Of a stretch of DNA of 64,000 nt, positions 1 through 64,000 are shown piece after piece (position 1 is the first letter of the stretch; every line of letters starts with the position of its first letter). Below the pieces are notes generated by a model. That model saw nothing but the letters and a program-made list of their open reading frames with translations. It was not told where the DNA came from and made no database searches. The stretch lies in assembly GCF_002934455.1 (NCBI RefSeq), contig NZ_PTIR01000004.1, positions 248,001 through 312,000 of the forward strand, read 5' to 3'. The position numbers and the translations under genes are program-made. The stretch comes from Trinickia symbiotica. Lineage in GTDB: Bacteria > Pseudomonadota > Gammaproteobacteria > Burkholderiales > Burkholderiaceae.

Positions 1-39
1 GCCCTTCGTCCAGTCACAGGCTTTTATGCTAAAGTCCAT
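1..39 (-). CDS. pepA: Leucyl aminopeptidase PepA, N-terminal 13 codons (partial)
   Basis: Only the first 13 codons lie in the window, read on the minus strand from ATG at 39. They give MDFSIKACDWTKG, which I recognise as the usual N-terminus of Burkholderiaceae PepA, a cytosolic metal-dependent leucyl aminopeptidase. The divergent placement against lptF is the normal arrangement in proteobacteria and supports the call. Nothing of the catalytic domain is visible. Confidence 0.8.
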   Translation of the reverse strand, partial: MDFSIKACDWTKG

Positions 40-163
40 CGGCTCGTCCTCGGATAAAATCGGCATCACTCACACGAAAGTCGCAATTATCCGCTATTTT
101 TTCGCGGCGTCGGTCCGCCATGCGCAATGCAAGCGCGGCCCCATTCGCCCTTTCTCATAGACG
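40..163. promoter_or_regulatory. pepA/lptF divergent intergenic region
   Basis: This 124-nt gap separates two divergent genes and must hold the promoters of both pepA (minus) and lptF (plus). It has short A/T-rich patches around 52-60 and 88-105, but I could not assign -35/-10 boxes with confidence. Confidence 0.4.
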
Positions 164-1258
164 ATGATTTTCGAACGCTCCCTGCAGCGCGAGCTCGCAT
201 ATACGGCCGGCGCCGTATTCATGGTGCTCTTGACCATCTTCCTCACTACGATGATGATCCGCATCGTCGGCTTCGCCGCGTCCGGCGAGGTCGATCCGAA
301 GGACGTCGTCGTGCTGATCGGCTTGACCGTCATCGGTTACTTCGCGGTGATGCTCGTCGTCACGCTCTTCGTGTCGATCCTCTTCGTGCTCACGCGCTGG
401 TACCGCGATTCGGAGATGGTCGTCTGGCTTTCGTCGGGCGTGAGCCTCGCGCGCTTCATCAAGCCCGTCGTCAAGTTTGCCGTGCCGGTCTTGCTGCTCG
501 TCGCCTTTTTCGCCTATGTCGGCTGGCCCTGGTCGAACGCGCAAAGCAAGCTGATCCGCGCGCGCTTTCAGCAGCGCGACGAAGTCTCGTTGCTCGCGCC
601 CGGGCAATTCCGCGAATCGCCCGTCAGCCACCGCGTCTTTTTCGTCGAGAAGATGTCGCCCGACCAAAGTCATGTCGAGAATGTATTCGTGACGAGCACC
701 GAAAGCGGCAAGGTCAGCGTCGTCGTCTCGCACAACGGTCACACGGAAACGGACAAGGACGGCTCGCGCTTCGTCGTCCTCGAAAACGGGCGGCGCTACG
801 ACGGCGAGCCCGGCAAGCCGGATTTCCGGATCATGGAGTTTCAGCGCTATGGCGTGAAAATCACTCAGCAGCCGGTCGTCAACCGGCCGACGCCGACGGG
901 CATGTCGACGCTTGCGCTGCTGCGCCATCCGACGAACGCGAACCTCGCCGAATTCGTCTGGCGCACGGGCCTCGTTTTGATGGCGGCGAACCTGATGCTG
1001 CTAGGCATTCCGCTAGCCTATCAAAATCCGCGGCGCGGGCGCACGATCAATCTCGTCATGGCCGTGCTGATCTTCCTCACCTATTCGAATCTGCTCAACG
1101 TGGTGCAGTCGTGGATGGAACAGGGACGCATGTCGTTCGCCGCCGGGCTGATCGGGTTGCATGCGCTCGTCGCCTGTATCGTCGTCGTCGTTTTCTGGCT
1201 GCGCGTGCGCAACCGGCCGCTCATTTCGCGCGCGTTGTTCGCACGTCAGGGAGCATAA
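164..1258 (+). CDS. lptF: LPS export ABC transporter permease LptF
   Basis: LptF is an inner-membrane permease that, with LptG and the ATPase dimer LptB2, extracts lipopolysaccharide from the inner membrane and passes it to the LptC-A-D bridge. The 364-aa protein has the family layout: three hydrophobic segments in the first 125 residues, a soluble periplasmic beta-jellyroll region (about 130-260), and three C-terminal membrane segments. It opens with the typical MIFERSLQRELAYTAGAVF. lptG follows after 4 nt, so the two are co-transcribed and probably translationally coupled. Length and topology are normal. Confidence 0.95.
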   Translation: MIFERSLQRELAYTAGAVFMVLLTIFLTTMMIRIVGFAASGEVDPKDVVVLIGLTVIGYFAVMLVVTLFVSILFVLTRWYRDSEMVVWLSSGVSLARFIKPVVKFAVPVLLLVAFFAYVGWPWSNAQSKLIRARFQQRDEVSLLAPGQFRESPVSHRVFFVEKMSPDQSHVENVFVTSTESGKVSVVVSHNGHTETDKDGSRFVVLENGRRYDGEPGKPDFRIMEFQRYGVKITQQPVVNRPTPTGMSTLALLRHPTNANLAEFVWRTGLVLMAANLMLLGIPLAYQNPRRGRTINLVMAVLIFLTYSNLLNVVQSWMEQGRMSFAAGLIGLHALVACIVVVVFWLRVRNRPLISRALFARQGA

Positions 1259-1262
1259 CGCG

Positions 1263-2411
1263 ATGCGCATCTACGAGAAGTACTTTGCACGGCAGGTCTA
1301 CCTCGCGTTCATCTTCGTTCTATTCGCGTTTTCAGGTCTGTTCTTCTTTTTCGACCTCATCAACGAGCTGAACACGGTCGGGCACGGCAACTACAAGTTC
1401 GGCTATGCCGTGCTGCGGGTCGCGCTGCAAACGCCGTCGCGGTTTTACGAAATCATCCCCGTCGCGGCGCTGATCAGCGCGATCTACGTCTTCTCGCAGA
1501 TGGCCGCGAACTCCGAATACACGATCTTTCGCGTCTCGGGACTCGCGACGGGCCGGGCGTTGCGCTCGCTCATCAAGATCGGCATTCCGCTCGTCATCGT
1601 CACATATTTCATCGGTGAAGTCGTCGGTCCCTACTCGGATCAGCTCTCGGAGCGCGTGCGGCTCGAGGCGCTCGGATCGGCCGTCTCGACGAACTTCCAG
1701 TCCGGCGTCTGGGTCAAGGACACGCTTTCCGCGCGCGAAGACGGCGAGCAGGTCACGCGCTTCGTCAACGTCGGCGAGCTAAGGCCCGATGCATCGATTA
1801 CGAAGGTGCGCATCTACGAGTTCGATTCGCAATTTCGGCTGACGAACGTGCGGATCGCCCAAAGCGGAAGCTATCAAGGCAAAGGGCACTGGCTGCTGAA
1901 GGGCGTGACCGATACGAAGCTGACGGCCATCCCGCCGCCGTCCGCGCAGCCTGCCGATGCACTGAATCCTGTCTATCGCGCGACCCAGATCACGCAGCCC
2001 GAGTACTCGCTGCGCTCGGAGCTCACGCCGCAGATCCTTTCGGTGCTGCTGATTTCGCCCGATCGGATGTCGATGTTCAACCTCTTCCGCTACATTCAGC
2101 ATCTGACGGAAAATCACCAGGACACGCAGCGCTACGAGCTCGCGTTCTGGAAAAAGCTGCTCTATCCGTTCGCCGTGCTGGTGATGCTCGTGCTCTCGCT
2201 TCCGTTCGCCTATCTGCACACGCGGGCCGGCGTCGTTGGCGTAAAGGTCTTCGGCGGCATCATGCTCGGCATGAGCTTCCAGCTCTTCAATACGCTGTTT
2301 TCGCATATCGGCATGCTGAACACATGGCCGGCGCCGATGACCGCCGCCACGCCGGCCTTGATCTACCTCGTGCTGGGCTTCGTCGGACTGAGGTGGGTCG
2401 ATCGGCATTGA
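1263..2411 (+). CDS. lptG: LPS export ABC transporter permease LptG
   Basis: LptG is the second permease of the LptB2FG lipopolysaccharide extractor. I chose ATG 1263 (MRIYEKYFARQVYLAF), which gives the usual length of 382 aa; an upstream in-frame ATG would overlap lptF by about 100 nt. The protein has N-terminal membrane segments, a periplasmic domain in the middle and three C-terminal membrane segments ending in GLRWVDRH. It is the second gene of the lptFG operon. Confidence 0.95.
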   Translation: MRIYEKYFARQVYLAFIFVLFAFSGLFFFFDLINELNTVGHGNYKFGYAVLRVALQTPSRFYEIIPVAALISAIYVFSQMAANSEYTIFRVSGLATGRALRSLIKIGIPLVIVTYFIGEVVGPYSDQLSERVRLEALGSAVSTNFQSGVWVKDTLSAREDGEQVTRFVNVGELRPDASITKVRIYEFDSQFRLTNVRIAQSGSYQGKGHWLLKGVTDTKLTAIPPPSAQPADALNPVYRATQITQPEYSLRSELTPQILSVLLISPDRMSMFNLFRYIQHLTENHQDTQRYELAFWKKLLYPFAVLVMLVLSLPFAYLHTRAGVVGVKVFGGIMLGMSFQLFNTLFSHIGMLNTWPAPMTAATPALIYLVLGFVGLRWVDRH

Positions 2412-2439
2412 TCGCTATCGACATCGAGAGGACACGGCC

Positions 2440-2832
2440 ATGTCGGCACGCTACGGCATCGTCCTGTTTGGTCACGGCGCGCGCGATGCACGCTGGGCCG
2501 AGCCCTTCGAGCGGCTCGCGAAGCTGCTGCGCGCGCAATGCGGCCCATCGACGGCGGTCAGCCTGGCATTTTTAGAGCTGATGTCGCCCGACCTGCCTAC
2601 CGCGATCGCGGAGCAGGCGGCCGGCGGCTGCGCGACGATCACGATCGTGCCGGTATTCGTGGGGATCGGGGGGCATATCCGGCGCGACCTGCCGGCGCTC
2701 GTCGATCGATGCCGGGCCGCTCATCCGGGCATCGAAATCCGATGCGTGAAGCCTGTCGGCGAGGACGACGCAGTGCTCGATGCGCTCGCGCAGTACTGCC
2801 TGCGTCAGATGGGAGACGTCACGCCGCGTTGA
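2440..2832 (+). CDS. cbiX: Short CbiX/SirB-type sirohydrochlorin chelatase
   Basis: This 130-aa protein matches the small, single-domain CbiX family: N-terminal GIVLFGHGARD with the metal-binding His, a mid-protein FLELMSPDLPTAIAEQ segment, and VPVFVGIGGHIRRDLP with a second conserved His. Small CbiX proteins insert cobalt or ferrous iron into sirohydrochlorin. Here the neighbours (cobA and a siroheme-dependent CysI) favour iron insertion for siroheme. It starts 28 nt after lptG and its 3' end overlaps the convergent cobA by 14 bp. Confidence 0.85.
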   Translation: MSARYGIVLFGHGARDARWAEPFERLAKLLRAQCGPSTAVSLAFLELMSPDLPTAIAEQAAGGCATITIVPVFVGIGGHIRRDLPALVDRCRAAHPGIEIRCVKPVGEDDAVLDALAQYCLRQMGDVTPR

Positions 2833-3616
2833 GAAAACCGGCGGCACGCGGTGCGGCGCCGTCCGCGTTGGCGTCGGCCGGCTCGCTTTCGATCAGCCGC
2901 TTCGACGCTTCGCGCTCGGCGAACGCGTCGCCGATCATGAGCAGGCTCGGCTGCGCCGCATCGAGCCACTGCTGGGCTTCCCCCATCGCGAGTGCTTCGA
3001 GCGTCAGCGTCAATGTTCGCTCGCGCGCGGTGGTGCAAGCTTCGACGATCGCCACGGGCGTCTCGGCCGGCCTGCCGGCGTCGATGAGCTGCTGAGCGAT
3101 TTCCGGCGCGCTATCGCGGCCCATGTAGAAGACGAGCGAATCCGCATTGACGTGCTCGCGGATTTCGTCGGTATCGGCCGCGCGGCTCTTGGTGGCGAAG
3201 GCGACGCTGCGGGCGACGCCGCGCAGCGTCAGCGAGCGCTTGAGGCTCGATGCGGCGGCGAGGGCCGCCGTGATGCCGGGCACGACCTCGTATTCGATGC
3301 CTGCCTCTTCGAGCGCGCGCATCTCCTCGTCAGCGCGGCCGAACAGCATCGGGTCGCCGCCCTTCAGCCGGACGACGACCTCATGCGCCAGCGCCGCATC
3401 GACGATCTGCTTGTTGATGAACTGCTGGGCCGTCGAGCGACGGCCGCAGCGCTTGCCGACGGCGATCTTGCGAGCGTGCGGCGCGTATCCGAGCATGTCC
3501 GGCTCGACGAGCGCATCGTGCAGCACCACGTCGGCCATGCCCAACAATTGTGCGCCGCGCACCGTAATGAGATCCGCCGCTCCGGGGCCTGCCCCGATCA
3601 AGTACACCTTGCCCAT
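2819..3616 (-). CDS. cobA: Uroporphyrinogen-III C-methyltransferase (SUMT)
   Basis: CobA transfers two methyl groups from S-adenosylmethionine to uroporphyrinogen III, giving precorrin-2, the entry point to siroheme. The protein begins KVYLIGAGPGAADLITVRG (SAM-binding loop) and carries the conserved VVRLKGGDPMLFGR and VVPGITAALAAAS motifs. At 265 aa it is the stand-alone enzyme, not the CysG fusion. It is the last gene of the cys cluster (82 nt after cysN), as expected since CysI needs siroheme. Confidence 0.92.
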   Translation of the reverse strand: MGKVYLIGAGPGAADLITVRGAQLLGMADVVLHDALVEPDMLGYAPHARKIAVGKRCGRRSTAQQFINKQIVDAALAHEVVVRLKGGDPMLFGRADEEMRALEEAGIEYEVVPGITAALAAASSLKRSLTLRGVARSVAFATKSRAADTDEIREHVNADSLVFYMGRDSAPEIAQQLIDAGRPAETPVAIVEACTTARERTLTLTLEALAMGEAQQWLDAAQPSLLMIGDAFAEREASKRLIESEPADANADGAAPRAAGFLNAA

Positions 3617-3698
3617 TCGCCGTTCGTCCTTCCGGTTCCGTTCCTTACCGACTCATTCGTTCGCGTCCGAGCGGCCCGCAATAGCGGAGTCGGTCGCG

Positions 3699-5024
3699 TC
3701 AGCTCGAGTATGCACGAATCATGCCGGCGGCAACCGTATGATGCGTCGCTTCGTCGATGAGCACGAACGCGCCCGTGGCCGGATGCGTGTCGTAAGTATC
3801 GCAGACGAGCGGCTTTTGCAGCGTCAGCGTCACGCGGCCGATGTCGTTCATCGTCAGGTTGTGCCGTTCGCTCGTATGCTCGAGCGTATGGACGTCGAGC
3901 ACTTCCTTGACGGCGCCCACGCGCGCGAAGACGGTGCTCGTCGTTTGCTTCAGCAGATATTTGCGCTGCGGCGAAAGCGGCTCATCGTCGAACCAGCAGA
4001 CGTCCGCCTCGAGCTTCTTCGCCGGTTGCGGGGCCTGCCCCGCCGACACGAACGTGTCGCCGCGCGAAACGTCGACGTCTTCCGTGAGACGAATCGTCAC
4101 CGTCTGCCCCGCGAACGCGTGCTCGACCTGGGCCGTGCCACCCGGCACCGGCGCGATGATTTCCGCCACGGTCGCGTCGCGTCCCGCCGGCAGCACGACG
4201 ATCGCATCGCCGACGCGGACTTCACCCGATTCGACGCGACCCATGTAGCCGCGAAAATCGTCGGCGCTCGCGCCGTCCTGGCGCGCCACCCATTGGACCG
4301 GGAAACGCAGTGCCTGGCCCGTCGGCTGCCCGACCGGCAGCGCCTCGAGCACATCGAGCAGCGGCTCGCCCGCATACCAGGGCATGCGCTCGCTCGCCAG
4401 CACGATGTTGTCGCCCTTCAAGGCCGAGACAGGGACGAAGCGAACGTTCGCCAGCCCGAGCTGCTGGGCAAGCTGCACGTAGGCATCGCGAATCTCGTTG
4501 AAGCGCGCTTCGCTGAACTCGACGAGGTCCATCTTGTTGATCGCGACGATCACATGCTGCAGCCCGAGCAGCTTCACGATCGCGCTATGGCGTTTCGTCT
4601 GGGGCAGCAGCACGGCGCGACCGTCGTCGAACGTCACTCGCGTCGCGTCGATGAGGATGATCGCCGCATGCGCGGTCGACGCGCCCGTCACCATGTTGCG
4701 CGTGTACTGCTCGTGGCCTGGCGTATCGGCGATGATGAACTTACGCTTGGCGGTGGCGAAGTAGCGATAGGCCACGTCGATCGTAATGCCCTGCTCGCGC
4801 TCGGCTTCGAGGCCGTCCGTCAGCAGCGACAGATCGATTTCGTCGCCGACCGTGCGCTTGTTCTTCGCGCGCGAAAGCGCCGAAAGCTGATCGGAGAGCA
4901 CGGCCTTGCTGTCATAGAGAAGCCGCCCGATCAGCGTGCTCTTGCCGTCGTCGACGCTGCCCGCCGTGATGAAGCGCAGCACGCCGAGGTCCGCCGGTTG
5001 ATGAGTGGTGATGATGTCCTGCAT
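3699..5024 (-). CDS. cysN: Sulfate adenylyltransferase large (GTPase) subunit CysN
   Basis: CysN is the GTPase subunit that drives CysD in making adenosine 5'-phosphosulfate from sulfate and ATP. I start at ATG 5024 (MQDIITTHQPADLG), giving 441 aa; the open frame extends further upstream but into cysD. EF-Tu-like GTPase motifs are intact: AGSVDDGKS (about residues 21-29), DTPGHEQYTRNM and NKMD, followed by beta-barrel domains. There is no fused APS kinase domain, which fits with an APS-type CysH. Confidence 0.95.
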   Translation of the reverse strand: MQDIITTHQPADLGVLRFITAGSVDDGKSTLIGRLLYDSKAVLSDQLSALSRAKNKRTVGDEIDLSLLTDGLEAEREQGITIDVAYRYFATAKRKFIIADTPGHEQYTRNMVTGASTAHAAIILIDATRVTFDDGRAVLLPQTKRHSAIVKLLGLQHVIVAINKMDLVEFSEARFNEIRDAYVQLAQQLGLANVRFVPVSALKGDNIVLASERMPWYAGEPLLDVLEALPVGQPTGQALRFPVQWVARQDGASADDFRGYMGRVESGEVRVGDAIVVLPAGRDATVAEIIAPVPGGTAQVEHAFAGQTVTIRLTEDVDVSRGDTFVSAGQAPQPAKKLEADVCWFDDEPLSPQRKYLLKQTTSTVFARVGAVKEVLDVHTLEHTSERHNLTMNDIGRVTLTLQKPLVCDTYDTHPATGAFVLIDEATHHTVAAGMIRAYSS

Positions 5025-5089
5025 TCGATACTCGCTCGGAATTCGTTCGGAGGCCGCGCGCGCTTTCGGCGCGGACCTCTTGGGCTGGC

Positions 5090-6052
5090 TTAGAAATACC
5101 CTTGCTTCTTGCGCTGCTCCATCGCCGCCTCGGACGTTTGATCGTCCATACGCGTCGCGCCGCGCTCCGTGATGTCGGTCACGGCCGTCTCGGCGATGAT
5201 CTTCTCGACATCGTCCGCATCGCTTTCGACGGGGCACGTGCAGCTGATATCGCCAACTGTGCGGAAGCGCACGAGCGCGGTCTCGCTCGTTTCGCCCTCG
5301 CGCATCGGCGTGAGCGGCGTGACGGGCACGAGCAGTCCGTTGCGGCGCACGATTTCGCGCTGGTGGGCGTAGTAGATCGAAGGCAGCTCGAGCCCTTCGC
5401 GTCCGATGTATTGCCAGACGTCGAGCTCCGTCCAGTTCGAGATCGGAAACACGCGCAGGTGCTCACCCGCATGCAAGCGCGCGTTGTAGAGACTCCAGAG
5501 CTCGGGGCGCTGCGCCTTCGGATCCCATTGGCCGAACTCGTCGCGGAACGAAAAGATACGCTCCTTGGCCCGCGCCTTTTCTTCATCGCGTCGCGCGCCG
5601 CCGATCATCGCCGTGAAGCCGTGCGCCGCGATCGTCTCGAGCAGCGTAACGGCCTGTGCCGCATTGCGCGAATCGGTCTCGCGGCGCAGCCGCACGGTCC
5701 CGCGCTTGATCGAATCCTCGACATGGCCCACGACGAGCTCGGCGCCGATCTCGGCCGCGCGCCGGTCGCGGAAATCGATGACCTCGGGATAGTTGTGGCC
5801 CGTGTCGATGTGGACGAGCGGAAACGGCAGCGACGTCTTGCGGTTCGCGCCGAGGCCGAATGCCTTCAGGGCGAGGTGCAGCACGACGACCGAATCCTTG
5901 CCGCCCGAAAAAAGCAGAGCCGGCTTGCTGCATTCGGCAACGAGCTCGCGCAGGATATGGATCGATTCGGCTTCGAGCCAATCGAGATGATCCATGCGGT
6001 TCGATGCGACCGTGAGCGGGGTCGTCGCGGAGGGTTCGAGAATCGTGCTCAT
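5090..6052 (-). CDS. cysD: Sulfate adenylyltransferase small subunit CysD
   Basis: CysD is the catalytic ATP sulfurylase subunit, of the PP-loop/adenine nucleotide alpha-hydrolase family. Start at ATG 6052 (MSTILEPSATTPL) gives 320 aa. The PP-loop LLFSGGKDSVVVLHLA and the downstream GGARRDEEKARAKER motif are present, and the C-terminus RKKQGYF is typical. It lies between cysH and cysN in the assimilatory operon. Confidence 0.95.
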   Translation of the reverse strand: MSTILEPSATTPLTVASNRMDHLDWLEAESIHILRELVAECSKPALLFSGGKDSVVVLHLALKAFGLGANRKTSLPFPLVHIDTGHNYPEVIDFRDRRAAEIGAELVVGHVEDSIKRGTVRLRRETDSRNAAQAVTLLETIAAHGFTAMIGGARRDEEKARAKERIFSFRDEFGQWDPKAQRPELWSLYNARLHAGEHLRVFPISNWTELDVWQYIGREGLELPSIYYAHQREIVRRNGLLVPVTPLTPMREGETSETALVRFRTVGDISCTCPVESDADDVEKIIAETAVTDITERGATRMDDQTSEAAMEQRKKQGYF

Positions 6053-6180
6053 GTTCAGTCTTTTCCTATCGGTTGCCGCGGTCGATGCATCGTTTCCGCG
6101 ACGACCCGCAATATTCGGGTCCTGCATTGTTTGGGCTCGGTTTGCCTATTGGAGCCGTTAGCTTACGCCTTGGCTGCGCG

Positions 6181-6954
6181 TTACGCCGTCGCCTTGCCTG
6201 CGTCGGATACGATCCTGATCGGCGTGGCGGGCGCGACGTGCAGACCACACTCCTTCGAGTCGCGCGATTCCCACCACCAGCGGCCGGCGCGGCTGTCCTC
6301 GCCGGGACGGATCGCGCGCGTACAGGGCTCGCAGCCGATGCTCGGGTAGCCGCGCGCGTGCAGCGGATTGACCGGCACCTCGTACTTCGTCAGATAGGCC
6401 CAGACCTCCGCTTCCCTCCAGTCCGCGAGCGGGTTGTACTTGGCGATGCCGCGTGCCGCGTCTTGCTCCTCTTCGGCGAGTTCCGCACGCGTCACCGATT
6501 GCTCGCGGCGTTGCCCCGTCATCCAGGCGTCGACGCCGGCGAGCGCGCGATTGAGCGGCTCGACCTTGCGAATTTCGCAGCAGCGCTTGCGCAACTCGAC
6601 GCTCTCGTAGAACGCGTTGAGCCCATGCTCGGCGGCGTAGGCCTCCACCGCCTGCGGCCGCGGATGAAACTGCTCGATTTCGTAACCGTAGCGTTCGCGC
6701 ACGCGATCGATCATGCCGACCGTTTCCGCGTGAAGGCGCCCCGTATTCAGCGAAAAAATGCCGATCGGCGCGCCGCGCGAGAGGATGGCATGCGTGAGCA
6801 GCATGTCCTCGGCGGCGAGGCTGCTCGCGAACTTGACGTTTTCGTGGCGCGCGGCGATCGCGTCGATGAGCGCGTTCAGCCGCTCGACCTTCGCAGCCAG
6901 GACGGCCTCGGGCACGTCGGCGCCCTGCTTCGTGAAGTCGACGACGCTGCTCAT
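6181..6954 (-). CDS. cysH: APS reductase-type CysH
   Basis: CysH reduces activated sulfate to sulfite using thioredoxin. The 257-aa protein has a PP-loop-like core (FASSLAAEDMLLTHAI) and two cysteine pairs, KRCCEIRK and GCEPCTR. These pairs are the [4Fe-4S] ligands of adenylyl-sulfate (APS) reductases and are absent from enterobacterial PAPS reductases. APS is therefore the likely substrate, consistent with no APS kinase gene in this cluster. It overlaps the DUF934 gene by 4 nt. Confidence 0.93.
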   Translation of the reverse strand: MSSVVDFTKQGADVPEAVLAAKVERLNALIDAIAARHENVKFASSLAAEDMLLTHAILSRGAPIGIFSLNTGRLHAETVGMIDRVRERYGYEIEQFHPRPQAVEAYAAEHGLNAFYESVELRKRCCEIRKVEPLNRALAGVDAWMTGQRREQSVTRAELAEEEQDAARGIAKYNPLADWREAEVWAYLTKYEVPVNPLHARGYPSIGCEPCTRAIRPGEDSRAGRWWWESRDSKECGLHVAPATPIRIVSDAGKATA

Positions 6955-7508
6955 ACGCGCGTTCCTTGCGCCTCGGCGCCGCTCGACGCTGCCGCCGCGC
7001 GGCGGCGGAACAGCGGCTGCGGAATGTCGACGGCGGCCTGGTACTGCACTGAAAGCTCGCTGAATGCCTTCAGCGCATCGTGGATGTCCTTGTCCGCACG
7101 CACGGCGAACGCGTCGAAGCCGCAGCGGGCCATGTAATTGAGCTGATCGCGCAGAACGTCGCCGATCGCGCGCAACTCGCCGCGCCAGCCGTAGCGTTCG
7201 CGCAAAAGTCGCGCGGTGCTGTAGCCGCGGCCGTCGCGAAACACCGGGAAATCGACGCCGATCAGCGAGATCTTGTCGAAATCGCCGACCAGATCGGCCG
7301 GTTCGTCGGCGGGTGCAACCCAGACGCCGAGCGATTCGACGCCGCGCGCCGCCACGAGCGCTTCGCGCGCTTCCTTCCAGAGCGCGAACGGCACGAGGAT
7401 GCGGCCCGCGGGCAGCGCATCGACGGCGGGCAGCCCGCCGTCTTCGGCCGCGCGCACGATCTGCCAGTCGTCCGCCACGACTTCACGGTTTCTGATAATC
7501 GAAGTCAT
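6951..7508 (-). CDS. DUF934 family protein of the sulfite reductase operon
   Basis: This 185-aa protein starts MTSIIRNREVVADDW at 7508 and belongs to the family of unknown function annotated DUF934, which is commonly found between cysI and cysH in beta- and gamma-proteobacteria. Visible features are RILVPFALWKEAREAL, IGVDFPVFRDGRGYSTARLLRERYGW and IGDVLRDQL. The stop overlaps the start of cysH by 4 nt and cysI ends 32 nt upstream, so it is in the same operon. An accessory role in sulfite reduction is inferred from context only. Confidence 0.88.
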   Translation of the reverse strand: MTSIIRNREVVADDWQIVRAAEDGGLPAVDALPAGRILVPFALWKEAREALVAARGVESLGVWVAPADEPADLVGDFDKISLIGVDFPVFRDGRGYSTARLLRERYGWRGELRAIGDVLRDQLNYMARCGFDAFAVRADKDIHDALKAFSELSVQYQAAVDIPQPLFRRRAAAASSGAEAQGTRV

Positions 7509-7540
7509 CTGCAAATGTTCCTTGCTCTCGTTCGCTTCGG

Positions 7541-9220
7541 TCAGGCGTGCGCCGGCTGGCGGGACGCGTAGACCCGTTCCTTGAACGGCGCGATGCCGAT
7601 CCGATTGAACGTGTCGATGAAACGCTCGCCGTCGATGCGGTTGTCCACGAAGGTGTCGATGACCTTCGACACCACATCGGGCATTTCCTCGGCCGAGAAC
7701 GAAGGACCGATGACGCGGCCGAGCCGCGCGCCGTTCTGGCCCGTGCCCTGCTCGCCGCCGAGCGACACCTGGTACCACTCCGCACCGTCCTTGTCGACGC
7801 CGAGCACGCCGATGTTGCCGACGTGATGGTGTCCGCACGAATTCATGCAGCCCGAGATGTTGAGCGAGAGCTCGCCGAGATCGTAGACGTAGTCGAGATC
7901 GTCGAAACGATGCTGGATCGCCTGCGCGATCGGAATCGACTTCGCATTCGCGAGCGAGCAGAAGTCGCCGCCGGGGCAGGCGATGATATCGGTGAGCAGT
8001 CCGATGTTGGGCGTCGCGAAGCCATGCTGCTTCGCGCGCTCCCAGACGGCGAACAGATCGCGCTTCTTCACGTTCGCGAGAATGAGGTTCTGCTCATGCG
8101 AGACGCGCAGCTCACCGAACGAGTATTCGTCGGCCATATCGGCCGCCGCTTCCATCTGCGCGTCCGTCACGTCGCCGGGGGCGGTGACCGTCGGCTTCAA
8201 TGAGAGCGTCACGGCGGCGTAGCCCGGCACCTTGTGCGGCCGCACGCTGCGCTCGACCCAGCGCGCGAACGCGCGGTTCTCGAGCAGATGCTTCTCGTAT
8301 GAAGCATCCGTGTCCGAAAGCTTCTCGTATGCAGGCGGCTGGAAATATTGGGCGACGCGGTCGAACTCCTCCTGAGTGAGCGTCGAAGGACCGTCCTTCA
8401 GATGCTGCCACTCCTCCTCGACCTGCTCGGCGAACTTTTTCGCGCCGAGCGCTTTCACGAGAATCTTGATGCGCGCCTTGAACAGATTGTCGCGCCGGCC
8501 GAACCGGTTGTAGACCCGCAGGACCGCTTCGCAGTACGTGAGCAGATGCTGCCAGGGTAGATTTTCGCGGATGACCGGACCGACGATCGGCGTGCGCCCG
8601 AGCCCGCCACCGGCGAGAATCGCGCAGACGACTTCGCCCGCCTCGTTCTTCGAAAGATAGACGCCGAGATCGTGGATCTGAACGGCGATGCGATCTTCCT
8701 TGGAGGCCGAGACGGCGATCTTGAACTTACGCGGCAGCCAGGCGAACTCGGGGTGGAACGTCGACCATTGGCGCAGGATCTCCGCCCACGGGCGCGGATC
8801 GACCACTTCGTCGGGCGCGATGCCCGCGAACTGATCGGCCGTGATGTTGCGAATGCAGTTGCCCGACGTCTGGATCGCATGCATCTGCACCGAAGCGAGC
8901 TTCGCCAGAATTTCGGGCGTCTCCTCGAGCTTGATCCAGTTGAACTGCATGTTCGTGCGCGTCGAGAAGTGGCCGTAGCCGCGATCGTGCTCGCGGGCGA
9001 TCCGCGCCAGCATGCGCAGCTGATCGCTGCGCAGATTGCCGTACGGAACCGCGATACGGTGCATGTACGCGTGACGCTGCATGTAGAGACCGTTCTGCAA
9101 GCGCAGCGGACGAAACTCCTCCTCGCTCAATTCGCCCGACAGGCGGCGGCGGACTTGGTCGCGGTACTGCGCGACGCGCTCGTCGACGATTGTCTGATCG
9201 TACTGATCGTATTGGTACAT
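7541..9220 (-). CDS. cysI: Siroheme sulfite reductase hemoprotein (nitrite/sulfite reductase family)
   Basis: CysI reduces sulfite to sulfide in six electrons. The 559-aa protein has the duplicated ferredoxin-like half-domains and the siroheme/[4Fe-4S] ligands CPGGDFCSLANAKS and ISGCMNSCGHHHVGNIG, with all four cysteines in place. No CysJ-type flavoprotein gene is nearby, so electrons probably come from ferredoxin or another reductase. It is the first gene of the operon cysI-DUF934-cysH-cysD-cysN-cobA, read away from cysB. Confidence 0.92.
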   Translation of the reverse strand: MYQYDQYDQTIVDERVAQYRDQVRRRLSGELSEEEFRPLRLQNGLYMQRHAYMHRIAVPYGNLRSDQLRMLARIAREHDRGYGHFSTRTNMQFNWIKLEETPEILAKLASVQMHAIQTSGNCIRNITADQFAGIAPDEVVDPRPWAEILRQWSTFHPEFAWLPRKFKIAVSASKEDRIAVQIHDLGVYLSKNEAGEVVCAILAGGGLGRTPIVGPVIRENLPWQHLLTYCEAVLRVYNRFGRRDNLFKARIKILVKALGAKKFAEQVEEEWQHLKDGPSTLTQEEFDRVAQYFQPPAYEKLSDTDASYEKHLLENRAFARWVERSVRPHKVPGYAAVTLSLKPTVTAPGDVTDAQMEAAADMADEYSFGELRVSHEQNLILANVKKRDLFAVWERAKQHGFATPNIGLLTDIIACPGGDFCSLANAKSIPIAQAIQHRFDDLDYVYDLGELSLNISGCMNSCGHHHVGNIGVLGVDKDGAEWYQVSLGGEQGTGQNGARLGRVIGPSFSAEEMPDVVSKVIDTFVDNRIDGERFIDTFNRIGIAPFKERVYASRQPAHA

Positions 9221-9430
9221 TCGGGGACCCCAGGTTGTTCTGCGCCGCGCCCTGGTTACGCGACGCCCGAATCGCTATCGACGCGCAAAGAGCGGCAGGA
9301 CCTAAGACCCTCCGCTCATTTGCTAATGACCGAAACTGCTATGCATATTGAAAAACCTGCGCAGATCGTAATAAACTCGTCTTATATTTCAAACGACTAA
9401 AAAATTCTGTCCTTATGCCATGGGGTTATT
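9221..9430. promoter_or_regulatory. cysI/cysB divergent regulatory region
   Basis: The 210-nt divergent gap is clearly A/T-rich from about 9320 to 9415, in contrast to its GC-rich surroundings. It must hold the cys operon promoter (minus) and the cysB promoter (plus). CysB binding here is expected from the known LysR-type control of cys genes, but I did not identify a defined box. Confidence 0.5.
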
Positions 9431-10372
9431 ATGAACCTGCACCAATTTCGGTTCGTGCGCGAAGCCGTGCGGCAGAACTTCAACCTGACCGAGGCTGCCA
9501 AGGCGCTCTACACGTCGCAGCCGGGCGTGTCCAAGGCGATCATTGAGCTCGAGGACGAACTGGGCGTCGAAATCTTCACGCGACACGGGAAGCGCGTGCG
9601 ATCGCTCACCGAGCCGGGGCGCATCATCCTCGCGTCCGTTGAGCGGATCCTGCAGGAAGTCGAGAGTCTGAAGCGCGTCGGCAAGGATTTCGCCGCTCAG
9701 GACCAAGGCAATCTCGTCATCGCCGCGACGCATACTCAGGCGCGCTACTCGCTGCCGGGCGCCATCGCCGAGTTCAAGAAGCGCTTTCCGAAGGTGCACC
9801 TTTCGATTCTGCAAGGTAGCCCGACGCAGGTGGCCGAAATGGTCATGCACGATCAGGCCGATATCGGTATTGCGACGGAGGCCATCGGTAGCTATAAGGA
9901 GCTCGTCTCGCTGCCGTGTTTCCAGTGGCATCACGTAGCGGTGATGCCCGAAGGCCACCCGCTGCTCGAACGCAAGACGCTCTCGCTCGAGGACCTTGCG
10001 CAATATCCTCTGATTACTTATGAGGCCGCATTTGCGGGCAGGACGAAGATCAACGAGGCTTTCCATCGGCGCAACCTCACGCCCGATGTCATCCTCGAGG
10101 CGATCGATGCCGACGTCATCAAGACCTACGTCGAGCTCGGGCTCGGCGTCGGGATCCTCGCCGACATCGCGTTCAACGGCGATCGCGACAAGCACCTGCG
10201 AGGAATGCCGGTCGGGCATCTGTTCGGCACGAATCTCACTCGGATCGCGCTGAAACAGGGGGCTTACCTGCGTAGCTATGTCTATACGCTCGTCGAACTG
10301 CTGTCACCCACGCTCACTCGCAAGCTCATCGAGCAAGCGTTGAAGGGCGAGCATGAGAACTACGAGCTTTGA
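9431..10372 (+). CDS. cysB: LysR-family transcriptional regulator CysB
   Basis: CysB activates sulfate assimilation genes in response to N-acetylserine/O-acetylserine. The 313-aa protein opens with MNLHQFRFVREAVRQNFNLTEAAKALYTSQPGVSKAIIELE, the winged-helix LysR domain. It retains the CysB-type effector region with IAATHTQARYSLP, where the TTHTQARY element is characteristic. It faces away from the cys operon across a 210-nt A/T-rich gap. Confidence 0.95.
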   Translation: MNLHQFRFVREAVRQNFNLTEAAKALYTSQPGVSKAIIELEDELGVEIFTRHGKRVRSLTEPGRIILASVERILQEVESLKRVGKDFAAQDQGNLVIAATHTQARYSLPGAIAEFKKRFPKVHLSILQGSPTQVAEMVMHDQADIGIATEAIGSYKELVSLPCFQWHHVAVMPEGHPLLERKTLSLEDLAQYPLITYEAAFAGRTKINEAFHRRNLTPDVILEAIDADVIKTYVELGLGVGILADIAFNGDRDKHLRGMPVGHLFGTNLTRIALKQGAYLRSYVYTLVELLSPTLTRKLIEQALKGEHENYEL

Positions 10373-10439
10373 CTCATACTGAGTTCCGAGTCGAGGGCTC
10401 TTCAACGTAACGAGCTTTTCACGCCAAGGGAGAAACTGA

Positions 10440-11597
10440 ATGCGGTTGTCGTGCCAACTGCGCCGCGCGCTCGCGCTCGCCGCCTTCGCGCTCGCGGGTC
10501 TCGCACATGCCGATATCAAGGTCGGGATCGATCTTTCCTCGACCGGCCCTGCCGCCGCGATCGGCATCACGAGCAAGAACGCCATTCTGATGTGGCCGGC
10601 GACGATCGCCGGACAGAAGGCGCAATACATTGTGCTCAACGACGGAACGGACCCCGGGGCCGCCGTTGCAAACATCCGCAAGCTCATCGATGAGGACCAC
10701 GTCGACGTGATCGTCGGGCCGAATATCACACCAGCCGCGCTGGCCGCGCTCGATCCCGTTGCGCGCGCGCAAACGCCGATGATCACGCTCGTCGGCTCGG
10801 GCAGCGTGGTCGAACCGCAAGAGGGGAATCGCATCTGGGCGTTCAAGATGGCGCAGACCGATGCCGCCATGGCCGATGTGATGACGCGATACATGTCGAA
10901 TCACGGTGTGAAGACGGTCGGATTCATCGGGTTCGCCGATAGCTACGGCGAAAGCTGGCTCAAGGAGTTCACGAAGTTCGCCGAACTGCGGCATATCAGC
11001 CTGGTGGCGACGGAGCGGTTCAATCGCAACGACGCTAGCGTGACGGGGCAAGTGCTCAGGCTGATGGCCGCGAAGCCCGATGCTGTCCTGATTGCCGGCG
11101 CCGGTACACCGGCCGTGCTGCCGCAACGAACGCTCGTCGAGCGCGGATTCAAGGGGCCGATCTATCAGACGCACGGGATTGCGACGCCCGAGTTCATCAA
11201 GCTCGGCGGGAAGGACGTGGAAGGGACGCTCTTTCCGACGCAACCGGTCGTCGTCGCGCGGACGCTACCGGCGGATCACCCGGCGAAGAAGGCGGCAATG
11301 GCGTTTGTGGACGCCTACGAAGCGAAATACGGTGCGGGGACGGTCACGCAGTTTGCCGGCGACGCGGCCGGCGTTTATCCGCGGCTTCAAGATGCGGTGG
11401 GTCGCGCGTTGAAGGCGGCGCAGCCGGGGACGGTGCAGTTCAGGGTCGCGCTGCGCGAGGCTTTGGAGCAAGCGCATGAGGTGGTTGTGCCGAATGGCGT
11501 CGTGAATACCAGCGCGAAAGATCACGTGGGGCTCGATCGACGCGCGAGTGTGATGGGGGTCATCAAGGGTGGGAAGTTCGTGTATTTGAGTCAGTGA
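10440..11597 (+). CDS. Periplasmic substrate-binding protein, LivJ/LivK type (orphan)
   Basis: The 385-aa product has an N-terminal signal peptide (about residues 1-24, LALAAFALAGLAHA) and the type I periplasmic binding fold seen in amino-acid/amide ABC importers: DIKVGIDLSSTGPAAAIG, then VDVIVGPNITPAALAAL. It stands alone 67 nt after cysB, with no permease or ATPase genes beside it. Ligand unknown; the position next to cysB suggests, but does not show, a sulfur-compound ligand. A GC-rich hairpin (11596-11614) overlaps the stop codon. Confidence 0.85.
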   Translation: MRLSCQLRRALALAAFALAGLAHADIKVGIDLSSTGPAAAIGITSKNAILMWPATIAGQKAQYIVLNDGTDPGAAVANIRKLIDEDHVDVIVGPNITPAALAALDPVARAQTPMITLVGSGSVVEPQEGNRIWAFKMAQTDAAMADVMTRYMSNHGVKTVGFIGFADSYGESWLKEFTKFAELRHISLVATERFNRNDASVTGQVLRLMAAKPDAVLIAGAGTPAVLPQRTLVERGFKGPIYQTHGIATPEFIKLGGKDVEGTLFPTQPVVVARTLPADHPAKKAAMAFVDAYEAKYGAGTVTQFAGDAAGVYPRLQDAVGRALKAAQPGTVQFRVALREALEQAHEVVVPNGVVNTSAKDHVGLDRRASVMGVIKGGKFVYLSQ

Positions 11598-11682
11598 GCG
11601 CGGTGCCCGCGCTCGTGCGGGGTCCTCGGCAGTCCGGTGCGATCGGGACCGGCTCCGGCGCTACGCCAAAGGCGCCACCAGC

Positions 11683-11711
11683 TTGCCGGCGCACCGGTTT
11701 TGCGCCATAAT
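11683..11711 (+). promoter_or_regulatory. Predicted sigma70 promoter of tRNA-Leu
   Basis: TTGCCG (11683-11688) and CATAAT (11706-11711) are separated by exactly 17 nt. Transcription would start about 30 nt upstream of the tRNA 5' end. This is a match to the consensus only. Confidence 0.6.
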
Positions 11712-11750
11712 CGCGCTCTTCCGTCGGCGCATCAGGCGTCGGCAAAGACT

Positions 11751-11835
11751 GCCCAGGTGGTGAAACAGGTAGACGCAGGGGACTCAAAATCCCCCGCCGC
11801 AAGGCGTGCCGGTTCGAGTCCGGCCCTGGGCACCA
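11751..11835 (+). tRNA. tRNA-Leu (anticodon CAA)
   Basis: An 85-nt class II tRNA. The acceptor stem GCCCAGG pairs with CCTGGGC, followed by A and an encoded CCA. The anticodon loop CTCAAAA presents CAA for leucine UUG codons. A long variable arm and the TTCGAGTC T-loop are present. A tRNA-Leu followed by accessory genes is a classic island insertion target, but I found no repeat of the tRNA 3' end downstream in this window. Confidence 0.97.
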
Positions 11836-11869
11836 GAAGTTGTTCCGGCGAATGCCGCTGAATCCCGAG

Positions 11870-11904
11870 AAACCCCGTGCGATCAAGGTCTTACGGGGTT
11901 TTTT
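11870..11904 (+). terminator. Rho-independent terminator after tRNA-Leu
   Basis: AAACCCCGT (11870-11878) pairs with ACGGGGTTT (11893-11901), followed by a T run (TTTTTT ending at 11904). It lies 35 nt after the tRNA 3' end and so ends that transcript. Confidence 0.85.
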
Positions 11905-11999
11905 GCCTTCTAGGCCCACTCAAGAGTGGTGATAATCGCTTGCCCCTCAGTGCCGGGGATAGTCTTGGCGCATCGTGGCGTCTCCAATCGATCAACGTC

Positions 12000-12317
12000 T
12001 CAAGCCGCGTGCGTCTGCGGCGTCGAGGCGAGCGGCTGCACCGCCAGACGCAGGCCCATCGCCTTGAGAATGGCCGTCAGGCTGTTCAAGGCAGGGTTGC
12101 CCTTCGGCGAGAGCGTGCGGTAGAGCTGCGTCGGATTCAGGTGCGCCTGCTCGGCCACCGCCTGCACGCCGCCGAACGCCTGTGCGAGCTGGCGCAGTAC
12201 GGTCAGCAGCTCGGCCTGGTCGCCATCTTCGAGGATGCCATTGATGACATCGAGCGCGAGCGCCGGGTCGCTGCTGTACAGCTCGGCCATCGCCTCATCA
12301 TGGGTTCTGCTTCTCAT
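12000..12317 (-). CDS. HigA-like antitoxin (addiction-module antidote)
   Basis: A 105-aa protein starting MRSRTHDEAMAELYSSDP at 12317. Its second half is a helix-turn-helix of the XRE type (AFGGVQAVAEQAHLNPTQLYRTLSPKGNPALNSLTAILKAMGL). This is the layout of the antidote proteins paired with small RelE/HigB-type toxins. It overlaps the upstream toxin gene by ATGA (12314-12317), so toxin then antitoxin are made from one message, the order seen in higBA-type modules. It probably neutralises the toxin and represses the operon. Confidence 0.85.
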   Translation of the reverse strand: MRSRTHDEAMAELYSSDPALALDVINGILEDGDQAELLTVLRQLAQAFGGVQAVAEQAHLNPTQLYRTLSPKGNPALNSLTAILKAMGLRLAVQPLASTPQTHAA

Positions 12318-12649
12318 TCGTCGGTTCTCCGTTGCCAGTCCTGCCAGTAGTCCACCGCGCGCTCGATGTCCGCGTCCTGCGCACGCTTGTCGCCGCCGCA
12401 GAGCAGCAGCACCAGCCGCCGCCCTGACTGGGCGTAATAGACCCGGTAGCCTGGCCCCACGTCGACGCGTAGCTCCCACACCCCATCACGACAGAACCTG
12501 TGATCGCCGAAGTTCCCTTGCTCGATGCGAGCCACGCGCCGGATGATCGCCACCTTGGCCTTGCCATCCCGCAGGTGGCTCAGCCAGTCAATGTAGAGAT
12601 CCTTCTGCCCATCAGCCGTCAGGTAGTGCTCGATTTGATACATGGTCAT
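12314..12649 (-). CDS. RelE/HigB-family toxin (Gp49-like)
   Basis: A 111-aa basic protein of the RelE/ParE superfamily, with the family core GKAKVAIIRRVARIEQGNFGD, ELRVDVGPGYRVYY and RLVLLLCGGDKRAQDADIERA. Members are ribosome-dependent mRNA endoribonucleases that halt growth when the antitoxin is lost. The start may be 12649 (MTMYQIEHY) or 12643 (MYQIEHY). It is the first gene of the two-gene module. Confidence 0.85.
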   Translation of the reverse strand: MTMYQIEHYLTADGQKDLYIDWLSHLRDGKAKVAIIRRVARIEQGNFGDHRFCRDGVWELRVDVGPGYRVYYAQSGRRLVLLLCGGDKRAQDADIERAVDYWQDWQRRTDE

Positions 12650-12650
12650 T

Positions 12651-12666
12651 TTCGTTTATAGACGAA
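12651..12666. promoter_or_regulatory. Possible operator of the toxin-antitoxin operon
   Basis: TTCGT (12651-12655) and ACGAA (12662-12666) form an inverted repeat immediately upstream of the toxin start. This is the position where an XRE-type antitoxin would bind to autoregulate. The repeat is short, so confidence is low. Confidence 0.35.
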
Positions 12667-13144
12667 TTAAAGTCAAGACGAAGGCACGACGACCAACTCC
12701 CGAATTGCCGCGACACTGACACGACAATTCGGGGCGGCATCACAGCATGCCGATGATCGCAGCCTTCAAAAATTAACCGCTACTGAATTAAGACCGATTT
12801 ACCCGTTTGCAGACGGATCGCTAGCGTCAGAGTCGGGTGCTCCAAACTCTCGGCATGAGGTCGGTCCAGATAGGCATAGGGACGCGCCAGCCCTGTGTGT
12901 GATGTACCGCATCTCGCCATGCTCTCGGTACTTGGCAACGTGGAGGCACGGATTGGAGCCTCGGCCGCAGCGCGGCCGAGTGAGCGCTAGTCAACGTGGG
13001 ACGAAATCCGCCCATCGCACACGGGGCAAGCTTTATACAGCAGGCTAACGCGGGGCGGCCTCGCCGGACGAGGCCGCCCTCCGACCGCCAATAAACGCAA
13101 ACGTCGCTTCGATTGCGAACTAGAAGATTGGCTGCCTCGATAGT
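12667..13144. other. 478-nt region without a convincing gene; inverted repeats
   Basis: No open frame here looks like a protein. It contains three strong inverted repeats: CCCGAATTG/CAATTCGGG (12699-12707 and 12725-12733), CTCGGCCGC/GCGGCCGAG (12960-12968 and 12972-12980) and an 11-bp stem GGGCGGCCTCG/CGAGGCCGCCC (13053-13063 and 13069-13079). The last lies 66 nt past the NYN gene stop and may end that transcript, although no T run follows it. The first surrounds a motif that recurs at 41329. Confidence 0.6.
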
Positions 13145-14425
13145 CTAGGTGCCTGACGCAGGCGTCTTGCGCGAGCGGCTGGATCGCGACGTGGATTTAC
13201 GCGCTCCCTTTGGGGCTTTGGCTTTGGCCGCTGGCTCCGCTGGCGGCTGTGCCGCGGAAAGCTCCTCGTGCGCCGATTCGGCCGCAACGGTATCCGCGTT
13301 CTTCACGGAAGCTTTGCGTGCCCTTGTGCGGCGGGGCTTCGGGGCCTCCTGCGCCTCTGCCTCCTGTGCCTCTAAATCGACCATCGCCTCAATGGCGTGC
13401 TCCGGTGACGGTCGGTCCGCTGCCACCAAAGGCTCTACCAGCAATTCGGCTGCCGCCGGCGCGGGCAACGGCTCGTGGGCGTGCTTGCGGCCACCTTTGC
13501 TCTTTTTCCTCCCTTTGGAGCCCGTCGCTTCAACCTCAGCACCACTATCCGGGAGAACCGGCCCTGCTGCGACTTGCTTTTGCGTGTCGACGACTCCCGT
13601 CCGTGTGGCCCGATAGACAAAGGCGCCGGATTTATCGTCGCGCCCGACCTCCAGCAAACCGCGCGCTTGCGCCTCATCGAGCAAATTGCCGAAGGCTCGA
13701 AACCCGTAGTAGGACTCGCTGAAGTCCGGCTTGCGCCGCTTGATCGCGCTTTTGAGCACCGACGCCCAGATCTTGCCGCTCTCGCCGCGCTCGGATGCAA
13801 GCGCCTCGAAAGTCTCGACGGCGATCGCAATCGCCTTCGCCTTGCGTGCCTCCATCTCCTGGAGTGGATGCTTCTCTTCGTCGGCCGCGCGTTTCGCCGG
13901 TGGCGAGCCCGAATCGCGCATCTCTCGCTTCGCGAGCGCTCGCTGCTGTTCGCGCACGAGATCGTCGTAGAAAATGAACTCGTCGCAGTTGGCGACGAGC
14001 AACTCCGACGTCGAATTCTTCACGCCGATGCCGATCACCTTCTTCGCGTTCTCTCGCAATTTCGAAACGAGCGGCGAGAAATCGGAATCCCCGCTGATGA
14101 TGACGAAGGTGTCGACATGCGATTTCGTATAGCAAAGATCGAGCGCATCGACGACGAGCCGGATGTCGGCCGAATTTTTACCCGACTGCCGCACATGCGG
14201 TATTTCGATGAGTTCGAAGCTTGCCTCGTGCATCGCCGACTTGAATCCCTTGTAACGATCCCAATCGCAATAGGCCTTCTTGACGACGATGCTTCCTTTG
14301 AGCAGCAGCCGCTCGAGAACCGGCTTTATGTCGAATTTCTCGTACTTCGCATCGCGAACGCCCAGCGCGACGTTTTCGAAGTCGCAGAAAAGCGCCATGT
14401 TGACGCCCTCTTGAGGTAAAGCCAT
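13145..14425 (-). CDS. NYN-domain nuclease-like protein with LOTUS/OST-HTH domain
   Basis: A 426-aa protein starting at ATG 14425 with a GGAG ribosome site 8 nt upstream. Residues about 10-155 are a NYN (PIN-like) domain with the acidic residues of the presumed metal site: D15 in ALFCDFENVA, D87 and D93 in ADIRLVVDALDL, D113 and D115 in ISGDSDFSPL. Residues about 200-272 resemble an OST-HTH/LOTUS RNA-binding domain. The last 150 residues are a low-complexity Ala/Lys/Glu/Pro tail. RNA binding and cleavage are inferred from the domains; the target is unknown. Confidence 0.85.
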   Translation of the reverse strand: MALPQEGVNMALFCDFENVALGVRDAKYEKFDIKPVLERLLLKGSIVVKKAYCDWDRYKGFKSAMHEASFELIEIPHVRQSGKNSADIRLVVDALDLCYTKSHVDTFVIISGDSDFSPLVSKLRENAKKVIGIGVKNSTSELLVANCDEFIFYDDLVREQQRALAKREMRDSGSPPAKRAADEEKHPLQEMEARKAKAIAIAVETFEALASERGESGKIWASVLKSAIKRRKPDFSESYYGFRAFGNLLDEAQARGLLEVGRDDKSGAFVYRATRTGVVDTQKQVAAGPVLPDSGAEVEATGSKGRKKSKGGRKHAHEPLPAPAAAELLVEPLVAADRPSPEHAIEAMVDLEAQEAEAQEAPKPRRTRARKASVKNADTVAAESAHEELSAAQPPAEPAAKAKAPKGARKSTSRSSRSRKTPASGT

Positions 14426-14661
14426 GAGTTTCTCCAGCCGATGCGGCGCAGCGGTTAATTCGATAGACGCACATGATAGCCGCGTTGCAAGGCAAGCCCG
14501 GAATCCGATGCGGATACCAGGCCATGGAGGCCACGTGGAGCGACTGCACGCGGCCATCCGGCCGGTTGAAGGTGGGCTACTCACCACTACGCGACGGCCT
14601 CCATCGAATGCTCTGCACGAGCGCCGTTCCCGTTCATCGGCGGTCATGCAATCAGCCGCGA

Positions 14662-14976
14662 TCAGTCACAAAAAGCGGCCTTTGGCTTGGCAGTCGCGTC
14701 GCAAGCTTTGCTTCCGGCCGCGTGGATTGTGACAACTTTATCCGTGCCCTCGTAACTGCACACCAGATAGGGATCGACGTCTTTGAGTGAATCCCACGCT
14801 TGAAGCGATACCAGGTTCTTGGGTGGGCCGTCATAGAGCTCCACATGCTTGAGCGCGTGATTCACGCTGCCCTCTGTCAGAGGCGACGGGCATGCATAGC
14901 GGTGTCGTTCCGTGGCATGGCACGCTGTACATGCGCAGAGCGCGACCGCCATCAAAAGGCGCTTATTGAACGACAT
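14662..14976 (-). CDS. Secreted small protein, immunity-like (STY0301-like)
   Basis: A 104-aa protein starting MSFNKRLLMAVALCACTACHA at 14976. It has an N-terminal signal peptide (possibly a lipoprotein signal) and four cysteines in the mature part (YACPS, LVCSY, KACDA, AFCD), which suits a disulfide-bonded periplasmic protein. It overlaps the upstream amidase-like gene by 14 nt. Position, size and export fit a periplasmic immunity protein that protects the cell from that amidase. The resemblance to the STY0301 family is from memory and needs a search. Confidence 0.7.
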   Translation of the reverse strand: MSFNKRLLMAVALCACTACHATERHRYACPSPLTEGSVNHALKHVELYDGPPKNLVSLQAWDSLKDVDPYLVCSYEGTDKVVTIHAAGSKACDATAKPKAAFCD

Positions 14977-15358
14977 AGTATTGAGTCCCGTCGTCGACCT
15001 TTTTGCCATGACCGTTCCGAAATTGAATGGTCCGCTGCTGCGGGGGATGATCCCGGAGCGCCGTCGGCCCTTTCCATTGATCCAGCACGACGATGCCGGC
15101 TGGCGTTTGGTACAGGTAGATGGCGGCGTGGCTGGTACCGTTCGTGTGATTACCGTAGCGTCCGTTGTCGTCAAAGGTGGCGATGACGGTACCGCGCCGA
15201 ATGTCGTTGTCTCCTTGAACGAGCGATACCTTACGCCACAGCGACGTAGGCGGGACTGTGACGACGGCATGAACGAACGTGACGCATTGGCCGTTACCTA
15301 CGAGTTGATTCCCCTTGACTAGATCATTGGCCTTGCTCATGTTGGCGACGTATGGCAT
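14963..15358 (-). CDS. BPSL0067-family, Tae2-like cell-wall amidase effector
   Basis: A 131-aa protein starting at 15358 behind a strong GGGAGGA ribosome site. It has the papain/NlpC-like pattern: a catalytic-type Cys in NGQCVTFV (C25) and a His in GTSHAAIYLY (H77), plus GTVIATFDDNGRYGN. I recognise this as the BPSL0067 family, to which the type VI secretion amidase Tae2 of B. thailandensis belongs as far as I recall. It has no signal peptide, as expected for a T6SS cargo. No T6SS structural, vgrG or PAAR gene is in the window. Frequent CTA, GTA, GGT and CAA codons suggest acquisition. Confidence 0.75.
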   Translation of the reverse strand: MPYVANMSKANDLVKGNQLVGNGQCVTFVHAVVTVPPTSLWRKVSLVQGDNDIRRGTVIATFDDNGRYGNHTNGTSHAAIYLYQTPAGIVVLDQWKGPTALRDHPPQQRTIQFRNGHGKKVDDGTQYYVVQ

Positions 15359-15549
15359 CGGTCCTCCCTGAACATTCGCGGCACTCTATAGCTGCTTCAA
15401 GACGCGGCGATATCGTACCAATGTTCAGATGTTAGCGGCAGCGCTACGGAGATCGGAGACGCGTGAAGTGAATGGACCTACCCGTACGTCCTAGCCGCGG
15501 GTGGGCCTTCGCCAGCAAGGCTTGTTGATTGACGCCGGCCTCGGGCTGC

Positions 15550-16524
15550 TCAAGGTGCCGACGATGCAGGCTCCGACGGGCGCTCCTCCTTCGCCTTCCG
15601 ATGCGGCAAAAGCGTCCGAAGCCACGAATGACCGTTGACGACGATCAGCCCCGCGAATACGAATACCGCACCGACCACGAACGCAGGCGTCAGTTGCTCA
15701 TGCAGCAGCACCACGCCCCACCCCACGCCGAAGACCGGAGTCATGAACGCCAGCACGCCGAGGCGTGCGGCAAGATAGCGTCGCAACATCGCGAACCAGA
15801 TCAGAAAGCTGGCGAAACAAACGATAAATGTTTGGAACCCGAGACTGATCCAGACCATCGGCGTGCTGTGGAAACGCATCTCGCCAAAGACGGCCGCGGC
15901 TGGCAGCAGAATGACGAATGCGGCGGCCAACTGATAGAACAGCGTTTGGGTGGCCGGCGCCTCGCTGAGCCGACTCGTCCGCACCGCGACGGTCGTCAGG
16001 CCCCAAGCCGCGCCGCCGCACAAACCCAAGAGGTCGCCCAGCATCCATGCCGGCGTTCGCGCGAGGCCGCCCGTGCCCAAAGTCGGCACAAGAAAGGCGA
16101 TTGAGATGCCGATGAAGGCAAGACCGAGCCCACTCCATTGCAAACGCGATAGTCGTTCGTCGGGCAGCCACAGATGCAGGCCGAGGGCAGCAAACATCGG
16201 CGCGGTATAGAGGAACACCACCATGTGCGAGGCGCTCGTCCAGTTCAGGCCCTCCGCCACGAGCAGAAATTCGAGTGCGAAGAGGCTGCCGGTCGTGACT
16301 GCTGCGCGCCGGATCGGCCTCCTCAGCCACTGGTCCCTTGCGACAAAGCGCGCGTAGAACCAGACCAAAAGCGCCGCTACGCCCGAACGCAACGCGAGCT
16401 GCAGAATCGGTGATGCGTCCGCCATGGAAGCCTTGACCGCTACTTGCTGCAGGCTCCAGGTCAGGCAAAGTGCGACCATCATCAGCGTGGCTCGGCCATC
16501 GACCGCTTTTCTCATTGCTCGCAT
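15550..16524 (-). CDS. EamA/DMT-family transporter
   Basis: A 324-aa inner-membrane protein with about ten hydrophobic segments arranged as two EamA repeats, typical of the drug/metabolite transporter superfamily. Such proteins export amino acids and other small metabolites. It is divergent from an AraC-type regulator gene 88 nt away, which is likely to control it. Substrate unknown. Confidence 0.88.
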   Translation of the reverse strand: MRAMRKAVDGRATLMMVALCLTWSLQQVAVKASMADASPILQLALRSGVAALLVWFYARFVARDQWLRRPIRRAAVTTGSLFALEFLLVAEGLNWTSASHMVVFLYTAPMFAALGLHLWLPDERLSRLQWSGLGLAFIGISIAFLVPTLGTGGLARTPAWMLGDLLGLCGGAAWGLTTVAVRTSRLSEAPATQTLFYQLAAAFVILLPAAAVFGEMRFHSTPMVWISLGFQTFIVCFASFLIWFAMLRRYLAARLGVLAFMTPVFGVGWGVVLLHEQLTPAFVVGAVFVFAGLIVVNGHSWLRTLLPHRKAKEERPSEPASSAP

Positions 16525-16612
16525 CCAAAAGAATCCCGACGACAGTATCGATCGCAGGGTTTCGCACTATATAGTTAGAAACTGACATTCGATCCCGCGA
16601 GACCGCCAGCCG

Positions 16613-17437
16613 ATGAAACCAAAGGTGCCAGCGACCACCGCGCACATCCGCCTACCGCCGTTCACCGACGTATTGCCCGTGCCGGTGTTCTTCCGGACGG
16701 AGCGCATGCCTGCGCATGCGAGCTACCCGATCCTGCGACACGCGTGGGGAGAATTCGTCTATTCGTTCAGCGGCGTGACGGAAGTGACGGCCGGCGACCA
16801 GTACTTCCTTGCACCACCGCATCTAGGACTGTGGATCGCACCGGAGACGGAGCACACTGGCTTCAACCATCAAGCGGCCGTGCATTGCTCGATGTACATT
16901 CGCCGGGACTTGTGCAATGGCATGCCCGATTACTCCTGCGCGGTAATGGTGACGCCGCTGGTGCGTGCCATCCTCGAGCACTTGCGCGACCTCGGAAATA
17001 CCCCTGAACCCGAGCCGGCCCGCGAGCGGCTTTTGCGTGTTCTCGTCGATCAGTTGTCCACATGCCGCACGACGGGCAGTTTCATACCACACACGGACGA
17101 CGCACAGCTCAACGCCGTATTGCAGCCTCTGCGCGACGATCCGGCCGACAATCGAACCATCGCGGAATTGGCGGCCGCGTTCAACCTGAGCGAACGTACG
17201 CTGATTCGGCGCTGTCAGACCGAGCTGGGTATGTCGCTGACTGAATGGCGGCAACGGGTGCGGATCGTCACTGCACTGCCGATGCTCAGGAGCGGGCGCA
17301 GCGTGGAAGCTGTGGCGTTGGATCTGGGGTATGCATCTTCGTCGGCGTTCATCGCTATGTTCCGCCGGCTGATGGGATCGAGCCCGAGACGTTTTTTTGC
17401 CGCGGAGTTGACGGGAGCGGCAAACGCAGACCAATAA
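16613..17437 (+). CDS. AraC-family transcriptional regulator
   Basis: A 274-aa protein with an N-terminal cupin-like sensing region (HAWGEFVYSFSGVTEVTAGDQYFLAPPHLGLWIAP) and a C-terminal double helix-turn-helix: NRTIAELAAAFNLSERTLIRR, then VEAVALDLGYASSSAFIAMFRR followed by GSSPRRF. It is divergent from the EamA transporter gene and probably regulates it. The effector is unknown. Confidence 0.88.
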   Translation: MKPKVPATTAHIRLPPFTDVLPVPVFFRTERMPAHASYPILRHAWGEFVYSFSGVTEVTAGDQYFLAPPHLGLWIAPETEHTGFNHQAAVHCSMYIRRDLCNGMPDYSCAVMVTPLVRAILEHLRDLGNTPEPEPARERLLRVLVDQLSTCRTTGSFIPHTDDAQLNAVLQPLRDDPADNRTIAELAAAFNLSERTLIRRCQTELGMSLTEWRQRVRIVTALPMLRSGRSVEAVALDLGYASSSAFIAMFRRLMGSSPRRFFAAELTGAANADQ

Positions 17438-17481
17438 TTGACAGCTCTCTTATACGGCACGGCCTCTAGCACGGGCCGCTA

Positions 17482-18210
17482 CTACTGCAAGCTCTTCTTC
17501 ATTGAGACCGCGTGTCCGAGCGACACATAACCCCGCCGCAAGAGCGCTTCGATCGTCGCCCAATCGCTTTCCGATACACTGCCCGCTTCCTCGCGGGCAT
17601 CGCGAAAGAGCATCGCCTCCGCACGTAGCCGGCCAAACTCCGACGTCGCGCTGACGGGCACCATATACAGCGCTGCCGCTGCCGCCGCGCATGCATCAGC
17701 CAACGCGCCCGGCGGATAACGGTCGCGTTGCCGGTGCACGATCCACCATTCCAGTTCCAGCGAGGCTGCCGGATCGACCCCGAAAGCGCGGTTGCCGGTA
17801 CGACGGACGATTGAGAAGTAAGACTGCAATGCCGGCAAGGCTTTCAGGTAGTCACTGCGCTCTTTGCCTTCCTTGAACGTGAAGGCCGCCGATGCGCCGT
17901 AATAGGCGCCGACATACGACCTCAGCAAAGGAAAGTGATACTGCGTGCGCAGGCTCTTCGCCAGCTCCAGAAAAAGCACGCCGTGCTCGCGGTCATAATA
18001 GGAGCGCCACATTTTTGCTTCGAGCGTCGCTGTCGCGATCGGGTCGAAGCGGCTGAGGTCGCGATCGAGCGGCCAGAAGAGATCGACGGCGATGTAAGAT
18101 GCCAGCGCCGCAATCAGCGCGAGCACCGTGCGTCGCCAATACGCCGGCCGCGCTTTGGAAGCTGGGTGGCGCAGTAACTCAACACTGCCGATGTGCCCGG
18201 ACGGCTTCAT
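17482..18210 (-). CDS. Hypothetical membrane-anchored protein
   Basis: A 242-aa protein that I do not recognise, starting MKPSGHIGSVELLRHP at 18210. One hydrophobic segment near residues 27-46 (RTVLALIAALASYIAVDLFW) suggests a single membrane anchor with the remaining ~195 residues probably periplasmic. That part is rich in aromatic residues and looks helical (AKMWRSYYDREHGVLFLELAK, LELEWWIVHRQRDRYPPG). It is convergent with the AraC gene and 38 nt downstream of the DUF3303-like gene. No function is proposed. Confidence 0.7.
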   Translation of the reverse strand: MKPSGHIGSVELLRHPASKARPAYWRRTVLALIAALASYIAVDLFWPLDRDLSRFDPIATATLEAKMWRSYYDREHGVLFLELAKSLRTQYHFPLLRSYVGAYYGASAAFTFKEGKERSDYLKALPALQSYFSIVRRTGNRAFGVDPAASLELEWWIVHRQRDRYPPGALADACAAAAAALYMVPVSATSEFGRLRAEAMLFRDAREEAGSVSESDWATIEALLRRGYVSLGHAVSMKKSLQ

Positions 18211-18248
18211 TTTGGAATCGCGTCGATATCGAACGCGCGATGGAAAGT

Positions 18249-18530
18249 TTATTTCAGCACGCGCCCGAGCACCTCTCCGAACTCCGCATCTTCGATCACA
18301 GGCGCGATCTCCAGATGCATCAGGTCGTTCCACGAGTAGGCGAATTCAGTCAGTTTCTTCACATCGTCTGTCTCGAGCAAGTCGAAGCCGCCGCCCAGAT
18401 CGGCTCGTGTCCATCTGCCCAGCAGCTTGACGCCTTCTGGCGGAAGCCCGCCCGTCTTCTCGAATCGCTCGATGGCTTCCGCCCTGGACCGTGTATCGGG
18501 GGCCCAGGTGAATGTCAGCATGAATTTCAT
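18249..18530 (-). CDS. DUF3303-like small protein
   Basis: A 93-aa protein starting MKFMLTFTWAPDTRSRAEAI at 18530, with GGAGG placed 5 nt before the ATG. The pattern MKFMLTF...RFEKTGG..PEGVKLLGRW....GGGFDLLETDD matches the small DUF3303 family, whose fold is of the dimeric alpha/beta-barrel kind. Its function is not known. Confidence 0.8.
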   Translation of the reverse strand: MKFMLTFTWAPDTRSRAEAIERFEKTGGLPPEGVKLLGRWTRADLGGGFDLLETDDVKKLTEFAYSWNDLMHLEIAPVIEDAEFGEVLGRVLK

Positions 18531-18735
18531 GGTGGCCTCCATGTCTCCGCTCGTCATCTGAGACGATGCCGGCATCGGGCGCGAGCGACGGATGCATCGT
18601 CCTATCGATAGCCCATGGCCAGCGGAGCGACTGCCTGAATCAATTCTAGGCAACCGATCGCACGCCGTTGCATTTATTCACCTTTGCGTCGATCCGGATA
18701 TCCTTCCGGTAATCACCAATCGACCGGAGAATGAA

Positions 18736-19626
18736 ATGCGTCACCGATGGGCTGGCTTGGCCGCCCTGCTCGGCATAGGCGGCAAGCTGCCGCGCGAGCA
18801 CCCTCGCCCTCTCGCGCGGGGGGAAACGAGCCGCAACGTCATGATGCGCGTCACGCTCGACGCTCAGCATGCCACCCCCGTACGCAAGGCATTGATTCGC
18901 GATTGTCTTGGACAGCCATGGACTATCCGCGTCACGCCGCTCGCAGGCACCACTCGGGTACGGTTGTCGCTTTATCTCCCGAGGACGGCGATCAACGGCG
19001 CGATGCGGCGCGTGGCCGATCTGGCGCCGACCGCCGAACTCGGGCAATTGCTCGACGTCCCGGAAACGCCGACAGGCGTCTGGCGTGATCTTTTGCACCC
19101 CGAGCAGTCGCTCCGTGACGACTCGCATGCTCAAAGTGCAGCGGCAGCAAGCGGCACCGATACGATCGCGCGATTGATCTCCGATGAACGCGTGTTGCTC
19201 GGCCTCGACGTAGCCGACCGAGACGCGCTCTTCACGGTGCTCGGCCATTTCGTTGAACGATACGGCGGCTTACCGGCGGCGACGGTCGCCGCGGGCCTCA
19301 ATGCGCGAGAAGCGCTCGGCTCGACGGGTCTCGGCCGTGGCATCGCCGTCCCGCACGCTCAGGCGGAAGGCCTGCGCGAGCCCATCGTGCTCTATGTCCG
19401 CCCGCGCGAACCCATCCCTTTCGAGGCTCCCGACGACGCACCGGTGACCGACGTCGTCGCGCTGTTCGTCCCGGAATGGGCGAACACGACGCATCTGCAC
19501 TTGCTTGCCGACGTGGCCGAGCGCTTTTGCGATCACCGCTTTCGCGAGCGTCTCCAAGCGTGTGACGATGCGCGTGCCGTCTGCCGCATCTTTCAGGATT
19601 ACGATCGTCCTGTGCTCGGGCGTTAG
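18736..19626 (+). CDS. PTS EIIA (type 2) domain protein with ACT-like N-terminal region
   Basis: A 296-aa protein; I start at ATG 18736 because GGAG lies 6 nt upstream. Residues about 145-290 are a PTS EIIA domain of the fructose/mannitol/PtsN type, with the phosphorylatable His in GIAVPHAQ (H207) and LFVPEWANTTHLHLLADVAERF. Residues about 36-108 show the alternating pattern of an ACT-like fold (MMRVTLDAQHATPVRKALI, WTIRVTPLAG, VRLSLYLPRTAINGAM). No permease (EIIC) or EI gene is near, so a regulatory role is more likely than sugar uptake. Confidence 0.75.
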   Translation: MRHRWAGLAALLGIGGKLPREHPRPLARGETSRNVMMRVTLDAQHATPVRKALIRDCLGQPWTIRVTPLAGTTRVRLSLYLPRTAINGAMRRVADLAPTAELGQLLDVPETPTGVWRDLLHPEQSLRDDSHAQSAAAASGTDTIARLISDERVLLGLDVADRDALFTVLGHFVERYGGLPAATVAAGLNAREALGSTGLGRGIAVPHAQAEGLREPIVLYVRPREPIPFEAPDDAPVTDVVALFVPEWANTTHLHLLADVAERFCDHRFRERLQACDDARAVCRIFQDYDRPVLGR

Positions 19627-19649
19627 CAATCTAGAGCCGACGAGCAGAC

Positions 19650-20240
19650 TCATGCGCGCGGAAACCGCTTATCCCACTCGTTACAGAGCTTACGGAACGA
19701 TCGGCAACGGTCGTAAGCCTGCTGAAGGTCCATCCGCGCCGTGAGTGCGGGCTGGTCCGTTGTTTCTCCGTAAGCGCGCTTTTCCATACGCTCGCGGAGC
19801 CAACCCTTCGCATCTCTGGGTACCTCCGCGTCGATGGCAAGGTCGGCCGCAGCAATTGACAGACCGCGGTACCCGTTCAACGACTCTGCCGCGCCGATAA
19901 ACCACGCCTCAAACTCGCGGTTTGCGAGCACAACAGAAACTTCGCGATGCGGCAGCACCCGCTGCGCCCTGGCCACGACCTCCGGACCAAGCGTAGCCGG
20001 GCAGTGGTCGTCCGCGTCGAGAAGGATTAGAACCCATCCGTCAGTGCCAGCCTTATTGCCCGCAAACTCCAAGTGGCGAACGAACTCCTCTTCCCGATTA
20101 AGAAAGCGATCGCGGTGAACCCGTATAGGTGTTTGAACATCGATATATCCTTGTGCATATCTCCACTCCGCCATTCTCCGCAGTAATACGGGTAGTGCCG
20201 AGACCTCACCATGCCCCTCCACGATACAAGCGACCCTCAC
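19650..20240 (-). CDS. DUF4276 family TOPRIM-like protein
   Basis: A 196-aa protein beginning MRVACIVEGHGE. Two acidic motifs match a TOPRIM-type metal site: E8 in VEGHGE and D75/D77/D78 in LILLDADDHC. DUF4276 proteins are usually paired with an AAA ATPase, as here: the start codon overlaps the ATPase stop by 4 nt (20237-20240). The two probably act as an ATPase plus nuclease-like partner, as in OLD-type and PARIS-type systems. Nuclease activity is inferred. Confidence 0.8.
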   Translation of the reverse strand: MRVACIVEGHGEVSALPVLLRRMAEWRYAQGYIDVQTPIRVHRDRFLNREEEFVRHLEFAGNKAGTDGWVLILLDADDHCPATLGPEVVARAQRVLPHREVSVVLANREFEAWFIGAAESLNGYRGLSIAAADLAIDAEVPRDAKGWLRERMEKRAYGETTDQPALTARMDLQQAYDRCRSFRKLCNEWDKRFPRA

Positions 20241-21436
20241 GAACCGAGCCCCCCGTCAAATAGTGAGGCTTGATGTATCACCTGGTCTTTTATAGCTTCC
20301 GGGTCCGGCTGCAATTGACCCAGCTTCAAGAGCTCGCCGGCGGAAAATAGATGTTTGCGGATCGCCTCGCGGGACGCCGGGTCGATTTGCCCGAGCTTGG
20401 TATCGCCAGCCTCCGAAATTACCGCAAGAATCTGGTCATCGCGGACAGAGACGTCATCGAGCAACTCCGGGCTGTGGCTCGTCACAATGACTTGTGTATT
20501 GTTCGACGCGCGCTCCAAAGCCTCGCGAAGCGCAGCACTCGCCGCAGGGTGCAAGGCAGTCTCCGGTTCTTCGATGCCGATCAACGTTGGAGCGAAATCG
20601 ACGTTGTGCTGGAACAGTGCCGTAAGCACACCGACTGCCCTCAGCGTGCCATCCGACATGTTTTGCGCTGCGAATCGCCAAGGATCTTTGACGCCGGACA
20701 CGTCTTGCATGAATTCCAGCGTCTCCATCGGTCCCACTTGAACGCGCTTGAAACCATGTACGGTCGGCACGACGGTCTGCAGATATTCTTGAATAGTCCG
20801 AAGCGCAGGTGCGTTTACTCGCTCGAGATGACCGATGACACTAGCGATGTTCTCGCCTTCGGGTTTCAACAAGCGGCCCTCCTGGGCCTTCTGCAACTCA
20901 CGCATCAGTTTCGGATTGAGGTTGTAGAAACCCATGCTTGTCAGCGCGTCGAAGACGGGGCGAAATTCGCTCAGGCCCGACAGCGCAACGAGTGCCAGAC
21001 GATCGCCAGTTAGCGCCGGCAGCGTTGCCGCGCTACTTGCTACGATCTGGCCCCGCTCGATCCGATAGTACGGTCCTTTGCGCTGTCCTCCCAAGCTGCA
21101 CTCCTCGGCCTGGACCTCGAAGCCTCGATTCTTGAGAGATCCGATGCTAAAAGCATAGTGTCCAGTCCGATCACCTAGCGTGAAATCCAGTCGGATACCG
21201 AAATGGGTCGGATGGCCAGCGGATCGCCGCCGCACTTCCGCCAAACCACCTCGGACGTTGAGCGCCTGATCGAGCGAGCTTGTCAGGGCATCGACCACCA
21301 GATGCAGCGCATCGACGAAATTACTTTTGCCTGCGCCGTTTGCACCGACAAGGTATGTCAAAGGACCAAGCGCCACGTCGCATCGGCCTATGCTGCGGTA
21401 GTTGCGTAGCACCACACGAGAAATAAATGGCCGCAC
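20237..21436 (-). CDS. AAA/ABC-type ATPase (OLD/RecF-like)
   Basis: A 399-aa ATPase of the AAA_21/OLD-like group. Walker A GANGAGKS is at residues 31-38, preceded by the RecF-like FISRVVLRNYRSIG. An ABC-type signature MSDGT is at 260-264, Walker B LIGIEEPETALHP at about 285-296, and a switch His at 321 (TSHSPELLDD). It has no TOPRIM of its own; that comes from the overlapping DUF4276 gene. Many A/T-ending codons (for example ATT, CTA, ACA, AAA, AGT) set it apart from its GC-rich neighbours and suggest horizontal transfer. Confidence 0.85.
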   Translation of the reverse strand: MRPFISRVVLRNYRSIGRCDVALGPLTYLVGANGAGKSNFVDALHLVVDALTSSLDQALNVRGGLAEVRRRSAGHPTHFGIRLDFTLGDRTGHYAFSIGSLKNRGFEVQAEECSLGGQRKGPYYRIERGQIVASSAATLPALTGDRLALVALSGLSEFRPVFDALTSMGFYNLNPKLMRELQKAQEGRLLKPEGENIASVIGHLERVNAPALRTIQEYLQTVVPTVHGFKRVQVGPMETLEFMQDVSGVKDPWRFAAQNMSDGTLRAVGVLTALFQHNVDFAPTLIGIEEPETALHPAASAALREALERASNNTQVIVTSHSPELLDDVSVRDDQILAVISEAGDTKLGQIDPASREAIRKHLFSAGELLKLGQLQPDPEAIKDQVIHQASLFDGGLGS

Positions 21437-21578
21437 TTTCCTGACCCGACTGGTTGAACAAAAAGCTGATGGTAACAGTTAGCGAGTGCCTCGGAGCGGT
21501 CTCTAGCCAATAGCGCTTCGGTCTCTCCTCGCAACGAAGAGGCGGAAGCCATCAGCGGTCATAAAAGCCAACATGCCG

Positions 21579-22169
21579 TCACTCCTCAGCGAGATCGGCC
21601 GCTACGCCCTGAGCATACTTGGTGACAGCCCGCGCGATGCGTTCGGACAAAACCGGATCCGCCACCGCACGCGCCAGCGTGACGCCGCCCGAGAGCATCG
21701 CAAGCAGCGCGATCGCCGCATCGTCGCGCTCCTTCCCCGAGCCTCCGGCCAGTCCCGTCGATACTTCATCAATCAGGCGCCGCAATTCGGCTTCATACGC
21801 CGCGCGCGTCTCGAAGTCGGCGCGAACCACCTCGGGCGAAAAGCTCGGCAACGCGCAACTCTCGCCAATGTCGCAAGTGCGCTTCGCACCCATGTAGAAA
21901 TCAATAAACGGCTTGAGCCAGCGTTTGCCGCGTGCAGCCTTCATGTCGGCAATCGCGAGCCGCAGCTGCTCCAGGCCGGTCAACACGACCGTCCGGAACG
22001 CTTCGCTCTTCGACTTGAAGTGCCCATAGAACGCACCGTTGGTGACGCCCGCTTCCTTCGTCACGCCTTCGATACCGGATCCGCCGTAACCCTCACGGCG
22101 AAAAATTCGACCTGCGGCGTCGAGGATGCGCGCGCGCGTTTCCTGTTTGTGTTCCGCTGAGTAACGCAT
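21579..22169 (-). CDS. TetR/AcrR-family transcriptional regulator
   Basis: A 196-aa regulator with the TetR N-terminal helix-turn-helix (ETRARILDAAGRIFRREGYGGSGIEGVTKEAGVTNGAFYGHFKSK) and a C-terminal ligand domain. It is divergent from a tautomerase gene across a 130-nt gap that contains a candidate operator (22197-22212). It likely represses itself and the tautomerase gene. The inducer is unknown. Confidence 0.9.
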   Translation of the reverse strand: MRYSAEHKQETRARILDAAGRIFRREGYGGSGIEGVTKEAGVTNGAFYGHFKSKSEAFRTVVLTGLEQLRLAIADMKAARGKRWLKPFIDFYMGAKRTCDIGESCALPSFSPEVVRADFETRAAYEAELRRLIDEVSTGLAGGSGKERDDAAIALLAMLSGGVTLARAVADPVLSERIARAVTKYAQGVAADLAEE

Positions 22170-22196
22170 AGATGTGACCTGTGCTGCAAATTAAAA

Positions 22197-22231
22197 AGAG
22201 AGATCACTCTCTATTGCATAGAGAGAGATCA
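22197..22231. promoter_or_regulatory. Candidate TetR operator with repeated half-site
   Basis: AGAGAG-ATCA-CTCTCT (22197-22212) is a perfect 6-4-6 inverted repeat in the A/T-rich gap between the tetR and tautomerase genes. The element GAGAGATCA recurs as a direct repeat at 22198-22206 and 22223-22231. TetR proteins bind such palindromes between divergent genes. Confidence 0.55.
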
Positions 22232-22299
22232 GTATGTATGCTTAGAGAGCAGTCTGTATTTATACCACTACCACTCATCCATTGACTGGAGGAATCGCC

Positions 22300-22722
22300 A
22301 TGCCGATTACGCTTACGGTGCCGGAAGGCCTACTGCCCCCCGAAGTCGAAACGCAAGTGTTTGCCGAGCTGACCCACGCCCTGCTGAAGGTCGCCGGGCT
22401 AGATGGCAATAGCTTTATGACCGCCAATGTAGTCGGTACGGTCAACGTGCTGCCGAGACGTCATGTGTTCGCGGGCGGAGAGCCCGCCGCCGCCGCATTC
22501 ATCGAATTGAAGCTGCCGGGGGTTGCGCTCGCGACATCCGAATCGAAACAGGCGTTCATCGAAGCGGCGACGAACGCCGTGGAACGGGCCGCGCAAGGTC
22601 GCATTCGGCGCGAGCAGATCTGGACCAATATCGTCTATGCCGCGGACGAGTCGTGGGGCATTGGAGGAAAGGCGTACAGCAACGCGGCACTGGTCACCGC
22701 GATTCAGGCGGCGGCCGGCTGA
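22300..22722 (+). CDS. Tautomerase-superfamily protein
   Basis: A 140-aa protein starting MPITLTVPEGLLPPEV at ATG 22300, behind a GGAGG site 7 nt upstream. An upstream in-frame ATG would place other residues before MP, but this start yields the N-terminal proline that is the catalytic base of 4-oxalocrotonate tautomerase-like enzymes. The length suggests two fused small tautomerase units. The divergent TetR gene probably controls it. Substrate unknown. Confidence 0.8.
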   Translation: MPITLTVPEGLLPPEVETQVFAELTHALLKVAGLDGNSFMTANVVGTVNVLPRRHVFAGGEPAAAAFIELKLPGVALATSESKQAFIEAATNAVERAAQGRIRREQIWTNIVYAADESWGIGGKAYSNAALVTAIQAAAG

Positions 22723-22789
22723 AGGAGAATCGAGTCGAGGGGTGCGCCGGACCGCCGCCATGCCAAGCGGCGGTTCGGCGCCGGCCTCA

Positions 22790-23707
22790 CTACCGTTCTT
22801 CCTTCACGCGCGACACGAGCTGTGTCGGGCTCACGAACTGCAGCGCGATCAACACCCAGACGAGCGTAATGCCCATGTAGATCATCGCCATCGCGTCGAT
22901 CGATTGCGGCGCGCGGACGCCTGTAGAAAACACCGCGTAGTAAAGGGCCACGACGAGCGTTTGCGTGTCCGGCCCGGCCGTGAAGTACGTCAGCTCAAAC
23001 ATGCCGATCGTGCGGACGAGCACGAGCAGCCCGGCCGCCAGCATGCCCGGCACGAGCAACGGCAGCAGCACGTAGCGGAAGTAGCGGAACGTATTCGCGC
23101 CGAAGATCCTCGCGGCTGCTTCGAGGTTGGGGTCGATCTGCTCGATGAACGGCGTCATGACCAAAATGACGAACGGCAACGCAGGCACGAGATTCGCGAG
23201 GATCACGCCCGCCAACGTGCCCGCGAGGCCCACCTTGTACATGACGGTTGCCATCGGAATGCCGTACGTCACCGGCGGCACCATCAGCGGCAGCAAGAAG
23301 ATCAGCATCGCGAGCCGCTTGCCGGGAAACGTCGCCCGCGCGAACGCATAAGCCGCGGGCACACCGAGTCCGATCGACAGCAGCACGACGGCGCCCACCA
23401 CTTCGACCGTCACAGTGAGCACGCTCGAAAGCTGGAAGTCGCTCCACGCCTGCGCATACCAATGCAGCGTGAAGCCTTGCGGCAGCAACGTGCCGAACCA
23501 ACGCGTACCGATCGAATTGACGGCGACCGTCGCGATCAGCAACAGTACGTTGAGCAGGAAGAACGCCATGACGCAGCGCACGAGCACCTTCCAAAGGCGC
23601 CCGCCGATACTCTCGGTACGCCGCGCCTTCGAACGCGCACCGCCGTCGACCGGCGACGCGTCGCCCCGCATCGGCAGCGTGCGCGCGGTTTGATTTTCGA
23701 TGGCCAT
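22790..23707 (-). CDS. ABC transporter inner-membrane permease (PotC-like)
   Basis: A 305-aa permease with six hydrophobic segments and the EAA-type loop (EAAARIFGANTFRYFRYVLLPLLVPG) that contacts the ATPase. It starts at ATG 23707, sharing one nucleotide (TAATG) with the stop of the other permease gene. It is the last gene of the SBP-ATPase-permease-permease unit, of the spermidine/putrescine or iron importer type. Substrate not determinable; it ends the uronate cluster. Confidence 0.9.
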   Translation of the reverse strand: MAIENQTARTLPMRGDASPVDGGARSKARRTESIGGRLWKVLVRCVMAFFLLNVLLLIATVAVNSIGTRWFGTLLPQGFTLHWYAQAWSDFQLSSVLTVTVEVVGAVVLLSIGLGVPAAYAFARATFPGKRLAMLIFLLPLMVPPVTYGIPMATVMYKVGLAGTLAGVILANLVPALPFVILVMTPFIEQIDPNLEAAARIFGANTFRYFRYVLLPLLVPGMLAAGLLVLVRTIGMFELTYFTAGPDTQTLVVALYYAVFSTGVRAPQSIDAMAMIYMGITLVWVLIALQFVSPTQLVSRVKEER

Positions 23708-24576
23708 TACCCTTTCCCTCCCGTCACCGGACCGGTGTAGAACATCCGGCGCGCGCCGAGCATCGCCGCCACCACGATCAACTGCACGAAGCCCATGATG
23801 ATCGCGATCGTCGAAGCGAGCGAGTAGTCGTAGCTTTCGAAGGCAGCCTCGGCGGCGGCGATCGAAATGACGCGCGTCGGCCCAGCCGGCGCGCCGAGCA
23901 GCACCGCCGATGGAAACACCGAGAACGCCTGAACGAACGAAAGACATGCCGCCATCGTCAGTCCCGGCACGAGGAGCGGCAGATAGATCTGCCTGAATTG
24001 CTGCCAGGGGCTTGCACCGAGCGTCGCGGCCGCGCGAGCGAGCGTCGGATCGATTCCGGTGACGTACGAGAGCGTCAGCAGGAACGCGAACGGGAAACCC
24101 GACACGACCAGAGAAATCAGAACGCCCCAGTAATTGTGCGTCAGTCTCACTTCTCCACCGTAAAGATGCAGCGCATTCACGGCCTGCGTGAACCAGCCGA
24201 GCGGCGAGAAATAAGTCAGCATGCCGTCGGCGATTAGCACTGTGCCGAGCGTCACCGGTATCACGAGCAACGTCGTCACGAGCTTCTGATAGGGCGACTT
24301 CCGGCGCAGCGCGAAAGCGACGGGCACGGAGAGGCCGACGTTGATCAGCGTCGCGGGCACGGCAAGCTTCAATGTGACGATGACCGTCGGCCACATCGAG
24401 CTATCGGAAAAGAACGTCGCATAGTTCGCGAGCGCGCTCCCGCCGTTCATCGGCTGAAACGACAATACGAGACCGTAGGCAAACGGATAGACGAAGAGTG
24501 CGACGATGAACCCGAGCGCCGGCGTGACGAGCCAGCCTTTCGCGTCGCGCGGGCCCGTGAGCGAGAGCGTGCTCAT
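23707..24576 (-). CDS. ABC transporter inner-membrane permease (PotB-like)
   Basis: A 289-aa permease with six hydrophobic segments and the EAA-type loop (ARAAATLGASPWQQFRQIYLPLLVPG). It overlaps the ATPase gene by 4 nt upstream and the second permease gene by 1 nt downstream, so all three are translationally coupled. Confidence 0.9.
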   Translation of the reverse strand: MSTLSLTGPRDAKGWLVTPALGFIVALFVYPFAYGLVLSFQPMNGGSALANYATFFSDSSMWPTVIVTLKLAVPATLINVGLSVPVAFALRRKSPYQKLVTTLLVIPVTLGTVLIADGMLTYFSPLGWFTQAVNALHLYGGEVRLTHNYWGVLISLVVSGFPFAFLLTLSYVTGIDPTLARAAATLGASPWQQFRQIYLPLLVPGLTMAACLSFVQAFSVFPSAVLLGAPAGPTRVISIAAAEAAFESYDYSLASTIAIIMGFVQLIVVAAMLGARRMFYTGPVTGGKG

Positions 24577-25655
24577 GATGCCTTTTCCTCGTTGTAGACC
24601 AGCGCGCGTTCCGGCGCGACGGAGAGCGTCACGCGTTCGCCTTGCGCAAACTCGCCCTCTACGCGCGCCCAGAGCTTGCCGAAAGGCGCGCGCACGAAAA
24701 GCAGCGAGTCACGGCCGCCGTACTCCACCACGTCCACTTCGACCTCGAACGCGTTCGGCGTACCGGGCTGCGCGCGGACGAGATCGTCGGGGCGTATGGC
24801 GAGCAGGACCGCCTTCGCCTCGAAGGCCTCCATCGCCGTGGCGACGAAACGCACGCCGCTCGCCGTCACCTCCACGCCGTTGCCGGCGGTGCCGTCGAGC
24901 GTGCAGGCGAGCACGTTCCGATAACCCATGAAGCGCGCGACATGCAGGTTCTTCGGACGGCAATAGACTTCCTTGGGCGCTGCCACCTGCTGCACCACGC
25001 CCTCTTTCATGACGACGATGCGGTCGGCCATCGAAAGGGCCTCGTCCTGATCGTGCGTCACGTAAATCGTCGCGCGCTCGAGTTGGCCGTGAATACGGCG
25101 GATTTCCGCCCGCATTTCGATACGCAGTTTGGTGTCGAGGTTCGAAAGCGGCTCGTCCATCAGCACGACGGGCGGCTCGATGACGATCGCGCGCGCAATC
25201 GCGACGCGCTGCTGCTGGCCGCCCGAGAGCTGTCCCGGCAGCTTGCCTTCGTGGCCGACGAGCTGCACGAGCTGCAGCGCCGCGCGCGCACGCTTTTCCG
25301 CCTCGGCCTTCGCCACGCCGCGCATCTTCAAGCCGAAGCCGACGTTCTCGAGCACCGTCATATGCGGAAACAGCGCGTAGTTCTGAAAGACCATGCCGAA
25401 CCCGCGCTTTTCGGGCGCGAGGACATCGATGCGCACGTCGTCGAGCCAGATTTCTCCGCCCGTAAGCGGCTGCAGGCCGGCGATGCAGTTGAGCGCGGTG
25501 GACTTGCCGCAGCCCGAAGGCCCGAGCAACGCGATGAATTCGCCGCGCTCGATCTCGAGATCGAGACCGTTCAGCGCGGAGATATGGGCGCCTTCGGCGT
25601 TGGCAAAGCTGCGCGACACCGAGGCGAGGCGCAGTTGATCGAACGTGTGCTTCAT
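24573..25655 (-). CDS. ABC transporter ATP-binding protein (PotA/UgpC-like)
   Basis: A 360-aa importer ATPase, started at ATG 25655 ([17 protein letters not shown]). It has Walker [12 protein letters not shown], the signature [14 protein letters not shown], Walker [13 protein letters not shown] and the switch His in [17 protein letters not shown]-terminal TOBE-like beta-barrel domain follows (residues about 290-360). Downstream of the binding-protein gene and a strong 11-bp hairpin. Confidence 0.92.
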
Positions 25656-25680
25656 GGTCTTTCCCTTGCTGACATCTGGG

Positions 25681-25707
25681 GATGCGGCCGGCTGACCCGG
25701 CCGCATC
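25681..25707 (-). repeat. Intercistronic hairpin between binding-protein and ATPase genes
   Basis: GATGCGGCCGG (25681-25691) and CCGGCCGCATC (25697-25707) form a perfect 11-bp stem with a 5-nt loop, 26 nt after the binding-protein stop and without a T run. Such hairpins commonly protect the upstream message so that more binding protein is made than membrane subunits. Confidence 0.7.
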
Positions 25708-25733
25708 GACTTCGCTAACAACGCTTCACGCGC

Positions 25734-26897
25734 TCACTTCGTCTTTTGCGCACCCACGTCGCTGTCCCACTTCTTGAACGCCTCGACCATCTTGGCGGCA
25801 GGCAGCGGTTGGACGTTGGGGTACTTCTTGAGCCACCCACCGTACTCGACGCGACCGTATTTCTCGATGGTTATCTGGCTCTTTTGCGGGGCCTGCGAGA
25901 TCGTGATGTCCTTGACCGCTGGTCCCGGGTAGAAATAGCCATCGTCGTACGTCATCGCCTGCTGTGCCGGCTCCAGCATGAAGTCCATCAGCTTCAGGAG
26001 AACGTCGACCTTCGCCTTCGGCACGCCCTTCGGAATGACCATGTAGTGCGCGTCGTTGACCCACTTCATGTTGTCGAACGGCTGCACCTTGAAGTTGGCC
26101 GGGACGATGCCGAGCGCGCGCGGGTTGATATCCCAACCAGTCACCGTGACAGTCATGTCACGCGTGCCTTCACCGAGCTCCTTCATCACGGCCGAGGTGC
26201 CGCCCGGGTAGTAAGGAACGCACTCGTTCAGCTGCTTGAGGAAAGCCCAGGTCTTGTCCCAACCGTTGATCGGATCCGTCGGATCCTTGTCGCCCAGGAT
26301 GTAGGGCAGGCCCATCAGGAACGTGCGGCCCGGGCCCGAGTTGGCCGGGCGTGCGTAGATGAGCTTGTTCGGATGCGCCTTGCACCACGAAAGCAGTTGC
26401 TCGGGCGTCTTCGGTACTTCGGCCGGCGGAACCTTATCCGGGTTGTATTCGATGAGCGGACCGGCCGGCATGAATGTGACTTCGAGACCGTAGCCCTGCG
26501 CGAGCTTCTGCATCGCAGCCGGCCCCGGCGCGTACTTGGCGTCCGCGGCCTGGAGCTGACTATCGGGCAGCTTCATCCAAAGGTTTTGCTCGATACCTGC
26601 CGCGAGCGCGTCAGTGCCTGTCAGAACGAGGTCGATGTCCGAACGGCCCGCGTTCTGCATCGCCTTGAGCTTGCCCGGCAGCTGCGGCGCCGGTGAGTTC
26701 GTATAGGTGATGTTCGAAACGAGGTCCGGATACTTGGCCTTGAAGGCCTCCAACCCGGCTTTCGTCAACGCGAGATTGCCCGCGACGTCGACGACGTTGA
26801 GCGACACCGACTCCGCAAAGCCCGATGTCGCGGTCAACGAGAAGCAAAGCGCCGCGGCGACGCCGCCGATGCAATGCACGATCCCCTTCACTTTCAT
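25734..26897 (-). CDS. ABC transporter extracellular solute-binding protein (family 1)
   Basis: A 387-aa protein with a signal peptide (residues about 1-28, GGVAAALCFSLTATSGFAE) and the type II periplasmic binding fold of iron/polyamine/sugar-type importers. It heads the ABC transporter genes and lies 92 nt downstream of the SMP-30 gene on the same strand. A sugar-acid ligand is suggested by this position, but sequence alone does not fix the ligand. Confidence 0.88.
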   Translation of the reverse strand: MKVKGIVHCIGGVAAALCFSLTATSGFAESVSLNVVDVAGNLALTKAGLEAFKAKYPDLVSNITYTNSPAPQLPGKLKAMQNAGRSDIDLVLTGTDALAAGIEQNLWMKLPDSQLQAADAKYAPGPAAMQKLAQGYGLEVTFMPAGPLIEYNPDKVPPAEVPKTPEQLLSWCKAHPNKLIYARPANSGPGRTFLMGLPYILGDKDPTDPINGWDKTWAFLKQLNECVPYYPGGTSAVMKELGEGTRDMTVTVTGWDINPRALGIVPANFKVQPFDNMKWVNDAHYMVIPKGVPKAKVDVLLKLMDFMLEPAQQAMTYDDGYFYPGPAVKDITISQAPQKSQITIEKYGRVEYGGWLKKYPNVQPLPAAKMVEAFKKWDSDVGAQKTK

Positions 26898-26989
26898 GTC
26901 TCCTCCTGGTGAAAACGCTTCTTGTCGCTATCCGCCGTATGCGTCGCTCGCGCCCGGTCTTTTTGCGTCTCCTGACCCAAACGCTACGC

Positions 26990-27886
26990 TCAGCGCCGCA
27001 ATCGCGGCTCCGGCAATCCCGCCACGCCCGGGTTCAGCGCGAACACCGCGCCCGAGAGCGGCTCCCGTTCCTTGCGGATCGACGTGACGAAAAGCGTCTC
27101 GAGCCTCGCCCCGCCGAATGCGCACATTGCCGGCTTCGAGACCGGCACTTCAATGCTTCTCACGAGCCGGCCCGCCGGCGTAAAGCGATGAACGAGGCCG
27201 GCGTCGTTGCCGCAGATCCAGTAGCAACCTTCCGCATCGACGGCCGCGCCGTCGGGCCGACCCGGATGTTCGTTCATATCGACGAAGAGGCGGCGTCCGT
27301 GCGGCACCCCCTCGTCGATGTCGTAGTCGAACGCCCAGATCATGCGCCGGCTCGGATGCGAATCCGAAAGATACATCGTCCGGCCGTCGGGGCTGAACGC
27401 GAGGCCGTTCGAAACGATGAGCGAGTCGCAAAGACGCTCGACGCGGCTCTGCTCGAAATCGAGCCGATAGAGCTGCCCGAGCGGCGCGGCCAGCGACATG
27501 TCGAGCACCATCGTGCCGGCGAGAAAACGCCCTTGCCGGTCGCAGCGCCCGTCGTTGAAGCGCATGTCCGAACGCGGATGCTCGACGCTCGCTATCAGCG
27601 TCGGCTCGGGCAACGCGACGCCGCCCTCGGGCCGCGGCACGCGGTAAATCCCCGTTTCCATCGCGAGCGCGACGCCGCCATCGCCATCGTCGAGGATCGC
27701 GATCGAGCCCGTCATTTGCGGCAACGCCCACGCCTCGGCACGCCCCGTCGAGGCATGCCAGCGCCAGAGCGCGCGGCCCGGGATATCCGTCCAGTAGAGC
27801 GCGTTTTCGTCCGCGTGCCAGACCGGGCTTTCCCCGACCTCGCACCGCATTTCGCCGATCCGATCGACGGCAACCGTCTCGATCAT
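26990..27886 (-). CDS. SMP-30/gluconolactonase-family aldarolactonase
   Basis: A 298-aa six-bladed propeller protein of the SMP-30/regucalcin family, with EVGESPVWHADENALYWTDIPG (metal ligand Glu), MRFNDGRCDRQGRFLAGTM and SNGLAFSPDGRTMYLSDS. It lies 6 nt after the uronate dehydrogenase gene. Uronate dehydrogenases release aldarolactones, and this lactonase would open them to glucarate or galactarate. Confidence 0.9.
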   Translation of the reverse strand: MIETVAVDRIGEMRCEVGESPVWHADENALYWTDIPGRALWRWHASTGRAEAWALPQMTGSIAILDDGDGGVALAMETGIYRVPRPEGGVALPEPTLIASVEHPRSDMRFNDGRCDRQGRFLAGTMVLDMSLAAPLGQLYRLDFEQSRVERLCDSLIVSNGLAFSPDGRTMYLSDSHPSRRMIWAFDYDIDEGVPHGRRLFVDMNEHPGRPDGAAVDAEGCYWICGNDAGLVHRFTPAGRLVRSIEVPVSKPAMCAFGGARLETLFVTSIRKEREPLSGAVFALNPGVAGLPEPRLRR

Positions 27887-27892
27887 CGCCGC

Positions 27893-28756
27893 TCAGTCTC
27901 CGAAAGGCCCCGCCGTCACGAACCCGCCGCCTTGATAGCGGCGCACGGGATCGTCTTCCGGAAGCGGCGCTTGCTCGCGCTCGATCGCCTCGCGCCAACG
28001 TTCGCTCGATTCGACGGGCACATAGCCGAGCCGTCGCGCGGCGGCCGCGTTGTCCCACCAGCTATCGCGATTGGCCGACACGCCATAGACGACATGGCAG
28101 CCGACGCCTGGCACGAACATCGCACGGCGCACGAGTTGCTCGAGATCGTCATAGCCGAGCCAGGTCGTGAGCATGCGCCGATCCTTCGGCTGCGGAAACG
28201 ACGAGCCGATCCGAATGCTCACGGTCTCGACGCCGTAGCGGTCGAAGTAAAAGCGCGCGAGCTGCTCGCCGAATGCCTTACTGACGCCGTAATAACCGTC
28301 GGGGCGCGGCGGCGCGAGCGGATCGATGACCTCGTCCTGCCGATAGAAGCCCGTTACATGGTTCGAGCTGGCGAATACGATGCGCCGCACGCCGTGCCGG
28401 CGCGCGGCCTCGTAAATGTGGTACGTACCTGCAATGTTCGCCGGCAGGATTTCTTCGAACGGACGCTCCACCGACACGCCGCCGAGATGGACGATCACAT
28501 CGACGCCACGCACGAGCGCATCGACGGCCTTTGCATCCGATAGGTCGCACGGCGCGAGTTCTTCGCCCTCGCGCGCAGGGTCGAGCGCGGCGATGTCGGA
28601 AACGCGGATGACATCGGCATAGCGCTTCAAGCGCTCGCGCAGCACGCGGCCCAGGTTGCCGGCCGCGCCCGTCAGCAGGATGCGGGCGCAACGCGTGGAC
28701 ACGCCTTCGAGCGGATCGCCGCCCGGCAGGTCGGCGGCCGGATTGATATTCGTCAT
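27893..28756 (-). CDS. udh: NAD-dependent uronate dehydrogenase
   Basis: A 287-aa extended short-chain dehydrogenase: NAD-binding ILLTGAAGNLGRVLRE, the SSNHVTGFY segment with the catalytic Ser, and YYGVSKAFGEQLA (YxxxK). It closely resembles known uronate dehydrogenases, which oxidise D-galacturonate or D-glucuronate to the aldarolactone. It lies just after garD (1 nt gap) in the aldarate operon, which supports the assignment. Confidence 0.9.
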   Translation of the reverse strand: MTNINPAADLPGGDPLEGVSTRCARILLTGAAGNLGRVLRERLKRYADVIRVSDIAALDPAREGEELAPCDLSDAKAVDALVRGVDVIVHLGGVSVERPFEEILPANIAGTYHIYEAARRHGVRRIVFASSNHVTGFYRQDEVIDPLAPPRPDGYYGVSKAFGEQLARFYFDRYGVETVSIRIGSSFPQPKDRRMLTTWLGYDDLEQLVRRAMFVPGVGCHVVYGVSANRDSWWDNAAAARRLGYVPVESSERWREAIEREQAPLPEDDPVRRYQGGGFVTAGPFGD

Positions 28757-28757
28757 T

Positions 28758-30356
28758 TCAGGTCACGGGTGCTGGGTTGAAGAGAACGAGGTCATTATGC
28801 AGGCCAAGCTTGTCGGCGCAGACCTGCTTACGGCCGCTCGCCACATCGAGAATCATATGAAAAAGCTCCCAGCCGATATCGGCGATCGTTGCTTCTCCTG
28901 TCGCGATGCGCCCGGCGTCGAGATCGATGAGATCGTGCCAGCGCTCCGAGAGCGCCTTGCGCGTCGAAACTTTGATGACGGGCGCCATCGCGAGGCCGTA
29001 AGGCGTGCCGCGCCCCGTCGTGAACACCTGCAAATTGATGCCCGAGGCCAGCTGCAGCGTGCCGCAGACGAAATCGCTCGCCGGCGTTGCCGCAAAGATG
29101 AGCCCCTTGCGGCGCATTTTCTCGCCGGGGCCGAGCACGTCGACGATCGGGCTCGTGCCCGACTTGACGATCGAGCCGAGCGCCTTTTCGACGACGTTCG
29201 ACAAGCCGCCGCGCTTGTTGCCCGGCGACGGATTGGCGCTGCGATCGGCGCGGCCGCCGCTTAAGTAGTCGTCGTACCAGGACATCTCGCGCAAGAGCGC
29301 ACGGCCGACTTCCTCGTCGATCGCGCGCGGCGTGAGCAGATGGATCGCGTCGCGCACTTCGGTCACCTCGGAGAACATCACCGTGCCGCCCGCGCGCACG
29401 ATCAGGTCGGTGGCGAAGCCGACGGCCGGATTCGCCGTCACGCCCGAGAACGCGTCGCTGCCGCCGCACTGCACGCCGATGACGAGATCCGATGCCGGGC
29501 ATGTCTCGCGCCGCCGCTGATTCAGCTTGGCGAGCCGGTCGTCCGCCATGGCGAGGATCGCGTCCACCATCTCGCCGAAGCCGTGATACGCCTCGTCCTG
29601 CAGCGAAAGCACCGGCGACTCGGGCTTGCCGGCCACTTCGATCGGAATGCGTCCGCCCGGCACGCGCTCGGACGGCACGAGCCGCTCGGGCACGAGCTTC
29701 TCGCATCCCAGACCGATCACCATCACCTCTCCCCCGAAGTTCGGGTTCACGGCGAGGTTCTGCAGCGTGCGAATCGGCACGATCGCGGCGGGCGCATTGA
29801 TCGCCACGCCACAGCCGTAAGTGTGCGTGAGCGCCACGACGTCATCGACGTTCGGGTAGCGCGGCAGCAACTCGCGCTTGATCCGGTTCACGACGTACTC
29901 GGTCACTCCGGCCACGCACTGCACGCTCGTCATGATGCCGAGCACGTTCTTCGTGCCGACGGTGCCGTCCGCGTTGCGATAGCCCTCGAACGTGTAGCCC
30001 TCGAGTTTCGGTTGTGCCGAGGTCTTGCGCGTGGCGAGCGGCAGCGAATCGAGCGCGGGCGGCTGCGGCAGACGCACGGCGTGCTCGTCGATCCAGCTGC
30101 CGCGCGCAAGCGGCTTCGCGGCGTAGCCGATGACTTCGCCGTAACGAATGACCGCATCGCCTTCGGCGAGATCGGCCAGCGCGACCTTGTGCCCTTGCGG
30201 CACACCTTGCACGAGCACGGTGCCGTCGTCGAGCTTGGTGCCGGCGGGCAGGCCGCGCGCGTTCACGACGATCGCGACGTTGTCGCGCTCGTCGACGCGA
30301 ATCGTCAGCGCGCGCTCCGTGGCGGCCGGTTCGAGCTCGGTGGTAGAGACAGACAT
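28758..30356 (-). CDS. garD: Galactarate dehydratase GarD
   Basis: A 532-aa UxaA/GarD-family dehydratase that converts galactarate to 5-dehydro-4-deoxy-D-glucarate. It starts [17 protein letters not shown] at 30356. It has an N-terminal SAF-like domain (residues about 1-95), then [42 protein letters not shown] and [12 protein letters not shown] with the conserved cysteines. Full family length, no sign of disruption. Confidence 0.92.
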
Positions 30357-30375
30357 GGCGGAAGACTCCAATGTT

Positions 30376-31719
30376 TCAGCGAACGAGGCACGGACGCTTG
30401 TTGTCGAACGTCCAGCCCGGAATCAGGTACTGCATCGCGGCGGCATCGTCGCGGCTGCCGAGCCCTTTCTCGAGGTAGAGCGCATGCGCGGCCGCGAGCG
30501 CTTCCTCGTCGAGCTCGATGCCGAGCCCGCCGCGCGCCGGCACGGCCACTTGACCGTCGACGATCTTGAACGGCTCGCGCGTGAGATGCTGGCCGTCCTG
30601 CCAGATCCAGTGCGTATCGATCGCCGTGATCTGGCCGGGCGCCGCCGCCGCGACATGCGTGAACATCGCGAGCGAAATATCGAAATGGTTGTTCGAATGC
30701 GAGCCCCAGGTGAGCCCCCATTCGGCGCAAAGCTGGGCGACGCGAACCGAGCCGCGCATCGTCCAGAAGTGCGGATCGGCGAGCGGAATGTCGACGGACT
30801 GCAGCGTCACCGCGTGGCCGAGCTGACGCCAATCGGTGGCGATCATGTTGGTCGCCGTCGGCAGGCCCGTCGCGCGACGGAATTCGGCCATCACCTCGCG
30901 GCCCGAATATCCGCCTTCGGCGCCGCACGGGTCCTCGGCATAGGCGAGCACGTCGTGCTGGTCGCGGCAAAGGCGAATCGCTTCCGCGAGCGACCAGGCG
31001 CCGTTCGGATCGAGCGTGATCCGCGCATCGGGAAAACGCTCGGCGAGCGCAGTCACCGCGGCGATTTCCTCATCGCCCGCGAGCACGCCCCCCTTCAGCT
31101 TGAAGTCGTGAAAGCCGTAGCGCGCATGCGCGGCAACGGCAAGCTCGACGACCGCTTCGGGCGTGAGCGCGGGCTCGTTGCGCAGACGGAACCACGCGTC
31201 GTCCGCGTCGCGCTCGCTCCGATAGTCGAGCGCCGTGCGCTCGCGTTCGCCGACATAGAAAAGATAGCCCAGCATCGGCACGTGCGTGCGCTGTTGGCCT
31301 TCGCCCAAGAGCGCTGCCACGGGCACTTCGAGATGTTGGCCGAGCAGATCGAGCAGCGCCGCTTCGATCGCCGTCACGGCGTGAACGGTGATGCGCAGAT
31401 CGAACGTCTGCGTGCCGCGGCCGCCCGCATCGCGGTCGCCGAAGCGCTGCCGCACCGCGTTGAGCACGTCCTGCCAGCGACCGAGCGGCTGGCCGACGAC
31501 GAGCGCGCTCGCGTCCTCGAGCGTGCGGCGAATCCCCTCGCCGCCCGGCACTTCGCCAAGGCCCGCGTGTCCGCTGCTGTCCTCGAGGATGACGATGTTG
31601 CGCGTGAAATACGGCCCGTGGGCGCCGCTCAGGTTGAGCAGCATGCTGTCGCGCCCGGCAACGGGGACGACGCGCATGCGTGTGACGACAGGGGTCTTCG
31701 AGGCTGCATCGACTTTCAT
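30376..31719 (-). CDS. gudD: Glucarate dehydratase GudD (paralogue 1)
   Basis: A 447-aa enolase-superfamily enzyme, the classical GudD length. It dehydrates D-glucarate to 5-dehydro-4-deoxyglucarate. Catalytic elements are intact: FKLKGG (Lys), LDPNGAW (Asp/Asn), AEDPCG (Glu), TNMIATDW (Asn/Asp) and GSHSNNHFD (His). The capping loop has the usual [14 protein letters not shown] form. Its leader carries three copies of GAAACAC. It lies between a second gudD-like gene and garD. Confidence 0.92.
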
Positions 31720-31725
31720 CGGTTC

Positions 31726-31752
31726 GTGTTTCCTGTGTTTCGTGTGTTTCGC
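31726..31752. repeat. Three tandem 9-nt units in the gudD leader
   Basis: GTGTTTC occurs at 31726-31732, 31735-31741 and 31744-31750, with a period of 9 nt. In the sense strand of gudD these read GAAACAC three times; the copy nearest the start overlaps the likely ribosome site (AGGAAACACGAACCGATG). Such tandem repeats can vary in number by slippage. Confidence 0.6.
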
Positions 31753-31794
31753 GTGCTTGTCTCTGGCGATTGCCGCGATGCGGCGCTCCGCTCG

Positions 31795-33276
31795 CTAAGT
31801 CCGAGCCGCGACGGCCCGTCCTTCACGCGCGGCGCGGCCATAGCTCGGCCGCTTCGGATCGTACGTCCAGCCCGGCATGAGGTATCGCATCGCGACCGCA
31901 TCGTCGCGCGCGCCGTTCCCGAGCGACTTGTAAAGCTCGTGTGCCTTCATCACGCGTTCCAGGTCGATCTCGATGCCGAGGCCCGGGCGTTCGGGCACCG
32001 CGACCGTCCCGCCTTCGATGACGAGCGGCTCGCGCGTCAAGCGCTCCTCGCCTTCCTGCCAGATCCAGTGCGTGTCGATCGCGGTGATCCGGCCCGGCGC
32101 CGCCGCGGCCACGTGGGTGAACATCGCGAGCGACACATCGAAATGATTGTTCGAATGCGAGCCCCAGGTGAGCCCCCACTCGGCGCAAAGCTGCGCGACG
32201 CGCGCCGAGCCTTGCATCGTCCAGAAATGCGGATCGGCGAGCGGAATGTCGACGGCACCGAGCACGACCGCATGGCCGAGCTGACGCCAATCGGTGGCGA
32301 TCATGTTCGTCGCCGTCGGAATACCCGTTGCACGCTTGAACTCCGCCATCGTCTCGCGGCCCGAATAGCCGTTCTCGGGCCCGCACGGGTCTTCGGCATA
32401 GGCGAGCAGATGCCCCTGGCCGCGGCAGAGCCGGATCGCCTCGTCGAGCGACCATGCGCCATTCGGATCGAGCGTGACGCGTGCCTGAGGAAAATGCGCC
32501 TTGATCGCCGCGACGGCATCGAGCTCGTCGTCGCCGTCCATCACGCCGCCCTTGAGCTTGAAGTCGGTGAAGCCGTAGCGCGCGGCGGCCGCTTGCGCGA
32601 GGCGCGCGACTTCGCGCGGCGTGAGCGCGCTCTCGCAACGCAGACGGAACCATTCGTCGCGCGCGCCGGAGCCGTCGAGATAGGGCAGATCGGTCTTGCG
32701 ACGATCGCCGACATAGAAGAGATAAGCGAGCATCGGCACGCGATCGCGCTGCCGGCCGTTGGCGAGCAACTCGGCAACGGGCACGCCGAGATGCTGGCCC
32801 AGCAGGTCGAGCAGCGCCGCCTCGACGGCCGTAAGGACGTTGTCCATGCGCAGATTGATCTCGTGCGGCTGACGCAAGACGGCGGACTCGGCTTCGTTCG
32901 TCACCTCATGGACAGTGCCGCGATGAGCCGCATCGGCCCCGCCGCTCAGCGCGCGGCGAATCGCATTGAGCGTTGCGTTGGCGCGGCCGATTTCCGTATC
33001 GAGGACGAGCGGCGTCACGCGCTCGAGCGCGCCGCGAATGCCTTCGCCGCCCGGCACCTCGCCGACTCCGGTGCGTCCGGCCGAATCGGTCAGCAGCACG
33101 AGATTGCGCGTGAAGAACGGACCGTGCGCGCCGCACAGATTCATGAGCATGCTATCGCGCCCCGCGACGGGAATCACCCGCATGCTCGTCACGCGCGGCG
33201 TGCCCCCGCTCGCATAGCGGTCGCTTTCAGCGTCCCGATTCCCGGCCTGTCGCTCAACCACCTTGATTCGCTCCAT
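31795..33276 (-). CDS. Glucarate dehydratase-like enolase-superfamily enzyme (paralogue 2)
   Basis: A 493-aa protein starting [17 protein letters not shown] at 33276, closely similar to the adjacent GudD and keeping the same active-site elements ([36 protein letters not shown]). It differs in having a ~25-residue N-terminal extension and a longer, changed capping region around residues 115-150 ([20 protein letters not shown]). Changes in the cap of this superfamily alter substrate choice, so it may act on another aldarate. It may also be simply redundant. Confidence 0.88.
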
Positions 33277-33302
33277 TTTGATTCGTTCATCGCATTGGCA
33301 GT

Positions 33303-33326
33303 GAGCCGGCCTTCCTTCGCCGGCTC
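33303..33326 (-). repeat. Intercistronic hairpin after the MFS gene
   Basis: GAGCCGGC (33303-33310) pairs with GCCGGCTC (33319-33326) across an 8-nt loop, 13 nt after the MFS stop and before the next gene, with no T run. A further AGCCGGCTC lies at about 33333-33341, overlapping the stop. Confidence 0.6.
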
Positions 33327-33339
33327 CCCGCCAGCCGGC

Positions 33340-34695
33340 TCAGGACTCGAGCTTCAACTCGACCCGCTGGATCTTGCCCACAAGGAACAGATAGCAGACG
33401 CAGGCGATGAGCCCATGCAATCCGACGAAAACGAGCGCGCCGTTGAACGAGCCCGTGTGGCCGACGATGTAGCCGACGGCGATCGGGGTGGTGATGCTCG
33501 ACAGATTGCCAAAGGTATTCATCAGCGCACCCGAGAGCCCCGCGATCTGCTTGGGCGCCGTATCGGAGTTGACGGCCCAGCCGAGCGCGCCGAGCCCCTT
33601 GCCGAAGAACGCGAGTGCCATGACCGCGACGACCACGGCCTGAGCATCGACGTAGTTGCAGATCACCATGCTCATCGAAAGCAGCATGCCGAGCACGATC
33701 GGCACTTTGCGCGCGACCGAGAGCGATGCTCCGCGCGAGAGCAGCCAATCGGAGATGATGCCGCCGAGAATGCCGCCGAGAAAGCCACAGACGGCCGGCA
33801 CGGATGCGACGAAGCCCGCTTTGAGGATCGACATCCCGCGCGCCTGTACGAGGTAAATCGGGAACCAGGTGATGAAGAAGTACGTCAGCGCATTGATGCA
33901 ATACTGCGCGATGTAGATGCCCATCAACATCCGGTTCTTCAGCAATTGCTTCACGTAGGCCAGATTGGGGCCCTGACGGCGCGCCGCGCCAGACCGATCG
34001 ATATCGACGAGGCCACCGCCCGCCTCGATGTACTCGATCTCGGCCTGGTTCACGCGCGGATGTTCCTTCGGGTCGCGCACGAAGATGCGCCAGGCGATCG
34101 CCATCGCGATGCCGAGCACGCCCATCACGATGAAGACCTCGTGCCAGCCGAACGAATGAACGACCCAGGCCATGAGCGGCGCGAAGATGACGGTCGCCGC
34201 ATATTGGGCCGAGTTGAAGATGGCCGAGGCCGTGCCGCGCTCGTTCGCGGGGAACCAGGCGGCCACGATGCGACTGTTGGCCGGAAACGCGGGGGCTTCG
34301 GCCACGCCGACGAGAAACCGCAGCGCGAAAACCGCGGCAACCGCGGCGCCGCCGGCGAGAAAGCCGATCGTTCCTTGCATGAACGTGAAGATCGACCAGA
34401 TGAGAATGCTCGCGCCGTAGACGCGCCGCGAGCCGAACTTGTCGAGCAGCCAGCCGCCGGGCAGTTGCGCGATCACATAGGACCAGCCGAACGCCGAGAA
34501 GATATACCCGAGCGCCACGGCGTTCATGCCGAGGTCCTTTTGCATCGCCGAACCCGCGATCGAAACCGTCGCGCGGTCGGCATAGTTGATCGTCGTCACG
34601 ATGAACAGCATCGCGAGGATCGTGAAACGCACCCGGCTCGCGCGTAGCGCAGCCGGCGTGCTTTTAGCTCCCACGATGGGGGCTTCTGCGTCCAT
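33340..34695 (-). CDS. MFS transporter, GudP/GarP-like aldarate:H+ symporter
   Basis: A 451-aa membrane protein with 12 hydrophobic segments, started at ATG 34695 behind GGAGGAG. It contains the anion:cation symporter motifs of the D-glucarate/galactarate porter group (VTTINYADRATVSIAGSAMQKDLGM, SYVIAQLPGGWLLDKFGSRRVYG, VAEAPAFPANSRIVAAWFPANERGTAS). It sits between the aldehyde dehydrogenase and the gudD paralogues, so import of glucarate or galactarate is the likely role. Confidence 0.9.
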   Translation of the reverse strand: MDAEAPIVGAKSTPAALRASRVRFTILAMLFIVTTINYADRATVSIAGSAMQKDLGMNAVALGYIFSAFGWSYVIAQLPGGWLLDKFGSRRVYGASILIWSIFTFMQGTIGFLAGGAAVAAVFALRFLVGVAEAPAFPANSRIVAAWFPANERGTASAIFNSAQYAATVIFAPLMAWVVHSFGWHEVFIVMGVLGIAMAIAWRIFVRDPKEHPRVNQAEIEYIEAGGGLVDIDRSGAARRQGPNLAYVKQLLKNRMLMGIYIAQYCINALTYFFITWFPIYLVQARGMSILKAGFVASVPAVCGFLGGILGGIISDWLLSRGASLSVARKVPIVLGMLLSMSMVICNYVDAQAVVVAVMALAFFGKGLGALGWAVNSDTAPKQIAGLSGALMNTFGNLSSITTPIAVGYIVGHTGSFNGALVFVGLHGLIACVCYLFLVGKIQRVELKLES

Positions 34696-34746
34696 AGTCT
34701 CCTCCTTTGCGCGGCGCGGTGCGCGTGGCACCCCGCCGCTCTTGTT

Positions 34747-34772
34747 CGCCGGGCCCGCATGCCGGCCCGGCG
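34747..34772 (-). repeat. Intercistronic hairpin after the aldehyde dehydrogenase gene
   Basis: CGCCGGGCC (34747-34755) and GGCCCGGCG (34764-34772) form a perfect 9-bp stem with an 8-nt loop, only 5 nt past the aldehyde dehydrogenase stop and without a T run. It belongs to the set of hairpins that follow stop codons within this operon. Confidence 0.65.
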
Positions 34773-34777
34773 GCTGA

Positions 34778-36373
34778 TCAGGCGTCGCCGCCCAACACCA
34801 TGTTTCCGTCGACAAGGCGCCTCACGCGCCACGGGTTCGCGTCCTGCAAGGCCTGCGGCAGCAGCGAGTCGGGCATGTCCTGATAGCAGACGGGCCTCAG
34901 AAAGCGCTCGATCGCGGCCGTGCCGACCGATGTCGAACGGCCGTCGGTCGTCGCCGGCCACGGGCCGCCGTGCACCATCGCGTGCGTGACCTCCACGCCG
35001 GTCGGCCAGCCGTTGACGAGGATGCGGCCTGCCTTGCGCTCGAGCGTCGGCAGCAACGCGCGCGCGAGCGTCGTGTCGCGCGCATCGTCGGCGTCGAGCT
35101 GGAGCGTCGCCGTCAATTGGCCTTCGAGGGCCCGCGCGACAGCCGTGAGCTGCGCGGCGTCGCGGCAACGAACGACGAGCGCCGTCGAGCCGAAGATCTC
35201 CTCGTGCAGCGCGGGCTGCGCGAGGAAACTGTCCGCGTCGGTCGTATAAAGCCCGGCTTGGCCTCTGTTCGGCTCACCGCTCTCGAGCCCCCGCGCGGCG
35301 CACTCGACGTTGCGCTCGCCCGCCAGCCGGACCACGCCACGCCGATAAGCCTCGGCGATGCCGGGCGTCAGCATGGTCTGGGCCGCACGCTGCGCAAGCG
35401 CCGTGGCCGCTGACGCGACGAATCGGTCCAGGTCGGGGCCGTCGACGGCGAGCAAGAGGCCCGGATTCGTGCAGAACTGTCCGGCGCCGAGCGTCAGCGA
35501 ATCGACGAACTGCGCGCCGAGCGCGTCGGCGCGCGCCTCGAGCGCCGCCGGCAGCAGGAATACCGGATTGACGGCGGAAAGCTCGCCGTAGACGGGGATC
35601 GGCTGCGGCCGCGACTGGGCGATCCGCATCAGCGCCACGCCACCCGCGCGCGACCCTGTGAAGCCCACCGCTTGAATGCGCGGATCGGAAACGAGCGCAC
35701 CCGCGCGCTCGTTATCGGCAAAGAGCAGCGAAAAAACGCCTTCCGGCAACCCGCAGCGCGCAACGGCGGCCTGCACGGCGCCGCCGACGAGGGCCGAGGT
35801 GCCCGGATGAGCGGGATGCCCCTTCACGACGACAGGACAGCCGGCCGCGAGGGCCGACGCCGTATCGCCGCCCGCCACGGAGAACGCGAGCGGAAAGTTG
35901 CTCGCGCCGAACACGGCGACGGGGCCCACCGCAATGCGGCGCAGGCGCAGATCGGCGCGCGGCAGCGGCTTGCGCTCCGGCAAAGCCGGATCGATGCGCG
36001 CATCGAGCGCATCTCCGCTTCGCACCAGGCGCGCGAAGAGCCGCAACTGATTACAGGTTCGTGCACGCTCGCCTTCGAGCCGCGGGCGCGGCAGCCCCGT
36101 CTCGCTCATCGCGCGCTCGATCAGCGCATCGCCGAGCGCCTCGATTTCGCTTGCGATCGTCTCGAGGAACGCCGCGCGCTCGGCGGGCGCCGTCTCGCGG
36201 TAAGTATCGAAAGCCGCGTCGGCAAGTGCGCAGGCGTGCGCGACATCGGCTGCGTCGGCGAGCGTAAACGCCGGTTCGAGCGTATGTCCCGTCGCCGGAT
36301 CGACGGCGCGAAAAACGCCGGCCGCGCCCGCGACGCGCGAAGCGCCGATCAGGAGATCGCCGCCGACCGTCAT
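34778..36373 (-). CDS. 2,5-dioxovalerate (alpha-ketoglutarate semialdehyde) dehydrogenase
   Basis: A 531-aa NAD(P)-dependent aldehyde dehydrogenase of the KGSADH type. It has [42 protein letters not shown], the cofactor loop GFTGSRAGG, and the catalytic Cys in [11 protein letters not shown]. It oxidises 2-oxoglutarate semialdehyde to 2-oxoglutarate, the last step of aldarate breakdown, and overlaps kdgD (previous step) by 4 nt. Confidence 0.92.
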
Positions 36374-37296
36374 GCCGCGCCCCCTTGCACGCGGCTCACG
36401 AGCTTCTTGAGCTCGGCGAACTCTTCTTCGGTCAGATCCGTGAGCGGAGCACGCACGGGGCCCGCGCTGCGGCCGATGGCGCGCATGCCGGCCTTGACGA
36501 TCGACACCGCATAGCCGCGCTTGTGGTTGCGCAGCGCGATGTAGGGCAGCACGAAGTCATTGAGCATCTTGTAGACCTTCGCGCCATCGTTGGCGCGCAC
36601 GGCCGCATAGAACTCGAGCGCGAACTTCGGCACGAAATTGAAGATGGCCGACGAGTACGTCGTCACACCGAGCGTCAGATACGGGAGCGCGAACGTCTCC
36701 GCCGTCGGCAGGCCGCCGACGTAGGTGAAGCGATCGCCGAGGCGCGAGTAGATGCGCGTCATCAACTCGAGATCGCCGAGGCCGTCCTTGAACCCGACGA
36801 GGTTCGGGCAACGCTCGGCGAGACGCTCGAGCGCGACTTCGTCGAGAACCTGATTCGCGCGGTTGTAGACGATCACGCCGAGCGACGTCGAGTTGCAGAC
36901 CTGCTCGACGTGCGCGGCGACGCCGTCGGTCGCGGCTTCGGTCAGGTACGGCGGCAGCAGCAGGATGCCGTCGGCGCCCGCTTGCTCGGCTGCCTGGCAG
37001 AACTCCTTCGCCATCGCGGTGCCATAGCCCGCCGGCGCGATCACGGGCACGCGCCCGCCCGTCGATTCGACCGCTGCACGCACGACGCGACCGACTTCGG
37101 CCGGCGTCAGCGAAAAGAACTCGCCGGTGCCGCCCGCGGCGAAGATGCCGGCGGCCGGGTGGCCGAGAAGCCAGTCGAGATTGGCGCGATAGGCGTCTTC
37201 GTCGAACGACAAATCTTCCTTGAAGTGCGTGACGGGGAACGACAGCAGGCCGGTGCCGATCTGGCGGGCGAATTCGGTGGGTGTATAACGGGTCAT
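36370..37296 (-). CDS. kdgD: 5-dehydro-4-deoxyglucarate dehydratase KdgD
   Basis: A 308-aa DHDPS/NAL-family enzyme that decarboxylates and dehydrates 5-keto-4-deoxyglucarate to alpha-ketoglutarate semialdehyde. It starts [25 protein letters not shown] at 37296. It shows [26 protein letters not shown] (Tyr) and [10 protein letters not shown] with the Schiff-base Lys. It is the first gene of the minus-strand aldarate operon, downstream of a candidate operator at 37318. Confidence 0.93.
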
Positions 37297-37317
37297 GGTT
37301 ATGTGGCGCGTAGAAAG

Positions 37318-37331
37318 TGTTCTTTGGAACA
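37318..37331. promoter_or_regulatory. Candidate operator between kdgD and lysR
   Basis: TGTTC (37318-37322) and GAACA (37327-37331) form a 5-4-5 inverted repeat 21 nt upstream of kdgD in the divergent gap with the LysR gene. A looser ATAC-N7-GTAT pair at 37390-37404 sits beside the lysR start. Either could be a regulator site; not proven. Confidence 0.4.
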
Positions 37332-37406
37332 ATGGAGCGATTCTTGCACCGCGACCGATTCAAGTCCAAGATAACGGCTGTCTCGATCAATACCATTTTT
37401 GTATCG

Positions 37407-38309
37407 ATGTTCGAATTGAGCCAGCTTCGCTGCTTCGTCGCCGTTGCCGAGGAATTGCATTTCGGGCGAGCCGCCGAGCGTCTGCACATGACGCAACCGC
37501 CGCTTTCGCGCCAGATCCGTCTGCTCGAACACCAGGTCGGAACCGAGCTCTTCGAGCGCAGCAGCCGCTCGGTGCGGCTGACGGCCGCCGGCCGCAGCTT
37601 CCTGCCCGACGCCGCGCGCATTCTGCGGCTCGCCGACGAGGCCGCGGCGACCGCGCGCCGCGTAGCCGCCGGCGCGTCGGGCTCGCTTGCGATCGGCTTC
37701 ACGGCCACCGTCGGCTATGGGCTGCTCCCGGCGCTCGTCAGCGCCGTGCGCGCGGCGTCCTCGGGCGTGCGGCTGACGCTGAAAGAAATGGTGAGCTCGG
37801 CGCAGCTCGAGGCCTTGGATGCGCGTCAGATCGACGTCGGACTGCTGCGCCCGCCCGTCGACCACGGCGAGCTGGTCGCGCTGCCTTGCGCGAGCGAATC
37901 GCTCGTCCTGGCGTTGCCCGCGGCGGCGGCGCAGCAATGGCGCACGAAGCCCACGCTCGCCGACTGCGAGGGCCGCCCGTTGCTGATGTATTCCCCTTAT
38001 GAAGCGCGATACTTCCATCAGTTGCTGACGGGGCTCTTCGAGCGCGCTGGGGTGCTGCCCGATATCGTCGAGTATGTGAGCCAGATCCATTCGATGCTGG
38101 CGCTCGTGCGCGCGGGCATCGGCGTCGCGCTGATTCCAGCCTCGGCGGCACTGCTGCAATTCGAAGGCGTGGTCTATCGGCCCGTGCGCACGGCGCCGGC
38201 GAGGCCCGTCGAATTGCTCTTCGTCCATCGCGACGACAACGACAACCCAGTCTTCAGCTCGCTGAAAGGCGTTCTGCATCGCGCGATCGCGGGGAACGCC
38301 GAGCATTGA
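37407..38309 (+). CDS. LysR-family regulator of the uronate/aldarate operon
   Basis: A 300-aa LysR regulator; I start at ATG 37407 (MFELSQLRCFVAVAEELHFGRAAERLHMTQPPLSRQIRLLE), where the winged helix-turn-helix begins at once, as is normal. The C-terminal part is a LysR effector-binding domain. It is divergent from kdgD across about 110 nt, the standard layout for a regulator of the neighbouring operon. The inducer is probably an aldarate or uronate. Confidence 0.9.
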   Translation: MFELSQLRCFVAVAEELHFGRAAERLHMTQPPLSRQIRLLEHQVGTELFERSSRSVRLTAAGRSFLPDAARILRLADEAAATARRVAAGASGSLAIGFTATVGYGLLPALVSAVRAASSGVRLTLKEMVSSAQLEALDARQIDVGLLRPPVDHGELVALPCASESLVLALPAAAAQQWRTKPTLADCEGRPLLMYSPYEARYFHQLLTGLFERAGVLPDIVEYVSQIHSMLALVRAGIGVALIPASAALLQFEGVVYRPVRTAPARPVELLFVHRDDNDNPVFSSLKGVLHRAIAGNAEH

Positions 38310-38317
38310 CGGTTCTC

Positions 38318-39025
38318 ATGGATCTCGAAAGCATTCTCTTCACCCAAGGCTTTGGCTCGAGGCGTCAGTGTCGAGCCATGATCGCGGCAGGACGCGTCAG
38401 CGTCGGCGGCGCCGCCGCCTGCACCGACGCCCACGCCGATTTCGCGACCGACGCGCTTCTCTTCGAAGTCGACGGCGAGCCGTGGCACTATCGCGAGCGC
38501 GCGTACCTGATGCTCAACAAGCCGGCCGGCTACGAATGCTCGCGCGAGCCGCAGCATCACCTGAGCGTGTTCGGGCTGCTGCCCGCGCCGCTTGCTGCGC
38601 GCGGCGTGCAGTGCGTCGGCCGGCTCGACGAAGATACGACGGGCCTGCTGCTTCTCTCAGACGACGGCCAGTTCGTCCATGCCTATACGTCGCCGAAGCG
38701 CAAGGTCCCGAAGACCTACGTCGCCACAACGCGCCATCCGCTCGACGAGGCGCAACTCGCGACGCTGCGCGACGGTGTGCTGCTGCACGGGGAGAGCAAG
38801 CCGATCGCCGCCGCGAGCGCCATTGCGCGCGGCGAGCGGTTGCTCGAGCTGACCGTCAATGAGGGCAAATACCACCAGGTGAAGCGGATGATCGCCGCGG
38901 CCGGCAACCGCTGCGAGGCGCTGCACCGTGAGCGGATCGGGGCACTCGCGTTGCCGGCGACGCTCACCGTCGGCGCCTGGCGCTGGCTCGACGAAGCCGA
39001 TCTCGGCGCGCTCGCCGAACGCTGA
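38318..39025 (+). CDS. rsuA: 16S rRNA pseudouridine(516) synthase-type RsuA
   Basis: A 235-aa RsuA/RluB-family synthase. An N-terminal S4 RNA-binding domain (residues about 1-60, LESILFTQGFGSRRQCRAMIAAGRVSVGG) precedes the catalytic domain with GRLDEDTTGLLLLSDDG, where Asp is the catalytic residue. The ATG at 38318 lies 8 nt past the LysR stop; a TTG at 38306 overlapping that stop is an alternative. It isomerises a uridine in 16S rRNA. Confidence 0.88.
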   Translation: MDLESILFTQGFGSRRQCRAMIAAGRVSVGGAAACTDAHADFATDALLFEVDGEPWHYRERAYLMLNKPAGYECSREPQHHLSVFGLLPAPLAARGVQCVGRLDEDTTGLLLLSDDGQFVHAYTSPKRKVPKTYVATTRHPLDEAQLATLRDGVLLHGESKPIAAASAIARGERLLELTVNEGKYHQVKRMIAAAGNRCEALHRERIGALALPATLTVGAWRWLDEADLGALAER

Positions 39026-39076
39026 GGTCGATGCCGCGGTCGCCCGCGCGAGCGCCTCGTCGCGCGACGATCCCGC

Positions 39077-40111
39077 TTAGTTTCGGCGCACGGTCGCCAG
39101 AAAATCGTCGACCGTCGGAAATCGCAGCCTGACGCGCAGCTCGCGTATCAAGCGACGGTTCGCAAGCCGGCGCGATTCGCTCATGAACGAGAGCGTCAGC
39201 GGCGAAAGTTCGTCTTGCGCCTGCTCGCGCGTGATGCGCGGCACGCGCGCGAGACCGAAAGCATCGGCGATCCGGTCGAAGTACTCCCCCATCTTGAGCA
39301 CCGTATCGTCCGATGCATGAACGACACGCGACGTGCCCGCCCGTGCGAGCGCGCGCAGGAGGATCGCGGCCAGATCGTCGGCATGGATGTGGTTCGTATA
39401 GACGTCGTCGTCTTCGACGAGCGCGGGCATGCGCTGCTCGATGCGCGCGAGCGGCAGCCGCTCGGCCGCGTAGATTCCCGGGATCCGGACGATGCACGCG
39501 GACAGCGCGCCGCGCGCGGTCGCCCGCCGCAATTGCCGCTCGGCCGCCACGCGGCGCTTGGCCCGCGCGTTGAGCGGGCGCACCGGACGGGTCTCGTCGA
39601 CGAGCGCGCCGCCGCAATCTCCATAAACGCCTGTGGTGCTCGCATAAACGATTCGCGGCGGGCGGCGGCCCCACGTCGCGCGAGCGGCCTCAGTTACAAT
39701 AGCCGTTTGTGGCGCGCCGCCCCATCGCCTGGCGAACCGGCTCCCGCGCAGATAACTCCGTGCGCGCGAATGCGGCCTGCTAGCGGCACTTGCGCGATAG
39801 GGCGCCGTCAACGCTGCGATCAACGCGCGCGTACGCGGATCGTCTTCGCCTTGCTGCGGCGGAGGGGCGAGATGCAGGACGGTGGGCGCGAGGCCGGTCA
39901 AGCGCCGCAGGCTGCGCGCGGCGTCGAGGTTGCCCAAGATGGGCGACGCGCCCGCTGCCCGCAACTCCGCCTTGCCCTCGGGCCGGCTCGTGAGCGCAAT
40001 GACTCGAGGGGGCGCCGCGCGAGCGAGCAGCATTCGCGCGGCACGCAGGCCTACGTCGCCGCAGCCGACGATCAGCACGCGCGGACGCCGCAGAAGTCGA
40101 GTGATGGTCAT
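39077..40111 (-). CDS. Extended SDR / NAD(P)-binding epimerase-like protein
   Basis: A 344-aa protein starting MTITRLLRRPRVLIVGCGDVG at 40111. It has a Rossmann nucleotide-binding motif (LIVGCGDVGLRAARMLL), YASTTGVYGDCGG and NHIHADDLAAILLRAL, as in extended short-chain dehydrogenases/epimerases related to YeeZ. An Arg-rich insert near residues 105-150 (RPHSRARSYLRGSRFARRW) is unusual. The classic YxxxK is not evident, so catalytic activity is uncertain. Confidence 0.75.
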   Translation of the reverse strand: MTITRLLRRPRVLIVGCGDVGLRAARMLLARAAPPRVIALTSRPEGKAELRAAGASPILGNLDAARSLRRLTGLAPTVLHLAPPPQQGEDDPRTRALIAALTAPYRASAASRPHSRARSYLRGSRFARRWGGAPQTAIVTEAARATWGRRPPRIVYASTTGVYGDCGGALVDETRPVRPLNARAKRRVAAERQLRRATARGALSACIVRIPGIYAAERLPLARIEQRMPALVEDDDVYTNHIHADDLAAILLRALARAGTSRVVHASDDTVLKMGEYFDRIADAFGLARVPRITREQAQDELSPLTLSFMSESRRLANRRLIRELRVRLRFPTVDDFLATVRRN

Positions 40112-40143
40112 GGGCGCATTGTATCGGGGCGCGCCCGGAGGGA

Positions 40144-40185
40144 GCACCCTTTCGGGAGCTCCCGAAGGAAGTGCCCTTGGGGTGC
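40144..40185. repeat. REP-like palindromic element
   Basis: TTCGGGAGCTCCCGAA (40151-40166) is a perfect 16-bp palindrome. It is flanked by GCACCC (40144-40149) and GGGTGC (40180-40185), which also pair, and is followed by GGAAGTGCCCTTGGGG (40167-40182). It lies between two divergent genes. It resembles the small dispersed repeats common between genes in Burkholderiaceae; a similar piece is at 60728. Confidence 0.5.
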
Positions 40186-40232
40186 GCTCGCTGCGGCAGA
40201 CAGGACGATTTTCCATTTTTGTTTCGAATGCT

Positions 40233-41264
40233 ATGGCCTATAACGTGACTCTCCGGCAAAGCGGCCGGCAGTTCCAGGTAGAACCCGACGAGCCGGTGCT
40301 CTCGGCCGCGCTGCGTCAGGGCGTCGGCCTGCCGTACGGCTGCAAGAACGGGGCATGCGGCTCCTGCAAGGGGGCGGTCGTTTCGGGCGAAGTCGAGCAG
40401 CGCGCGCACTCGTCGTCCGCGCTCTCGAACGACGAGAAAACGCGCGGCATGGCGCTCTTTTGCTGCGCGACGGCAAATTGCGACCTCGTCATCGACGTAC
40501 GCGAAATCGCGGGCGTCGGCGATGTGCAGGTCAAGAAGCTGCCATGCCGCGTGAACGCGATCGAGCGCAAGGCCGACGATGTCGTCGTGCTGAAGCTGCA
40601 GTTGCCGGCCAACGAGCGCCTTCAATACCTTGCCGGTCAGTACATCGAATTCATCCTGAAGGACGGCAAGCGCCGCAGCTACTCGATGGCGAGCGCGCCG
40701 CACGCGGAAGGCCCGCTCGAGCTCCATATCCGGCACATGCCGGGCGGCGCCTTCACGGACCACGTCTTCAGCACAATGAAGGAGCGCGAGATTCTGCGCT
40801 TCGAAGGCCCGCTCGGTACGTTCTTCCTGCGCGAGGACTCTGAGAAGCCGATCGTGCTGCTCGCTTCGGGCACGGGCTTCGCACCGATCAAGGCCATCGT
40901 GGAGCACGCGTTCTTCAAGAACACGGACCGGCCGATGACGCTCTATTGGGGCGGCCGCCGCAAAAAAGATCTTTATCTGATGGATCTCGCCCGGCAATGG
41001 GAGCAGGACCATCCGAACTTCAAGTTCGTGCCGGTGCTCTCGGAGGCCGATGCCGGCGATGCATGGACGGGCCGCTCCGGCTTCGTGCACCGGGCGGTGA
41101 TCGAGGACCTGCCGGACTTGTCGGGCTACCAGGTCTATGCGTGCGGTGCGCCCGTGATGGTGGAGGCGGCGCAGCGCGATTTCACGAGCCATCACGGGTT
41201 GCCGGCCGACGAATTCTACGCCGACTCGTTCACGAGCGAAGCCGATCTCGTGAACGCCGTCTGA
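40233..41264 (+). CDS. 2Fe-2S/flavin oxidoreductase (CDP-6-deoxy-L-threo-D-glycero-4-hexulose-3-dehydrase reductase-like)
   Basis: A 343-aa reductase with three domains. Residues about 1-90 are a plant-type ferredoxin domain with the cluster cysteines C37, C42 and C45 (YGCKNGACGSCK) and a fourth in TANCDLVI. Then come an FAD-binding barrel (GKRRSYSMAS) and an NAD(P)-binding domain (LLASGTGFAPIKAIVEH). It passes electrons from NAD(P)H to an unknown partner oxygenase or dehydrase. I start at ATG 40233 (MAYNVTLRQSGRQFQV). Confidence 0.88.
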   Translation: MAYNVTLRQSGRQFQVEPDEPVLSAALRQGVGLPYGCKNGACGSCKGAVVSGEVEQRAHSSSALSNDEKTRGMALFCCATANCDLVIDVREIAGVGDVQVKKLPCRVNAIERKADDVVVLKLQLPANERLQYLAGQYIEFILKDGKRRSYSMASAPHAEGPLELHIRHMPGGAFTDHVFSTMKEREILRFEGPLGTFFLREDSEKPIVLLASGTGFAPIKAIVEHAFFKNTDRPMTLYWGGRRKKDLYLMDLARQWEQDHPNFKFVPVLSEADAGDAWTGRSGFVHRAVIEDLPDLSGYQVYACGAPVMVEAAQRDFTSHHGLPADEFYADSFTSEADLVNAV

Positions 41265-41328
41265 CTCCGCGCTGGATGCGCGCGCGCCGCGCGACGGCAC
41301 GATGACAGGCATGCGGTCATGGCGAATT

Positions 41329-41343
41329 CGCGACACTGACACG
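41329..41343. repeat. Motif CGCGACACTGACACG (copy 2)
   Basis: This 15-nt sequence is identical to 12709-12723; both copies follow CGAATT, with a 2-nt length difference between. Here it ends 9 nt before the -35 box of a predicted promoter. Confidence 0.5.
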
Positions 41344-41352
41344 CCCTCGCGA

Positions 41353-41381
41353 TTGCACCGATTGGCACGCTGTCGTATTCT
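41353..41381 (+). promoter_or_regulatory. Predicted sigma70 promoter upstream of argD
   Basis: TTGCAC (41353-41358), a 17-nt spacer and TATTCT (41376-41381). Transcription would begin near 41388, at the start of a 32-codon open frame and about 150 nt before a strong terminator. Confidence 0.55.
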
Positions 41382-41388
41382 TGCGCGC

Positions 41389-41487
41389 ATGAACCGCATT
41401 CAGACCGCGCTCCGACGTCGCCGCTCGCTGCCCGCATGGGAAGCCCTTGGCTCGTCGCGGATGTGCGCCTTGCAGTACCCACGCTAG
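41389..41487 (+). CDS. Possible 32-aa leader peptide, or part of a small RNA
   Basis: The frame runs from ATG 41389 to TAG 41487 and begins [14 protein letters not shown], with five arginines in the first 13 residues. The predicted transcription start falls at or next to the ATG, so it would be nearly leaderless, and I see no ribosome site. It ends 23 nt before the terminator at 41511. It may be a leader peptide, or the transcript may be a non-coding RNA. The Arg-rich start is notable because argD lies just downstream. Confidence 0.3.
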
Positions 41488-41510
41488 GCGCGACACCGGT
41501 CAAACAGCGA

Positions 41511-41536
41511 AAGCCACGGGATCCCGTGGCTTTTTT
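41511..41536 (+). terminator. Strong terminator 55 nt upstream of argD
   Basis: AAGCCACGGG (41511-41520) pairs with CCCGTGGCTT (41523-41532), followed by TTTT. This is a textbook intrinsic terminator. It lies 246 nt after the reductase gene and just before argD, so it ends the predicted transcript from 41388, or attenuates argD. Confidence 0.85.
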
Positions 41537-41590
41537 CTTTCCCGGCTTGGGTCCCCCTTGTCCTCAATTCATTTACCGCGGAGCCGCCCC

Positions 41591-42775
41591 ATGCATTTCA
41601 ACGAGTACCCGACGCAGTCGCTGATGTACATCACCAACCGGCCCGACGTCGTCTTCACGCACGGCTCGGGCTCGTGGCTCTTCGACAACGAGGGCAAGCG
41701 TTACCTCGATTTCGTCCAGGGCTGGGCCGTCAACTGCCTCGGACACTGCCACCCGGCGATGATCGAAGCGCTCGAAAAGCAGGCGCGTGTCTTGATCAAC
41801 CCTTCGCCCGCCTTCTACAACGAGCCGATGGCGCAACTCGCGGCGCGCTTGACCGAGCATAGCGTCTTCGACAAGGTGTTCTTCGCGAACAGCGGCGCCG
41901 AGGCGAACGAAGGCGCGATCAAGCTCGCTCGCAAATGGGGCAAGAAGTTCAGGAACGGCGCGTACGAGATCATCACTTTCGATCACGGGTTCCACGGCCG
42001 GACGTTGGCGACGATGTCGGCAAGCGGCAAGGCCGGCTGGGACACGCTCTATGCCCCGCAAGTGCCCGGCTTTCCGAAGGCGGAGCTCAACGACATCGCA
42101 TCGGTCGAGCGTCTCATCGGCGAAAAGACCGTGGCCGTCATGCTCGAGCCGATCCAGGGCGAAGCCGGCGTGATCCCGGCGACGCATGAGTTCATGCGTG
42201 AACTGCGCGAGCTGACGAAGCGCCATGGCCTGCTCCTCATCGTCGATGAAGTGCAAACCGGTTGCGGCCGTGCCGGTACGCTCTTCGCCTACGAGCTTGC
42301 CGGTATCGAGCCTGACATCATGACGCTCGGCAAAGGCATCGGCGGCGGGGTTCCGCTCGCGGCATTGCTGTCGAAGGCCGAGGTCGCCGTCTTCGAAGCG
42401 GGCGATCAGGGCGGTACCTATAACGGAAACCCGCTGATGACGGCGGTGGGCCAAGCGGTTATTTCGGAGCTGACGGCGCCCGGCTTTCTCGAAGGCGTAC
42501 GCGCGCGCGGCAACTATCTGCGCGAACAGTTGCTCGCGCTATCCGCCGAGCGCGGCTTCCATGGCGAGCGTGGCGAAGGTTTGCTGCGAGCGCTGGTGCT
42601 GAGCCAGGACATTGGGGCGCAGATCGTCGAAAAAGCGCGACTCATGCAACCCGACGGCCTGCTGCTCAATGCGCCGCGGCCGAACCTGCTGCGCTTCATG
42701 CCGGCGCTGACGGTAACGACGGAAGAGATCGATCAGATGATGGCGATGCTGCGCGAAGTGCTAGATTCGTTCTAA
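41591..42775 (+). CDS. argD: Acetylornithine aminotransferase-type class III aminotransferase
   Basis: A 394-aa PLP enzyme of fold type I. It contains [60 protein letters not shown] and the PLP-binding Lys in [13 protein letters not shown]. Acetylornithine transaminase (arginine synthesis) is the best reading; a related ornithine or GABA transaminase role cannot be excluded. It stands alone between two terminators. Confidence 0.88.
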
Positions 42776-42817
42776 GCTCGAAACGCCGCGCTCATAGCAA
42801 ATCCCGGCGAATCGAAC

Positions 42818-42853
42818 AAAAAGGCCGCATGCATCGCTGCATGCGGCCTTTTT
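42818..42853. terminator. Bidirectional terminator between argD and the liv genes
   Basis: AAAAAGGCCGCATGCA and TGCATGCGGCCTTTTT are perfectly complementary across a short loop. A runs on one side and T runs on the other serve both argD (plus) and the livJ-like gene (minus), whose stop is 27 nt away. Confidence 0.9.
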
Positions 42854-42879
42854 CTCGGGTGGTGGGCCCGATAGTTCGA

Positions 42880-44019
42880 TTACATCTTCACGGCGTCGAT
42901 GAACGTCTTCTTGCCGTCCTTATAGCCGTAAAGCGAAACCACGCCGTGCTTCAGGTCGCCCTTGGCGTCGAACGAGGTGTCACCGATGATGCCCTTGTAG
43001 TCGGTCGCCGGCATCGCCGCGACGATTTTCGCCGCATCGGTCGACTGAGCGCGCTTCATCGCATCGACGATAATGTAGACGGCGTCATAGGTATAGGGCG
43101 CGTAGAGCGTGACCGGCTGGCCGAAACGCTTCTGATACTTCGCTTCGAAGACCTTGCCCTCAGCCATCTGGTCGACGCCCTTGCCCGCTTGCGAGCAAAC
43201 GATGTTGTCGGCCGCCTGGCCCGCGAGCGCCGCGATCGAACTCGTGCAGAGGCCGTCGCCGGCGAGCACCTTCGCGCGCAAGCCCAATTGCCGTGCCTGC
43301 TTCGCGAATGGACCGCCCGTGGCATCCATGCCGCCGTACATGATCGCGTCCGGGTTTTCGCCCTTGATCTTCGTCAGGATCGCGCGAAAGTCGACGGCCT
43401 TGTCGTTCGTCGCGTCGTGCGACACAACTTTTATTCCGAGCGCCTTCGCCGTCTTTTCGAATTCGTTCGCAAGGCCCTGGCCATAGGCGGTCGAATCGTC
43501 GACCACGGCCACTGTCTTCACGTTGAGATTCTTCGCGGCATAGTTCGCGAGCGCGGGACCTTGCTGCGCATCGGTCGCAACCACACGATAGGTCGTCTTG
43601 AAGCCTTGCAGCGTGTAGGTCGGATTCGTCGCCGCGGGCGAGATCTGCACGATGCCCGCATCGCTATAGATCTTCGATGCCGGAATCGACGTACCCGAGG
43701 TTTCGTGACCGACGACGGCCACCACCTTCTCGTCGGCGAGACGTTGCGCGACTTGCGTCGCGGTGCGCGGGTCGCCCGCGTCGTCCTGGCCGTCGAGCTG
43801 AAGCGTGACCTTCTGCCCGCCGATCACGAGGCCCTTCTCGTTGATCTCTTCGACGGCGAGGCGGGCGCCGTTTTCGCAGTCCTTGCCCTGATGCGCGAGC
43901 CCACCGGTAAGCGGGGCGACATGGCCGATCTTGACGACGATATCGGCGAATGCCGTGTTGGAATGAGCGACGAGCGCGAACGCCGCCGCAACGCCACTGG
44001 CGATGAGCGATTTCTTCAC
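42880..44019 (-). CDS. livJ: Branched-chain amino acid ABC transporter binding protein
   Basis: A 379-aa periplasmic protein with a signal peptide (MKKSLIASGVAAAFALVAHSN, cleaved near residue 26) and the LivJ/LivK fold: KIGHVAPLTGGLAHQGKDCENGARLAVEEIN, VVGHETSGTSIPAS, SPAATNP. It delivers Leu/Ile/Val or related amino acids to LivHMGF. It lies downstream of livF by 178 nt and may also have its own promoter. Confidence 0.92.
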   Translation of the reverse strand: MKKSLIASGVAAAFALVAHSNTAFADIVVKIGHVAPLTGGLAHQGKDCENGARLAVEEINEKGLVIGGQKVTLQLDGQDDAGDPRTATQVAQRLADEKVVAVVGHETSGTSIPASKIYSDAGIVQISPAATNPTYTLQGFKTTYRVVATDAQQGPALANYAAKNLNVKTVAVVDDSTAYGQGLANEFEKTAKALGIKVVSHDATNDKAVDFRAILTKIKGENPDAIMYGGMDATGGPFAKQARQLGLRAKVLAGDGLCTSSIAALAGQAADNIVCSQAGKGVDQMAEGKVFEAKYQKRFGQPVTLYAPYTYDAVYIIVDAMKRAQSTDAAKIVAAMPATDYKGIIGDTSFDAKGDLKHGVVSLYGYKDGKKTFIDAVKM

Positions 44020-44197
44020 TACTTGGTTCCCCTTGTTGGATCGGGTTTAAAAGATATTCGAGCCCTTACGATGCCCTCGGAGGCTCAGGACCCTGCGCGC
44101 ACAGCGATGGGCCCTTTGTCAGGGCCCGCCACGGCGGACAGGCCCTTGAACCTTCGCCGCGCGCGGATGCCCGCGTCGCGACGAAGGCGCAGTTGCG

Positions 44198-44914
44198 TCA
44201 CTCGCCCAGATAGGCGGCGCGCACCTTCGGATCGTCGAGCATCTCTTTGGCGTTGCCCGACATGGTGATGGACCCGGAATCCATGACGTAACCCCGGTTG
44301 GCGGCCTGCAGCGCGAGCCGCGCGTTCTGCTCCACGAGCAGCACGGTCAGCCCTTCCTTGGAGATATCGCGGACCACCTCGAAGATCTTCTCCACCATAA
44401 TCGGCGAGAGACCCATCGACGGCTCGTCCAGCAGCAACAATTTAGGACGACTGATGATCGCGCGCGCCATGGCCAGCATCTGCTGCTCGCCGCCCGAAAG
44501 CGTGCCCGCCAGCTGCGTCGCGCGTTCCTTCAGCCGCGGAAAATAGCCGAACATCCGCTCCACGTCCTTCTTGACGCCGTCGTTGTCCGAGCGCAGATAC
44601 GCGCCCATCTGCATGTTCTCGAGGATCGACATGCGCGCGAAGATCCCGCGTCCTTCCGGCACCATCGCCAGACCACGCTTGAGCAGCTCGTGCGCCGACA
44701 TTCCCTTGATCGACTGACCTTGGTACTCGATGTCGCCCGCCGAGTACGGCTTCAGGCCCGTGATCGCCTTCATCGTCGTCGTCTTGCCGGCGCCGTTCGC
44801 GCCGATCAGCGTCACGAGTTCGCCCTGGCCGACTTCCATGTCGACGCCCTTGACCGCCTGAATGCCGCCGTAGTTGACTTGCAGGCCCTTGATTTTCAAC
44901 ATTGCCGTAGCCAT
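44198..44914 (-). CDS. livF: Branched-chain amino acid ABC transporter ATPase LivF
   Basis: A 238-aa ABC ATPase started at ATG 44914 (MATAMLKIKGLQVNYGGIQAV). It has Walker A LIGANGAGKTTTMKAI, signature LSGGEQQMLAMARA and Walker B LLLLDEPSMGLSP, all typical of LivF. The start overlaps the livG stop by 1 nt, so translation is coupled. Confidence 0.94.
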   Translation of the reverse strand: MATAMLKIKGLQVNYGGIQAVKGVDMEVGQGELVTLIGANGAGKTTTMKAITGLKPYSAGDIEYQGQSIKGMSAHELLKRGLAMVPEGRGIFARMSILENMQMGAYLRSDNDGVKKDVERMFGYFPRLKERATQLAGTLSGGEQQMLAMARAIISRPKLLLLDEPSMGLSPIMVEKIFEVVRDISKEGLTVLLVEQNARLALQAANRGYVMDSGSITMSGNAKEMLDDPKVRAAYLGE

Positions 44915-45687
44915 CAGTGGACCCCCGCGCCCAAATATGCCTCGATCACCTTCGGGTCCTTCTGCACGTCCTGCGGCAGCCCTTCGGCGATCACCTTGCC
45001 GTAATCGAGCACCGTCATGCGGTTGCACAGGTGCATCACCAGCTTCACGTCGTGCTCGATCAAGAGGATCGTGCGGCCGTCGTTGCGAATCTTCTCGAGC
45101 AGCCTCGTGAGCTCGAGCTTTTCCGTCGCGTTCATGCCCGCGGCCGGCTCGTCGAGCGCGAGCAGCTTAGGATCGGTTGCCAGCGCGCGCGCAATCTCGA
45201 GCCGCCGCTGGTGGCCATACGACAGGTTGCGCGCCGTATAGTCCGCGTACTGCAGAACCCCCACGTACTCGAGCAGCTCCAGTGCGCGCTCCTTGATCTC
45301 GCGCTCTTCCTTGCGCTCGGCCGGCGTCTGGAACACCGCGCCGAAAAGCCCGTGCTTCGTGCGCACGTGGCGCCCCACCATTACGTTCTCGAGCGCCGTC
45401 ATGCCGCCGAAGAGGCGAATGTTTTGGAACGTTCGCGCGATGCCCGCCTGGGCGACCTGATAAACGGCCGTCGGCGTGTACGGCTTGCCGTCGAGCACGA
45501 AATCGCCCGAATCAGGCGTGTAAAGCCCCGTAATCACATTGAAGAACGTCGTCTTGCCGGCACCGTTCGGTCCGATCAAACCGTAGATCTGCCCTTCCTC
45601 GATCGTCAGCCCGACGTCCGAGAGCGCCTGCAGACCACCGAAACGCTTGTTCACGCCCTTGACGGACAAACGAATGTCTTTGCTCAT
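44914..45687 (-). CDS. livG: Branched-chain amino acid ABC transporter ATPase LivG
   Basis: A 257-aa ABC ATPase with Walker A LIGPNGAGKTTFFNVI, signature LSYGHQRRLEIARAL and Walker B LLALDEPAAGMNATE, the pattern of LivG. It is downstream of livM by 70 nt, a gap that carries a strong hairpin. Confidence 0.94.
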   Translation of the reverse strand: MSKDIRLSVKGVNKRFGGLQALSDVGLTIEEGQIYGLIGPNGAGKTTFFNVITGLYTPDSGDFVLDGKPYTPTAVYQVAQAGIARTFQNIRLFGGMTALENVMVGRHVRTKHGLFGAVFQTPAERKEEREIKERALELLEYVGVLQYADYTARNLSYGHQRRLEIARALATDPKLLALDEPAAGMNATEKLELTRLLEKIRNDGRTILLIEHDVKLVMHLCNRMTVLDYGKVIAEGLPQDVQKDPKVIEAYLGAGVH

Positions 45688-45703
45688 GAAGTTTTCTCCT
45701 GTC

Positions 45704-45737
45704 GACCAGAGTTAGCGCTTCAGCGGCTACTCTGGTC
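45704..45737 (-). repeat. Intercistronic hairpin between livM and livG
   Basis: GACCAGAGT (45704-45712) pairs with ACTCTGGTC (45729-45737) across 16 nt, and the stem extends inward with TAGC/GCTA and one bulge. It lies in the 70-nt gap and has no T run, so it is more likely an RNA-processing or stability element than a terminator. Confidence 0.6.
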
Positions 45738-45757
45738 TCATGCAAGGCTGCCGGGCC

Positions 45758-46927
45758 TTAGGCGCGTACCGGCTTCTTGCCGTTGCGCCTTGCCAGTTTC
45801 GCGATCTTGTCCTCGTGCTTCGCAGCGGGCCACAAGCCCTCCGAGCGGTACAGCATGATGAGCACCATCGCGAGACCGTACAGCAGTTGGCGGATCACTT
45901 CCGTATCGACGATCTGGTGACCGAACAGCATGTTCTGCAGCGGGCCCATCGTCGAGCGCAGGAACTCGGGGAACACCGCAAGCAGCACCGCGCCGAGAAT
46001 GACGCCCGGGATATGGCCCATGCCGCCCAGCACCACGCACGCGAGCACCACGACCGATTCCCAGAACGTGAAGGACTCGGGCGACACGAACCCTTGGAAG
46101 CCCGCGAACATCGCGCCCGACAGCCCGCCGAACGACGCCCCCATCGCGAATGCAAGCAGCTTCACGTTACGCGTGTTGATCCCCATCGCCTTCGCTGCGA
46201 TCTCGTCCTCGCGAATCGCCGCCCACGCGCGGCCGATACGCGAGTGCTGCAAGCGCGTACAGACCCAGATCACGAGCAGTGCGCAGAGCACGAAGAGGTA
46301 GTAGTAGAAGTAGACGGACGTAATCTGCAAGCCGAAGATCGTATGCGTCTGCGAGAGGCTGAAGCCGCCCACGTGCACGGGATCGATGCCCGTGATCCCC
46401 TGCGGCCCGTTCGTGATGTTCACCGGCCGATCGAGGTTGTTCATGAAGATCCGCACGATCTCGCCGAAGCCGAGCGTCACGATCGCGAGGTAGTCGCCGC
46501 GCAGGCGCAGCGTCGGAGCGCCGAGCAGCACGCCGAAGAACGCCGCGAGCGCCATCGCGATCGGCACGATGATGAAGTACGACAAGTGCATGCCGCCGGG
46601 CCACATGTGGTTGAACCACTCGAACTGATTGGCCAGGTGCGGCGAAGTCAGCAATGCCGCCGTGTAGGCGCCCACCGCGTAGAACGCGATATAGCCGAGG
46701 TCCAGCAGCCCCGCGAACCCGACCACCACGTTCAGGCCCAGGGCCAGCATGACGTAGAGCATCGCGAAGTCGAGCACGCGCACCCAGTAGTTGCCCCCTG
46801 CCGAGCCGATGATGAATGGCGCCGCGATCACGAACGCGGCCGTGATCAAGCCGACGACGAGAGTCTTGGCGGCGCTTTTCTCGGGAACGAGCGTCGTGGA
46901 CGGCTCGATCGGTTGAATTGAAGTCAT
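45758..46927 (-). CDS. livM: Branched-chain amino acid ABC transporter permease LivM
   Basis: A 389-aa permease started at ATG 46927 (MTSIQPIEPSTTLVPEKS). It has a charged N-terminal tail, then multiple hydrophobic segments and the LivM motifs ALGLNVVVGFAGLLDLGYIAFYAVGAY, PTLRLRGDYLAIVTLGFGEIVRI and INTRNVKLLAFAMGASFGGLSGAMFA. It follows livH by 16 nt. Confidence 0.93.
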   Translation of the reverse strand: MTSIQPIEPSTTLVPEKSAAKTLVVGLITAAFVIAAPFIIGSAGGNYWVRVLDFAMLYVMLALGLNVVVGFAGLLDLGYIAFYAVGAYTAALLTSPHLANQFEWFNHMWPGGMHLSYFIIVPIAMALAAFFGVLLGAPTLRLRGDYLAIVTLGFGEIVRIFMNNLDRPVNITNGPQGITGIDPVHVGGFSLSQTHTIFGLQITSVYFYYYLFVLCALLVIWVCTRLQHSRIGRAWAAIREDEIAAKAMGINTRNVKLLAFAMGASFGGLSGAMFAGFQGFVSPESFTFWESVVVLACVVLGGMGHIPGVILGAVLLAVFPEFLRSTMGPLQNMLFGHQIVDTEVIRQLLYGLAMVLIMLYRSEGLWPAAKHEDKIAKLARRNGKKPVRA

Positions 46928-46943
46928 GTTTTGCTCCTTACCC

Positions 46944-47894
46944 TTACGCGCGATCCGCGACACGCTCGCCGAGCAGGCCCGACGGACGGAACACCAGCAC
47001 GATGATCAGCACGATGAAAGCGAACACGTCCTGATAGTTGCTGCCGAAGACGCCGCCCGTGAGGTTGCCGATGTAGCCGGCACCCAGCTGTTCGATCAGA
47101 CCGAGCACCACGCCCCCTACCATCGCGCCCCCGAGGTTGCCGATACCGCCCAGCACCGCCGCCGTGAACGCCTTCATGCCCGGAATGAAGCCCATGTAGA
47201 AGTGGATGTTGCCGTACTCGGACGCGATCATGACGCCCGCGAGCGCGGCCAGCGCCGAGCCGATCATGAAGGTCGCCGAAATGACGAAATTCGGGTTGAC
47301 GCCCATGAGGCTGGCGACGCCCGGGTTCTCGGCGATGGCGCGCATCGCGCGGCCGAGCTTCGTCTTGTGCACGAGCAGCAGGAGCCCCGCCATCACGATG
47401 AACGCCGTCACGATGATGACGATCTCGGTCATCGATATCACGGCGCCGGGCGTCGTGTCGGTGGCCTTGATCACGTTGATCGGATCGGTCGGCAGCAGCT
47501 GCGGGAACGGCAGCGGATTGCGGCCCCAGATGATCATCGCGATCGTCTCGAGCAGAATCGAGACGCCGATCGCGGTGATGAGCGGGGCGAGGCGCGGCGC
47601 GCGACGCAACGGCCGGTACGCGGCGCGCTCGATCACATAGCCGACCACCGCGCAGACGATCGCGGCGATGAGGAGCCCGATGACGAGCGTCGCCACATTG
47701 CCGAGACCGGGGAAATGATTGTGCAGCACCGTGATGGCCGACAGCGCAACCATCGCGCCGATCATCAAAACATCGCCGTGCGCGAAGTTGATGATGCCCA
47801 GAATGCCGTAAACCATGGTGTAGCCCAGTGCGATGATGGCATAGACACTGCCCAGCACCAGACCGTTGAGGATCTGCTGGATGAAGATATCCAT
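46944..47894 (-). CDS. livH: Branched-chain amino acid ABC transporter permease LivH
   Basis: A 316-aa permease with about eight hydrophobic segments, starting MDIFIQQILNGLVLGSVYAIIALGYTMVYGILGIINFAHGD, the signature of LivH. It is the first clear gene of the operon livH-livM-livG-livF-livJ. The 755 nt upstream hold a possible small gene and a perfect inverted repeat at 48484-48502. Confidence 0.94.
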   Translation of the reverse strand: MDIFIQQILNGLVLGSVYAIIALGYTMVYGILGIINFAHGDVLMIGAMVALSAITVLHNHFPGLGNVATLVIGLLIAAIVCAVVGYVIERAAYRPLRRAPRLAPLITAIGVSILLETIAMIIWGRNPLPFPQLLPTDPINVIKATDTTPGAVISMTEIVIIVTAFIVMAGLLLLVHKTKLGRAMRAIAENPGVASLMGVNPNFVISATFMIGSALAALAGVMIASEYGNIHFYMGFIPGMKAFTAAVLGGIGNLGGAMVGGVVLGLIEQLGAGYIGNLTGGVFGSNYQDVFAFIVLIIVLVFRPSGLLGERVADRA

Positions 47895-48014
47895 TTAATG
47901 CTCCTTAGCCCGTGCGACTGGATTTCCGCCTTTGTTCACCGTAATGTGAACGGTCGGCGAAAACCGCAACGGCACTGCGGGTACTGATAAAAAAACCGGT
48001 AAGGGTTGGCCGCC

Positions 48015-48329
48015 TCACGCACCGCTTATGCCGTGATCCGGCGGGCGGTCCGATAAGGCGGATGCAAAAACGGCACCGTCGGGTATCCGGTGCCGTCGGG
48101 TTTCCCAGCTTGTCCCATCGCAAAAAACGATGCCCGTTCGGGCAAACGTCTCGCCACTGAATTCCGCCACGGCAGCCGCGCTTCGCGACGTCACGCGCAG
48201 AGGAAGTCCGAACCCCGGAAGCGTCCGGGTTTCCTCGTCTGCCGGCGAAACGGTGCGTGCCGCCTTACCGGTGCTCGCCTCGCCGCCGTTGGCCTTGCAA
48301 AGCGCGGCGTGAGCAAACTGAACATGCAT
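48015..48329 (-). CDS. Possible small unknown protein upstream of livH
   Basis: An uninterrupted 104-codon frame starting MHVQFAHAALCKANGGEAS at 48329, with AGGAG about 10 nt upstream. I recognise no domain, signal peptide or membrane segment. It is oriented with the liv genes and ends 120 nt before livH. It may be a real small gene or only the liv leader. Confidence 0.35.
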   Translation of the reverse strand: MHVQFAHAALCKANGGEASTGKAARTVSPADEETRTLPGFGLPLRVTSRSAAAVAEFSGETFARTGIVFCDGTSWETRRHRIPDGAVFASALSDRPPDHGISGA

Positions 48330-48649
48330 TAACTCGGTCTCCTGCGCCTTCCGAAACTGATCCCTGAAGGCCGCAAGACCTCTAGGACGGGCGCATTGTA
48401 ACTCCAATTATCGACTGGCCAAAAAGCCGAGTCGGCAGGGTTTTCCTGCATTGCAACCTTTTTTTGAGGTATAACGCGATTCCATTGCAACCCGGTTGCA
48501 ATGTTACGACAGTCGGCTGGCGCAACCAGGACCGGCTCGAGCGCCAATCCGCGCGAATCATCAAAGAAAAAAGCGCGCTCGCGGCGCGCTTTTTTCTTCT
48601 TCCATGACCTTGGTTATGACGGCCGCTCATCCGGCCAAACGTTGCCGTC
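48330..48649. promoter_or_regulatory. Intergenic region upstream of the liv operon, with inverted repeat
   Basis: This 320-nt gap lies between the liv side and ispH. It holds a perfect inverted repeat ATTGCAACC-C-GGTTGCAAT (48484-48502), a third copy of ATTGCAACC at 48450-48458, the A/T-rich stretch around 48458-48475, and a bidirectional terminator (48565-48599). Confidence 0.6.
48565..48599. terminator. Bidirectional terminator downstream of ispH
   Basis: AAGAAAAAAGCGCGC pairs with GCGCGCTTTTTTCTT across a short GC-rich loop. It ends the fkpB-ispH message (minus strand, ispH stop at 48650) and insulates the liv promoter region. Confidence 0.85.
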
Positions 48650-49615
48650 TCATTGGGGGAGCGACAAACCGCGTGGCAGCGGAAATGCGATGCTTTCCTC
48701 GATTCCATCGAGTGCCCGCACGTTGCGCACGCCCAGTTCGCGCAGGCGGGCGATCACGGCTTGTGCGAGCACCTCGGGCGCCGACGCCCCCGCCGTCACG
48801 CCGATGCGCCGCTTGCCCTCGACCCAGGCGGGATCGATCTGATCGGGGGAATCGACCATATAGGCCGGCACGCCGCGCTTTTCCGCCACTTCGCGCAACC
48901 GGTTCGAGTTCGAACTGTTGGGACTGCCGACGACGATGACGACGTCGCATTGCGGCGCCATGAATTTGACGGCGTCCTGGCGGTTCTGCGTCGCGTAGCA
49001 GATATCCTGCTTCTTCGGCTCGCGAATACCCGGAAAACGAGCCTTCAGGGCGGCGATAATTTCCGAAGCATCGTCGACCGACAGCGTCGTTTGCGTGACG
49101 AACGCGATCCGGCCCGGATCGGCAAGCTCCAGCGCATTCACGTCTTCGATGCTCTCGACGAGGTACATGCCCTCACCGCACTGGCCCATCGTTCCTTCGA
49201 CCTCGGGGTGGCCACGATGGCCGATCATGATGATGTCGAGGCCCTCTTGCCGCATTTTCGCGACCTCGATGTGAACCTTCGTCACGAGCGGACAAGTCGC
49301 ATCGTAGACGCGCAGACCGCGCGCCTCGGCATCCTCGCGCACGGCTTTCGGCACGCCGTGCGCGCTGAAAACGACGGTGCTGCCCGTCGGCACTTCGTCG
49401 AGCACTTCGACGAATATCGCGCCCTTCTTGCGCAGATCGTCCACGACATACGCGTTGTGGACGATCTCGTGACGCACATAGATGGGAGCGCCGTAGAGCT
49501 TGATCGCGCGCTCGACGATTTCGATCGCGCGATCGACGCCGGCACAGAAGCCGCGCGGCTGCGCGAGCAGGATTTCCGCATCCGCTGCGGCGAGAGAAGT
49601 ATCTGTGAGGCTCAT
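48650..49615 (-). CDS. ispH: 4-hydroxy-3-methylbut-2-enyl diphosphate reductase IspH
   Basis: IspH makes IPP and DMAPP in the last step of the MEP isoprenoid pathway. The 321-aa protein has the three [4Fe-4S] cysteines in [33 protein letters not shown] and [14 protein letters not shown], and catalytic elements EIVHNAYVV and [15 protein letters not shown]. It starts 3 nt after fkpB, the conserved order in proteobacteria. Confidence 0.96.
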
Positions 49616-49618
49616 GTC

Positions 49619-50074
49619 TTACAGAATCCCGATGATCTTGACTTCGAACGCCAACGCCTGCCCGGCGAGCGGGTGGTTGAAGTCGAAAAGCGCGGACGTC
49701 TCGCCGATTTCCTTCAGCACGCCCGCGTAGCGGCCGCCGTCGGGCGCGTTGAACTCGACGACCTCGCCGGGGGTGAAATCGTCGTCGACCATCCCGTTTG
49801 CGCGCAGCGCGGCGAGCGACACGCGCTGGACGAGATCGGGGTTGCGCTCGCCGAAGGCGACGCCGGCACCTAGCCGGAAGGTCGAATGGTGCCCCGTCTT
49901 CAACCCCACGAGAATGTCTTCGAGCGGCGGCGCGATCTGCCCGGCGCCGATGAGCAGCGTGGCCGGCTTGTCGGCGAAAGTGTTGACGATATCGCCGCCA
50001 TCGGCAAGTGAAAGCCGGTAGTGAAGCGTCACATGGGAGCCGGGTTTCACTTCGGAGATGTCGATGATGCTCAT
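49619..50074 (-). CDS. fkpB: FKBP-type peptidyl-prolyl isomerase (SlpA/FkpB)
   Basis: A 151-aa protein of the SlyD/FkpB type: KPGSHVTLHYRLSLADGGDIVNTF, then GLKTGHHSTFRLGAGVAFGERNPDLVQRV and the FDFNHPLAGQALAFEVKI end characteristic of the family. It has no His-rich SlyD tail. A cis-trans prolyl isomerase/chaperone, co-transcribed with ispH. Confidence 0.93.
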   Translation of the reverse strand: MSIIDISEVKPGSHVTLHYRLSLADGGDIVNTFADKPATLLIGAGQIAPPLEDILVGLKTGHHSTFRLGAGVAFGERNPDLVQRVSLAALRANGMVDDDFTPGEVVEFNAPDGGRYAGVLKEIGETSALFDFNHPLAGQALAFEVKIIGIL

Positions 50075-50271
50075 GAGATGACTCGTTTCGTCGGGGCGCG
50101 ATCCGCGCGGCGCGCGCAGGGAAGAGGGAAACCGTTCCGCGCCCCAGGCGCAAAGTCTCTATTGTAAGGCACGTTGCCGAGCGAGGCGGGGGCCGGACCG
50201 CGGCCGCGGTCCGCCGCCCCGCCACCGCTTTCGCGACGGCCCGCTGATATGCGAATGTGGGAGAGTACGGT

Positions 50272-51012
50272 ATGGAATTTAGTTCCGACATTGCTGAAAC
50301 GGAAACGGCTGAAACGGTCGTAGCGGCCGAGCCCGCGAAATCACGCGAACTCCGCCCGCGCGACGATATGCCGCGCGAGCGGCTCCTGAAGGTGGGCGCG
50401 GGCGCGCTGTCGGACGCCGAGCTGATCGCGCTTTTTCTCGGCTGCGGCGTGCCGGGTCACAACGTGTTTGAGGTGTCGCGGGCGCTGCTCGAGCGGTTCG
50501 GCTCGCTGCGCGGGATGCTCGATGCCAGCCCGGCGGATTTCGCCGGAATGCGCGGCATCGGACCGGCAAAGAAGGCGATACTGCTCGCCGTCTTCGAGAT
50601 GGCGCGGCGCGCGCTCGCCGAAAAAGCCAGGGAGCAGCCCCTCATCGATTCGAGCGCCGCCGTCGAGGATTATGTGCGGCTGTTGATCGGCACGCGCCCT
50701 CACGAGGTCTTTCTCTGCCTTTTTCTCGACGCGCGGCACCGCCTCATCGACAGCGAGGAGTGCTCACGCGGATCGATCGCGCACATGGCCGTCTACCCGC
50801 GCGAGATCGTGCGCCGAGCCCTCGCAACGAACGCGGCCGCGCTGATCGTCGCGCACAACCATCCGTCGGGCGCGGCCAAGCCGAGCGCGAGCGATCGTCA
50901 GCTCACGCGCGTGCTGCGCGACGCGCTCTCGCTCATCGATGTGCGGCTCGTCGATCATCTCGTGGTCGGACGAAACACGGTCTTCTCCTTCGCGAATTCA
51001 GGGTTGCTTTGA
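50272..51012 (+). CDS. radC: RadC-family JAB-domain protein
   Basis: A 246-aa protein started at ATG 50272. It has an N-terminal helix-hairpin-helix-like region ([30 protein letters not shown]) and a C-terminal MPN/JAB metalloprotease-like domain with the metal motif [14 protein letters not shown]. RadC's role in repair is not settled. Its usual place upstream of rpmBG is seen here. A perfect 24-bp palindrome follows the stop. Confidence 0.92.
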
Positions 51013-51015
51013 GGC

Positions 51016-51039
51016 GGTGGGCGCGCCGGCGCGCCCACC
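51016..51039 (+). terminator. Hairpin after radC
   Basis: GGTGGGCGCGCC joined to GGCGCGCCCACC is a perfect 24-bp palindrome starting 3 nt after the radC stop. It lacks a T run, so it is a terminator-like or mRNA-end hairpin rather than a standard intrinsic terminator. Confidence 0.5.
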
Positions 51040-51059
51040 GAGGCAAACGCAAATAACGT

Positions 51060-51089
51060 TTGATTTTTCGGCGCTTTTTCTGCTAGAAT
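51060..51089 (+). promoter_or_regulatory. Predicted promoter of rpmBG
   Basis: TTGATT (51060-51065), an 18-nt spacer and TAGAAT (51084-51089). It lies in a locally A/T-rich stretch and would give a leader of about 300 nt before rpmB. Confidence 0.6.
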
Positions 51090-51393
51090 CGCCGTCTGCC
51101 TATTTTTTCCGATCCGAATCGCATCCGGAATCCGGACGCTCGGATGCGGTCATGGCGCCGCGCCCGCATTCGTACCGGTGTGGTACCGGCAAAGTACGAC
51201 GGGCGGCGGCCGAACGATCGTCGTCGGCGAGAGTCGAGCAGGAAGTCGAACGAAGCGAGCGACGAACAACGGCCGATAAGGCGAAGAGGTCTGAAGGAAT
51301 CAGAGCGGATACGCCCGAAAGCGGTAGCGTAGGCCGGTCCGGCTCTCGAACCCAGGCTTGAACCGAATATAAGCGTTTTAGGAGTGCTCTCAT
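51090..51393 (+). other. Roughly 300-nt leader of rpmB
   Basis: No convincing gene is seen. There are several short inverted repeats, such as CCGGT/ACCGG near 51175-51190. Open frames here are short and Arg/Ser-rich with no recognisable pattern. The sequence is likely the 5' untranslated region of the ribosomal protein operon. Confidence 0.45.
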
Positions 51394-51627
51394 ATGGCAC
51401 GCGTATGCCAAGTAACTGGGAAAGCGCCGATGAGCGGCAACAACGTTTCCCACGCGAACAACAAGACGAAGCGGCGCTTTTTGCCGAACCTGCAAAACCG
51501 CCGCTTCTGGGTGGAGAGCGAGAACCGCTGGGTGAGCCTGCGCGTCTCGAACGCGGGTCTGCGCCTCATCGACAAGAAGGGCATCGAGTCCGTGCTTGCC
51601 GACTTGCGCGCACGCGGCGAAATCTAA
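51394..51627 (+). CDS. rpmB: 50S ribosomal protein L28
   Basis: A 77-aa basic protein, [34 protein letters not shown], with the full L28 pattern and [27 protein letters not shown]. It lacks the four-cysteine zinc ribbon (a single Cys at position 5), so it is the zinc-independent form. GGAG precedes the start. rpmG follows after 17 nt. Confidence 0.97.
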
Positions 51628-51644
51628 GCGAAGGAGTCTGAATC

Positions 51645-51812
51645 ATGGCGAAAGGCGCACGCGACAAGATCAAGCTTGAGTCGACCGCAGGCACGGGTCA
51701 CTTCTACACCACGACGAAGAACAAGCGCAACATGCCCGAGAAGATGGAGATCATGAAGTTCGATCCCGTCGCTCGCAAGCATGTCGCGTACAAGGAAACC
51801 AAGATCAAGTGA
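51645..51812 (+). CDS. rpmG: 50S ribosomal protein L33
   Basis: A 55-aa protein starting [20 protein letters not shown] and ending [10 protein letters not shown], the usual L33. It has no cysteines, so it is the zinc-free form, matching L28 next to it. A GGAG site (AAGGAGTCTGAATC) precedes ATG 51645. Confidence 0.97.
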
Positions 51813-51848
51813 TCGGTTGTTTCCTTCGAGCTTGATCGACAAACACGG

Positions 51849-51878
51849 CAAAAGCCCCGCATCCCAGCGGGGCTTTTG
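51849..51878 (+). terminator. Terminator of rpmBG
   Basis: CAAAAGCCCCGC (51849-51860) pairs with GCGGGGCTTTTG (51867-51878) across a 6-nt loop, 36 nt past the rpmG stop. A four-T end makes it a plausible intrinsic terminator. Confidence 0.8.
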
Positions 51879-51926
51879 CGTTTACCGGAGCAAGAGCCCT
51901 CGATCCAACGGGCAAGAGGAACGCAA

Positions 51927-53525
51927 ATGAATTTCGACGTCGTGATCGTGGGCAGCGGGCTTGCGGGTTTGACGGTCGCATTGAACCTCGCCGAAAAGCG
52001 CCGCGTCGCGGTCCTCGCCAAGCGATCGATGACCGAGGGCGCGAGCGATTGGGCTCAGGGCGGCATCGCGGCCGTGCTCGACTCGGCCGACAGCATCGAG
52101 AACCACGTCCGCGACACGTTGGTCGCTGGCGCGGGCCTTTGCGACGAAGCCGCGACACGCTTCATCGTCGAAGGCGGCCGTGCCGCCATCGAATGGCTGA
52201 TCGAGCGCGGCGTCCCGTTCACGCGCGACGAAGCAGCCGAGCTCGGATTTCATTTGACGCGGGAAGGCGGGCACAGTCACCGGCGCATCATTCATGCGGC
52301 GGATGCAACGGGGCACGCCGTTGTCGAGACGTTGTCCGAGCGCGTGCGTCAGCATCCGAACATCACGCTGCTCGAGGATCACTACGCCATCGACCTCATT
52401 ACGTCGGACAGGCTTGGATTGCCCGGTCGCCGTTGCCACGGCCTCTACGCGCTCGATCTCGCCAGCGGACGCACCGTCACCCTGCAGGCGCCGCATACGG
52501 TGCTCGCAACGGGAGGTGCGGGCAAGGTCTATTTGTACACGACCAACCCGGACACCGCGACCGGGGACGGGATTGCGATGGCTTGGCGCGCCGGCTGCCG
52601 CGTCTCGAACATGGAGTTCATCCAGTTCCATCCGACTTGCCTCTTCCATCCTTACGCGAAATCGTTCCTGATTTCGGAGGCCGTGCGCGGCGAAGGGGGC
52701 CGGCTGCTGCTGCCCGACGGCACACGGTTCATGCCGGCGCACGACGAACGGGCCGAACTCGCGCCGCGCGACATCGTGGCGCGAGCGATCGACTTCGAGA
52801 TCAAGAAGCGCGGGATCGACTGCGTCTATCTCGACATCAGCCATCAGCCGGCTGCCTTCCTGCGCGAACATTTCCCGACGATTCTCGCGCGCTGCCTCGA
52901 GTTTGGCATCGACATCACGAAAGACCCGATTCCCGTGGTGCCTGCCGCGCATTACACCTGCGGCGGCGTCGTCACGGATCTCGCCGGCCGCACCGATCTC
53001 GCGGGGCTCTACGCCGTCGGCGAGACGGCCAGCACCGGGCTGCACGGCGCGAACCGGCTGGCGAGCAACTCGCTGCTCGAATGCCTCGTCATCGGCCGCT
53101 CGACGTCGGCTGTCATCGAAAGCGACGGTTTTGAGGCTGGCGCGCACGCGCCGTTGCCCGATTGGGATGAAAGCCGCGTGTCCGATCCCGACGAGGAAGT
53201 CGTCGTCGCGCACAACTGGGACGAACTGCGGCGGCTCATGTGGAACTACGTCGGCATCGTGCGCACCGACAAGCGGCTCACGCGCGCGAAACATCGGATT
53301 GCGCTTTTACGCGATGAAATTCAGGAGTACTACGCGAACTTCAAGGTAAGCCGCGACCTGCTCGAATTGCGCAACCTCGTCGACGTGGCGATGCTGATCG
53401 TCGACAGCGCGCGCTCGCGGCGCGAAAGCCGCGGACTGCACTTTTCGCGCGACTGGCCCGCGGCACTCCCCAAGGCACTGCCGACCGTACTTGCTCCCGA
53501 GCGCGTGCGAAATCGGCAAGTCTGA
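51927..53525 (+). CDS. nadB: L-aspartate oxidase NadB
   Basis: A 532-aa flavoprotein that oxidises aspartate to iminoaspartate, the first step of NAD synthesis. It begins [25 protein letters not shown] (FAD dinucleotide fold) and has [33 protein letters not shown] and [16 protein letters not shown]. The 17 codons before ATG 51927 overlap the rpmG terminator and are unlikely to be translated. The other two steps are encoded convergently just downstream. Confidence 0.95.
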
Positions 53526-53623
53526 TAGCGGCCCGCGCGGGTGCCGCTGCAACCGCGCGCGTAATCCACATCCGTTCGCTGGCTCGCTGGCCACGCCTTG
53601 CGAAGGTCACGCGAGCAGCCGCG

Positions 53624-54523
53624 CTACACGATCCGCATCGAATAATCGGTCGCACGAACATCCTTCGTCAGCGAACCGATCGAGATGCGGTCGACCCCTG
53701 TCTCGGCGATCGTACGCACCGTATCGAAGTTCACGCCGCCCGACACTTCGAGCACGGCGCGGCCGGCCGTCAGCTTCACGGCATCGCGCATCGCCGCGAA
53801 TGAGAAATTGTCGAGCAGGATCGACTGCGCGCCATGCGCGAGCGCGGACTCGAGCTGCTCGAGCGTCTCGACCTCGATCTGAACGGGAACGCCCGCATCG
53901 AGCGCATAGGCCGCTTCTAGCGCCGCCCCGATGCCGCCCGCCGCGGCAATGTGGTTTTCCTTGATGAGAATGCCGTCGTAAAGGGCGAGCCGTTGATTCG
54001 CGCCTCCGCCGACACGCACCGCGTATTTCTGCGCGAGCCGCAGGCCCGGCAGCGTCTTGCGCGTGTCCAGGATACGGGCGCGTGTGCCGGCGATCGCATC
54101 GACGTAGCGGCACGTCGCGCTCGCCACGCCCGAAAGCAACTGCAGGAAATTGAGCCCATTGCGCTCGGCAGTCAACAGCGCGCGCACAGGGCCGCGCAAT
54201 TCACAGACGACGGAATCGGCCGTCATGCGATCGCCCTCACGGTAGCGCCAGTCGATTTCAATCGACGGCTCTACATGGCGCATCACGGCCGCAAACCACG
54301 GCACGCCGCAAAGGATCGCCTCCTCGCGTACGACGATGCGCGCGTCACGCACCGCGTCGGCCGGCACGAGACGCCCCGTCACGTCGCCGCTGCCGACATC
54401 CTCGGCGAGCGCATCAGCAACGTTGCGCGCCAGTGCGGCGTCGAACGCCGCGCCGTACTGCGCGCGGATTTCCGAATATAGCGGCGACACTGCGTCGCCC
54501 TGAATCGTGTGCTGTTCCGACAT
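53624..54523 (-). CDS. nadC: Quinolinate phosphoribosyltransferase NadC
   Basis: A 299-aa enzyme started at ATG 54523 (MSEQHTIQGDAVSPLYSE). It converts quinolinate to nicotinate mononucleotide. It has AEDVGSGDVTGRLVP, AERNGLNFLQLLSGVAS, ILDTRKTLPGLR, KYAVRVGGGANQRLALYDGILIKENHI and LEVSGGVNFDTVRTIAETGVDRISIGSLTKD. It lies 23 nt after nadA. Confidence 0.95.
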   Translation of the reverse strand: MSEQHTIQGDAVSPLYSEIRAQYGAAFDAALARNVADALAEDVGSGDVTGRLVPADAVRDARIVVREEAILCGVPWFAAVMRHVEPSIEIDWRYREGDRMTADSVVCELRGPVRALLTAERNGLNFLQLLSGVASATCRYVDAIAGTRARILDTRKTLPGLRLAQKYAVRVGGGANQRLALYDGILIKENHIAAAGGIGAALEAAYALDAGVPVQIEVETLEQLESALAHGAQSILLDNFSFAAMRDAVKLTAGRAVLEVSGGVNFDTVRTIAETGVDRISIGSLTKDVRATDYSMRIV

Positions 54524-54546
54524 CGACGAAGTTCCCGCTATTGGCA

Positions 54547-55692
54547 TCAGGCTGCGCCGACGTTGGCGAAAAGCGCCGTGTCGCGCGCGAGGTCGCCGCT
54601 CGTCTGCACGCGGCGCTTGCGCTCGGCAGCGAAAGCAAGCATACGGTCGATCGGCACGCGTGCCCGCTCGCCAATCGCCAGGTCGACGAAGATCTCGTTA
54701 TGGCCGCGCTCGAGCACGTCGGCCAGATTGACGAGCCCGTTCATCGCCATCCACGGGCAATGCGCGCAGCTCTTGCAGGTCGCGCTGTTGCCGGCGGTAG
54801 GCGCTTCGATGAACGTCTTGCCGGGCGCCGCGAGGCGCATCTTGTGGAGAATGCCGAGATCGGTCGCGACGATGAAGTGCGTCGCGGAGAGCCGCTTCGC
54901 GGCGTCGATCAATTGAGTCGTCGAACCTACGACGTCGGCCTGAGCGACCACGCTCTCGGGCGACTCGGGGTGCACGAGCACCTTGGCGTCGGGGTATTCC
55001 GCACGCAGCAAATCGAGCTCGATGCCCTTGAACTCGTCGTGGACGAGACATGAGCCCTGCCACAGCAGCATGTCGGCGCCCGTCTGCTTCTGGATATAGC
55101 TGCCCAGGTGGCGATCGGGCGCCCAGAGAATTTTCTCGCCGCGCGCATGAAGGTCGGCAACGATCTCGAGGCCGATCGACGAAGTCACCATCCAGTCAGC
55201 GCGCGCCTTGACCGCCGCGCTCGTATTCGCGTACACGACGACCGTGCGATCGGGATGCGCATCGCAAAACGCGGAGAATTCGTCGGCTGGGCATCCGAGA
55301 TCGAGCGAGCAGGTCGCGTCGAGATCGGGCATGAGAATACGCTTGTCGGGGCTCAGGATCTTCGCTGTTTCGCCCATGAAGCGCACGCCGGCTACGACGA
55401 GCGTGCGGGCGTCATGGTCGCGGCCGAAGCGGGCCATCTCGAGCGAGTCGGCCACGCAGCCGCCCGTTTCGTCGGCGAGTTCCTGCAGTTCGGGATCGAC
55501 GTAGTAATGCGCGACGAGCACCGCATTTTCCCGTGCGAGCAGCGCGCGAATGCGTGCCTTCAGTGCCTGCCGCTCTTCGGGCGACGGCACGATGGGCACT
55601 TTCGCCCACGCCTGACCAACACCGCAGACGGCCCCCGCCGCGCTCGTAACGAGCGGCTTATCGAATTCGACCGTCCTGATCGTCGCACCCAT
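54547..55692 (-). CDS. nadA: Quinolinate synthase NadA
   Basis: NadA condenses iminoaspartate with dihydroxyacetone phosphate, using a [4Fe-4S] cluster. The frame has two adjacent ATGs; I chose 55692 ([10 protein letters not shown], 381 aa), as the GGAGG is 5 nt upstream of it and only 2 nt from ATG 55695. Seen: [45 protein letters not shown] and [13 protein letters not shown]. The nadA-nadC operon converges on nadB. Confidence 0.94.
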
Positions 55693-55798
55693 CATCCCCT
55701 CCTGAAGCAACGCTGCCGGCGGCACCGGAAGCGATCAACGTCGCGACGGAAGCCCGAAAAGGCCGGCCTGCCCTCATTTCGAATGCGCCAAAAAAGCA

Positions 55799-55820
55799 AC
55801 ACCCCGCCAGCGCGGGGTGT
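55799..55820. terminator. Hairpin between the nadA and desaturase genes
   Basis: ACACCCCGC (55799-55807) pairs with GCGGGGTGT (55812-55820) across a 4-nt loop. It is 36 nt past the minus-strand desaturase stop, and A residues before it give a T run on that strand, so it would end the desaturase message. Confidence 0.75.
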
Positions 55821-55855
55821 CTTGTGACGTCTCGAAATTGTAATGGATTTCGCGA

Positions 55856-57052
55856 TCAGGCGTATCGGCGCAGGCGCAGCGCGAATTCCTGCAAAGCCTT
55901 GATTCCGCTTTGCTCGGCGCGGTGGCACCAGTCCTGCAATTGGGCCAGCAACTGCTCGCGCGAAGCGTTCGAGCGGTCCCAGATCGCCGCGAGGTCCTTG
56001 CGCAGCTCGATGAACGTCAAAAGCGTCTGATTGTTCGCGAAGATCTCGGGCAACTGGCGCTTCTGCGGCTCGTCGAGGCCGCTTTCGTCCTTGTGGAACC
56101 ACTTGCCCGCACTCTTCATGAGCGCGTACTTTTCGCGGGCGCCGACTTCCTTCAAGCGCGCGAGCTCTTGCCGGTAAGCGCGCTTGACCGTCTTCGCGTA
56201 GCGCGCCATGACCTCATAGCGATTCGAGAGGACGGCCTGCAGCGTGTCCTGGTCGAGGACCAGCTTGCGCGAGGCCAGGCGCGGCGTGGGCGCGACTTTT
56301 TTCACCTTGGCAAGCCGGCAGGCCGACATGAGACGGATATAGCCCCAGCCAATGTCGAACTCGAACCACTTGTTCGAGAGCTTCGCCGACGTTGCATAGG
56401 TATGGTGATTGTTGTGGAGCTCTTCGCCGCCGATGAGGATGCCGAGCGGAAAGAGATTCGTGCTCGCGTCTTCCGAATTGAAGTTGCGATAGCCCCAGAA
56501 ATGTCCGAGACCGTTGACGACGCCGGCCGCCCAGAACGGGATCCAGGCCATCTGCACCGCCCAGACGGTCAGGCCGACCACGCCGAAGAGCGCGACGTCG
56601 ATGACCATCATCAGGCTCACGCCGAGAATCGGGTATTTCGTATAGACATTCCGTTCCATCCAGTCGTTCGGCGTGCCGTGGCCGAAGCGGCGCATCGTTT
56701 CCTCGTTGCGCGCCTCGGCGCGGTAGAGCTCGGCGCCTTCGAGCAGGACTTTCCATATCCCGCGCGTCTGCGGGCTGTGCGGATCCTCTTCGGTCTCGCA
56801 TTTGGCGTGATGCTTGCGGTGGATCGCGGCCCACTGCCCCGTCAACATACCCGTCGTCATCCAGAGCCAGAAGCGGAAGAAATGGCTCGCGACCGGGTGC
56901 AGATCGAGCGCGCGGTGTGCCTGGCAGCGATGCAGATAAACGGTGACGCCGATGATGGTGACGTGTGTCACGGCCAGCGTGAAGAGCACGATCTGCCACC
57001 ACGAGAAGTGCAGCGTGCCGTGGGCGAGAAAGTCGAGCAGGGAATTCAGCAA
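55856..57052 (-). CDS. Membrane fatty acyl-CoA desaturase
   Basis: A 398-aa integral-membrane di-iron desaturase. The three histidine boxes are present: HRCQAHR (residues 41-47), HRKHHAKCE and HNNHHTYATSAK. Two hydrophobic stretches lie before box 1 and more between boxes 2 and 3. It inserts a double bond into acyl chains, probably delta-9, aiding membrane fluidity. The ~150-residue C-terminal part is soluble and helical. Confidence 0.9.
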   Translation of the reverse strand: MLNSLLDFLAHGTLHFSWWQIVLFTLAVTHVTIIGVTVYLHRCQAHRALDLHPVASHFFRFWLWMTTGMLTGQWAAIHRKHHAKCETEEDPHSPQTRGIWKVLLEGAELYRAEARNEETMRRFGHGTPNDWMERNVYTKYPILGVSLMMVIDVALFGVVGLTVWAVQMAWIPFWAAGVVNGLGHFWGYRNFNSEDASTNLFPLGILIGGEELHNNHHTYATSAKLSNKWFEFDIGWGYIRLMSACRLAKVKKVAPTPRLASRKLVLDQDTLQAVLSNRYEVMARYAKTVKRAYRQELARLKEVGAREKYALMKSAGKWFHKDESGLDEPQKRQLPEIFANNQTLLTFIELRKDLAAIWDRSNASREQLLAQLQDWCHRAEQSGIKALQEFALRLRRYA

Positions 57053-57236
57053 GGCATTTACCTGTGGAGCGACGACGACTGCGCGACGTCGGGCGCCGGG
57101 GCGCGCGACCGAGCACAGTCACATAGACGTAAGCAAACTGTTGGGCTGGGAGGCATTGTACTTCAACGCACTCGACTGTTTTGTAACAAAAGTGCTCTCG
57201 CGCACGCGACGCAGCGTCACGCCCCCAAAAGCCGAC

Positions 57237-58628
57237 TCAATTCGCATCGCGAGCGCGATTCGTGCCCAGTCGGGTGACGTCGGCGACGGTCCCGGCCGCG
57301 CCGGCGGCGTTGTCGTTCGCCGGCGCGAGGGCTGCCGGCAGCTCGCCGACGATACGCACTTCGCGCGTCGGGTACGGGATCGCGATGCCATGTTCGTTGA
57401 AAAGGCGCCAGATGTTGCGATTCACGGCCGATCGCGCGCCGGCCGTGCCCTTCGCGGCCTCCTCGATCCAGAAGCCGAGCTCGAGGTTGATGCCGTCCGC
57501 GCCGAACGAGACGAGATAAGGGGTCGGCGCCGGGTCTTCGAGAATCCGGTCGACGCCGTGCGCCGCCTCGACGAGCAGCGCCATCGCCCGCTCCACGTCC
57601 GTATCGTAAGCCACCTGCACGGGCGCTTTCGCGTATCCGCGGGTGAGGTACGACGAATGGTTCTGGACGACGTCGGTGATGAGCTTCTCGTTCGGGATCA
57701 GCGTTTCGATGCCGTCGAGCCCGCGCACGGTCGTGTAGCGCGTGCGGATTTCGGTCACGATCCCTTGCAGGCCGCCGACGTTGATCGAATCGCCGATCCG
57801 CAGCGATCGATCGATGAGGATGATGAATCCCGACACATAGTTGCTGGCGATCTTCTGAAGCCCGAACCCGAGCCCCACGCCGAGCGCGCCGCCGAACACC
57901 CCGAGCACCGTCACGTCGATGCCGACGAGCGAAAAGCTCACGAGCACCGCCGCGAGCATGAGCAGCGCGCGTCCGACGCGCGCGAGCACGACCCTGAGGT
58001 TGGCATCGATCGAGCGCGAGCGCATGAGCCGCTCCTCGAGCATCGAGCCGAGCCAAAGCGCCACGACCATCGTCACGCAGACCCACAGGACGCCGCTCGT
58101 GAGCGAGAGCAACGTCATGCGTTCGTTGCCGACGCGAAAGCGCACCGACGCCATCCAACGCAGGACCTGATCCTGGATACCGAGCACGGTGAGCACCATG
58201 CCGACCCAGACGAGCACCGTCACCAGCTTCTCGACGATGAAGAGCCAGGCGTGCGCCTGCTCGCCGCGGCTGAAGACGCGCCGCGCGACATAGAAGGCGA
58301 TGTAGATGAGCGCGATGCCGAAAAGCGGCACGAGAGCAAGCTCGAGCAGCGACGTCGACATGTAGTCGGCGAGAATCGCCTGCGCGAACCAGACGAGAAC
58401 GCTGCCGAGCAACGGGAAGAGCGCCTTGTCGAGACTCTCGGCGCCGAAGCGCAGCGCCTCGTGGCGCGCGCGGCGGTGCACTTCGAGCTTACGGCGCAAA
58501 AAGCGCGCGAGAAGCCAGGCGGCCAACAGCAGCCCCAGCAGCGTGCCGCCCTGCCAGACCATCACCGGCTCGCCGAAGTCGCGGACGATGTCCGCGAGCA
58601 TATGAGAGAGGATGTGGTTCTGGATCAT
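57237..58628 (-). CDS. Mechanosensitive ion channel of the MscS family
   Basis: A 463-aa membrane protein. Several hydrophobic segments lie in the first 240 residues, then the MscS core: VLGVFGGALGVGLGFGLQKIASNYVSGFIILIDRSLRIGD, followed by the beta domain (INVGGLQGIVTEIRTRYTTVRGLDG) and the C-terminal vestibule. It opens under membrane tension to release solutes. It overlaps the methyltransferase gene by 4 nt. Confidence 0.92.
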   Translation of the reverse strand: MIQNHILSHMLADIVRDFGEPVMVWQGGTLLGLLLAAWLLARFLRRKLEVHRRARHEALRFGAESLDKALFPLLGSVLVWFAQAILADYMSTSLLELALVPLFGIALIYIAFYVARRVFSRGEQAHAWLFIVEKLVTVLVWVGMVLTVLGIQDQVLRWMASVRFRVGNERMTLLSLTSGVLWVCVTMVVALWLGSMLEERLMRSRSIDANLRVVLARVGRALLMLAAVLVSFSLVGIDVTVLGVFGGALGVGLGFGLQKIASNYVSGFIILIDRSLRIGDSINVGGLQGIVTEIRTRYTTVRGLDGIETLIPNEKLITDVVQNHSSYLTRGYAKAPVQVAYDTDVERAMALLVEAAHGVDRILEDPAPTPYLVSFGADGINLELGFWIEEAAKGTAGARSAVNRNIWRLFNEHGIAIPYPTREVRIVGELPAALAPANDNAAGAAGTVADVTRLGTNRARDAN

Positions 58629-60013
58629 GCCGGAGCATTCTCACGTTCCGGCCGGCGCTCGAGCACGGCCGCAAAAAATCCGTCCGTGGCATGGCGGTGG
58701 GGCCAGAGCGAGAGATAGTCGCCCATCTCGAGCTCGATGCGCTGCTCGGCGAGCACCTTGCCCGCCGGGACGAGCACGAAATCGGGATGATCGGCGAGAA
58801 ACGCGGCGACGACGGCCTCGTTCTCCGCCTCGAGCACGCTGCAGGTGGCGTAGACGAGGCGACCGCCCGGCTTCACGAGGCGCGCGGCGCTCGCGAGAAT
58901 CGACGCCTGCTTCGGCGCCAGTTCGGCGATGGCGGCCGCGTTCTGGCGCCACTTCAGGTCCGGGTTGCGGCGCAGGGTACCGAGCCCGCTGCACGGCGCG
59001 TCGACGAGCACACGGTCGATCTTGCCCGCCAGCCGCTTGATCTTGACGTCGTGCTCGCTATCGATGAGCACGGGATGCACGTTCGAAAGACCGCTGCGCG
59101 CGAGACGCGGCTTCAGCTTCGCGAGCCGGCGCTCGGACACGTCGAATGCATAGAGCCGGCCCGTCGAGCGCATCGCCGCACCGAGCGCAAGGGCCTTGCC
59201 GCCCGCGCCGGCGCAAAAATCGGCGATCATCTCGCCGCGCCGCGGCGCGACGAGGGCGCAAAGCAATTGGCTGCCCTCGTCCTGCACCTCGACCCACCCG
59301 TCCTCGAACACCTTGAGCTTCGTCAGGGCCGGCTTGCCGGCCACGCGCACGCCGAACGGCGCGAACGGCGTCGCGCCGGCGTCGATACCCGCCTCCTTCA
59401 GCGCGTCGAGCAGCTGGTCGCGGCTCGCCTTCATCGGGTTCGTGCGCAGATCCAGCGGGGCGGGGTAGTTGAGCGCCGCCGCGAGCTGCGCGAGCTCTTC
59501 GCCGGAAAACCGCGTGGCCAGCGCCTCGATGATCCATTCGGGCAGATTGAGCCGGATCCGCAGTGGCAGGCTCGCCGGGTCGACCTTCGCGACATGTTCG
59601 AGCCACGCGTTTTCGTCCTCGGAGACGAACGGCTTCACCGCCGAGCGGCCGACGGTCTGCATGAGGCCGAGCAGCGCGAGCCGGCGCGTCGGGCTGCCGA
59701 CGCCGCTCTCCGCCAGATGCGCGAACTCCATGCGCCTGCGCAGCACCGCGAACACGGCCTCGGCGATGACGCCGCGCTCGAAATGACCGAGCTTCGGATG
59801 CGCGCGGAAAAAGCGGCTCGTCGTGGCGTCGGCCGGCCCGACGAACTTCAGAATCTCCTCGAGCAGCGCTTCGGTCTGGCCGATCAGGAAGCCGTGCAGC
59901 CCTTGCTCGCGGCGCGGCTGCGAGTCGGCTCGGCCTTGAGCGCGGCGCTCCTGCGAACGTTGAGGGCGCAGCGGGCGCTGGGGGCGTTGCGGGCGCGGGG
60001 GGCGGCTCGTCAT
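58625..60013 (-). CDS. RsmB/NOP-family RNA 5-methylcytosine methyltransferase
   Basis: A 462-aa SAM-dependent RNA m5C methyltransferase. An Arg-rich N-terminus and a helical RNA-binding region come first. The catalytic domain has ADFCAGAGGKALALG (SAM), VDAPCSGLGTLRRNPD (Cys, motif IV) and LVYATCSVLEAENE (Cys, motif VI). It may be RsmB itself or a paralogue. The start overlaps purN by 4 nt. Confidence 0.88.
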   Translation of the reverse strand: MTSRPPRPQRPQRPLRPQRSQERRAQGRADSQPRREQGLHGFLIGQTEALLEEILKFVGPADATTSRFFRAHPKLGHFERGVIAEAVFAVLRRRMEFAHLAESGVGSPTRRLALLGLMQTVGRSAVKPFVSEDENAWLEHVAKVDPASLPLRIRLNLPEWIIEALATRFSGEELAQLAAALNYPAPLDLRTNPMKASRDQLLDALKEAGIDAGATPFAPFGVRVAGKPALTKLKVFEDGWVEVQDEGSQLLCALVAPRRGEMIADFCAGAGGKALALGAAMRSTGRLYAFDVSERRLAKLKPRLARSGLSNVHPVLIDSEHDVKIKRLAGKIDRVLVDAPCSGLGTLRRNPDLKWRQNAAAIAELAPKQASILASAARLVKPGGRLVYATCSVLEAENEAVVAAFLADHPDFVLVPAGKVLAEQRIELEMGDYLSLWPHRHATDGFFAAVLERRPERENAPA

Positions 60014-60666
60014 TGTTTTTGCTCCTCTTCGCGAACGTCCGCGAACAACCAGCGCGGCTCGGGCGGCGTCACCTCGACGCGCATCCCGTCGAGCGCAAGG
60101 CGCCCTTCGACGAACCAGCGCACGGCGCGCGGATAGATGATGTGCTCGCAGGCAAGCACGCGTGCCGAGAGCCGCTTCACGTCGTCGCCAGCGACGACGG
60201 GGACCGCGGCCTGGATCACGATCGGTCCGTGGTCAAGCTGCGGCGTGACGAAATGGACGGTCGCGCCGTGCAGCGCGACACCCGCTTCGAGCGCGCGCTG
60301 ATGGGTCTTGAGCCCCGGGAAGCACGGTAACAGCGATGGGTGGACGTTCAGCATCCTGCCCGCGTAGCGCTCGACGAACGGCGTCGTCAAGACGCGCATG
60401 AACCCGGCGAGCACGACGAGATCGGGCTCGTAGCGATCGACGACGGCCGCCAGTTCCGTATCGAACGCCGCGCGCTCGGGAAATTCGAGGTGATCCACGA
60501 CGGCCGTGGCGATGCCGTTCTCGGCCGCGAACGCCAGCCCCGCCGCGTCGGACCGATTCGCGACGACGGCCGCGACACGCGCCGGCCAAGCCTCGCGCGC
60601 GCAGCGGCGCACGATCGCTTGCATGTTGCTGCCCCGCCCTGAAATCAAAATCACAATATTCTTCAT
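60010..60666 (-). CDS. purN: Phosphoribosylglycinamide formyltransferase PurN
   Basis: A 218-aa GAR transformylase (third step of purine synthesis, formyl-THF dependent). It starts MKNIVILISGRGSNMQAI and holds LVVLAGFMRVL, the catalytic NVHPSLLPCFPGLKTHQRALEAGVALHGATVHFVTPQLDHGPI and the Asp of the last stretch. Normal length. It is the first of the three coupled genes purN, methyltransferase, mscS. Confidence 0.95.
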   Translation of the reverse strand: MKNIVILISGRGSNMQAIVRRCAREAWPARVAAVVANRSDAAGLAFAAENGIATAVVDHLEFPERAAFDTELAAVVDRYEPDLVVLAGFMRVLTTPFVERYAGRMLNVHPSLLPCFPGLKTHQRALEAGVALHGATVHFVTPQLDHGPIVIQAAVPVVAGDDVKRLSARVLACEHIIYPRAVRWFVEGRLALDGMRVEVTPPEPRWLFADVREEEQKQ

Positions 60667-60727
60667 TCAAGGATTTTATCATTCAGGTGCGGGTCGCCCC
60701 GACGCGAGCACCCTGCCTGGCCTCGCA

Positions 60728-60745
60728 CGGGAAGTCCCGTTGGGC
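60728..60745. repeat. REP-like element between purN and ribF
   Basis: CGGGA-AG-TCCCG (60728-60739) is a short inverted repeat. GGAAGTCCCGTTGGGC (60730-60745) matches GGAAGTGCCCTTGGGG at 40167-40182 in 13 of 16 positions. It lies between two divergent genes, like the first. Confidence 0.4.
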
Positions 60746-60882
60746 GATATCCGACGGCCTGCGGGGGCAGCGAACGCCGTGACCGTTTATAATCTCCTGC
60801 TTCGCAGCGCCTCGCGGCGCGCGTCGATCTTTGGTTTCGCGGCTTGCGGCTCACGCCCTTGCCGCCCACCCCAACGGCTATC

Positions 60883-61929
60883 GTGAGAGTCTTCCGCGGT
60901 CTTCCCAACGCCGAGAGCCGCGCGCCCTGCGCGCTGACGATCGGCAACTTCGACGGTGTCCACCGCGGGCACCAGGCCCTGCTCGCACGCGTGCGCGAAG
61001 CCGCGCGCGAGCGCGGCCTGCCCGCCTGCGTCATGACCTTCGAGCCGCATCCGCGTGAATTCTTCGATCCGGCCGGCGCCCCCCCGCGCATCGCCATGCT
61101 GCGCGACAAGCTCGAAGCGCTGCGCATGAACGGCGTGGACCGCGTCGTCGTCGAGCACTTCAACCGCACGTTCGCGAGCCAGTCGCCCGACGCGTTCGTC
61201 GAGCGGATCATCGTCGGGGGCCTGCATGCGCGCTGGGTCCTGATCGGCGACGACTTCCGCTACGGATCCAAGCGCGCCGGCGATTTCGAATCGCTGAAGG
61301 CGGCCGGCGAGCGCCATGGCTTCGAAGTCGAGCGAATGGCGACGATCGTCGATCCGAGCGGCGCGCGCATCTCGAGCTCGGCGGTGCGCGCGTTCCTCAC
61401 CGCGGGCGAGCTCGCTGCCGCGCGGGAGGCGCTCGGCCGCGACTATCTGATCAGCGGGCATGTCGTGCACGGCCTGAAGCTCGGCCGCGATCTCGGCTTT
61501 CCGACGCTGAATCTGCCGATCGCGCACAAGCGCCCCGCGCTCGCCGGCATCTTCATCGTGCGCGTGCACGGGATCGAAGCCGAGCCGCTCGCGGGCGTCG
61601 CAAGCCTTGGACTGCGCCCGACCGTCGACGATTCGGGCCGCGTGCTGCTCGAGGTTCATCTGCTCGACTGGCATGGCGACGCATATGGCAAACTCGTGCG
61701 CGTCGAATTCCTGAAGAAGCTGCGCGACGAGGAGAAGTTCACGGACCTCGAAGCGTTGACGCGGGCCATCGCGCGCGACGTCGCGAACGCGCGGGCCTAT
61801 TTCGTCGCGACGGGCGGCGCGCGCGTGGGCATGGCCGCGCCGGCCGCCGCTCATCCTGCCGCGCCGAGCGCGCCGGGTAGCCGCGCGACCGGATTTTCGA
61901 CATCGGCGACCGATCGAATTATTCGCTAG
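60883..61929 (+). CDS. ribF: Bifunctional riboflavin kinase/FAD synthetase RibF
   Basis: A 348-aa protein; I use GTG 60883 because it gives (M)RVFRGLPNAESRAPCALTIGNFDGVHRGHQALL, the usual N-terminus. Residues about 1-185 are the FAD synthetase (nucleotidyltransferase) domain with GNFDGVHRGH and SSSAVRAFL; residues about 190-310 are the flavokinase with GRDLGFPTLNL. The last ~35 residues are an extra Ala/Pro/Ser-rich tail. ribF upstream of ileS is a conserved order. Confidence 0.93.
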   Translation: MRVFRGLPNAESRAPCALTIGNFDGVHRGHQALLARVREAARERGLPACVMTFEPHPREFFDPAGAPPRIAMLRDKLEALRMNGVDRVVVEHFNRTFASQSPDAFVERIIVGGLHARWVLIGDDFRYGSKRAGDFESLKAAGERHGFEVERMATIVDPSGARISSSAVRAFLTAGELAAAREALGRDYLISGHVVHGLKLGRDLGFPTLNLPIAHKRPALAGIFIVRVHGIEAEPLAGVASLGLRPTVDDSGRVLLEVHLLDWHGDAYGKLVRVEFLKKLRDEEKFTDLEALTRAIARDVANARAYFVATGGARVGMAAPAAAHPAAPSAPGSRATGFSTSATDRIIR

Positions 61930-62073
61930 CCACCGCAACACCCGAATGCAGCAGCGGCCCGACGGGTCATGACCTTGGGGCCACGTAGCGCTCGCACCGC
62001 CGCGCCGCCGACCGACACCGATTGAGTGGCGCCCGCAGTCCGGACGCCCAAACGAAGTTTCAGCGATCTCACT

Positions 62074-64000
62074 ATGAGCGACAAGAAAGCCGATTCGAAA
62101 TCTCAGGCCAAGTACCCGGTCAACCTGCTCGACACGCCGTTCCCGATGCGCGGCGACCTTCCGAAGCGCGAGCCGCAACGCGTCAAAGAATGGGAGGAAA
62201 AGCGCGTCTACGACAAGATCCGTGCGGCGAGCCGGGGCCGGCCGCGCTTCGTGCTGCACGACGGGCCGCCCTACGCGAACGGCGACATCCACCTCGGCCA
62301 CGCGGTGAACAAGATCCTGAAGGACATCATCGTCAAGTCGCGCAACATGGCCGGCTTCGACGCGGCCTACGTGCCTGGGTGGGACTGCCACGGCATGCCC
62401 ATCGAGATCCAGATCGAAAAGCAGTTCGGCAAATCGCTGCCCGTCACAGAGGTGCAGCAAAAGGCGCGCGCCTACGCGGCCGAGCAGATCGAGAAGCAGA
62501 AAGCCGGCTTCAAGCGGCTCGGCGTGCTCGGCGATTGGGACAATCCGTACAAGACGATGAACTTCTCGAACGAGGCCGGCGAAATCCGCGCGCTCGCGAA
62601 GATCCTCGAGAAGGGCTACGTCTTTCGCGGATTGAAGCCCGTGAACTGGTGCTTCGATTGCGGCTCCGCGCTCGCCGAGGCCGAAGTCGAGTACAAGGAT
62701 CGGAACGACCCTTCCGTCGACGTCCTGTTCCCGTTCGCCGATCCCGAGAAAACGGCGCGCGCGTTCGGGCTCGAAGCGCTGCCGCGCGCCGAGGGCGGCA
62801 TCGTCATCTGGACCACGACACCGTGGACGATTCCGGCCAACCAGGCGCTCAACGTCCATCCCGAACTCGTCTATGCGCTCGTCGATACGCCGCGCGGCAT
62901 GCTGATCCTCGCCGAAGAGCGCGTCGCGGCCTGCTTGCAGGAATTCGGCTTGACGGGCAAGGTCGTCGCCACGGCGCCCGGGGCGAAGCTTGCCAACGTG
63001 CGGTTTCATCATCCGCTCGCCTCGGCTCATCCCGGCTACAAGCGCACGTCGCCCGTCTACCTCGGCGAGTACGTGACGATCGATACGGGCACGGGCATCG
63101 TCCATTCGTCGCCGGCTTACGGCGTCGAAGACTTCGAGGCGTGCAAGGCACATGGGCTCGCCGATTCGGACATCATCAACCCCGTCATGGGCGACGGCCG
63201 CTACATCGAATCGCTGCCGCTCTTCGGCGGGCTCTCGATCTGGACGGCCAACGCGAAGATCATCGAAGCGCTCGATGCCGCGGGCACGCTGATTCACAAG
63301 GAAAAGTACACGCACAGCTACATGCACTGCTGGCGCCACAAGACGCCGATCATCTATCGGGCGACGTCGCAATGGTTCGCCGGCATGGATGTCGCGCCGA
63401 AGGACGGCGGACCGACGCTGCGCGAAACGGCGCTGGCGGGCGTGGAGGCCACCGCATTCTATCCGTCGTGGGGAAAGCAGCGCCTTCACAACATGATCGC
63501 GCACCGCCCGGACTGGACGCTGTCACGGCAGCGCCAATGGGGCGTGCCGATGGCGTTCTTCGTGCACAAGGAAACCGGCGAGCTCCACCCGCGCACGCTC
63601 GAGCTGCTCGAAGCCGTCGCCGAGCGCGTCGAAAAGCACGGCATCGAGGCATGGCAAACGCTCGATCCGCGCGAGCTGATCGGCGACGACGCGAACATGT
63701 ACGAGAAGAACCGCGATACGCTCGACGTCTGGTTCGATTCGGGCACGACGCACTGGCACGTGCTGCGCGGCTCGCACAAAGACGTGTCGGCGTTCCCGGC
63801 CGACCTCTATCTCGAGGGCTCCGACCAGCACCGCGGCTGGTTTCACTCGTCGCTCTTGACGGCCTCGATGCTCGACGGGCGCGCGCCTTACAAGGCGCTG
63901 CTCACGCACGGCTTCACCGTCGACGGGGAAGGCCGCAAGATGAGCAAGTCGCTCGGCAACGGCGTCGATCCGCACGACGTGGCGAGCCGCCTCGGCGCCG
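62074..64000 (+). CDS. ileS: Isoleucyl-tRNA synthetase IleS (partial, 3' end outside window)
   Basis: From ATG 62074 the frame runs open to the window edge, giving 642 codons of an expected ~940. It charges tRNA-Ile. The class I HIGH motif appears as HLGH in [16 protein letters not shown], editing-domain features follow ([19 protein letters not shown]), and KMSKS is present as [14 protein letters not shown] near 63935-63975. The C-terminal anticodon-binding and zinc region lies past the edge. Confidence 0.96.

Follow-up and report, generated by a model that had tools for sequence, protein, structure and literature searches.

A gene pair in Trinickia symbiotica coding for an OLD/RecF-like ATPase and a DUF4276 Toprim-like protein matches the candidate defence system HEC-01

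Two overlapping genes of Trinickia symbiotica, one for an ATPase and one for a small DUF4276 protein, pose the question whether they form an anti-phage system and, if so, how such a system would operate. They lie in a window of 64,000 nucleotides, by which we mean the whole stretch of DNA analysed here (contig NZ_PTIR01000004.1, positions 248,001 to 312,000). An earlier sequence-only reading of this DNA had suggested a related, less-studied two-gene defence system, built to the design of OLD class 2 and PARIS.

A coupled gene pair that matches HEC-01

Both genes are on the minus strand. The upstream gene (20237..21436, GTG start, 399 aa; hereafter A) encodes an OLD/RecF-like ABC ATPase, and the downstream gene (19650..20240, GTG start, 196 aa; hereafter B) a DUF4276 protein with a Toprim fold and putative nuclease function; both assignments draw on PADLOC, Pfam and AlphaFold2 models. 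The stop of A and the start of B share the four nucleotides GTGA, so the sequence-only reading had the coordinates, the strand and the overlap right. In a codon comparison with the T. terrae genes, A had pN 0.099 with pS 0.836, and B pN 0.159 with pS 0.931; as dS is saturated here, nothing beyond the direction can be relied on, and this is purifying selection. Scans near the pair for promoters (1 found, 1.1 expected) and terminators (4 found, 2.7 expected, sd 1.6) gave nothing beyond chance.

The strongest PADLOC match of A is the HEC-01A model PDLC04178 (587.2 bits, E 4e-177, residues 2-389), and that of B is the HEC-01B model PDLC04196 (287.9 bits, E 1.1e-86, residues 1-193). With both models matched and the genes adjacent in the expected order, the pair is, by its sequence, a member of HEC-01, an already catalogued candidate defence system. 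The search against defence-system models that had been proposed as a check therefore gave a name to each gene. What had been read from the letters stands as far as a candidate defence system, coupled genes and a Toprim-like partner are concerned; the pair is not an unnamed system, since HEC-01 is already in PADLOC. HEC is spelled out as Hma-embedded candidate in PMC12988326, and HEC-01 is traced to a preprint of 2024 (Payne et al.). In the open-licence PubMed Central literature we found no description of the HEC-01 mechanism and no papers on DUF4276 (PF14103). The HEC-01B label is not limited to DUF4276 proteins, because one model carrying it, PDLC04144, matches the ATPase instead (A, 89.8 bits).

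The coupling of the two genes extends to their relatives. One genome scan was made for relatives of A, and the best 80 of at least 536 loci were kept. A match to B (profile, at least 15 bits) follows A in 75 of these 80, and in 49 of the 75 paired loci the overlap is exactly 4 nt. By the same profile, five of the best 80 have no detectable B (L067, L068, L072, L073, L085), and in seven further loci the B frame is shorter than 170 aa, which may reflect decay or sequence errors. Approached from B, the general DUF4276 model matches 39 of 369 class-drawn genomes at E 0.001, and an ATPase matching the profile of A stands beside 27 of the 29 DUF4276 matches that were returned as loci (the exceptions are L160 and L175). 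The suggested survey of DUF4276-AAA neighbourhoods thus brought out strong coupling, and A and B are a real, conserved two-gene unit. At L172 (and G538:C32), two DUF4276 matches lie about 1.6 kb apart, each with an ATPase match upstream; these are apparently tandem copies of the system.

Tight pairing and overlap would also suit a selfish addiction or anti-plasmid module, in which B is toxic, A is its antidote and the two are kept for their own persistence, and the accessory stretch around the pair does hold a toxin-antitoxin pair. We nevertheless consider such a module very improbable. A is encoded first, is larger and uses ATP, which would be unusual for an antitoxin, and the five A genes without detectable B among the best 80 of at least 536 loci also speak against it. 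So does the near-absence from plasmids, where A was found in one of 72,556 records (E 1e-40), next to an annotated DUF4276 gene. In that Streptomyces plasmid (L182, 5974-12786) the ATPase-DUF4276 pair adjoins an AAA ATPase and helicase pair resembling Gabija.

A predicted Toprim active site beside an ATPase

A matches the Pfam family AAA_21 with 95 bits. Its AlphaFold2 model (pLDDT 94.7, pTM 0.93) has a fold that resembles the heads of Rad50 and SMC proteins. The Walker A motif (residues 31-38), the MSDGT signature (260-264), Walker B (around 285-290) and the switch histidine H321, all picked out in the sequence-only reading, are present and conserved in an alignment of 81 sequences: conservation reaches at least 90% at G31, N33, G34, G36, K37, S38, M260-T264 and E290, with no variation at E289 or H321.

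B belongs to DUF4276 by Pfam (50.6 bits; cut-off 30.2), and its model is confident (pLDDT 95.9, pTM 0.91). The nearest PDB folds are the Toprim regions of class 2 OLD nucleases; the match is modest. At the level of sequence, B has no match at E <= 1 among proteins of solved structure, and the profile of B against one Gabija-like ATPase was not significant, though the first Toprim motif was aligned. The Toprim signature, a glutamate after strand 1 followed by DxD, is found in B at positions consistent with the strands of the model. Model and fold comparison both give B a Toprim fold.

In the class 2 enzyme BpOLD, metal A is assigned to E400, D455 and D457 and metal B to E404, T506 and E508, with K562 in addition (PMC6755086). 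Each of these seven residues has a counterpart in B (E8, E12, D75, D77, E109, E111 and K145), a correspondence drawn from motif order and spacing and not from superposed coordinates; the spacings inside the motifs, 4, 2 and 2 residues, are those of BpOLD. In the model, E8 and E12 come after strand 1, D75 and D77 stand at the end of strand 69-75, E109 and E111 follow the next strand (100-106), and K145 is inside a helix. Across 69 sequences, D75, E111 and K145 are present in all, E109 in 67 and E8 in 64, while position 12 is E in 62 and D in 6, and position 77 is D in 63 and E in 3. The residues first proposed, E8, D75, D77 and D78, are borne out with the exception of D78, which occurs in 52 of 69 sequences and is not counted as conserved; E12, E109, E111 and K145 had been missed. 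A Toprim metal site had been put forward as a check on B, and the confident Toprim-like model together with a residue set complete by order and spacing supports it.

We propose that the HEC-01 pair is a split OLD enzyme, in which the ATPase gates a separate Toprim nuclease against phage, and we hold this to be reasonably likely. What we observe is the pair of genes and their coupling, a confident model for B with Toprim domains as its best matches, and the conservation of residues that by order and spacing answer to the two-metal site of class 2 OLD enzymes. In the proposed mechanism, A would probably form ATP-dependent dimers and hold B in a complex. Responding to a cue of infection, presumably from phage, A would license B, a predicted metal-dependent nuclease that would then cleave nucleic acid and halt the growth of the phage, probably by sacrificing the cell, as in abortive infection. 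An ATPase-gated Toprim nuclease used against phages is the mechanism that we consider most likely. The substrate of B may be DNA, slightly favoured at about even chances in view of the nearest folds, which are OLD domains that cut DNA, or tRNA or other RNA, which is a substantial possibility. RNase M5 is described with the same residue layout (PMC6755086), and AriB has been likened to RNase M5 in the literature, so the layout itself speaks for neither DNA nor RNA.

Control of the PARIS kind would differ from the split OLD enzyme mainly in what is cut and in that B is set free, not licensed within a stable complex. Here, A would act as an inhibitor of B until it senses a phage protein; B, once released, would cleave host tRNA so that translation stops. 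We regard this as possible but rather unlikely. The pair shares with PARIS the separation of ATPase and Toprim genes, but all 12 PADLOC matches of B at E <= 1 are HEC-01B models, with no AriB model among them, and the best AriA model gives A 91.7 bits against the 587.2 bits of HEC-01A. Moreover, in the fold comparison of B, class 2 OLD DNA nucleases score higher.

A variable locus and scattered relatives

The pair sits in a variable accessory stretch of about 10.9 kb (11836..22765), delimited by size variation among congeners. Its left edge is a tRNA-Leu (CAA) gene (11751..11835, plus strand; ARAGORN and Rfam tRNA), and its right edge is an ABC transporter block from about 22766. The same tRNA-Leu borders the stretch in four congeners, and in the four with both edges found the equivalent stretch measures 148 bp (L111), about 0.95 kb (L112), about 2.4 kb (L113) and about 24 kb (L114-L115); in a fifth congener (L116/L117) the edges are on different contigs, and the other five congeners have no long match to the transporter block among the matches listed. 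The L113 stretch holds a second tRNA-Leu 3' end (93% over 61 nt), which indicates that the site takes insertions. The interval between tRNA-Leu (CAA) and the transporter block (11751-22765) has the character of an insertion hotspot. A tRNA-borne mobile element was considered for the window itself and dismissed, as a second tRNA-Leu 3' end was looked for there and not found.

Apart from A and B, the stretch contains a toxin-antitoxin pair (Pfam PF05973 and PF21716), an NYN gene, an EamA transporter gene and regulators. The pair is flanked by a TetR gene and a gene with a PTS EIIA domain. The NYN protein (13145-14647; PF01936, 127 bits) has a basic tail and matches the PADLOC NYN model weakly (29.5 bits). 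Among the accessory neighbours first named, the toxin-antitoxin pair and the NYN gene are thus confirmed by Pfam; the supposed effector (14963-15358, 131 aa) is not, having no Pfam match at E 0.001. All three lie about 4-8 kb from A and B, with transporter and regulator genes between. The region 14662-15358 comprises the 131-aa frame followed by a small frame with a lipoprotein-like start, an arrangement that we take to resemble BPSL0067-type effector and immunity pairs acting on bacteria.

The codon use of A and B had been called A/T-rich at third positions. This is true relative to their surroundings and not in absolute terms, as GC3 is about 0.63 (0.634 and 0.628). The mean of 40 other window frames of at least 150 aa is 0.827 (sd 0.038), a set chosen by a window-trained codon model that favours high GC3 and omits most genes of the stretch. 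Eight other genes of the stretch range from 0.67 to 0.81, so the pair is the low-GC3 extreme of a stretch whose GC3 is generally lower.

A is present in one of 11 genomes of the genus (E 1e-50) and in eight of 398 genomes of the family draw (E 1e-40), counting the genome from which the window comes; T. terrae is placed in another genus group than the window. The tree joins the window and T. terrae sequences with Achromobacter deleyi (support 100/100), and this group is placed near Stutzerimonas with weaker support (82/93); Achromobacter ruhlandii groups with Rhizobacter (100/96). Such cross-family grouping of sequences fits transfer between families, and the pair appears to move between them. 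Among 50,697 phage records, A was found in one (E 1e-20), with B beside it; this is an unverified record from human faeces, with the pair at 4983-6742 (L181). Viral contigs yielded 34 relatives of A, of which the best is 33% identical along most of its length and several match over short stretches; one of the 34 has a weak match to B. One further viral contig (IMG/VR), found through B, carries both genes (L189, 4772-6576).

Enrichment of defence genes near DUF4276-AAA pairs had been set as a test of the defence reading, and it proved weak. We compared the 82 nearest genes with 82 distant ones (at least 6.5 kb away) in the 41 loci with enough flank on both sides, drawn from the best 80 of at least 536. 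At E <= 1e-20, defence families were matched 75 times near and 7 times far, with overlapping models counted separately. Counted by protein, at least 7 of the 82 nearest genes are defence-like (E 1e-20), including DRT1a, TmtA, DrmA and HmaA among ten that were scanned and at least GajB, JetA and a second HEC-01A-type ATPase (L059) among a set of 71. The distant genes include about 4-6 of 82 (PDC-M41A, HmaC, REase_I and Vsr), a range because two names come from two models each, as well as up to four mad3 matches that resemble generic ABC ATPases. Near and far are not clearly different, and we claim no enrichment. At L081 the pair directly adjoins an HmaA gene, and a homologue of this gene lies within two genes in three of the best 80 of at least 536 loci (L050, L059 and L081).

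Several close relatives stand beside housekeeping genes or within a carboxylase operon, which argues against a simple defence-island story. Four loci (L013, L017, L025 and L027) have a biotin carboxylase gene on one side of the pair and a hydroxyacid dehydrogenase gene on the other, and an HMGL-type gene follows further along; L029 has the pair at the next junction, where the dehydrogenase and HMGL genes flank it. In these five loci the region is around 7300-13700, and some of the gene identities rest on homology to a Pfam-tested member. All eight poribacterial loci (L060, L062, L072, L075, L076, L077, L082 and L087) share a homologous gene that directly precedes the ATPase gene, PhyH by Pfam in L062, the one tested, and on the downstream side they have sulfatase-like genes within four genes. 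YicC (L026) and YchF (L031) are among the other neighbours.

These stable neighbourhoods, eight poribacterial and five in the carboxylase operon, would suit a role in genome maintenance, in which A and B serve the repair or turnover of DNA or RNA, as a RecF/Rad50-like ATPase and its nuclease do, and owe their retention to housekeeping. The likeness of A to Rad50 and SMC heads and the great rarity of plasmid and phage copies point the same way. We judge such a role unlikely, given the sparse occurrence of A in genus and family, the cross-family grouping in the tree, and, for the window pair, its place in an accessory stretch and its atypical codon use. Since PhyH and sulfatase genes abound in Poribacteria, the poribacterial synteny may mean little.

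Returning to the split OLD enzyme, we also offer a bolder and distinctly doubtful extension: DUF4276 systems might form an OLD class of their own, in which a separate Toprim subunit carries the full class 2 catalytic set (E, E, DxD, ExE, K) and the ATPase is obligate. Lone cassettes of about 1.8 kb would settle at junctions of core-metabolic operons, such as the two that flank the hydroxyacid dehydrogenase gene of the carboxylase operon, and would run on housekeeping promoters outside defence islands.

HEC-01 among ATPase and Toprim systems

The split OLD proposal gives a named candidate system a concrete, testable mechanism, where we found none in the open-licence literature. Each of the seven residues predicted for the DUF4276 active site can be mutated individually, and the substrate question can be framed as DNA, as in OLD, or tRNA, as in PARIS. 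If the proposal were confirmed, HEC-01 would link the fused OLD enzymes with split, PARIS-like systems.

Among catalogued systems, the pair is closest to HEC-01 itself, whose models both window genes match strongly, adjacent and in the same order. The relative at L081 lies beside HmaA, whereas no Hma gene was seen beside the window pair. HEC-04 (IbfA) unites an ABC ATPase and a Toprim domain, the same two activities by domain, and is reported to be active against phages T4 and T5 (PMC12111858). It is one fused protein, while the pair is two, and the likeness meant here is one of domain design.

PARIS (AriA and AriB; proposed OLD class 4) has separate ATPase and Toprim genes, as the pair does; its trigger is phage Ocr and it cleaves tRNA. 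B, however, falls into DUF4276, and A scores far lower on AriA than on HEC-01A. Membership of PARIS was rejected because B matches no AriB model. Class 2 OLD proteins, such as GajA of Gabija, provide the best fold match for B and have the same active-site residues in the same order, but in Gabija the ATPase and Toprim parts are fused and a helicase gene adjoins. Here, A is an ATPase alone, its partner is a separate gene and no helicase gene lies next door, and for these reasons membership of Gabija was rejected as well. Of the two designs named at the outset, the split one of PARIS is therefore the closer, and that of OLD class 2, fused and with a helicase, does not apply. From Septu and the retron-associated PtuA, finally, the pair differs in its second protein: the Septu partner PtuB is an HNH-type nuclease, whereas B is Toprim-like.
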